Virus record (IMG/VR): IMGVR_UViG_3300047481_000243
Coordinates: 1-29,505 of that record
DNA: 29,505 nucleotides
Direction: 5' to 3' (one strand)
Source: a virus
The notes under the pieces: model-generated
The model's input: the letters and a program-made list of their open reading frames with translations, nothing else
Databases searched by the model: none
What the model was told of the DNA's origin: nothing
Shown: in pieces, positions 1-29,505 of the stretch
Layout of the letters: each line of letters starts with the position of its first letter
How positions within the stretch are numbered: position 1 is the first letter of the stretch
Position numbers and translations under genes: made by a program

Positions 1-198
1 GTTGGAACTTCCTTTCAGAAGATGCGTGTTCAAGATGTGGCAGACACAGCACTTCTGCAATGCGCTGACGAATTTCATAACTTGCAAATTACTGACGCTA
101 TGGTCAAAGCAGCAAGAGCAAATGCTCAAAGAGTAAGAACTCAAGTAGATATCGCTCGCTCTATCGGGACTTCCGTTAGGGCTTCACTAGAAGTATAG
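1..198 (+). CDS. C-terminal end of an unknown protein (cut by left edge)
   Basis: Reading frame 1 is open from the first base to a TAG at 196-198 and gives 65 residues, so the gene begins outside the window. The fragment is polar and probably helical, with many Ala, Gln and Arg residues. I see no cysteine cluster or catalytic motif and cannot name the family. A short gene starts 8 bases downstream, which suggests the same operon. Confidence 0.6.
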   Translation, partial: VGTSFQKMRVQDVADTALLQCADEFHNLQITDAMVKAARANAQRVRTQVDIARSIGTSVRASLEV

Positions 199-206
199 GA
201 GTTATC

Positions 207-371
207 ATGCTTGGATATGAATACAAAGATGTCCAGAAGTTTGGTGAAACCTTAACCAAAGCAATCGTACTGGCTTCTTTGGCTGGAGATAAAGAAACTC
301 GAGAAGGTCTAACGAAAATATGGGATTTTTTCGAAGGACTAATAGGAGAAGGGTATATCAATGAAAGTTAG
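207..371 (+). CDS. 54-aa hypothetical protein
   Basis: A 54-residue ORF starts at ATG 207, preceded by a usable AGGAG at 197-201. Its last codons overlap the ATG of the next gene at 361 by 11 bases, the tight overlap usual in this genome. The product is a small, mixed-charge, probably helical protein beginning MLGYEYKDVQKFGETLTKAI. The family is not recognised. It is supported by position, ribosome binding site and overlap rather than by homology. Confidence 0.6.
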   Translation: MLGYEYKDVQKFGETLTKAIVLASLAGDKETREGLTKIWDFFEGLIGEGYINES

Positions 372-639
372 TTATCTAAAAGAAATGATCAAGCACTTGC
401 CAGACGATAATCATATTTTCGTGGCTATGTTTGAAAAAGAAGAAGCAGAAGAACACCTTGTTGAAAACCTCAACGAGGGTAAAGACTTCCCAATATCAAA
501 CGAACAATGGCAAGAAATAGTTGAAAACATGGATCGTGACGAAAGTATGTGGGAAGAAATAACTAACTGCTGGAGGCACTACATAGAAAAACTCTACGCT
601 CAAACAAAAGAAGGGAAAATCAATGACTCAGGTCAATGA
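361..639 (+). CDS. Small acidic hypothetical protein
   Basis: This is a 92-residue acidic protein. The N-terminus (MKVSYLKEMIKHLPDDNHIFV) has the layout of short phage proteins with a 'MKVsxLixxLkxLPddxxVxV' opening, a helix followed by a strand. The C-terminal half is helical with several Trp and Glu residues. The start overlaps the end of the 54-aa ORF, with GGAGAAGGG upstream. Its end overlaps the next gene by 17 bases, so it is translationally coupled to the nuclease that follows. The function is unknown. Confidence 0.7.
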   Translation: MKVSYLKEMIKHLPDDNHIFVAMFEKEEAEEHLVENLNEGKDFPISNEQWQEIVENMDRDESMWEEITNCWRHYIEKLYAQTKEGKINDSGQ

Positions 640-1564
640 ACTAATCAATATAATAACCAAGTCAAGCAGCAAATCTGCTAGGTCTCAGCAAAAAATAGTT
701 GGACCTAGCGAGGTTGGTGGTTGTTCAAGAAAACTTTGGTATAAGTTGAACAACCAAGAAACTACTAATCAAAATACTCTTTCTCTAGCCTCTATTATGG
801 GAAGTGGTATTCACTCCTACTTACAGAAAATCTTTTATGAACAAGACCCATTTGCGGAAAGGTTCTTATTAGAACAAGAGTTCGATTCACCAGAAGATGA
901 AATGGTTGGTCATATTGACATGTATGACAAAATCAACCATGAAGTTATCGACTGGAAAACTAGTACCAAATCTAATCTAGGTAGATACTTCCCTACTAAA
1001 TCGCAACGCTGGCAAGTACAGTTATATGGATATCTTGCTAGTCGTGCTGGATATGAAGTAAAAACAGTAACTCTTGTTGGCATACCCAGAGATGGAGATG
1101 AAAGAGATATTGTTTACCACAGTGAGCCATTTGATATTGAAGTATGTAAGGAGGCTCTCGCTTGGTTAGCGCAAGTAAGACAATCTCAAACTCCACCGCC
1201 AGCAGAAAAAGACGCAGTATTCTGTAAAAACTATTGTTCTTTCTATGATGCTAGTGGCGTGAAAGGTTGTGTTGGTCGCCCAAAAGCCGTAGCGGAAACC
1301 GCAATTATTGAAGATGTCAAAATAGCGGTGGCCGCAGAGTATTATCTTGAGATCAATGAGAAAATAAATAATCTAGAAAAAGAGAAAGATGTTATCAAAT
1401 CTTTACTCGAAGGGATTAGTGGGATAACTGAAAATGGTCTCAGGATAAATTGGAGCATAACAGCAGGTAGAAAGAGTGTGGACGAAGAAGAAGTTCGCAA
1501 ACTTTTGGGTCATGTTCCATACAAGGTTGGCAGAGAATCGACTCGGCTCACCGTCAAGAAATGA
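623..1564 (+). CDS. Cas4/RecB-like PD-(D/E)XK exonuclease
   Basis: The 313-residue protein shows the RecB/Cas4-type nuclease signature in order: His64 in GSGIHSY, Asp99 in GHIDMYD, Asp110-Trp-Lys112 in VIDWKTS, and the Gln131/Tyr135 motif in QVQLYGY. Cys34 lies before the core, and Cys201, Cys205 and Cys216 follow it, the arrangement that holds a 4Fe-4S cluster in Cas4 and AddB-type nucleases. The C-terminal ~90 residues look like a coiled coil. It is likely a metal-dependent DNA exonuclease acting in recombination or replication, which fits its neighbours (initiator, RusA, SSB). There are no CRISPR genes nearby, so a role in spacer acquisition is unlikely. It starts at ATG 623 behind AAGGGAAAA. 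Confidence 0.85.
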   Translation: MTQVNELINIITKSSSKSARSQQKIVGPSEVGGCSRKLWYKLNNQETTNQNTLSLASIMGSGIHSYLQKIFYEQDPFAERFLLEQEFDSPEDEMVGHIDMYDKINHEVIDWKTSTKSNLGRYFPTKSQRWQVQLYGYLASRAGYEVKTVTLVGIPRDGDERDIVYHSEPFDIEVCKEALAWLAQVRQSQTPPPAEKDAVFCKNYCSFYDASGVKGCVGRPKAVAETAIIEDVKIAVAAEYYLEINEKINNLEKEKDVIKSLLEGISGITENGLRINWSITAGRKSVDEEEVRKLLGHVPYKVGRESTRLTVKK

Positions 1565-1620
1565 AGGGCATTTCTAAAACTATGAGCCATAATGAAACTT
1601 AACTACGGAAGGAGTTTATT

Positions 1621-2403
1621 TTGGGCTGGGTAAGAATCGATGATAACTTTTCAGATCACCCAAAAGTTATCGCATTATCAGATGCTGCATTTCGGTTATT
1701 CATAACTGGATTGTGTTATTCAAATAGGCAACTAACTGATGGTTTAATCCCTTATCAAATTGTTTCTAATTTGGTAGGGGATAATCCATTCAAACCAAGT
1801 GATGAGTTGGAAGACCAAAACTTATGGGAAAGAGTAGATAAAGGATTTCTAATCCGCTCTTATACAGAGTATCAACCAACTCGAGAAAAGGTAAACAAGA
1901 AAAGGGACGAGGCTAAATTACGGCTAAAGAAGTTTCGTGAAAAAGCAAAAACTAAAGAAACGGAAAAGAAACGCCACCCCCAACCCAACCCAACCCAACC
2001 CAACCCAATATCCTTAGATATAGATATATCTAAGGAGGTAGTGCTTGCCCCAACTAATATCTCAGCAAAGAATGCAGTTGAAAGAATATCTGAGAAACTT
2101 GGTCAAGCAAGAGCAGGTGGGGTCAATGCTTGGAATATGAGCAAACTGGTTGAAGAACAATGGGACATACTTCATGCCGAAAACGATATCAATGGTTGTA
2201 TTGCTCTTACTATTTGGTATGTATCAGAATTACAATCACGAGTTCTGACGACAGCCGAATCAGCAAGAATTGGTCAGATGACTAAAAGATTCGGCAGAAT
2301 ATCTTTACTAGCAATAGATGAAGCAGTAAGTAAAGACCTGAAAGATTTACCTAGTTATGCTTTAAGAGTAGCCCAAAGAATGTATTCTGAACAGAAGGCT
2401 TAA
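1621..2403 (+). CDS. Replication initiator-like winged-helix protein
   Basis: This 260-residue protein starts at TTG 1621, with AAGGAG six bases upstream. The N-terminus (MGWVRIDDNFSDHPKV) and the segment to about residue 95 match the winged-helix domain common in phage replication initiator or replisome organiser proteins. A charged Lys/Glu-rich linker follows, then a Pro-Gln-Asn linker at about residues 119-131 encoded by a pentanucleotide repeat. The C-terminal helical domain could be a helicase-loader contact. It sits in the replication block. Lambda-type initiators carry the origin inside their own gene, and this gene also has a repeat plus palindrome in its middle. The call rests on the N-terminal pattern and context. 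Confidence 0.65.
   Translation: MGWVRIDDNFSDHPKVIALSDAAFRLFITGLCYSNRQLTDGLIPYQIVSNLVGDNPFKPSDELEDQNLWERVDKGFLIRSYTEYQPTREKVNKKRDEAKLRLKKFREKAKTKETEKKRHPQPNPTQPNPISLDIDISKEVVLAPTNISAKNAVERISEKLGQARAGGVNAWNMSKLVEEQWDILHAENDINGCIALTIWYVSELQSRVLTTAESARIGQMTKRFGRISLLAIDEAVSKDLKDLPSYALRVAQRMYSEQKA
1981..2005 (+). repeat. Five tandem CAACC repeats
   Basis: Five perfect copies of the pentamer CAACC lie in the middle of the initiator-like gene, and partial copies extend the tract to about 1976-2008. Because 5 is not a multiple of 3, the tract encodes an alternating Gln-Pro-Asn-Pro-Thr linker. It is immediately followed by an AT-rich perfect palindrome. It may be a protein linker only, or initiator binding sites. 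Confidence 0.85.
2011..2036. repeat. 26-bp perfect AT-rich palindrome inside the initiator gene
   Basis: Two 12-base arms, TCCTTAGATATA and TATATCTAAGGA, are exact reverse complements separated by GA. The right arm runs into AAGGAGG at 2032-2038, a near-perfect Shine-Dalgarno sequence, with an in-frame GTG at 2041 only two bases further on. That gap is shorter than usual. It could be an origin element, an operator, or a hairpin that hides an internal ribosome binding site. Confidence 0.8.
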
Positions 2404-2404
2404 T

Positions 2405-2596
2405 ATGTTTATTGGCGATAAAGAAATTGGCGAGGGTTGGGAATCTATGTCTTGCCCTTTCTGTGAAGGATTTATCGTGATTTGGGAAGTTGGAGCAGGG
2501 CTGTTATTTGACCCAACAATTCCCTTTTCGGCACACATGGCAGAAGTTCATAGAATAAAAGTTCCAGACTTGACTGGCTGGAGAAGAAAGAGGTAA
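2405..2596 (+). CDS. Small C2H2-type zinc-binding protein
   Basis: A 63-residue protein with Cys17-x2-Cys20 and His44-x4-His49, a spacing compatible with one zinc site in a C2H2-like fold. The segment between is hydrophobic. The start codon lies one base after the stop of the initiator gene, so the two are coupled. It is likely a nucleic-acid or protein-binding accessory factor, but the target cannot be read from the sequence. Confidence 0.7.
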   Translation: MFIGDKEIGEGWESMSCPFCEGFIVIWEVGAGLLFDPTIPFSAHMAEVHRIKVPDLTGWRRKR

Positions 2597-2598
2597 AA

Positions 2599-2907
2599 AT
2601 GAGGAAGGGTAAACATTGCGGTAAGCCTTCTTGCATCTGCACGCATACAGATGGTTGTGAGGCAGGCTGGATATTTGTGCAATATTGGGTTGATGGACAT
2701 GGTGTCCAATGCTCTGAAAATGATAGCATTGACAAGACCCAGAAAGAAGCCGTAGTTCCATGTGCAAACTGCGACTATGAAAGGTGGCATATATGGAAGA
2801 GTTCCGCCACTAGTGAGGAATATTACGAGCGACTCCGTGCTCGTGGAAAACATACCCGAATCAAAGCCTACGAATTAGAAGAGAGTTCTAAGACTCGCAT
2901 TCTATAA
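2599..2907 (+). CDS. Cys/His-rich zinc-binding protein
   Basis: This 102-residue protein has Cys7, Cys12, Cys14, His16, Cys20 and Cys38, then a second knuckle Cys55-x2-Cys58 with His64. The pattern 'CxCxHxxGCxxGW ... PCxxC' occurs in small zinc-finger proteins of actinobacterial phages, so two zinc sites are plausible. The C-terminal ~40 residues are basic and helical. The gene starts two bases after the preceding stop. Its molecular role is unknown; nucleic-acid binding is a reasonable guess. Confidence 0.7.
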   Translation: MRKGKHCGKPSCICTHTDGCEAGWIFVQYWVDGHGVQCSENDSIDKTQKEAVVPCANCDYERWHIWKSSATSEEYYERLRARGKHTRIKAYELEESSKTRIL

Positions 2908-2918
2908 AAGGAGGGCAA

Positions 2919-3386
2919 ATGAATAGGAAACAAAAGGGCTTAAAAGCCCCTCAGAACGGAAAGAAAATAAAGCGGTTAAAGTTTTACCTTGGCGGATATT
3001 TGACCGCCATAATGACCTTTGCAAGCCCTTTAACCCATGTCCATGCCCCAGTTGGGCAAAGCGTTTGGGCACAAGACAAAGAATTTACCGACCCAAAGAG
3101 TTTTGCCCGCAATATTGCAGAGAAACAATATAACTGGAATCAAGAGCAATGGAAATGCTTAGGTAAATTATGGGGTAAAGAATCTGCTTGGAATTATGAG
3201 GCGAAGTCCCCCACCCAAGATTACGGCATACCCCAAAGGCACATGAGCCAAAATACCGAACAGGAAATTGCTGAATTTCTAGATAGTCCAGTAACTCAAA
3301 TAACTTGGGGGCTGAACTATATTAAAGTCCGCTATGGTTCACCATGTGAGGCTTGGGCATTTCATCAAGATAGGAACTGGTATTGA
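2919..3386 (+). CDS. Exported lytic transglycosylase-like muralytic enzyme
   Basis: A 155-residue protein with a basic N-terminus and a hydrophobic stretch at about residues 22-36, a signal peptide or anchor. It is followed by a domain with the pattern W-x-C-L-x-x-L-W-x-K-E-S-x-W (Cys80, Glu88) and YGIPQ at 102-106. That pattern is typical of aggregation-promoting-factor or SLT-like transglycosylase domains in actinobacteria, where the Glu is the likely catalytic acid. Cys80 and Cys143 could form a disulfide. An excellent AAAGGAGG lies just before ATG 2919. It probably cleaves peptidoglycan during lysis or entry. No classical endolysin or obvious holin is adjacent, and placement among replication genes is unusual. 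Confidence 0.75.
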   Translation: MNRKQKGLKAPQNGKKIKRLKFYLGGYLTAIMTFASPLTHVHAPVGQSVWAQDKEFTDPKSFARNIAEKQYNWNQEQWKCLGKLWGKESAWNYEAKSPTQDYGIPQRHMSQNTEQEIAEFLDSPVTQITWGLNYIKVRYGSPCEAWAFHQDRNWY

Positions 3387-3766
3387 AAGATTCGTTTTTT
3401 GTTAAAGGAAGACCAGTACCTCAAGGTTCTATGAAGTTTATTAGACCCGGAGTTATGATTCATTCTCGTTCTCAAGACTTGGCCGTTTGGCGTGCTGACA
3501 TAGCAAGAAACGCAGAACTATTTGGTTTCAAACCTGTTGCAAGTGCAGTCAAAGTAGAATTAGATTTCATTATGCTCAAACCAAAATCAGCAAAAAGAGC
3601 ATTCCCCGCAGTAAAGCCTGACCTAGACAAACTAATCAGAGCAGTTTTAGACGGACTGACTGGTGTAGCATACGAAGACGACTCTCAGGTTATTCTCATA
3701 CAAGCAACTAAAACTTATGGGATAAATCAAGGAGTCTGGATAGGAATAGAGCAAATACTTGAGTAA
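3383..3766 (+). CDS. rusA: RusA-like Holliday junction resolvase
   Basis: The 127-residue protein has the RusA layout: an N-terminal strand with GRPVPQGSMKF, then the signature KPDLDKL (Asp80, Asp82, Lys83), Asp90, and YEDDSQV (Asp99, Asp100). These acidic residues correspond to the metal-binding active site of RusA endonucleases, and the length is normal for the family. It cuts four-way junctions formed during phage recombination and before packaging. It starts at TTG 3383, overlapping the stop of the preceding gene in a TTGA junction. Confidence 0.92.
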   Translation: MKDSFFVKGRPVPQGSMKFIRPGVMIHSRSQDLAVWRADIARNAELFGFKPVASAVKVELDFIMLKPKSAKRAFPAVKPDLDKLIRAVLDGLTGVAYEDDSQVILIQATKTYGINQGVWIGIEQILE

Positions 3767-4118
3767 GGGTAAAACAGATTTGACTGAAATCAGAGAGATG
3801 GTAGGAGTTAGATGTAAAAACTACTGCGAAAAATGCGGTAAACCACTTGGTGGCTCATGGGCTTTACATCATAGAAAACTACGATCTAGAGGTGGTAAAG
3901 ATACCTGTTCTAACTTTGTGGCACTACACCATGAATGCCACAATATGGGCACAGATAGTGTACACATGAACCCTTCCGCATCTAACCAAGCAGGGCTAAT
4001 GGTTGCGACTTGGCAAGAACCAGAAGAAACACCATTGATTTTGCCTAGTGGTGCTATTGTTCTACTTACAGATGACGGAAGTTATCGATATCTAGAAGGG
4101 AATCAAAATGGCTGGTGA
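3759..4118 (+). CDS. HNH endonuclease
   Basis: A 119-residue protein with a zinc knuckle Cys23-x2-Cys26, the HNH core His37-His38 in WALHHRKLRSRGGKD, Asn52 in SNFVALHH, and a second zinc pair around Cys60/His61. This is a complete HNH nuclease fold. It starts at TTG 3759 inside the end of the resolvase gene (8-base overlap), and its end overlaps SSB by 11 bases. Lying within a replication operon rather than inside another gene, it is more likely a housekeeping phage nuclease than a homing invader. Confidence 0.88.
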   Translation: MSKGKTDLTEIREMVGVRCKNYCEKCGKPLGGSWALHHRKLRSRGGKDTCSNFVALHHECHNMGTDSVHMNPSASNQAGLMVATWQEPEETPLILPSGAIVLLTDDGSYRYLEGNQNGW

Positions 4119-4503
4119 ACCAGTAATTACAGTGATAGGAAACTTAGGCTCTGATGCCGAGTTTAGAAAAACACCCAAAGGAGTATCCGTGACATCTTTC
4201 AATGTTGCTAATACACCTAGAAAAAACATTAATGGAACATGGACTGAGCAAGAGACAACTTGGTATCGTGTTTTTGTTTGGAATGCCGAAGCAGCAGGAG
4301 CAGCCAATGCTTTGAAAAAAGGCGACAAGGTAATAGTTCAAGGTAGATTTCAAATAAATACCTACATAGCCAAAGACGGAGAAGAGAAAAAAAGTTTAGA
4401 AATCAACTCTGACTTTGTTGGAGTAATACCGAAATACATTGCCGAGCCACAAAATACACCAATTAAAGAAAATGAAGGAACAGACAGTGACTTCCCTTGG
4501 TGA
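4108..4503 (+). CDS. ssb: Single-stranded DNA-binding protein
   Basis: The 131-residue protein has a typical OB fold: VITVIGNLGSDAEFRKTPKG, SFNVANTPR, TTWYRVFVWNAEAA, LKKGDKVIVQGRF. A short polar linker leads to the acidic tip DSDFPW, which in bacterial SSBs docks partner proteins. It coats single-stranded DNA during replication and repair. AAGGGA lies upstream of ATG 4108. The length is short for SSB but usual for phage versions. The next small ORF overlaps its 3' end. Confidence 0.95.
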   Translation: MAGEPVITVIGNLGSDAEFRKTPKGVSVTSFNVANTPRKNINGTWTEQETTWYRVFVWNAEAAGAANALKKGDKVIVQGRFQINTYIAKDGEEKKSLEINSDFVGVIPKYIAEPQNTPIKENEGTDSDFPW

Positions 4504-4660
4504 AAAAATTATTTCTATTGGCAAGAAGATTGATGCTCTTGAAAAAAGAGGATATAGTGACCAAAAAATGTTAAAAGTCCAGTGTAGCCATTGCGGAAAA
4601 TGGTTTTCATTAACAAGCAAGAACATCAGGGTTATGAATTATTGCTCTGAGTGTTTATAG
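4472..4660 (+). CDS. Small zinc-ribbon protein
   Basis: A 62-residue protein with a helical N-terminus and a C-terminal zinc ribbon, Cys38-x2-Cys41 and Cys58-x2-Cys61. I chose ATG 4472 (MKEQTVTSLG), which overlaps ssb by 32 bases; the frame is open upstream to a TTG at 4439, and the ribosome binding site here is weak. It may bind nucleic acid, but the role is unknown. Confidence 0.6.
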   Translation: MKEQTVTSLGEKIISIGKKIDALEKRGYSDQKMLKVQCSHCGKWFSLTSKNIRVMNYCSECL

Positions 4661-4664
4661 AATT

Positions 4665-4817
4665 GGGTTATGCGAGTGGTAGTTGTTCCTTCCGTCCGAC
4701 TACTTAACCCGATAGGTAAGTGTATGTTCGTGGTACAACATACTTATCTATTATCACTCTATAGATGTGAGAGTCTATCTGCGTTGTTATTACCCTTCCA
4801 ACAGGATAGGCTCTCAC
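4665..4817 (+). ncRNA. Candidate structured RNA: three consecutive stem-loops
   Basis: The 177-base gap between coding regions holds three strong hairpins. Hairpin 1 pairs GGGTTA 4665-4670 with TAACCC 4705-4710, around an inner stem of 4679-4685 with 4697-4703. Hairpin 2 pairs 4711-4728 with 4737-4752, about 16 pairs including G-U, a 2-base bulge at 4721-4722 and an 8-base loop. Hairpin 3 pairs GTGAGAGTCTATC (4767-4779) with GATAGGCTCTCAC (4805-4817), 13 pairs with one G-U and a 25-base loop. The last stem ends a few bases before the ribosome binding site of the 57-aa ORF. No tRNA T-loop and no U-tract terminator are present. It could be a cis-regulatory leader or an independent small RNA. 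Confidence 0.6.
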
Positions 4818-4837
4818 CCTAGAAAGAAGGGATAATT

Positions 4838-5011
4838 ATGAAAAAAGGCCAAAGAAGAAAGTTTCAAGATATAAATGATTTTTTAGAAAATGCAACCGAT
4901 GAAGAGTTTTCAATCAAGTATAAAAAGATAGAATGCGAAAATCCTTATGGTGTTGGTTCTTTATGGCTATTATTTGAAAGAGCCAAGAAGAAAGGGTATG
5001 CTCCCTTTTAA
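4838..5011 (+). CDS. 57-aa hypothetical protein
   Basis: A short ORF starts at ATG 4838 behind AGAAGGGA and encodes 57 residues, basic at the N-terminus (MKKGQRRKFQ), with an aromatic segment SLWLLFERAKKK near the end. It follows directly after the three-hairpin element and precedes the ParB-like gene by 15 bases. It may be the first gene of the modification operon. No family is recognised. Confidence 0.6.
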   Translation: MKKGQRRKFQDINDFLENATDEEFSIKYKKIECENPYGVGSLWLLFERAKKKGYAPF

Positions 5012-5026
5012 CGAAAGGACAGAATA

Positions 5027-5698
5027 ATGGAAATTATCAGTGCGGAAATAGATAGTCTTTTACCTTTTCCCAACAACCCAAGAAGAGGCAATATCAGTAA
5101 GTTAAAAGAATCTTTAGCGACTAATGGTCAATACAAACCTATCGTCATACAAGCATCAACTAGATATATTTTGGCTGGTAATCATCTATGGCAAGCAGCA
5201 AAAGAAAGCGGTTGGACAAGAATTGACATAGTAGAAGTAGATGTAAATGCTACCCAAGCAAAGAAAATAGTAGCCACCGACAATCGTTTGGGCGAACTAG
5301 GAACTTATGATGAACAAGAATTATTAGACTTACTTCAAGATATCAGTTTAGAAGGCACTGGTTATGACAGCCAAGATATTGATGATTTAATAGCACTAAT
5401 AGAAGAACAGTCCAACACCCCACTGTATGAAGAAACTGGAAGTATGGTCGATGGTGTTGCTGGTGGAGGTCAATTATCTCAAGAAGGAATCAATAGAAGA
5501 CCTACTATGTCTGAAAGAGCCTCCCACTACGCTGAAAGAACAGTCAGATTACTTATGTGTGAGTTTCCCAACGATCAATATATTTGGGTTCAGGACAGAC
5601 TTACCGAACTAAGAGTGAAGTACAATGTGGATAGTAACGGAGACGCAATTTTGCGTGCTATCGCAGAGGTAACAGGAACAGAGGCACCAAGTGATTGA
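5027..5698 (+). CDS. ParB-like N-terminal domain protein
   Basis: The 223-residue protein opens with a ParB/sulfiredoxin-fold domain (about residues 1-90). Visible markers are LLPFPNNPRRGNISKLKESL, GQYKPIVIQ, and YILAGNHLWQAA, which corresponds to the nucleotide-binding GxH box of ParB-like proteins, then DNRLGELGTYD. The C-terminal part (about 160-223) is a separate helical domain. In phages, such proteins are often encoded beside DNA-modification enzymes and may act as CTPase or nuclease-like adaptors. Here it immediately precedes the dioxygenase, with an 8-base overlap, so a role in targeting or regulating base modification is the best inference. Plasmid-type partitioning is unlikely because no ParA is present. 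Confidence 0.8.
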   Translation: MEIISAEIDSLLPFPNNPRRGNISKLKESLATNGQYKPIVIQASTRYILAGNHLWQAAKESGWTRIDIVEVDVNATQAKKIVATDNRLGELGTYDEQELLDLLQDISLEGTGYDSQDIDDLIALIEEQSNTPLYEETGSMVDGVAGGGQLSQEGINRRPTMSERASHYAERTVRLLMCEFPNDQYIWVQDRLTELRVKYNVDSNGDAILRAIAEVTGTEAPSD

Positions 5699-6560
5699 AG
5701 ACCTAGAAGTTATTCCAGTTAAAAGAGTTATTGACAGAAAAAAAACAAAAGAGTTAAAAGGTATTGATGTTCCAGAAATGGAAGCAAATGTAAAAAGTGC
5801 AGGTATTTTTGTGGACTCTGAATCTAACGAGCCATTTTTAGTTTACATGCCTCTTCCTAAAGAAGTTGTGCCTGAATTAAGAAAGGCTGTTCGCTCAATA
5901 AAGTATTCTTCTTCAGGTGTTACAAGACAATCAACTGGTGTAGAAAATCACTCTCGAACTTTCGGCATGGCACCAAGAAAACCTTTTCAAACAAGAGAAG
6001 CATGTCGTCCTACTGCTTTATCTTACGATCAACCAGAAGAACACGATGTATTAACTAAAACAGCAGATGTATTAGCCGATATTATTAGGGAAATAGTTCC
6101 AGATGCTTACGCAGCAGATACTGTTGAGACCGCAGGAGTAGCAGATGAGTGGAGATTAAGCGAACGCAGTTTGTGGACCAGTGGAGTTATCAATAAAACT
6201 TCAACACTGCCATATCATTTTGACGGAAACAATTTTGATATGTGGTCTGCCATGCCAATTATTAGAAGAGGAACTAGAGGTGGCTATTTAAGTTTACCCG
6301 AATACGATATGGTATTAGACTGCCGAGATGGTTGGGTAGTATTTTGGCCAGGATACAGATATCTTCATGGCGTAACACCGATTGCCCATGTTCAGAAAGA
6401 TTCATACCGATACACTGTTGTTTATTATTGTTTAAGGGGCATGAAAGATTGTTTTTCATTTGCGGTCGAACAGAAAGAAGCAAGAAAGCGAAGAACTCAG
6501 CGAGAAGTAGGATTGGCTTCTGCCTTAAAAGGTGAAACTGAATTTAAGGTAGGGCGTTGA
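5691..6560 (+). CDS. TET/JBP-like 2-oxoglutarate Fe(II) DNA-base dioxygenase
   Basis: A 289-residue protein starting at GTG 5691. The double-stranded beta-helix signature is clear: His176-x-Asp178 in LPYHFDGNNF, GGYLSLPEYD at 197-206, a distal His226 in YRYLHGVTP, and Arg240 in SYRYT, the expected 2-oxoglutarate anchor. Upstream, SRTFGMAPRKP (about 88-98) resembles the conserved 'R-x-FG-x-x-PR' segment of TET/JBP enzymes. That family hydroxylates the 5-methyl group of 5-methylcytosine (TET) or thymine (JBP). The next gene encodes a TET-associated-type glycosyltransferase, which strongly supports the call over a generic prolyl-hydroxylase-like enzyme. Which base it acts on cannot be read from the sequence. 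Confidence 0.8.
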   Translation: MIEDLEVIPVKRVIDRKKTKELKGIDVPEMEANVKSAGIFVDSESNEPFLVYMPLPKEVVPELRKAVRSIKYSSSGVTRQSTGVENHSRTFGMAPRKPFQTREACRPTALSYDQPEEHDVLTKTADVLADIIREIVPDAYAADTVETAGVADEWRLSERSLWTSGVINKTSTLPYHFDGNNFDMWSAMPIIRRGTRGGYLSLPEYDMVLDCRDGWVVFWPGYRYLHGVTPIAHVQKDSYRYTVVYYCLRGMKDCFSFAVEQKEARKRRTQREVGLASALKGETEFKVGR

Positions 6561-7345
6561 AATATCAAGTTGTAATCCCTTCTTATCAAAGAGCAGAGAT
6601 TTGCCGAGATCAAACCCTAGCCACATTAGAAAGACTTAAAGTAGATAAAAGCAAGATACATGTCTTTGTCGCCAACGAACAACAGAAAGAACTTTACAGT
6701 TCTGTATTAAAAGACGAGTATCAAATTATCGTAGGTGTTCGTGGTATTTCTAGTCAGCGTAAGTTTTACCACAACTGGTTTCCAGAAAATGAAAGATTAA
6801 TCAGTATTGACGATGACCTAGCAGATTTACTAGAATTAGGAGACAAGAAACTGGTACCAACACGGTACCAATTGGACGAAATAGCAGAAGTAGGATTTTC
6901 CGTAGCAGAAGCCCAACAAGCGAGGCAATGGGGTATCAACCCAACCATGAACCATTTCTTTCTCAAGAATCATATTTCCGTAGGATTAAGATATATTTGT
7001 GCCAACTTTATGGGATCTTACGCCAAAGACTGGATATTCACAGACCCCAACAGAAGAATGACCAATACAGGAGAAGACCATCACAGCACTCTTAGAGGAT
7101 TTACTAGATATGGCGCAGTAGTTAGACTAGAGTATCTATGTCCAAAGACTAAGTATTTTGCGAAGGGTGGAATAGATGCTTGCGTGGTTGAAGATGGGCA
7201 AACTAGAGCCCAAAGACATGCCGAAGAACTTTCTGTTGTTCAATCACTATTTCCAGATATCTCATCAATACAAGTCAAAGCAGGTGGCGTAGTTAATCTT
7301 AGATTGAAGCCGATTACCTTTAACAAGATACCGAGGGATATATGA
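6557..7345 (+). CDS. TET-associated-type glycosyltransferase (TAGT-like)
   Basis: A 262-residue protein with a GT-A-like layout: KYQVVIPSYQRAEICRDQTL at the N-terminus, a strand IHVFVAN at 34-40, GVRGISSQRKFY at 60-71, and the metal/nucleotide-sugar acidic motif SIDDDL (Asp85-87). A second conserved block is GEDHHSTLR (172-180). This order matches the glycosyltransferases described beside TET/JBP oxygenases in phages and fungi. It would transfer a sugar to the hydroxymethylated base made by the upstream enzyme. It starts at TTG 6557, overlapping the dioxygenase stop in a TTGA junction, so both should be made together. Sugar donor unknown. Confidence 0.82.
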   Translation: MKYQVVIPSYQRAEICRDQTLATLERLKVDKSKIHVFVANEQQKELYSSVLKDEYQIIVGVRGISSQRKFYHNWFPENERLISIDDDLADLLELGDKKLVPTRYQLDEIAEVGFSVAEAQQARQWGINPTMNHFFLKNHISVGLRYICANFMGSYAKDWIFTDPNRRMTNTGEDHHSTLRGFTRYGAVVRLEYLCPKTKYFAKGGIDACVVEDGQTRAQRHAEELSVVQSLFPDISSIQVKAGGVVNLRLKPITFNKIPRDI

Positions 7346-7959
7346 GTTTACAGACAAGAGAAGGCACAACAGACCTAGATACTGTTAAGTCTATTGGTCA
7401 ATACAAGTCTTGCCCGATACCAAAAGATTCAGTCATCTTAGATATTGGTGGACACATTGGAACTTTTACCACTTGGGCAGTTGAGCAGGGCGCAGGTAAA
7501 GTTGTAGCCTATGAACCCGAACCAGATAATTTTCGTATGCTAACTTTGAACACAGCCGGAATGCCTGTTGAACTTAATAACAAAGCCGTTACCCAAGACG
7601 GCAGAGATGTAGCACTTCATGTTAAGACTTCAGGTCACACTGGTGGACACAGCATTATTTTCAATGGTCCAACTAGACAAGACATGATAGTGCCAAGCGA
7701 TAGATTTATTGATATTGTTAATAGAGTGCAGCCAGTTGTTATTAAGATAGACTGCGAAGGGGCGGAATACGAGTTTGGTCTACCAGATACCCTACCCGAC
7801 TCAGTTCGCTACATAACTATGGAGATACACCTAAACCGAAAAGATTTCAGAGAAAATCTTGCGCCCAAGATGATAGAAGCCTTCAAGAGTTGGACACCAA
7901 TTAAGCCTCCAAGAATTACTCCGAAAGGCTGGCAAACAACAGTAGTTTGGGGTAGGTAA
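7342..7959 (+). CDS. FkbM-family SAM-dependent methyltransferase
   Basis: The 205-residue protein has a Rossmann-like SAM-binding core: motif I VILDIGGHIGTFT (Gly36, Gly37, Gly40), AYEPEPDNF at 56-64 with the ribose-binding acidic residue, and the FkbM hallmark IKIDCEGAE (134-142). FkbM enzymes O-methylate sugars and related hydroxyls. The gene overlaps the glycosyltransferase by 4 bases (ATGA) and ends against the terminase small subunit. The natural inference is that it methylates the sugar placed on the phage base, which would be a third step of modification. Methylation of a surface glycan is the alternative. Confidence 0.85.
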   Translation: MSLQTREGTTDLDTVKSIGQYKSCPIPKDSVILDIGGHIGTFTTWAVEQGAGKVVAYEPEPDNFRMLTLNTAGMPVELNNKAVTQDGRDVALHVKTSGHTGGHSIIFNGPTRQDMIVPSDRFIDIVNRVQPVVIKIDCEGAEYEFGLPDTLPDSVRYITMEIHLNRKDFRENLAPKMIEAFKSWTPIKPPRITPKGWQTTVVWGR

Positions 7960-8444
7960 TGACAGATGCCGTAGTCAAGAAGGGTCGGAAGAGCAAGTTA
8001 GATAAAGACCGACAAGATAAACTACTCAAAGCCATACGAGTAGGCAACGATAAGAAAGTAGCCTGTGCTCTTGCTGGTATCTCCGAAGCAACTCTTTATA
8101 GATGGTTAGAACAGTCAAAAGAGAAGAACGCAACTGAGCAATTAAGAGAGTTTCGAGAGTCGTTTGAGCGTGTTGAAGCAGAAGCAGAAGTATTGAAAGT
8201 ATCTAGAATTGCCCAAGCAGCAGATAACGGAAGATGGCAAGCAGCAGCATGGTGGCTAGAAAGAAAATACCCAGAGCGTTGGGCGCAACAGACTAAGATA
8301 AAGGCAGAGTTGTCAGGACCTGATGGCAGACCAATAGCAATCAGTGTTGAAGAGGCAAGAAAGATAGTTCTAGAAATGCTAAACGAAGGAGAAGGTAGTG
8401 GGCTTATCACTGAAGGAGAAAGTCCAGAAGTTATCCAAGAGTGA
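7959..8444 (+). CDS. terS: Terminase small subunit
   Basis: A 161-residue protein with a basic N-terminus and a helix-turn-helix (about residues 22-50: KAIRVGNDKKVACALAGIS, ATLYRWL). A helical segment for oligomerisation follows, with WWLERKYPERW near 108-118, a pattern common in small terminases. It recognises phage DNA at packaging initiation and hands it to the large subunit, whose gene overlaps its 3' end by 47 bases. The start ATG overlaps the stop of the methyltransferase gene (TAATG). Confidence 0.85.
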   Translation: MTDAVVKKGRKSKLDKDRQDKLLKAIRVGNDKKVACALAGISEATLYRWLEQSKEKNATEQLREFRESFERVEAEAEVLKVSRIAQAADNGRWQAAAWWLERKYPERWAQQTKIKAELSGPDGRPIAISVEEARKIVLEMLNEGEGSGLITEGESPEVIQE

Positions 8445-9780
8445 GAAAGAGAATTGGCTTGCAACATTATCTGAGCCAGTGCTTCAAGAACTACATAAAT
8501 CGCCTTGGTGGTTTATTGGTAGACCTGAACAACAAGAACCCGAAGGTGATTGGTTCATTTGGTTAATTCTTTCTGGTCGTGGTTGGGGTAAAACTAGAAC
8601 AGGAGCAGAGTGGCTTGCTCGTAAAGTAATTGAAAATCCTAAAACCAAAGATGGAGTAGCAACACAATGGGCTATTGTCGCACCAACCTTCAAAGACGCA
8701 AAGAGTATCTGCGTAGAAGGACCAAGCGGATTACTTAAAGCCCTACAACACAATGGATTGCAGAACGAAAAGGATTATATCTATAACAAATCTTCACATA
8801 AAATTGATTTCACTAGTGGAGCAAGAATACATACTTTTGGTGCAGACTCTCCAGATACAGGTCGTGGTCTTAACCTTTCAGGTGCTTGGCTAGACGAATT
8901 AGCATCATGGCAATATCCATACGAATCATGGACAGAAGGATTAGCACCAGCATTGCGTATTGGTGAAAGACCAAGAGTAGTAGTGACCACTACACCCAAA
9001 CCAATAAAGTTAATTCGTGAGTGGGTTAGTAGAGCAGACGGCTCAATAAACTTAACTAGAGGTAGCACATTTGATAATGCTAAGAACCTTTCAGGGAACG
9101 CATTGAAAGAATTAAGAAGCCGATATGAAGGAACTAGAACTGGGCGACAAGAACTTTATGGTGAAATACTTGAACAGGCTGAGGGAGCATTGTGGATAAG
9201 AAACTGGATAGAAGATACAAGAATTAGTCTTGATAACTTACCTAAACTCACAAGAGTTGTGGTAGGTATAGACCCTGCCGTAACAAGTGGTGAAAACTCT
9301 GATGAAACAGGAATTGTTACCTGCGGTATTGGTGTAGATAAACATTTCTATGTTTTATCTGATGATACCCTGCGAGCAACACCTAATGAATGGGGCAAGC
9401 GAGCACTTCAAGCATATACAAGATGGAGAGCAGACAGAATAATTGCGGAAGTGAATAATGGCGGAGACATGGTTGCTATGGTTATACAACAGGTAGATAG
9501 AAGTGCGCCAGTCAAGAAAGTTCATGCGACACGAAATAAATCTACAAGAGCAGAACCAATATCAGCACTCTATGAACAAGGTAGGGTTCACCATGTAGGA
9601 GGCTTTCCACAGTTAGAAGACCAAATGGTTCTTTGGACACCAGACTCTAGGACATCACCAGATAGATTAGATGCTTTAGTTTGGGCACTAACAGAATTAA
9701 GTGGTAATTATCAAACACTGGCAGGAACAGTTCCCCTATCGCTCACCCAAATCAATGACTGGTCTATACCGAGAATGTAA
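8398..9780 (+). CDS. terL: Terminase large subunit
   Basis: The 460-residue packaging ATPase-nuclease has Walker A at 59-66 (SGRGWGKT), Walker B with the catalytic Glu at 164-167 (WLDE), and coupling motif VVVTTTPKP near 193-201. The RNase H-like nuclease follows, with Asp292 (VGIDPA), Glu351 (AEVNNGGD) and Asp422/Asp425 (PDRLDAL). All key residues are intact. The start is GTG 8398 inside the small-subunit gene, which has a GAAGG just upstream; this long overlap suggests coupled translation. It resembles terminases of the Terminase_6 group. Confidence 0.95.
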   Translation: MGLSLKEKVQKLSKSEKENWLATLSEPVLQELHKSPWWFIGRPEQQEPEGDWFIWLILSGRGWGKTRTGAEWLARKVIENPKTKDGVATQWAIVAPTFKDAKSICVEGPSGLLKALQHNGLQNEKDYIYNKSSHKIDFTSGARIHTFGADSPDTGRGLNLSGAWLDELASWQYPYESWTEGLAPALRIGERPRVVVTTTPKPIKLIREWVSRADGSINLTRGSTFDNAKNLSGNALKELRSRYEGTRTGRQELYGEILEQAEGALWIRNWIEDTRISLDNLPKLTRVVVGIDPAVTSGENSDETGIVTCGIGVDKHFYVLSDDTLRATPNEWGKRALQAYTRWRADRIIAEVNNGGDMVAMVIQQVDRSAPVKKVHATRNKSTRAEPISALYEQGRVHHVGGFPQLEDQMVLWTPDSRTSPDRLDALVWALTELSGNYQTLAGTVPLSLTQINDWSIPRM

Positions 9781-9793
9781 TGGAGGTTAAATT

Positions 9794-10087
9794 ATGAACG
9801 ACCCAAGAGATATTGCTTCATATGCTGCCGATCTGGTAACAGGAGATAGACAAGATTCATACGGACACCCACTTGATGATTTCACGAGAGCAGGAAAGAT
9901 ATGGGAAGCAATACTTGGAGTGAGGGTTACAGCAGAGCAGGTAGCACTATGTATGGTTGGAATTAAAATTAGCAGACAAACGAATACACCCAAGTTAGAT
10001 AATGTTGTTGATGGTATAGGATATTTCTTGACATTGGGTATGATTCAAGAAGAAAGGGCAATGAGAGATAGCCATGAAAGTTTTTAA
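9794..10087 (+). CDS. DUF6378-like phage protein
   Basis: A 97-residue helical protein with the pattern A[15 protein letters not shown], then [17 protein letters not shown], and [12 protein letters not shown]. These blocks match the DUF6378 family, found in many tailed phages and of unknown function. GGAGG lies before ATG 9794. It follows the terminase by 13 bases and overlaps the next short ORF by 14. Confidence 0.75.
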
Positions 10088-10205
10088 GGGAATAACAGAT
10101 AATTGGGGATTAGCAATACAATTCCACAGTTGGGATAAAAGTATAACTATTCAGTTTGTGCGTTTCTACATTATTTTCGTAGCCCATAAGTGGTGGAAAA
10201 ACTAA
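10074..10205 (+). CDS. 43-aa hypothetical protein
   Basis: A short ORF starts at ATG 10074 inside the end of the DUF6378-like gene, behind GAGAGATAG. It encodes 43 aromatic- and basic-rich residues ([20 protein letters not shown] at the start). Its last four bases overlap the end of the convergent minus-strand gene. It fills an otherwise empty gap, which favours a real gene, but there is no homology support. I see no bidirectional terminator at this junction. Confidence 0.45.
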
Positions 10206-10393
10206 TCGTCCCATGGTCCTTCTTTGAATAATATACTTGCGTCATTTTCTTCAAGTAGGGCATCAAACAACTCATCGGGTTCTAAAGTTTTAATATGCCC
10301 ACCCTTGAAATAAATCCAAATAGATACACACAAAGCAGTAACACTAAACATAAAAGCAAAGATACTTAAAATTAAAGACACCCAACTAACCAT
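10202..10393 (-). CDS. Small single-pass membrane protein
   Basis: A 63-residue minus-strand protein with one hydrophobic segment (about residues 4-29, SLILSIFAFMFSVTALCVSI) followed by a basic and then an acidic cytoplasmic-type tail. Its ATG overlaps the stop of the upstream Gp88-like gene by 8 bases, so the two form an operon. It could be a holin-like or superinfection-exclusion protein by size alone, but nothing specific supports that. Confidence 0.65.
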   Translation of the reverse strand: MVSWVSLILSIFAFMFSVTALCVSIWIYFKGGHIKTLEPDELFDALLEENDASILFKEGPWDD

Positions 10394-11102
10394 GACTAAG
10401 TTTCCTTTCTTTCAATTGATCTCTTTCCGTCTGTAACTCTGAAAAAGTACGCCTGTTCATTTTCTTATTAAAGTGTTTTATATTATTAGCAGGTATGCCT
10501 ATCTTAGTTGTGGGTAATGTTATTGCCAATAAATCAGAAGCCTCTTGGTTCATATATCCTGCGTCAAGTATTGCAGCATCGTCAGGGAACACATCGGCAT
10601 GGCGATCAAGTTCTTTGTTAATCAAGTGGTCTTCCTTACCACCCATAGAATATAAGTATCGAAAGTTTTCAGGACAGTTAGGTTCTACCAATTTCTTGAA
10701 ACGACTAACCTCTTTCGTGTAGGCATAGAAATTTACTTCAGGAGTTTGCCGAGCAATATCCACCCAAGCAAGGAGATAATCGTCGCTGTAAAAATCTCCA
10801 GAATCGTGTATCCTGACATGCTTTCCTTTCATTTTCTTTTGCTGAACCTCAAGTAGCATTTGTGCTTTCCACTCTTCAAGGTGGTATAGAGTATATTCTA
10901 AATTCTTAATATGCCTACTTTTTACATTACTAAAAAGATAAGTACCATTTCTAGCATAACAGAACGAAGCACAAGCCCCTGCGCTTGGGCAAACATTAAA
11001 ATTAGTTCCGTCTGTTAGTTTTATAGCAAAGGCAGGTAAACTCCAGTTATAGATACCGTCAGGTCTTAATTCACTATTTTGCGACAATAGTTTCTTAAAC
11101 AT
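10386..11102 (-). CDS. Gp88-family protein
   Basis: A 238-residue minus-strand protein. It has a Cys-rich block VCPSAGACASFCYARNGTY, then RHIKNLEYT, VRIHDSGDFYSDDY and FYAYTKEV. This order matches the Gp88 family known from actinobacterial phages and actinobacteria. The Cys pattern suggests a metal or iron-sulfur site. Its function is not established. I place the start at ATG 11102-11100 because GGGAGGG lies a few bases upstream on that strand; the frame is open for 32 further codons, but that extension would cross the divergent plus-strand gene. It is oriented against the rest of the genome, so it is probably expressed at a different time. Confidence 0.8.
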   Translation of the reverse strand: MFKKLLSQNSELRPDGIYNWSLPAFAIKLTDGTNFNVCPSAGACASFCYARNGTYLFSNVKSRHIKNLEYTLYHLEEWKAQMLLEVQQKKMKGKHVRIHDSGDFYSDDYLLAWVDIARQTPEVNFYAYTKEVSRFKKLVEPNCPENFRYLYSMGGKEDHLINKELDRHADVFPDDAAILDAGYMNQEASDLLAITLPTTKIGIPANNIKHFNKKMNRRTFSELQTERDQLKERKLSHG

Positions 11103-11113
11103 TAATCCCTCCC

Positions 11114-11151
11114 TTGACCAAGTAGTCACTTCATACCCTACACTATTAGAT
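11114..11151 (+). promoter_or_regulatory. Candidate promoter giving a leaderless transcript
   Basis: The 49-base gap between divergent genes has TTGACC at 11114-11119 and TACACT at 11139-11144 (19-base spacer), seven bases before ATG 11152. No Shine-Dalgarno precedes that ATG. Transcription would start at or next to the start codon, as in the leaderless mRNAs common in actinobacteria. The -35 box abuts the ribosome binding site of the minus-strand Gp88-like gene. Confidence 0.45.
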
Positions 11152-11340
11152 ATGAACGGAATTGTCATCAAAGAACTTGACCGAGCATTAAAGCGCACTC
11201 GGGAGAGAATGTTGTCTTATTCCGACACCGAAATCAAGCAAATAGAAGGGTTATTAACGGCAGCAACACTGGCTACCTCGCTTGAAAAATACAGTCGTGA
11301 AATAGAAGCCATGAAAATAAAACAGCCAGAGTTGGTATGA
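11152..11340 (+). CDS. 62-aa helical hypothetical protein
   Basis: A short, charged, helical protein (MNGIVIKELDRALKRTRERM at the start). It is the first plus-strand gene after the divergent region and ends three bases before the WhiB-like gene. There is no Shine-Dalgarno upstream, but a promoter-like pair sits at the right distance for a leaderless mRNA. No family recognised. It may partner the WhiB-like regulator. Confidence 0.6.
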   Translation: MNGIVIKELDRALKRTRERMLSYSDTEIKQIEGLLTAATLATSLEKYSREIEAMKIKQPELV

Positions 11341-11343
11341 ATT

Positions 11344-11688
11344 TTGTTGAACCGCTACCCAGAGTTTGATGGCTCTCAATTATGTGCACAAACAGACCCA
11401 GACCTTTGGTTCCCAACAGCAGATAGACAGACAGGTAGAGTAGCAAAAACTCTTTGTTCAAAGTGTTTATGGGTAAAAGATTGCTTAAATTACGCATTAC
11501 AGAACGATGTTACTGGAATATGGGGCGGTAAAACAGAAAGAGAGAGAAGTGGTATTCGAAAGAAACTCAAAATAAAAGCCGAGCCAATATACCTTGACGC
11601 TTTGTTTGCGCCTTCACAGAGGGGTAAAGTAGGAGCAGGCAGGTATAATGAGGAAGTAGATGAGGTGACTGATGACCGAGTTTCGTAA
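11344..11688 (+). CDS. WhiB-like iron-sulfur transcription regulator
   Basis: A 114-residue protein with the four WhiB cysteines: Cys14, Cys38-x2-Cys41 and Cys47 (LCAQTDPDLWFP, CSKCLWVKDC), then the conserved turn GIWGG at 58-62 and a basic segment TERERSGIRKKLK. This is the full WhiB signature. Such proteins bind a 4Fe-4S cluster, interact with the actinobacterial sigma factor, and are found only in actinobacteria and their phages, so it is the best host marker in the window. Phage versions can repress host whiB genes or help superinfection exclusion. Start TTG 11344 (TTG 11347 equally possible). Confidence 0.9.
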   Translation: MLNRYPEFDGSQLCAQTDPDLWFPTADRQTGRVAKTLCSKCLWVKDCLNYALQNDVTGIWGGKTERERSGIRKKLKIKAEPIYLDALFAPSQRGKVGAGRYNEEVDEVTDDRVS

Positions 11689-11857
11689 ATGGGATAGTCC
11701 GCTTAGCCCATTAGCACAACTAGCAACAGCACTACATGAAATGTTTACCTCTTTGGTGGCTTCTGGCTTCACAGAGAACCAAGCACTATACATAACGAGT
11801 AAGATGATAGTAAGGGAAGATGACTTTGATGATATTACCGATGATACGGATAGGTGA
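11672..11857 (+). CDS. 61-aa hypothetical protein
   Basis: A small protein starting at ATG 11672, overlapping the WhiB-like gene by 17 bases, with GAGGTGA upstream. The middle (LATALHEMFTSLVASGFTEN) is helical and could be amphipathic; the C-terminus is strongly acidic. It ends seven bases before the portal gene. Some phages carry similar short proteins just before the portal; function unknown. Confidence 0.6.
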   Translation: MTEFRKWDSPLSPLAQLATALHEMFTSLVASGFTENQALYITSKMIVREDDFDDITDDTDR

Positions 11858-11864
11858 AATGTAA

Positions 11865-13241
11865 ATGCCAAAGAGACCCGACTTAACAGAAATTGGTACC
11901 ACTGGTTTAAGAAGAACTGGTGGAACAGTTTATGAAGAATTCTTAGTATCACTGCGTGGTCGTCGTGGCGCAAAAGTTTATCGTGAAATGTCTGAGAACG
12001 ATCCAGTAATTGGCTCAATTCTTTACGCCATAGAAAAGATTATTCTAAGACTTGAATGGACTGTTGAACCAGTCAGCGATAAGGAAGAAGATAGAGAAAC
12101 AGCAGAGTTTATAGAGCAGTGCTTGTATGACATGAGTGATTCATGGGATAGCACTATATCTTCAATTTTATCTATGTTAGTTTATGGATATGCTTTCCAT
12201 GAAATAGTTTACAAAATACGAGATGGTATGGCAACAGATGACCCTACTCGTAGATCAAATTTCAGTGACGGAAAAATAGGTTGGCGTAAATGGCCAATTA
12301 GAGCACAAGAGACACATAACAACTGGCTGTTTGATGCTGATGGTGGTATTCAAGGATTTGAACAGATTGATCCCTATGGTGCTGGCATACATAGAATACC
12401 TATCGACAAAGCATTACTGTTTAGAACAACAACACAGAAGAATAATCCAGAAGGTAAATCATTATTAAGAACTGCTTATCGCCCATGGTATTTTAAGAGA
12501 CGCATTGAAGAAATGGAAGCAATCGGTATAGAAAGAGATTTAGCAGGACTACCTATTGCTTACATACCACCAGAATATTTAAGTTCTACCGCAACAGCAG
12601 ACCAACAAGCAGTGAAAGACAGCATTGTTAGCATTGTTCAAAATGTAAAAAGAAATGAACAAGAAGGTGTTGTATTTCCATTAGTATTTGACGACAGAGG
12701 TAATAAGATGTTTTCGCTAGAGTTACTGAACTCTGGTGGATCAAGGCAATTTGATACAGATAAAGTTATATCAAGATATGACCAAAGAATTGCCATGTCT
12801 GTTTTATCAGACTTTATTTTATTAGGTCATGAAAGAGTTGGTTCATTTGCTTTGGGTAGCAGCAAGATTGATTTATGGACAATGGCAGTTGAGGCTATCT
12901 GTAAATCTATTGCCGAAACAATTAACTATCATGCCATACCTCGCTTACTTAAAATGAATGGTATGAAAATTGGAAGCACTCCTGAATTAACTTATTCAGA
13001 TGTCAGCCATGTTGATTTGACCGAGATAGCAGATTATGTAGCCAAACTAACAACTGCTGGTGTAATTACTCCAGACGAAGATATGGAAGAGTATCTACGA
13101 GGTCTTGGTGGTCTACCTATGGCTAGTCGCAAAGATAATGATTTAGACTTTGGACAAGAAACTGAAGAGCCAGAAGCAGATAGAGGTAGCGAAGAGCCAG
13201 CATTAGACACAAAAGAACCATACGATGGCGATGACGACTAG
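11865..13241 (+). CDS. Portal protein
   Basis: The 458-residue protein has the portal pattern EMSENDPVIGSILYAIEKI near 42-60, RLEWTVEP after it, then MLVYGYAFHEIVYK and WPIRAQETHNNW. A conserved RTAYRPWYFKRRIEEMEAIG helix region and FILLGHERVGSF follow. It resembles the DUF935/Mu gp29 type of portal. It would form the dodecameric ring at the capsid vertex through which DNA passes. The acidic C-terminal tail is typical. A MuF-type head protein follows, the usual gene order. Confidence 0.85.
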   Translation: MPKRPDLTEIGTTGLRRTGGTVYEEFLVSLRGRRGAKVYREMSENDPVIGSILYAIEKIILRLEWTVEPVSDKEEDRETAEFIEQCLYDMSDSWDSTISSILSMLVYGYAFHEIVYKIRDGMATDDPTRRSNFSDGKIGWRKWPIRAQETHNNWLFDADGGIQGFEQIDPYGAGIHRIPIDKALLFRTTTQKNNPEGKSLLRTAYRPWYFKRRIEEMEAIGIERDLAGLPIAYIPPEYLSSTATADQQAVKDSIVSIVQNVKRNEQEGVVFPLVFDDRGNKMFSLELLNSGGSRQFDTDKVISRYDQRIAMSVLSDFILLGHERVGSFALGSSKIDLWTMAVEAICKSIAETINYHAIPRLLKMNGMKIGSTPELTYSDVSHVDLTEIADYVAKLTTAGVITPDEDMEEYLRGLGGLPMASRKDNDLDFGQETEEPEADRGSEEPALDTKEPYDGDDD

Positions 13242-13262
13242 AAACGCAGAGCGTTATTAGTT

Positions 13263-15137
13263 ATGCCATTTATCACCAAGGCAAGAAAAAGAAACGACCC
13301 AGTTCTTCGCAGCCCAACCGCAAAATTAAATAAATACGAGCAAGAAATATATGATATTTACTACAAGGCTTTATCTTCCATGCCCAAAGACTTAGATAAT
13401 TCTTCAGTATTAAGAACAATAAGAGAAGCAGTTGAAGCAGGTAACCCAATGGACGCTGCTATCGCATTTCGGTGGCGAGACTTTATTACCTCGCTAGATA
13501 AAACAGTTCCAAAGTTAGCACAACAAGTTGCGTCATCTGCAAATATCAGTGCCAAGAGTTTACCCAAAAGAATAAGAATTGAATCTTCATTTACCGCCCA
13601 AGACCCAAGAGCAATAGCATGGGCGCAGAAAAGAGCAGGAGCAAGAATACTTGGCATAACTAAAGAAACACAGAAAGCAGTTGCAGAAACTATTGCTCGC
13701 AGTCTTAAAACCCAACTTAAGAGAGAAGAAGTAATCGATAGAATAACTAAAATTGTAGGATTAGATGCTCGGCAAGCAAAAGCACTAGGTAACTTCTATG
13801 AGAAGAATCTTAACGATTTATTAGAAGAGGGTTATGGTTATGAAGAGGCTGTTAAAATAGTAACTAAGTTAAGTAAGGAATATCGAGATAGACTGTTAGT
13901 TCAGAGGGCTACAAGAATTGCCAGAACGGAAACTGTTAATGCTGCCAACGCTGGTCGCTATCTTTCTTGGGTAGAAGCAGACGCTCAAGGATTATTACCT
14001 ACTGGTAGTCAAAAAAGATGGAAAACCGCACAAGATGAAAGAGTTTGCTCTGTTTGTGGACCATTACACAATGTGACCATTGACTGGGAAGAAGCATTCC
14101 CTACTGGTGATGTTATGCCAACTAATCACCCAAACTGTAGATGTACAGCAGTTATTGTTCCAGCAGACCCAGTCTTTGAAAAGGTTGTTGAAAAAAGATA
14201 TTATCGATTTGCTGACGGCGAAGAAACTTGGCGCAACTACGATTATAGATGGCGCAAAATAGCAAATGAAATGAAAAGAAGAATAGGCAAGTGCCAGCGA
14301 TGCGGAAGTAAATCAGACCTCACAGTCGACCACAAGAAAAGATTGAAAGATGGTGGAGCCAAATATGACCGAAAGAATCTAAGAGTATTATGTCGCTCTT
14401 GTAATGGTAGGGCTTCAAGATTAGGAACTAAGTTAAGAAAAGAAGCAGAGTCTTGGTGGTTAGTGAAACACCTACCGGGAAAACACGACCAGAAAACTCA
14501 TGGTGGCAAAGGTGGTGGTGGGGCAGGACCAAAGAATATAGATATAAATAAACCAGCAGGAACAGCGACACTTCCAAATGGTAAAACTTACAATCTTTGG
14601 GAAAATGTAAATTGGATTGACGATGAAGATGGTGTTGATAATCAGAATATAGAAAGAGGAGCAGGTTTAGTATTTGATAATTTGAACAAGGATCAAGTTT
14701 TACTTACACCAGACGAGTGTGATGATTATATGACAGAAGTATTAAACAAGTATGGTTATGGTAATAGAGTATTTTCTACCAGTAGTGATGGAGATAAGCA
14801 ATTTAAGGGCAAGTCAATAGAGGCAGCGGTAGCAGCAGGATTAACTAATAATTTACCGAGCGATAGTCCATTTAAAGATAAAGATATACCAGTATTTGTC
14901 GTTAGAAGTCGTGGCACAACTAAAATTTCACTATTACATGAAGCAGCACACATGATGGAAGGCAGTTGGAAACTAAAAGAAAATACACCACAAAGAGGAA
15001 GAGCAGGTGGTGGTCATAGCCTAAGATGGTATTCAACTTGGGTTGCTTTACTAGAAGCAGAAGGTTTTAATCAACAAGCAAATTTATTAAAATTCACAAT
15101 CGGTTCAACAGAAAATAAGGGAGTATTAGGTGATTAG
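13263..15137 (+). CDS. MuF-like head protein fused to HNH and metallopeptidase-like domains, with His-rich tag
   Basis: This 624-residue protein is a fusion. The N-terminal half ends in a MuF minor-head domain (about 205-298): RIARTETVNAANAGR, CSVC at 262-265, NHPNCRC at 289-294. An HNH nuclease domain follows (330-390) with CQRC at 344-347, DHKKRLKDGG and LCRSC at 376-380. Then comes the tag VKHLPGKHDQKTHGG (401-415) with a glycine-rich linker. The C-terminal domain holds HEAAH (559-563) and GGGHSLRWY (582-590), the layout of a zinc metallopeptidase with a third ligand at His585. MuF proteins in other phages carry toxin-like C-terminal domains delivered into the host. That is the likely reading here, though the peptidase target is unknown. 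Confidence 0.8.
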   Translation: MPFITKARKRNDPVLRSPTAKLNKYEQEIYDIYYKALSSMPKDLDNSSVLRTIREAVEAGNPMDAAIAFRWRDFITSLDKTVPKLAQQVASSANISAKSLPKRIRIESSFTAQDPRAIAWAQKRAGARILGITKETQKAVAETIARSLKTQLKREEVIDRITKIVGLDARQAKALGNFYEKNLNDLLEEGYGYEEAVKIVTKLSKEYRDRLLVQRATRIARTETVNAANAGRYLSWVEADAQGLLPTGSQKRWKTAQDERVCSVCGPLHNVTIDWEEAFPTGDVMPTNHPNCRCTAVIVPADPVFEKVVEKRYYRFADGEETWRNYDYRWRKIANEMKRRIGKCQRCGSKSDLTVDHKKRLKDGGAKYDRKNLRVLCRSCNGRASRLGTKLRKEAESWWLVKHLPGKHDQKTHGGKGGGGAGPKNIDINKPAGTATLPNGKTYNLWENVNWIDDEDGVDNQNIERGAGLVFDNLNKDQVLLTPDECDDYMTEVLNKYGYGNRVFSTSSDGDKQFKGKSIEAAVAAGLTNNLPSDSPFKDKDIPVFVVRSRGTTKISLLHEAAHMMEGSWKLKENTPQRGRAGGGHSLRWYSTWVALLEAEGFNQQANLLKFTIGSTENKGVLGD

Positions 15138-15861
15138 CACTATTGAACCAAGCGAGATTAGGGAAACAGAAATAGCAATGCCAGTTCTTGTGCGATTTGA
15201 GAAAAATTATTTAGAAAAACATGCTCCTGGAAAACATAACCAACAAAATCATGCGGGAGGCAGGGGCGGTGGAAGTGGCGAAACAAGTGTTGGACTATTC
15301 CTAACTCCTACAAAAGCAGGTCGAAGCGACTACAGAGAATATCAACAAAAAGTTGCGTACTATACGGAAGATGAACAATTCCAATCAGCAGCCCAACAAT
15401 GGCAAGGCGAAAATTATCGTCGAGTTCAAGGAGGATTACTCAGTGGCGAGCCGTCGGAAGATGCTCAATTTGTAATCGATAAGTTTGACGAAAATATGGC
15501 TTCGCTAGTTGACTATGATGGTTATTTGTATCGTGGTCAAACCGAGGGGCTTGATAATCTCAAAGTTGGTGATTCATTTGTTTCGCCTTTGTTCCAATCT
15601 ACAACTACCGATCCGATTACTGCGGCAGGTTTTTCAAAATCAAGTGGTGGTGTAATCGGCGGGATTAGAGAGGGAGAATCAGCAACAATCCTTAGAATTG
15701 ATGGTAGTGACGCTAAAGGTGTTTTAATTCCAGATAGTCAAGAGTTTGAAATTGTTTTGGCGCGAGGAACTACATATACTGTTGACTATATTCAAGATAA
15801 AGTTATGTATGGAGTAAATATGAAAATAATCGATTTAACGGCGGAAACACCTGATGAGTAA
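15130..15861 (+). CDS. Tagged ADP-ribosyltransferase
   Basis: A 243-residue protein starting at GTG 15130, behind AAGGGAG. After a short lead it carries the tag EKHAPGKHNQQNHAGG (29-44) and a glycine-rich linker. The C-terminal domain has all three marks of an R-S-E class ADP-ribosyltransferase: Arg135 in YLYRGQ, Ser157-Thr-Thr in FQSTTTD, and the Glu205-x-Glu207 pair in SQEFEIVLARGT. The ExE pair points to transfer of ADP-ribose from NAD to arginine on a host protein, as in VIP2/ExoS-like toxins. T4 Alt is the known precedent of a capsid-carried ADP-ribosyltransferase. Adjacency to MuF fits injection with DNA. Confidence 0.82.
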   Translation: MISTIEPSEIRETEIAMPVLVRFEKNYLEKHAPGKHNQQNHAGGRGGGSGETSVGLFLTPTKAGRSDYREYQQKVAYYTEDEQFQSAAQQWQGENYRRVQGGLLSGEPSEDAQFVIDKFDENMASLVDYDGYLYRGQTEGLDNLKVGDSFVSPLFQSTTTDPITAAGFSKSSGGVIGGIREGESATILRIDGSDAKGVLIPDSQEFEIVLARGTTYTVDYIQDKVMYGVNMKIIDLTAETPDE

Positions 15862-16000
15862 AGCCGAAAGATTTGCGGGATCAATGACCGAAGGTGCTCG
15901 CCTTCTTGTTCGCAGAATAGGTGAGTCTAAAATCCGTAAAGCAGAAGAAATAAAGGACTTCACTGGCGTTGAACCCGAAGCCCAAGATGAAAGTCGATAG
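15854..16000 (+). CDS. 48-aa basic hypothetical protein
   Basis: A short ORF from ATG 15854 overlapping the ADP-ribosyltransferase stop by 8 bases. It encodes 48 residues, basic in the first 30 (MSKAERFAGSMTEGARLLVR) and acidic at the end. It lies nine bases before the large fusion gene. It lacks the His-rich tag. An antidote or immunity function for the upstream toxin-like enzyme would be speculation; a chaperone or junk ORF is equally possible. Confidence 0.5.
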   Translation: MSKAERFAGSMTEGARLLVRRIGESKIRKAEEIKDFTGVEPEAQDESR

Positions 16001-16009
16001 AATAAAGCC

Positions 16010-18505
16010 ATGCCGTATAAAGTAGCGAGTGATGTAGAAGGTTGCTCTGGGTTTGCCGTAATTAAACCAGACACAGGCGAAATGGTCGCTTGCCATGCCA
16101 CAAAGCAAGATGCGGCAAAACATGTAAGGGCTTTATACGCCAATGTTCCAGACGCTATACAGAAAGCAACTACTGAATCATTATTGAACCTACAAAACAA
16201 GATAAGTAAATCAGAGATCAATGCTACGAGTTTAGCCACACACCATTACATAACTACAGAATTAGCAAAAAGAGGATATGACCTAAGCCAAGGGGAACTG
16301 TTTGAAAAAGAAGTTATCATAGACCCGGAACTTAATCTAGATGGTGTTGAATTAGAAGAGTTATTTAGCGGAGAAGAAGAGTTGGTTGAAGATATCATCG
16401 GTAAATGGGAAGACGGAGAGATAGATTATTTCAAAATTGCATTTGGTCTATGGGGAGATGGATTAGAAATACTTGTTAATCCAAGTAAGGAAAAGTTAGA
16501 TAAAGCAGCAGATACAGATACATTTACTCCACCAGTTTCGGTATCAAGAGATGCTAAAAGAGCATTAGAGTGGATACGAGAAGGTAAGGCTGGCGGTGGT
16601 TTTACAGATGTAGGTAGAGCAAGAGCAGCACAGTTAGCAGGTAGAAGACCTGTTAGTTTAAGAACCATAAAACGCATGAACTCTTTTTTTTCTAGACATG
16701 AAGTGGATAAGAAGGCAGAAGGTTTTAACCGAGGTGAGAAGAATTATCCCAGTGGTGGCAGAGTAGCATGGGACGCTTGGGGTGGCGACTCTGGATTTAG
16801 TTGGGTCAGAGGCATTTTACGCGGAGTTGATAAATCTCTTGAGAAACATCTTCAAGGAAAACATGACCAGAAATCACATAGCGGTAAGTTTGCCCGCAGT
16901 ATCGCAGATGAAATAAATGCTGGTGGTAGCCCAACAGTTGGCGAAAAAGATGTAGGTCCATTATTCAGCGGTCTTGCTAAATTAGAAGACCACCCCGATA
17001 TTACAGAACTCAAGGTTGAAGGTTCAATGCTATTTGGTGGTGAAGGTTTAGGTATTGCTAGAAAAGATATGCCACAAGTTCCTTCAGAACGCAGAGATGA
17101 GTTCTTGTCAGATTTAGCAAAAAGTGGAACAAAGACTACGAAAGATTCAATTGACCCCAAGATTCTTAAGCCAGTGCAGAAAGAAGTATCAGGTTCTCGC
17201 TCTGGTGCTATTTATGAAAAATACAAAGCAAGTGGCGGAGTAGTTCCCGACGAACAACGCATTTTAGTTTCTTCAGATGGTTATGTAATTGACGGACATC
17301 ATACTTGGGCTGCTGCTGTTGCTTTAGGATTTGATGACCCAAAGGCTAGATTACCTGTTTATCGTATTGATTTACCAGCAAAAGAAGCATTATCTGCGGC
17401 AACGAAATGGTCAGACGAAAAAGGAATTGGCAGAAGGTCTCTTGATTCAACAGCCAAATCTCTTTGGTATGAAGAGCCATTTATCAAAGCAGATGACAAG
17501 AAGTTTACGCTTGGTCCACTTTATATTCCAAATAAACTAGATGCCCATAGTGAGTGGACAGACGAAGAAGAGTTACAGAAAGCCGTATGGGAGTATGTCC
17601 GTTCAGGAGATAGAGATATCAGACTTCAACATAATCGAGATGTAGTAGCAGGTGAGTGGGTAGAGATGATGACCTTCCCTTATGAATTAAAGATACCAGT
17701 GACTAAATCTAATGGCGATAAGACAGAGTTTACCTATCCAGCCAACACAGTATTTATGGGAGTGTTGTGGAAAGACTGGGCTTGGGAGTTAGTGAAGTCG
17801 GGCAAACTTCGTGGATATTCTATTGGTGGTAAAGCAAAAAGATTAGGTGCAGAAATACCAGATGATGCAGAAAAGAGTGATCCCGGAGTTAATGCGGTTC
17901 ATGTAGATACAATAATGAAACCACCTAAGAGGAAAGTTAAAAAAGCAAAAGATATAGAGGTCGGAGATATAGTTCTATATTCTGTTACTAAACCAGAAGG
18001 AACTACATACGCAACTGCCCAAGTAGAAAGAATAGAAACTAGTGGCACAATTAAACTTAGAGGAACTCAAGAAGAAGAGATAGCATCAGAAGACGACCCT
18101 ATTGCGGTATTAAGAGTATGGGCTGAAACAGATGACGGATATGAAGAGACCGACCGAAGAGTTCTGAAACCTTTTAGTTCTTTGAGAACTACAGATAAAG
18201 ATGTTGAGAAATCAACTGAAAGTAAATTACAAGATAAAGCCAAAGAGCATAATGATGCCGTAGGTGACGCTAAAGGTAAAAGAACTACTGCTGGAACATT
18301 GATGCAAGTTTACCGAAGAGGTGTAGGGGCATATAGAACCAATCCTTCATCTGTTCGCCCAAATGTAACAGGCAAAGAACAATGGGCTATGGGTAGAGTT
18401 AATGGCTTCCTTCATGCGTTGCGTAATGGAAGATTCAAGCGAGGGGCGTATGATACAGACCTACTACCTAAAGAGCACCCTCTTTCATCTAAGGGAGATA
18501 AATAA
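16010..18505 (+). CDS. Multi-domain protein: tag, ParB-like domain and XkdF-like prohead protease
   Basis: This 831-residue protein has five recognisable parts. Residues 1-50: a small domain (EGCSGFAVIKPDTGEMVACH). Residues 195-270: FTDVGRARAAQLAGRRPVS ... YPSGGRVAWDAWGGD, a domain seen in other phage head proteins. Residues 278-292: the tag EKHLQGKHDQKSHSG. Residues 415-462: a ParB/Srx-like box ILVSSDGYVIDGHHTWAAA. Residues 488-620: an XkdF-type (S78-like) serine protease, with His541 in LQHNR and Ser604 in RGYSIGG. Beyond are an SH3-like segment (645-725) and a conserved C-terminal block (WAMGRVNGFLHALRNG). It probably processes head proteins during maturation. Such proteases are usually far shorter, so the fusion is notable. 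Confidence 0.75.
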   Translation: MPYKVASDVEGCSGFAVIKPDTGEMVACHATKQDAAKHVRALYANVPDAIQKATTESLLNLQNKISKSEINATSLATHHYITTELAKRGYDLSQGELFEKEVIIDPELNLDGVELEELFSGEEELVEDIIGKWEDGEIDYFKIAFGLWGDGLEILVNPSKEKLDKAADTDTFTPPVSVSRDAKRALEWIREGKAGGGFTDVGRARAAQLAGRRPVSLRTIKRMNSFFSRHEVDKKAEGFNRGEKNYPSGGRVAWDAWGGDSGFSWVRGILRGVDKSLEKHLQGKHDQKSHSGKFARSIADEINAGGSPTVGEKDVGPLFSGLAKLEDHPDITELKVEGSMLFGGEGLGIARKDMPQVPSERRDEFLSDLAKSGTKTTKDSIDPKILKPVQKEVSGSRSGAIYEKYKASGGVVPDEQRILVSSDGYVIDGHHTWAAAVALGFDDPKARLPVYRIDLPAKEALSAATKWSDEKGIGRRSLDSTAKSLWYEEPFIKADDKKFTLGPLYIPNKLDAHSEWTDEEELQKAVWEYVRSGDRDIRLQHNRDVVAGEWVEMMTFPYELKIPVTKSNGDKTEFTYPANTVFMGVLWKDWAWELVKSGKLRGYSIGGKAKRLGAEIPDDAEKSDPGVNAVHVDTIMKPPKRKVKKAKDIEVGDIVLYSVTKPEGTTYATAQVERIETSGTIKLRGTQEEEIASEDDPIAVLRVWAETDDGYEETDRRVLKPFSSLRTTDKDVEKSTESKLQDKAKEHNDAVGDAKGKRTTAGTLMQVYRRGVGAYRTNPSSVRPNVTGKEQWAMGRVNGFLHALRNGRFKRGAYDTDLLPKEHPLSSKGDK

Positions 18506-19401
18506 TGTTTGTTAGAAAGTCTTTACCTGAAACTACAATATTGCTTCACAGAGAAACAATAGAGAAACATGGCTCACACAATCAGGCTTCTCATGGCAGA
18601 AAAGGTAGTGGTGGAAACAGTGGGGCTAGCGGACTTTCCAGTGCTGATTTGCGTGAATTAGCAAGATTAAATTTCGGTAATAGTGGGTCAAAAAAAGGTT
18701 TGAAGCGTGGCGATACTTTAGATAATATAAAAAATGCTGAAGGTGTGAGAGTTAAGATTAGCGGAGGTAGTGCGCTTGATGGGAAAAAAGGAAGGGTAGT
18801 GCAATCAGCACCTTCAGGTAAATTTCATGGAGTAAAAACAGATGATGGAGAAGAAGGCTATATTAACGGAGCAGATTTGACTGTTATTTCTTTAGAAAAA
18901 AGCATTGATATTAATATAGAAAAACACGGCTCCCACAACCAAGCATCACATGGTCGCAGAGGTGGCAGAGGTGGTGGTGGTTCAAGTAGTGGGGGATCTA
19001 AACCAAAACCAAACACAGCAAATACTGTTGAATATTCAGATAAATTAGCAGACGAAACAATACCTAAATTGAACGATAATGTTGATTCTATATTGTCAGA
19101 CTTAAAAGAAGTTCAGGGCGAAGCCGATTCAATGAAAGAAATAAGAAGTTTAGATACCGTAATGAATGGGTTAAACTCAGCGAAAAAAGATTGGAATGAT
19201 GCTAAATCTCTCACAGGGCAAGCAAAACTAAATAAATTACAAACTGGATATAATAAATATGATATCTCTTTAGGTAAATTAAATAAAATTCAAATATCAA
19301 GCAGAAGAACAAAAGTCGGTTGGATTCAACAAGGAGCACTTGAAGGTTTGCCACAAGATGAGATGAGGGAACTAGGCTTAGATGGTGAGTGGGATATTTA
19401 G
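18505..19401 (+). CDS. Doubly tagged virion-region protein
   Basis: A 298-residue protein with two copies of the tag, EKHGSHNQASHGR at 20-32 and 139-151, each followed by a glycine-rich stretch. Between them, about 79-128, is an SH3/KOW-like beta segment (VRVKISGG, GKKGRVVQ, DGEEGYINGADL). After the second tag comes a long helical domain. The start is ATG 18505, with AAGGGAG upstream and the A of its ATG overlapping the previous stop. No enzyme motif is seen. It could be a structural carrier of cargo or an effector with an unrecognised fold. Confidence 0.75.
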   Translation: MFVRKSLPETTILLHRETIEKHGSHNQASHGRKGSGGNSGASGLSSADLRELARLNFGNSGSKKGLKRGDTLDNIKNAEGVRVKISGGSALDGKKGRVVQSAPSGKFHGVKTDDGEEGYINGADLTVISLEKSIDINIEKHGSHNQASHGRRGGRGGGGSSSGGSKPKPNTANTVEYSDKLADETIPKLNDNVDSILSDLKEVQGEADSMKEIRSLDTVMNGLNSAKKDWNDAKSLTGQAKLNKLQTGYNKYDISLGKLNKIQISSRRTKVGWIQQGALEGLPQDEMRELGLDGEWDI

Positions 19402-19830
19402 TTGAAGCCTAATTTAGTAGAGAGGTATTGGAAGATAATGGGCGGAGTAGTTAAACACGGCACTCACGACCAAAAGACACATGGTGGAGGTCGAACACAC
19501 CCCGAACATGGTGGTGGTGGACAAGCAGCATTGGAAGCACTTCCACAGAAATTAAATTCTGTTAGCCGTAAAATACAAGATGAATTCAAGAGAACATCAA
19601 ATATGGCAGCAGCAAATGATTTAGCAAGAGCCAAAACACATATTTGGAGTGCTGGTAAAGCAAACACACCAAAGTCTGCGGCATCATCAATAATGAGTTT
19701 GAAGTTAGCAATAGATAATGCTGCTCGCAAGTTAAGTCGCACAAACACTCCAGCATCTATAAGACTTGAAGATTTATCTTTAGAAATGGGCGCACTACAT
19801 ACTGTTTTATCTGGACCAACTGGAGGTTAA
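19402..19830 (+). CDS. Tagged helical virion-region protein
   Basis: A 142-residue protein, start TTG 19402 (ATG 19438 is an alternative just before the tag). It carries VKHGTHDQKTHGGG at 17-30, then a His/Gly-rich stretch (RTHPEHGGGG) and a helical remainder with no catalytic motif. It is the last and shortest of the tagged series and ends before the Cys-rich proteins. Its size and placement fit a small internal head protein. Confidence 0.7.
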   Translation: MKPNLVERYWKIMGGVVKHGTHDQKTHGGGRTHPEHGGGGQAALEALPQKLNSVSRKIQDEFKRTSNMAAANDLARAKTHIWSAGKANTPKSAASSIMSLKLAIDNAARKLSRTNTPASIRLEDLSLEMGALHTVLSGPTGG

Positions 19831-19836
19831 TAAATA

Positions 19837-20244
19837 ATGCTTCAACCACATAAGTTCACAGTCAATAAAGCAGAGGGTGATTGCCCCCTGCCAACAAAAG
19901 ATATAAAACTTAATTTGAAAAATCGCAAAAATGCTATCGATACCGCCATGTATGGACCACTCAACCCAGCCGAACCCAATGAAGAGTATTGGGAAAAGAT
20001 AGCAAAAGAATGGGAAGTAACAGCCGAGGTCGCTAAAAAACAAAGATGTGGAAACTGTGCGGTATTTAATGTTACGCCAGAGATGAAGGATTGTATTGCC
20101 TCTGGATTAACTGGAAGCGATAGGAAAGATGAGTTTGACTCAATAGATGCAGCAGGACAATTAGGCTACTGCGAGGCTTTTGATTTCAAGTGTGCAGCCA
20201 AAAGAACCTGTCGGGCATGGGTAGTCGGAGGACCAATCAAGTAA
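19837..20244 (+). CDS. Cys-rich, possibly iron-sulfur phage protein
   Basis: A 135-residue protein with six cysteines in the C-terminal half: Cys71-x2-Cys74, Cys86, Cys112, Cys119 and Cys125 (RCGNCAVF, GYCEAFDFKC, RTCRAWVVGGP). The spacing and the final 'C-x-x-W-x-x-GGP' resemble HiPIP-like proteins seen near head genes of aquatic phages. It could hold an iron-sulfur cluster or be disulfide-bonded in the virion. The next gene starts on its stop codon (TAATG). Confidence 0.7.
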   Translation: MLQPHKFTVNKAEGDCPLPTKDIKLNLKNRKNAIDTAMYGPLNPAEPNEEYWEKIAKEWEVTAEVAKKQRCGNCAVFNVTPEMKDCIASGLTGSDRKDEFDSIDAAGQLGYCEAFDFKCAAKRTCRAWVVGGPIK

Positions 20245-20423
20245 TGAGCAAGGCTAAAAACTGCCCTAAATGTGATCGATTTTTCAACCCCAAATTTGGC
20301 GGACAGCAGTTTGGGAACTTGATTATTTGCACCGACTGCTATGTTTCTGAGCAGATAAAGTTTAACAATCTAAACACGGCTTTGCGTAATATGGCTACCG
20401 CACCAAATAAACCCCAACAGTAG
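20244..20423 (+). CDS. Small zinc-ribbon protein
   Basis: A 59-residue protein with Cys7-x2-Cys10 and Cys29-x2-Cys32, a minimal zinc ribbon (NCPKCDRFF, ICTDCYV), followed by a short helix. I chose ATG 20244, overlapping the preceding stop; an upstream in-frame start exists but lies wholly inside the preceding gene. Function unknown. Confidence 0.65.
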   Translation: MSKAKNCPKCDRFFNPKFGGQQFGNLIICTDCYVSEQIKFNNLNTALRNMATAPNKPQQ

Positions 20424-20460
20424 ATAAAATAAACCCATCGTGTATGTTATCCTTTGAAGT

Positions 20461-20489
20461 TAGATAGAGGCACGATTTTGAACTATCTA
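20461..20489 (+). promoter_or_regulatory. Inverted repeat upstream of the scaffold gene
   Basis: TAGATAG (20461-20467) and CTATCTA (20483-20489) are perfect inverted repeats separated by 15 bases, in the 84-base gap before the capsid block. A TATGAT box overlaps at 20488-20493 without a convincing -35. It may be an operator, an mRNA hairpin or part of a promoter. Confidence 0.35.
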
Positions 20490-20507
20490 TGATGAATAGG
20501 AGTATGA

Positions 20508-21395
20508 ATGTCCAAAGCCCGTAAGATGGTTGCTCTTAACATAGAGGAAGCATCAGGCGTTGACCATCCTGCTCATCTTCACGAAGGTTGGTTAGTCATC
20601 AAGTCAGATAATTTGACTGGCATGGACGACCTTCTTTCAGACCTAGCAATACAAGAAAACCAATCAGATGCAAGTCTGTACCAGAAAGGGACTGAGGAGG
20701 AACCCATGGCACAAGATGCAACACAAGATGTCATCGACAAAGCAAAACATATGCCCGAAGAAGATAAAGAAAAGGGCATGCATATGGAAGAAGACAAGAA
20801 AAAAATGTCTTATGACGATATGAAGAAAAAGATTGCTGAACTTGAAGACGAGTTAGATAAAGCCAATAAAAAGTTGGCAAAAATGAAACAACCAGATGAG
20901 GATATGAAGAAAGAAGACATAACCTCACTAATCAAGGAAGCACCAGAGCCAATTCGTGCAATGTTAGAATCAATGGAGAAATCTGCGAAAGAAGCACAAA
21001 CTCGTGTAGCAGAAATTGAAGAAGTTCTAAAATCAGAAAGAGTTGCTCGTGCAAATGAAGAGGCAGTTGAGAAGGCAAAGGCTTGGAAATTCCTAGGTCT
21101 TGATGCTGAAAAAGTTGGACCAGCACTTCGTCAATTAGCAGAAGTAGATGCCGACCTTGCAAAGTCTGTTGAAGAAGCACTTTCTTCAGTAAATGCACAA
21201 GCAGAGTCAGCAAATATCTTTGCAGAAATTGGTAAGTCAGCAAATCCAGCAACAGGCAATGCTTATGACCAACTTACATCTTTGGCAAAGTCAGCCACAG
21301 AAACAAAGAAGGTTACTTTTGAACAAGCATTTTCAGAGGCTGTTCTTTCTAATCCAGATTTGTACAATCAATATCTATCCGAGAGAGGTGCCTAA
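20508..21395 (+). CDS. Capsid scaffold or assembly protein (long form)
   Basis: The 295-residue protein opens with RKMVALNIEEASGVDHPAHLHEGWLVIK, a short beta segment seen at the start of phage assembly or maturation proteins. It then becomes strongly charged and coiled-coil-like (about 75-200, Lys/Glu/Met-rich), the composition expected of a scaffold, and finishes with a compact helical tail. It lies directly before the decoration and major capsid genes, the usual scaffold position. GGAG precedes ATG 20508. A second in-frame start at 20706 has a better ribosome binding site, so two products sharing a C-terminus are likely. Confidence 0.72.
   Translation: MSKARKMVALNIEEASGVDHPAHLHEGWLVIKSDNLTGMDDLLSDLAIQENQSDASLYQKGTEEEPMAQDATQDVIDKAKHMPEEDKEKGMHMEEDKKKMSYDDMKKKIAELEDELDKANKKLAKMKQPDEDMKKEDITSLIKEAPEPIRAMLESMEKSAKEAQTRVAEIEEVLKSERVARANEEAVEKAKAWKFLGLDAEKVGPALRQLAEVDADLAKSVEEALSSVNAQAESANIFAEIGKSANPATGNAYDQLTSLAKSATETKKVTFEQAFSEAVLSNPDLYNQYLSERGA
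20694..20700 (+). promoter_or_regulatory. Strong internal ribosome binding site in the scaffold gene
   Basis: GAGGAGG lies five bases before an in-frame ATG at 20706. It is the strongest Shine-Dalgarno match in the capsid block, stronger than that of the long form. Confidence 0.7.
20706..21395 (+). CDS. Nested scaffold product (short form, 229 aa)
   Basis: Translation from the internal ATG 20706 (MAQDATQDVIDKAKHMPEED) would give 229 residues containing only the coiled-coil and tail parts, without the N-terminal beta segment. Lambda C/Nu3 is the known precedent, where a scaffold is made from an in-frame start inside a longer head gene. The sequence support is the ideal ribosome binding site and spacing; production in vivo is inferred. 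Confidence 0.55.
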   Translation: MAQDATQDVIDKAKHMPEEDKEKGMHMEEDKKKMSYDDMKKKIAELEDELDKANKKLAKMKQPDEDMKKEDITSLIKEAPEPIRAMLESMEKSAKEAQTRVAEIEEVLKSERVARANEEAVEKAKAWKFLGLDAEKVGPALRQLAEVDADLAKSVEEALSSVNAQAESANIFAEIGKSANPATGNAYDQLTSLAKSATETKKVTFEQAFSEAVLSNPDLYNQYLSERGA

Positions 21396-21398
21396 ACC

Positions 21399-21794
21399 AT
21401 GGCATATGAAATTAGTAATTACAGTGTAAAGATTACACTTGTTGCTGCTGCCGATTTATCAGCACTGCAATATACCTTCGTTAAATTGGATTCAGCAGGT
21501 AAGGCAGCCGCAGCAGCAGCAGCCACCGATATTCCAATTGGCGTACTACAGAACGCTCCAACCTCAGGACAAGAAGCAGAAGTGCTAGTTGTTGGAGGAA
21601 CAAAGATTGTTGCTGGAGCAGCAATTGGTGAAGGCGCATTAGTTGGAACAAGTTCAACAGGCAAGGCAGTTGCTTTGGTTGCTGGCACTGATACAACTAA
21701 GTATGTAGTTGGAACCCTACTAACCGAGTCTGGAGCATCTGGTGACATCGTAACAGCAGTCATCAATTGTGCTAATCCGGGCAGAGCCGCATAA
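21399..21794 (+). CDS. Capsid decoration protein (DUF2190-like)
   Basis: A 131-residue, Ala/Gly/Val-rich beta protein with the pattern YTFVKLDSAGKA ... DIPIGVLQNAP ... EAEVLVVGGTKIVAGAAI ... GTLLTESGASGDIV. It matches the DUF2190 or head-decoration family that stabilises the outside of the capsid. It sits between scaffold and major capsid genes, as usual. The start is ATG 21399, close behind the scaffold stop, with GAGAGG upstream. Confidence 0.82.
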   Translation: MAYEISNYSVKITLVAAADLSALQYTFVKLDSAGKAAAAAAATDIPIGVLQNAPTSGQEAEVLVVGGTKIVAGAAIGEGALVGTSSTGKAVALVAGTDTTKYVVGTLLTESGASGDIVTAVINCANPGRAA

Positions 21795-21809
21795 GGAGCG
21801 TAAACAAAC

Positions 21810-22787
21810 ATGCCACAACCAAATATTAACTCCGTACATGTTGATGCAATTCTGACTAATATCTCAGTTGCATACATGCAAAAAGCAGATAACTTCATCG
21901 CAGACAAGGTATTCCCAGTAGTACCTGTTGATAAGAAGAGCGATAAGTATTTTGTTTATACCAAGAACGACTGGTTCCGTGACGAGGCACAACGCCGAGC
22001 AGATGGAACAGAGTCCGCAGGTTCAGGTTACAACCTAACCACAGGAACATACGCAGCAGATGTATTTGCCTTCCATAAAGATGTAGGCGATCAAACAGTT
22101 GCTAACGCAGACGCACCTTTGAATCCTCTTCGTGAGGCAACAGAGTTCGTTACAAACCGTATGCTTCTTCGTAAAGAATTACAATTCGTATCTGACTTCT
22201 TCACAACTGGAGTATGGGCTGATGATGTAACAGGCGTTGCAGGTGCCCCATCTGCAGGTGAGACAAAGCAATGGTCAGATTACACATCTTCAGACCCAAT
22301 CGATGATATCGAAGAGGCAAAGAGCGAAATCCTAGGTAACACAGGTATGGCTCCAAATACTCTCGTATTAGGTTATGAAGTATTCCGTCAATTAAAGAAT
22401 CACCCAGATTTAGTTGACCGCATTAAGTACACATCAAGCCAAACAATTACAGAGGATATGCTTGCTCGTATGTTTGACTTAGATCGTGTTCTTGTTGCTC
22501 GTGCAGTAAAAGCAACCAATAATGAAGGTGCAGCCGAAGCATATGGATTTGCTTACGGTAAAGCAGCAGCACTTTATTATGTAGCACCAAGTCCGGGATT
22601 ACTAACTCCATCAGCAGGTTATACCTTCTCATGGACTGGTGTATCAGGCGGTATTGGTTCAACAATTGGTGTAAGTTCATTCCGTATGGAGTCACTAAAG
22701 GCAGAGCGTGTTGAGGCTGAAATGGCTTTCGACAATAAAGTTATTGGCTCTGACCTTGGTTATTTCTGGAATACAATAGTCGCTTAA
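21810..22787 (+). CDS. Major capsid protein
   Basis: A 325-residue protein with the layout of a HK97-fold phage capsid protein: an N-terminal arm, NFIADKVFPVVPVDKKSDKY, a conserved ALTERNATE-type segment PLREATEFVTNRMLLRKEL, and a C-terminal part with SFRMESLKAERVEAEMAFD. It is preceded by AAGGAG and followed by a strong terminator, both consistent with high expression. Its position after scaffold and decoration genes supports the call. Confidence 0.88.
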   Translation: MPQPNINSVHVDAILTNISVAYMQKADNFIADKVFPVVPVDKKSDKYFVYTKNDWFRDEAQRRADGTESAGSGYNLTTGTYAADVFAFHKDVGDQTVANADAPLNPLREATEFVTNRMLLRKELQFVSDFFTTGVWADDVTGVAGAPSAGETKQWSDYTSSDPIDDIEEAKSEILGNTGMAPNTLVLGYEVFRQLKNHPDLVDRIKYTSSQTITEDMLARMFDLDRVLVARAVKATNNEGAAEAYGFAYGKAAALYYVAPSPGLLTPSAGYTFSWTGVSGGIGSTIGVSSFRMESLKAERVEAEMAFDNKVIGSDLGYFWNTIVA

Positions 22788-22800
22788 TTCAGTAACAAAT

Positions 22801-22836
22801 GAAAGGAGAGTCTTTATTGGCTCTCCTTTCTTTATT
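22801..22836 (+). terminator. Intrinsic terminator after the major capsid gene
   Basis: A perfect 10-base stem, GAAAGGAGAG (22801-22810) with CTCTCCTTTC (22821-22830), has a 10-base loop and is followed by TTTATT. It lies 13 bases after the capsid stop and would separate head from tail gene expression. Confidence 0.85.
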
Positions 22837-22850
22837 AGAAAAGGAAAAAT

Positions 22851-23198
22851 ATGCCACAAGTAAATAGACTTACAAGAGGCGAAGCATCAGTTGGCGCATT
22901 ACAAATTGGTAGCGATGGCAGTACTGTTTACAGTATTGAATTCGGTACAGTAGCCATTGATCCTGCTTCAATCGCAGCCACAACTCGTGGTGGAACTACA
23001 TTTACTTTGACTGGTGCTGCCACAACAGACATCATCATCGTAAATCCACCATCAGGCTTAAATGATGATTTAATCTTTGCTGGAGCAGCCGTAACAGCAG
23101 CAGATACAGTAACAATCTATCTCTACAATCCAACAGCAGGTGCAATTGACCAAGCATCTGCAACATTTTCTTATTGCTGGATTGATACAACCGCCTAA
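22851..23198 (+). CDS. Beta-rich structural protein
   Basis: A 115-residue Thr/Ala/Gly-rich protein predicted to be mostly beta strand (FTLTGAATTDIIIVNPPSG, DTVTIYLYNPTAGAID). AAGGA precedes ATG 22851. It follows the terminator and begins the tail or accessory structural block. The pattern resembles small virion decoration or head-tail proteins of aquatic phages, but I cannot assign a family. Confidence 0.7.
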   Translation: MPQVNRLTRGEASVGALQIGSDGSTVYSIEFGTVAIDPASIAATTRGGTTFTLTGAATTDIIIVNPPSGLNDDLIFAGAAVTAADTVTIYLYNPTAGAIDQASATFSYCWIDTTA

Positions 23199-23199
23199 G

Positions 23200-23394
23200 A
23201 TGAGAGCCAGAATTCTTAAGCAAATGACTGTTAATGGTGAGATATTATTGCCTTCAACAGTGGTAGATGTGAGTGGTTGGAGAACTGCTAATTCATTAAA
23301 GAACAATAGATATATTGAATTTATTGAAGATGCAGTTGAGATTAAAGAAGAAATCAAAAAGCCTAAGCAGCAAAAAGACTTAGTCAACAAGTAA
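23200..23394 (+). CDS. 64-aa hypothetical protein
   Basis: A short protein starting at ATG 23200, one base after the previous stop. It has a beta-type N-terminus (MRARILKQMTVNGEILLPST), then a segment ending in a Lys-rich tail. Similar short proteins between capsid and tail genes are common in phages, but no function can be given. Confidence 0.6.
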   Translation: MRARILKQMTVNGEILLPSTVVDVSGWRTANSLKNNRYIEFIEDAVEIKEEIKKPKQQKDLVNK

Positions 23395-23396
23395 AC

Positions 23397-23429
23397 TAGA
23401 GGGGCGATTAGAGATAGTCGCCCCATCTA
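23397..23429 (+). terminator. Stem-loop between small structural genes
   Basis: GGGGCGA (23401-23407) pairs perfectly with TCGCCCC (23418-23424), and TAGA/TCTA extend the stem past one bulged A. It directly follows a stop codon, but no U-tract follows, so it may be a weak or factor-dependent terminator or an mRNA-stabilising or processing hairpin. Confidence 0.5.
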
Positions 23430-23441
23430 TAAAGGAGTTTT

Positions 23442-23714
23442 ATGGCAATAACACATAATATTGTGTCGGTTGGAACTACACAGACTGTAATCTCTACTGC
23501 CGCAAATGATCGTGATGGTCACTCAGTCTTAATTCAAAATCCATCTGCAAGCACTACAGTTTATATTGGCGGAAATGGCGTGACTACCTCTTCTTATGGA
23601 GTGGCTCTTGCTGGTGGAGCAGATATTTCTATTGATCTTTTACAAGGTGAAATCGTATATGGAATAGTTGCTTCTAGTACCCAAAATGTTAATGTTCTGC
23701 GAGCAGGAAACTAA
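23442..23714 (+). CDS. Small beta-rich structural protein
   Basis: A 90-residue protein (SVLIQNPSASTTVYIGGNGVT, ISIDLLQGEIVYGIVASS). The pattern of a conserved 'QN...VYIGG..V' followed by 'G..L..GE.VYGI' is common in small phage virion proteins near tail genes. AAAGGAG lies upstream of ATG 23442. Exact place in the particle unknown. Confidence 0.7.
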   Translation: MAITHNIVSVGTTQTVISTAANDRDGHSVLIQNPSASTTVYIGGNGVTTSSYGVALAGGADISIDLLQGEIVYGIVASSTQNVNVLRAGN

Positions 23715-23736
23715 TTAAGAAAAGTAAGGAGATATT

Positions 23737-24279
23737 GTGGCTTTAACTCCCGACCTTACGACCATTACCCTGACTGGAACTTATGTAGATATTCAAGGAA
23801 ATCCAATCTCAGGTTCTGTTCGCTTTACGCCTCAAAGTATTATCAAAGATACTGACCAAAATCAAATTATTGTAAATCAGGCTTTGACTGCAACTCTCAA
23901 TGCTAGCGGTGAGTTTTCTATAGTTTTGCCAATAACTGATGATACTGATGTAAGCCCACAGCCATTTGCTTATGAAGTTGAAGAAGTATTTAGTGGTGGA
24001 AGAACTTTTTTTATTACTCTGCCAACCGACACTCCTGACCCACAAGATATCGCTGATCTCGCTCCTGCCGTCACATCAGCAGAAGCAGCAAGTTATGTTA
24101 CACAGGCGCAGTACAATACTTTATTAGCAAGATATACGGCTGCTGATGCAGAGTACGACCAAATGACGGACACAGGCGCAAACTTAGATAACATTGAACT
24201 TTATGCAGACCAAGCAGAAACTGCTAATGTTGAAACAAGTAAAGCAGCATTAAATCAATTTGTTTTGATGGGGATGTAA
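23737..24279 (+). CDS. Tail protein with Ig-like N-terminal domain
   Basis: A 180-residue protein starting at GTG 23737 behind AAGGAG. The first ~95 residues form an Ig-like beta domain: ITLTGTYVDIQGNPISGSVRF, LNASGEFSIVLPITDDTDVSP, YEVEEVFSGGRTFFITLP. The remainder is helical and acidic. A paralogue lies at 24478-25155. Similar domains occur in minor tail or fibre-associated proteins of actinobacterial phages. Confidence 0.7.
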   Translation: MALTPDLTTITLTGTYVDIQGNPISGSVRFTPQSIIKDTDQNQIIVNQALTATLNASGEFSIVLPITDDTDVSPQPFAYEVEEVFSGGRTFFITLPTDTPDPQDIADLAPAVTSAEAASYVTQAQYNTLLARYTAADAEYDQMTDTGANLDNIELYADQAETANVETSKAALNQFVLMGM

Positions 24280-24280
24280 A

Positions 24281-24478
24281 ATGGCTGAACCATATGTAGC
24301 AATAGCAAGACATACTACTGCTGCTGCGCTAATGACTGAACTTGAAAATGCTTTGGATACTATTGATGACGATACTGATTTAATTGTTGCAGATGTAAAT
24401 GCGGCTTTGACTGCAAGAAATAGTGCAAGAGATTCCGCTAAAAGAGCCACCTTTGGAATGATGTTAGGTGGTGCATAA
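24281..24478 (+). CDS. 65-aa helical hypothetical protein
   Basis: A small Ala/Asp-rich helical protein between two paralogous tail genes. It starts one base after the previous stop, and its last base overlaps the next ATG (TAATG). The C-terminus ends FGMMLGGA, recalling the hydrophobic ends of both flanking proteins (VLMGM, LLLIGG), which suggests a shared assembly signal. Function unknown. Confidence 0.6.
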   Translation: MAEPYVAIARHTTAAALMTELENALDTIDDDTDLIVADVNAALTARNSARDSAKRATFGMMLGGA

Positions 24479-25155
24479 TGCCAATTGATGCCTCGGTCAC
24501 CCAAGTTACAGTTACTGGAAACTTCGTTGATTTCTTAGGAACAGCAATAGCAGGTCAAGTCCAATTTACGCTTTCAGATATGCTCAGGAACTCACTTGCA
24601 AATGAAATGGTTGTGCCTTCAACTATTGCTGTTACTTTAGATTCAAATGGTTCCTTTTCGACCTCTTTACCAGCAACAGATGACGCCGATATTATTCCAA
24701 CATTTAGTTATACAGTTGAAGAAGCCTTTCCAAGTGGCAGAACCTACACAATAACTTTACCTGCTGCGAGTGCTGGTGCTTTGAGTCTTGCTGATATTTC
24801 TCCCCTTCCAACAATAGACACAACCTATATTGGGCTAATAACCGAGGTGCCTTTCGCTGCTCTCGAAACTTCAATAGCAGCATTAGACGCACTTATTACT
24901 CAGGCAACCAACGAGTTCCCAAGTTCAGGAAACTACTGGGAAATTAACGCAAGTTATGCTACTTATACGCAAGTCAATAGTGCCTTTGCTACATATACTC
25001 TGCTAAACTCTGGTTCATATCCAGTCTCTGGTAGTGATATGGCAGAGGAGGTTGCTCAAGCAGATGCAGCAAGAATTGCGGCACAAGCCTCGGCAACAAC
25101 CGCTTCGAATACTTTATCGGCTAGACTTAACCCACTACTGCTTATCGGAGGATAA
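24478..25155 (+). CDS. Tail protein with Ig-like N-terminal domain (paralogue)
   Basis: A 225-residue protein whose first ~100 residues align by eye with the 23737 gene product (VTVTGNFVDFLGTAIAGQVQF, LDSNGSFSTSLPATDDADIIP, YTVEEAFPSGRTYTITLP). The C-terminal part differs and is longer, with helical Ala-rich stretches. The two genes probably arose by duplication followed by replacement of the distal part, common for adhesin or tail accessory proteins. Confidence 0.7.
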   Translation: MPIDASVTQVTVTGNFVDFLGTAIAGQVQFTLSDMLRNSLANEMVVPSTIAVTLDSNGSFSTSLPATDDADIIPTFSYTVEEAFPSGRTYTITLPAASAGALSLADISPLPTIDTTYIGLITEVPFAALETSIAALDALITQATNEFPSSGNYWEINASYATYTQVNSAFATYTLLNSGSYPVSGSDMAEEVAQADAARIAAQASATTASNTLSARLNPLLLIGG

Positions 25156-25158
25156 TAA

Positions 25159-25488
25159 ATGGCAACAACCTACAAGGTATTAGGGCAGTCCAATCCTGCT
25201 GCTACTACTGCAACAACTCTTTATACTGTTCCTGCGGCAACCGAGACAGTAGTTTCAACAATTTCTGTGGCTAACCTTTCAGCCTCGGCTATAACTTACA
25301 GAATTGCTATAAGACCAAATGGAGCATCTTTGGCGAATTCACAGTATTTGGCATATGACACAAGTTTGGCTGCGAACTCAACCGCTGCTTACACACTTGG
25401 AATTACACTAGATGCAACAGATGTGCTAACTGTTTATGCCTCAGACACAAATGCAGTATTTCAAGCCTTCGGATCGGAGATTGCATAA
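25159..25488 (+). CDS. Beta-rich tail accessory protein
   Basis: A 109-residue protein with a complete beta-sandwich-like pattern (TTLYTVPAATETVVSTISVAN, ITYRIAIRPNG, DVLTVYASDTNAVFQAFGSE). This matches small virion proteins found next to tail fibres in aquatic phages. Its last base overlaps the next start (TAATG), so expression is coupled. Confidence 0.7.
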   Translation: MATTYKVLGQSNPAATTATTLYTVPAATETVVSTISVANLSASAITYRIAIRPNGASLANSQYLAYDTSLAANSTAAYTLGITLDATDVLTVYASDTNAVFQAFGSEIA

Positions 25489-26060
25489 TGGCTATAACCC
25501 TCAATGGCTCCTCAGCAGCAGGAGCAGTTACTCTCACAGGAACACAGACTCTTACCAATAAAACACTTACAAATCCAACGATTTCAGATGCTACCTTCTC
25601 AGGTCAGCAAACTGGTCTTGAAATTGCTTTCAATCAAAGCATTGTTTTTGAAGGCACAACTGCTGACGCTAGTGAATTAACTTTAACGGCTGGTGAACCA
25701 ACTGCCGACAGGACAGTTACCCTTCCCAATGCAACCACTACTCTTGTTGGAACAGATACAACAGACACTCTTACTAACAAAACCTTAACAAGTCCGACTA
25801 TTGGAACTCAAGCGTCTTTCGATAATCAAGCCGAAACTCGTTTCCTAGAAGCAACCGCCAATGGAACTAATTATGTTGGATTCAAAGCACCAGCGTCAAT
25901 AACAACAAATCTAGTATGGACTTTGCCATCTGCCGATGGAACAGCCAACCAAGTTCTTTCAACTGATGGTTCAGGAGTATTATCTTTTGCTACTGCATCT
26001 TCGGGTGGAGTATCAGCCAACGACCAAGCCTTCGCCTTTGCGGTGCAGGTATTCGCTTAA
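25488..26060 (+). CDS. Tail fibre-like protein with TLTNKTLT repeats
   Basis: A 190-residue protein with two copies of the repeat TLTNKTLTxPTI (about residues 21-32 and 94-105). The repeat is typical of phage tail fibres and spikes, where it forms beta-helical or trimeric stalk. ASELTLTAGEPTADRTVTLP lies between copies. The C-terminus is Ser/Gly/Ala-rich and ends in a hydrophobic segment. It is short for a fibre and may be a fibre base or adapter. Confidence 0.78.
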   Translation: MAITLNGSSAAGAVTLTGTQTLTNKTLTNPTISDATFSGQQTGLEIAFNQSIVFEGTTADASELTLTAGEPTADRTVTLPNATTTLVGTDTTDTLTNKTLTSPTIGTQASFDNQAETRFLEATANGTNYVGFKAPASITTNLVWTLPSADGTANQVLSTDGSGVLSFATASSGGVSANDQAFAFAVQVFA

Positions 26061-26071
26061 GGAGAAAATAA

Positions 26072-26431
26072 ATGGCAACAACAGTAAGCCGAATCCCGTT
26101 ATCGGGTTCAACAGATGGTAGAGCAGTAAAAGTTGCCGCAACTTCTTCTGCTGGTACCACTATCCATACCGCAACTTCATCAGCAACAGATTGCGATGTT
26201 ATTACGCTATATGCATATAACTCAAGCGCATCTGCTGTAAACCTAACTTTACAATGGGGCGGAACAACCTCAGTAGATGATGACATTAAGTTATCGATCC
26301 CTGCAACATCAGGTCTAACACTTGTTTGTCCTGACCTAGTTCTACGCAACTCTTTGATTATCAAGGCGTATGCTGGAACCGCAGATGTTGTAACAATTCA
26401 CGGATTTGTAAATCGAGTAGCGACTACCTGA
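26072..26431 (+). CDS. Beta-rich structural protein
   Basis: A 119-residue protein starting at ATG 26072 behind AAGGAG. It contains alternating beta segments (CDVITLYAYNSSASAVNLTLQWGG, DDDIKLSIPATSGLTLVCPD, VTIHGFVNRVA). It lies immediately before the large glycine-rich gene and could be its adaptor or a chaperone-like partner. Family not recognised. Confidence 0.65.
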   Translation: MATTVSRIPLSGSTDGRAVKVAATSSAGTTIHTATSSATDCDVITLYAYNSSASAVNLTLQWGGTTSVDDDIKLSIPATSGLTLVCPDLVLRNSLIIKAYAGTADVVTIHGFVNRVATT

Positions 26432-26444
26432 TAGGAGTTAGTGC

Positions 26445-28193
26445 GTGTCACTACCATCACGACTTCTTGGTGCTAACCCGTCAGTTCAAGTTTCATCTTT
26501 ACTGACGGGTGCTATCACCACGCCTTCTGCTGGAATTAGACCTTTGGCAATCGGAGGAACTGTATCTTTAGATTATCCTTATATTGTTCACACTTTTAAT
26601 TCTTCAGATACTTTCACTCCTACTCAAAATCTAACTGTTGATTATCTAGTAGTAGCAGGTGGTGGTGGAGGTGGTTCACTTGGTGGTGGCGGTGGTGCTG
26701 GTGGATTACGCTCTACTGTAACTGCTACTGGCGGTGGTGGTTCATTAGAATCTGCATTATCTTTAACATCAGGTATTGGTTACACAGTTACAGTTGGTGG
26801 TGGCGGAGCAGGTGCTGGTGCTACTGGTTTAACAGGTACAGCAGGTAATAACTCAGTATTTTCTACTATCACTTCAACTGCTGGTGGTGCAGGTGGTGGT
26901 GATGGTACTGCGGCAACAACTGGTGGTTCAGGCGGTGGCGGTGGTAATGCTGGTGCAGGAGCAGCAGGAACTGCAAATCAAGGTTTTGCAGGTGGTGGAC
27001 AAACTGGTGGTGCTAGTTCAGGTTCAGGTGGCGGTGGTGCAGGAGCAGTTGGTTCAAATGCTTCTACTGGTACAAACACTGCTGGCGCTAATGGTGGTAA
27101 TGGTGTTGCATCATCAATAACTGGTACTTCTGTAACCTATGCAGGTGGAGGCGGTGGCGGTGGCCGCAAAGATAGCGTTGGTGGTAATGCTGCTGGCGGT
27201 ACAGGTGGTACAGGTGGTGGCGGTGCTGGTGGTTCATCAGATAATACATCTCCTTCTGTTGCTGGTGGTACAAATCTTGGCGGTGGCGGTGGAGGTGGCG
27301 CATACTTTTCAGGAGGATATCGTGCTGGCGCAGCAGGCGGTAGCGGTGTTGTAATTGTTAGATACTCTCTAGCAAAAGCACTTGGCGGAACGATTACTAA
27401 AGATGGCGGATTTTGGGTTCATACTTTTACTTCATCAGGAACTTTTACGCCGACAAGCAACATTACTGCTGATTACTTAGTTGTTGCTGGAGGCGCAGGC
27501 GGTGGTGGTGCTGTAGGTGGCGGTGGCGGTGCGGGAGGTTTACGCAGTACCGTTATATCTACTGGAGGTGGCGGCTCTGTTGAATCAACATTGTCTCTAA
27601 CTTCTGGTACTGGTTATACAGTAACAGTAGGTGGCGGTGGTGCTGGTGCTTCAGGCGCGTTAAGAGGAACTAATGGTTCCAACTCAGTATTTTCTACTAT
27701 CACCTCCACTGGCGGTGGCGGTGGTGGTGGTAGTGGTGTTGGTCCTAAGGCTGGCGGTAGTGGTGGTTCTGGTGGAGGTGCCTCAACTGATGGTTTTACT
27801 GGTGGTGCAGGTACAGCAAATCAAGGTTTTGCAGGTGGTAATGCTTCTGCTGGTAATGCTAGTGGTGGAGGCGGAGGTGCTGGTGCTGCTGGACAAACTG
27901 CACCAAACACTAGTACATCAGGTAATGGTGGTGCGGGAGTAAGTAATTCAATTTCTGGCACTTCTACTAATTATGCAGGTGGCGGTGGTGCAGGTGGTGG
28001 TGTTTGGAGTGGTAATGATGTTGCTAGAGGTACAGGCGGTACTGGTGGTGGCGGTAATGGTAATAAAATTGTTGCTGGTGATTCTGGTACTGTAAACACT
28101 GGTGGCGGAGGCGGTGGTGGTGGTTACACTGGTACTGCATTTAATGGTGGCTCTGGCGGTTCAGGAATTGTTATTATTCGTTATGCGGCATAA
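26445..28193 (+). CDS. Glycine-rich tail adhesin with two repeat units
   Basis: A 582-residue protein starting at GTG 26445 after TAGGAG. It contains two homologous units offset by exactly 277 residues. Each begins HTFxSSxTFTPT (about 49 and 326), continues DYLVVAGG with runs of glycine and GGLRSTV, then YTVTVGGGGAG, and ends GSGVVIVRY or SGIVIIRY. Long Gly-Gly-X runs suggest packed polyglycine-II helices, as in the tip adhesins of some T-even-like phages. It probably binds the host surface. The two units share at least one 23-base identical stretch (26850-26872, 27681-27703), so the gene is prone to recombination. Confidence 0.8.
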   Translation: MSLPSRLLGANPSVQVSSLLTGAITTPSAGIRPLAIGGTVSLDYPYIVHTFNSSDTFTPTQNLTVDYLVVAGGGGGGSLGGGGGAGGLRSTVTATGGGGSLESALSLTSGIGYTVTVGGGGAGAGATGLTGTAGNNSVFSTITSTAGGAGGGDGTAATTGGSGGGGGNAGAGAAGTANQGFAGGGQTGGASSGSGGGGAGAVGSNASTGTNTAGANGGNGVASSITGTSVTYAGGGGGGGRKDSVGGNAAGGTGGTGGGGAGGSSDNTSPSVAGGTNLGGGGGGGAYFSGGYRAGAAGGSGVVIVRYSLAKALGGTITKDGGFWVHTFTSSGTFTPTSNITADYLVVAGGAGGGGAVGGGGGAGGLRSTVISTGGGGSVESTLSLTSGTGYTVTVGGGGAGASGALRGTNGSNSVFSTITSTGGGGGGGSGVGPKAGGSGGSGGGASTDGFTGGAGTANQGFAGGNASAGNASGGGGGAGAAGQTAPNTSTSGNGGAGVSNSISGTSTNYAGGGGAGGGVWSGNDVARGTGGTGGGGNGNKIVAGDSGTVNTGGGGGGGGYTGTAFNGGSGGSGIVIIRYAA

Positions 28194-28214
28194 ACAACAA
28201 ACAAAGGAGAAAAA

Positions 28215-28586
28215 ATGGCGCACTTCGCAGAAATAGATGGGCAAGGAGTAGTTCTCCGTGTTCTTGTAGTTGATAATGCTCAAGAAAACGATGGACAAAA
28301 CTTTCTTGCTAACACACTAGGTCTTGGCGGTACTTGGGTCAAGACTTCATACAACACATCAGGAGGAGTTCACGCTTTAGGTGGAACACCTTTCCGCAAA
28401 AACTATGCAGGAATTGGATACACATACGATTCAGGTCGTGATGCCTTCATTCCTCCAAAGCCTTTCGCTTCATGGACATTGAATGAAACTTCATGTCTAT
28501 GGGAAGCCCCTGTTGCTTATCCAACAGACGGCGAAAGATACACATGGAATGAAGAAACAACTTCTTGGGACTTAGTTACCGAATAA
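28215..28586 (+). CDS. Conserved aquatic-phage virion protein
   Basis: A 123-residue protein with the pattern MAHFAEIDGQGVVLRVLVV, WVKTSYNTSGG, FRKNYAGIGYTYD, RDAFIPPKPFASWTLNE and CLWEAPVAYPTDG. This sequence pattern recurs in cyanophages and other aquatic phages, where it lies near tail-fibre genes. Its function is not established. AAAGGAG precedes ATG 28215. It separates two glycine-rich adhesin genes. Confidence 0.82.
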   Translation: MAHFAEIDGQGVVLRVLVVDNAQENDGQNFLANTLGLGGTWVKTSYNTSGGVHALGGTPFRKNYAGIGYTYDSGRDAFIPPKPFASWTLNETSCLWEAPVAYPTDGERYTWNEETTSWDLVTE

Positions 28587-28600
28587 GGAAATAAAAAACC

Positions 28601-29505
28601 ATGACCACACACCTCGGCTTACAGCGCATCATGATTCCCGGGTCACAAGTTTCATCTTTGACCACAGGTAATATCACTTTGACTGGGGCTAGAGGACAAA
28701 CCATTATTCCAGTTGATTATCTTGTACTTGCTGGTGGTGGTGGAGGTGGTGATGAATGTTCTGGTGGCGGAGGTGCTGGAGGTTTACGCTCAACTGTAAC
28801 AGCAACTGGTAATGGTGGAACTTTAGAAACTGCGTTGTCCCTTACTTTAGCAACTTCATATACAGTTACAGTTGGCGGTGGCGGAGCAAGAGGTGCTGAC
28901 CCAAACCAACGAGGCTCTAATGGTTCTGATTCTATATTTTCAACTATTACTTCTTTAGGCGGAGGTGGTGGTGGAGGAGATGGTTCAGGTCAAGGTTCTG
29001 GTGCTAATGGTGGATGCGGTGGCGGAGGTGCTCAAGGAGTCGGTGGGTTCGCTGCTGGTTTAGGTACCGCTAGTCAAGGTAAAGATGGTGGAGCAGGTTC
29101 TTCTGGAAATCAAAGATGCGGTGGTGGAGGAGGAACCAGTGCTGCTGGCGGAACTGCAACCAGTTCAGTTTGTGGTGCTGGAGGAAATGGAACTGCAGTA
29201 TCAATTACTGGTTCATCCGTAACTTATGGCGGTGGTGGCGGTGGTGGCGGTGGAGCCAATGCTGGTGCTGGAGGAACTGGTGGTGGAGGTGCAGGTGCAA
29301 ATGCGACTGCACACGGTACTGCTGGAACTGTCAACCTAGGTGGTGGCGGAGGTGGTGGTGGAACTAGTGGTGGTAATGGTGCAGCAGGTGGTTCAGGAGT
29401 TGTAATCCTTCGCGCTCTAACTTCAGAAGGCACATTCATTGGTGGTACTCAGACCACTTCAGGTTCATACACAGTTTATACATTTAATTCATCAGGGACT
29501 TTTAC
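28601..29505 (+). CDS. Second glycine-rich tail adhesin (cut by right edge)
   Basis: The frame opens at ATG 28601 (MTTHLGLQRIMIPGSQVSSL) behind TAAGGAA and stays open to the last base, giving 301 complete codons with no stop. It contains VDYLVLAGGGGGG, GGLRSTVTATG, YTVTVGGGGARG, and later GGSGVVILRALTSEG, all parallel to the units of the 26445 gene. The final visible residues, YTVYTFNSSGTF, begin another unit, so the full protein has at least two units. It is a paralogue of the upstream adhesin with divergent loops, some carrying cysteines. Confidence 0.78.
   Translation, partial: MTTHLGLQRIMIPGSQVSSLTTGNITLTGARGQTIIPVDYLVLAGGGGGGDECSGGGGAGGLRSTVTATGNGGTLETALSLTLATSYTVTVGGGGARGADPNQRGSNGSDSIFSTITSLGGGGGGGDGSGQGSGANGGCGGGGAQGVGGFAAGLGTASQGKDGGAGSSGNQRCGGGGGTSAAGGTATSSVCGAGGNGTAVSITGSSVTYGGGGGGGGGANAGAGGTGGGGAGANATAHGTAGTVNLGGGGGGGGTSGGNGAAGGSGVVILRALTSEGTFIGGTQTTSGSYTVYTFNSSGTF

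What the first reader, a model, noticed from the sequence alone, without database searches (positions are those of the whole stretch)
5027..7959. ParB-like, TET/JBP-like, glycosyltransferase and FkbM cassette: a probable DNA hypermodification pathway
Four overlapping genes encode a ParB-like protein, a dioxygenase with HxD...H...R, a TET-associated-type glycosyltransferase and an FkbM methyltransferase. Iyer, Aravind and colleagues described TET/JBP oxygenases linked to glycosyltransferases in phages. The added FkbM gene suggests a third step, O-methylation of the base-linked sugar, which I do not recognise as an established phage DNA modification. The junctions TTGA and ATGA show the genes are made together.
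Basis: partly seen in the sequence, partly recalled or inferred. Interest (0 to 1): 0.88.

Follow-up and report, generated by a model that had tools for sequence, protein, structure and literature searches.

The report
Phage thymine-decorating gene cassette with methyltransferase
A freshwater actinobacterial phage carries four linked genes that very probably oxidise thymine in its own DNA, hang a sugar on it and cap it with a methyl group, and the methylating gene recurs with DNA-modifying genes in several unrelated phage groups, some of them in culture.

Summary
ParB-like, TET/JBP oxygenase, TAGT glycosyltransferase and FkbM methyltransferase genes overlap by 4-8 bases and run straight into the terminase genes. 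The oxygenase models as a TET: the first 26 PDB matches are all TET-family enzymes. DNA hypermodification is well supported, and I can sharpen the base. Orthologous TETs in the same ParB-TET-[slot]-terminase layout carry, in place of TAGT, the thymidine-hypermodification enzymes (ADDT, P-loop kinase). No cytosine-C5 methyltransferase occurs in the essentially whole genome or in nine complete isolate relatives. So the base is probably thymine, oxidised to 5-hydroxymethyluracil. FkbM is not a one-off: it recurs beside TAGT (or another glycosyltransferase), a dUMP-type thymidylate synthase and the 5-hmdU DNA kinase in TET-less phages, and beside ParB and TET in about 87 marine loci, including cultured Prochlorococcus and Pelagibacter phages. 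Those marine loci mostly lack a glycosyltransferase, so FkbM may there methylate the hydroxymethyl group itself. In the window, sugar O-methylation is likelier, because FkbMs of glycosyltransferase-bearing cassettes fall apart from the others on a tree. The methyl acceptor is unproven. New variant of a known kind, directly testable by LC-MS.

The parts
5027..5698 (+). ParB-like protein (223 aa), almost always just upstream in the TET cassettes; probably targets or loads the modification enzymes on DNA
   Evidence: PF02195 E=4e-6, PHROG 723 E=7e-42; nearly universal neighbour of the TET gene; dN/dS 0.06
5691..6560 (+). TET/JBP Fe(II)/2-oxoglutarate dioxygenase (289 aa, GTG start), proposed thymine hydroxylase
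   Evidence: PF12851 E=1e-8; profile's best PDB chain NgTet1; model pLDDT 85, PDB ranks 1-26 all TET family; HxD/H/R invariant
6557..7345 (+). TET-associated glycosyltransferase TAGT (262 aa, TTG start), GT-A type with DDD at 85-87
   Evidence: PF20691 E=4e-8, above cut-off; D85-D87 invariant in 16 homologues
7342..7959 (+). FkbM-family SAM methyltransferase (205 aa), proposed O-methylation of the base-linked sugar
   Evidence: PF05050 E=5e-10, TIGR01444 E=1e-18; D34, G36, G40, E58, K135-x-D137-C-E139-G140 invariant in 10 homologues; model pLDDT 88, class I methyltransferase fold
7959..8444 (+). Terminase small subunit, directly after FkbM (TAATG)
   Evidence: PHROG 4102 E=2e-34
8398..9780 (+). 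Terminase large subunit, fixed right-hand neighbour of the cassette
   Evidence: PF03237 E=4e-22, PF17289 E=1e-17; present in nearly all related loci

Best explanation
The four genes are a post-replicative DNA hypermodification cassette. The TET enzyme hydroxylates the methyl group of thymine in phage DNA to give 5-hydroxymethyluracil. TAGT attaches a sugar to that hydroxyl. FkbM then O-methylates a hydroxyl of the sugar. The ParB-like protein probably brings the enzymes to phage DNA, and the position next to the terminase fits modification before packaging. Likely benefit: escape from host restriction and CRISPR, and from modification-dependent nucleases that recognise bare or plainly glycosylated hydroxymethyl bases. 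Shown here: gene order, families, catalytic motifs, TET fold, purifying selection, recurrence of FkbM with DNA-hydroxymethylation genes. Inferred: thymine as the base (about 0.8), DNA glycosylation by TAGT (about 0.85), the sugar as methyl acceptor (about 0.55-0.6), the ParB role and the benefit (weak).
For: Fold: PDB ranks 1-26 for the TET model are NgTET1, CcTet, CMD1 and TET2, ahead of FTO and AlkB. Base: no C5-MTase (PF00145) in window plus G001, the same virus and together essentially the whole ~54.4 kb genome, nor in nine complete isolate phages with ParB-TET loci. Orthologous TETs (50-57% identical) have ADDT (34 loci), P-loop kinase (33), FAD oxidase (15) or a PLP-type enzyme (12) in the same slot; slot content changed at least 14 times on the TET tree, and TAGT-bearing L067 nests among ADDT/kinase loci. 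FkbM: TET-less phages L042, L043, L108, L109, L113, L114 all have FkbM, a thymidylate-synthase-family gene with Asn at the dUMP/dCMP switch, and the 5-hmdU DNA kinase; five of six also have TAGT or a GT-B like that of the TET loci. L145 has ParB-TET-FkbM-TAGT, and its FkbM groups with the FkbMs of glycosyltransferase-bearing phages, not with those of its TET relatives.
Against: No chemistry was measured. FkbM occurs with TET but without a nearby glycosyltransferase in about 86 marine loci, so FkbM does not need a sugar everywhere. The FkbM fold search gave only generic class I methyltransferases. The split of the FkbM tree by presence of a glycosyltransferase rests on few independent events, and unrelated FkbMs fall on the same side. 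The Tet_JBP score is only just over its cut-off. Host-made 5-methylcytosine as substrate is not excluded.
Confidence: 0.5

Rival explanations
1. FkbM methylates the 5-hydroxymethyl group itself, giving 5-(methoxymethyl)uracil. In the window TAGT and FkbM are then parallel, alternative caps on different 5hmU residues rather than successive steps.
For: ParB-FkbM-TET-terminase (64 of 77 readable P-HS2-like loci) and ParB-TET-FkbM (23 of 34 HTVC112P-like loci, one of them with TAGT) otherwise lack a glycosyltransferase nearby, and P-HS2 and HTVC112P have no TAGT anywhere. In L234, L236 and L237 TAGT occupies exactly FkbM's place between ParB and TET, as if the two were interchangeable caps.
Against: The window's FkbM is nearer to FkbMs found with glycosyltransferases (35% over full length) than to the P-HS2 one (29% over 147 aa), and the glycosyltransferase-less FkbMs form a separate clade (99/98). 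In L145 FkbM changes type when TAGT is present.
Confidence: 0.22
2. The same pathway but on cytosine: the TET oxidises 5-methylcytosine (made by the host or by an unrecognised phage enzyme) to 5hmC, which is glycosylated and methylated.
For: TET family members with solved DNA complexes act on 5mC, and TAGT acts on glucosyl-5hmC in T6-like phages (PMC13216743, PMC13390438).
Against: No PF00145 methyltransferase in the genome or in nine complete relatives; ADDT, 5hmU kinase and dUMP-type thymidylate synthase are the recurrent partners of the same TET, TAGT or FkbM families.
Confidence: 0.13
3. TET and TAGT modify DNA, but FkbM is a separate function (a methyltransferase for a host or virion glycan or another small molecule) that happens to sit in the operon.
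For: FkbM enzymes commonly methylate glycans (general knowledge). Some phage FkbMs lie beside tail fibres (Synechococcus phage DSL-LC02) or in structural regions (L044, L045).
Against: Four-base overlaps in the window, and recurrent neighbourhood with TET, TAGT, TS and 5-hmdU kinase in unrelated phages.
Confidence: 0.1
4. The oxygenase is a protein or small-molecule hydroxylase and the cassette modifies a protein or surface glycan.
For: The sequence match to Tet_JBP is only just above its cut-off.
Against: Structure search returns TET enzymes for ranks 1-26 and nucleic-acid demethylases next; slot partners are DNA-base tailoring enzymes.
Confidence: 0.03

Closest known systems
ParB-TET thymidine-hypermodification loci of actinophages (Rhodococcus phage Tonitrus, Gordonia phage Wooper)
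   Same: ParB and an orthologous TET (41-45% identical) upstream of the terminase, followed by tailoring genes; Tonitrus authors suggest thymidine hypermodification (PMC11955845)
   Different: Tailoring genes there are ADDT and 5hmU kinase; here TAGT and FkbM
Mycobacterium phages PRodriguez/Acadian and Indlovu; Arthrobacter phage Altadena
   Same: ParB-TET-TAGT order
   Different: Third enzyme is a PIG-L-type deacetylase, plus a P-loop kinase in the mycobacteriophages; here FkbM, no kinase in the cassette
Phage TET with C5-cytosine methyltransferase (Burke et al. 2021, from memory; not held)
   Same: Phage TET followed by glycosyltransferases
   Different: No C5-methyltransferase here
Base J synthesis of kinetoplastids (JBP thymidine hydroxylase plus glucosyltransferase; from general knowledge)
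   Same: Predicted chemistry T to hmU to glycosyl-hmU
   Different: Phage system, TAGT-family transferase, extra methyltransferase
M6/ViI-type thymidine hypermodification (Lee et al. 2018, 2022; from memory and PMC9599517)
   Same: 5hmU in DNA as the tailored intermediate; the FkbM phages L042-L114 carry its 5-hmdU DNA kinase
   Different: Window makes 5hmU by TET on DNA, not at the nucleotide level, and lacks the kinase

Membership tests
TET/JBP dioxygenases (PF12851) | Profile match above curated cut-off | tested here: met
   35.0 bits against 34.9: met narrowly; profile's best PDB chain is NgTet1
TET/JBP dioxygenases (PF12851) | HxD...H iron triad and 2-oxoglutarate Arg | tested here: met
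   H176, D178, H226, R240 invariant
TET/JBP dioxygenases (PF12851) | TET-like double-stranded beta-helix fold | tested here: met
   NgTET1 E=1.4e-12, ranks 1-26 all TET family
TET/JBP dioxygenases (PF12851) | Oxidation of 5-methylpyrimidine in DNA | not testable with these tools
   needs enzyme assay
TAGT glycosyltransferases (PF20691) | Profile match and DxD-type metal motif | tested here: met
   33.8 bits against 27.5; D85-D87 invariant
TAGT glycosyltransferases (PF20691) | Sugar transfer to hydroxymethyl base in DNA | not testable with these tools
   needs assay or LC-MS
FkbM methyltransferases (PF05050, TIGR01444) | Profile match and SAM-binding motifs | tested here: met
   40.2 bits against 22.7; 68.2 against 37.7; motif residues invariant
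FkbM methyltransferases (PF05050, TIGR01444) | O-methylation of a sugar hydroxyl | not testable with these tools
   fold search too generic to tell
Burke-type phage TET systems on 5mC | Co-encoded C5-cytosine methyltransferase | tested here: not met
   no PF00145 in G000 plus G001 nor in nine complete relatives
M6/ViI-type thymidine hypermodification | 5-hmdU DNA kinase (HMUDK_hel) | tested here: not met
   absent from G000, G001, G002
ParB-TET-[tailoring]-terminase cassettes of actinophages | Gene order and orthologous TET | tested here: met

The most novel reading that the evidence does not exclude
FkbM methyltransferases are a widespread, so far unrecognised class of DNA-tailoring enzymes in phages: one subgroup makes O-methylated glycosyl-5-hydroxymethyluracil (window, L145, TS/5-hmdU-kinase phages) and another makes 5-(methoxymethyl)uracil in marine cyanophages and pelagiphages (P-HS2, MED4-117, MED4-184, HTVC112P). 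Both would be DNA bases not yet described.
Probability: 0.35. Interest if true: 0.85.

Novelty: new variant of a known kind. Interest (0 to 1): 0.68.

Why it matters
If true, phage DNA bases carry ether-linked methyl groups, either on a sugar or directly on the hydroxymethyl group, a chemistry I found described for no phage in the papers I could read. It would also show that one TET step feeds many exchangeable caps, as expected of an arms race with modification-dependent nucleases. It gives a ready test in cultured phages (P-HS2, MED4-184, HTVC112P), a likely source of enzymes for labelling 5-hydroxymethyluracil, and corrects labels such as 'queuine tRNA-ribosyltransferase' on dozens of actinophage TET genes.

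Tried and rejected
FkbM structure search: only generic class I methyltransferases, no clue to the acceptor. PDB profile searches with FkbM and TAGT alignments gave only chance-like or generic hits. Active-site residues near the HxD motif do not, to my knowledge, separate T from 5mC specificity, so I drew no conclusion from them. Protein or small-molecule hydroxylase: rejected. Cytosine pathway: not rejected, but lowered. Literature for FkbM in phage DNA modification: none of the top-ranked papers held describes it; Iyer 2013, Burke 2021, Lee 2018 and 2022 are not held, so prior mention there cannot be excluded. A scan of bacterial genomes found one relative, in an Actinomycetota metagenome bin, which suggests but does not prove the host group.

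Full report
What is there. The window is a 29,505-base IMG/VR virus record. Another record, G001 (52,142 b), is the same virus: window 1-7188 and 9402-29505 match it at 100% and 99.99%, so the two records together show essentially the whole genome of about 54.4 kb. A WhiB gene, 41% G+C, isolate relatives that are nearly all actinophages and the single genome-collection hit, in an Actinomycetota metagenome bin, point to a freshwater actinobacterial host (inference). At 5027-7959 lie four genes whose products match ParB_N, Tet_JBP, TAGT and FkbM above Pfam's curated cut-offs. They overlap by 8, 4 and 4 bases and the fourth touches the terminase small subunit gene, TAATG. Catalytic residues are in place: HxD/H/R in the oxygenase, DDD in the transferase, SAM motifs in the methyltransferase. 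dN/dS against relatives is 0.04-0.12 where computable.

Is the oxygenase a TET? The alignment profile's best PDB chains are NgTet1. The AlphaFold2 model (pLDDT 85) finds NgTET1, CcTet, CMD1 and human TET2 for ranks 1-26, then FTO and AlkB-type demethylases. Sequence alone was marginal (35.0 bits against a cut-off of 34.9), so this step mattered.

The cassette has an exchangeable slot. Twenty close viral loci and 80 in a wider scan (254 relatives counted) keep ParB-TET-[slot]-terminase. The slot holds TAGT alone, TAGT+FkbM (window and L003-L006), two TAGTs (L020), a 315-aa GT-B (L012, L079, L083), an unnamed 308+148 aa pair, or the thymidine-hypermodification set: P-loop kinase PF18751 in 33 loci, ADDT PF18724 in 34, a DAO-type FAD oxidase in 15 and a PLP-type enzyme in 12 (named from one representative per sequence cluster). 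On the TET tree the slot type changed at least 14 times; L067, with TAGT, nests with support 99 among ADDT/kinase loci. Isolate actinophages show the same layout: Tonitrus and Wooper (ADDT and kinase), PRodriguez and Indlovu (TAGT, PIG-L deacetylase, kinase), Altadena (TAGT, deacetylase), Nigel (nothing). The authors of Tonitrus call its set a possible thymidine hypermodification system (PMC11955845).

Which base? ADDT and the kinase act on 5-hydroxymethyluracil in DNA (Lee et al. 2018, 2022; from memory, papers not held). A shared TET that feeds either set most simply makes 5hmU from thymine. No C5-cytosine methyltransferase was found in the window's genome, in 12 further related viral records, or in nine complete isolate genomes, while the control genomes rang as expected. 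Iyer et al. 2013 (from memory, not held) already proposed that phage TET/JBP enzymes make hydroxymethyl pyrimidines for further tailoring, so the general idea is not new; the assignment to thymine here rests on the comparisons above.

What does FkbM do? Relatives at 31-37% identity occur in six viral records without TET. So FkbM accompanies glycosyltransferases in phages that reach 5hmU by either route. A second, marine pattern is ParB-FkbM-TET-terminase in 64 of 77 readable loci related to Prochlorococcus phage P-HS2, and ParB-TET-FkbM in 23 of 34 related to Pelagibacter phage HTVC112P (a few of these loci are cut before ParB). These mostly lack a glycosyltransferase; P-HS2 and HTVC112P have no TAGT at all, though HTVC112P has an annotated glycosyl transferase beside its tail fibre. 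Within the first group TAGT takes FkbM's exact place in L234, L236 and L237; within the second, L149/L150 have ADDT+kinase and L145 has FkbM+TAGT. On the FkbM tree the glycosyltransferase-less FkbMs form one side (99/98); the window's, those of the TS/kinase phages and L145's lie on the other. This suggests two acceptors: the hydroxymethyl group where no sugar is added, and the sugar where one is. The number of independent events is small and a few unrelated FkbMs fall on the second side, so I put sugar methylation in the window at about 0.55-0.6 and direct methylation at about 0.2.

ParB and terminase. A ParB-like gene is almost always immediately upstream of the TET gene or one gene away (sometimes two copies), whatever the slot contains. 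A targeting or loading role is inference. The location before the terminase fits modification before packaging, also inference.

Novelty. TET plus TAGT in phages and thymidine hypermodification are known kinds. The FkbM step, its recurrence in at least three separate settings and its apparent interchange with TAGT are not described in any paper I could read, with the stated gap. Hence: new variant of a known kind.

Noticed in passing
window 13263-19830: A short motif K-H-x-G-x-H-[D/N]-Q-x-x-H-G/S followed by a Gly/Arg-rich stretch occurs six times in five different proteins between the portal and major capsid genes (a MuF/HNH fusion, a possible ADP-ribosyltransferase, a XkdF-type protease and two unknowns). 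It may be a shared targeting or packaging tag.
   Followed up: partly
L056, L059, L064, L065, L069, L072, L074, L075, L089, L103 (downstream of TET): An unnamed pair of genes (308 + 148 aa, no Pfam or PHROG match) fills the tailoring slot in 10-12 TET loci: candidate new base-tailoring enzymes.
   Followed up: partly
PHROG 6059; isolate actinophages such as Nigel, Adawi, PRodriguez: This TET family is labelled queuine tRNA-ribosyltransferase or DpdA-like in many records; HTVC112P's TET is labelled DnaJ/SNF2 and the slot kinase matches a PHROG named terminase small subunit. These look like mislabels.
   Followed up: partly
L031 (MW202657) 3052-7065: DNA polymerase, FkbM methyltransferase and a C5-cytosine methyltransferase-like gene lie next to each other, possibly a cytosine counterpart.
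   Followed up: no
window 10202-11198, - strand, and 11344-11688: A GP88-family gene (PF17338 E=4e-52) and a small membrane-type ORF run against the surrounding genes, followed by a phage WhiB regulator.
   Followed up: no
window 26445-28193 and repeats in G001 near 31.4-34.9 kb: Very glycine-rich proteins with internal repeats are shared between two parts of the genome at 75-81% DNA identity; possibly tail-fibre or adhesin modules.
   Followed up: no
window 4838-5011: A 57-aa ORF lies directly upstream of the ParB gene, below the listing limit; not checked for conservation.
   Followed up: no
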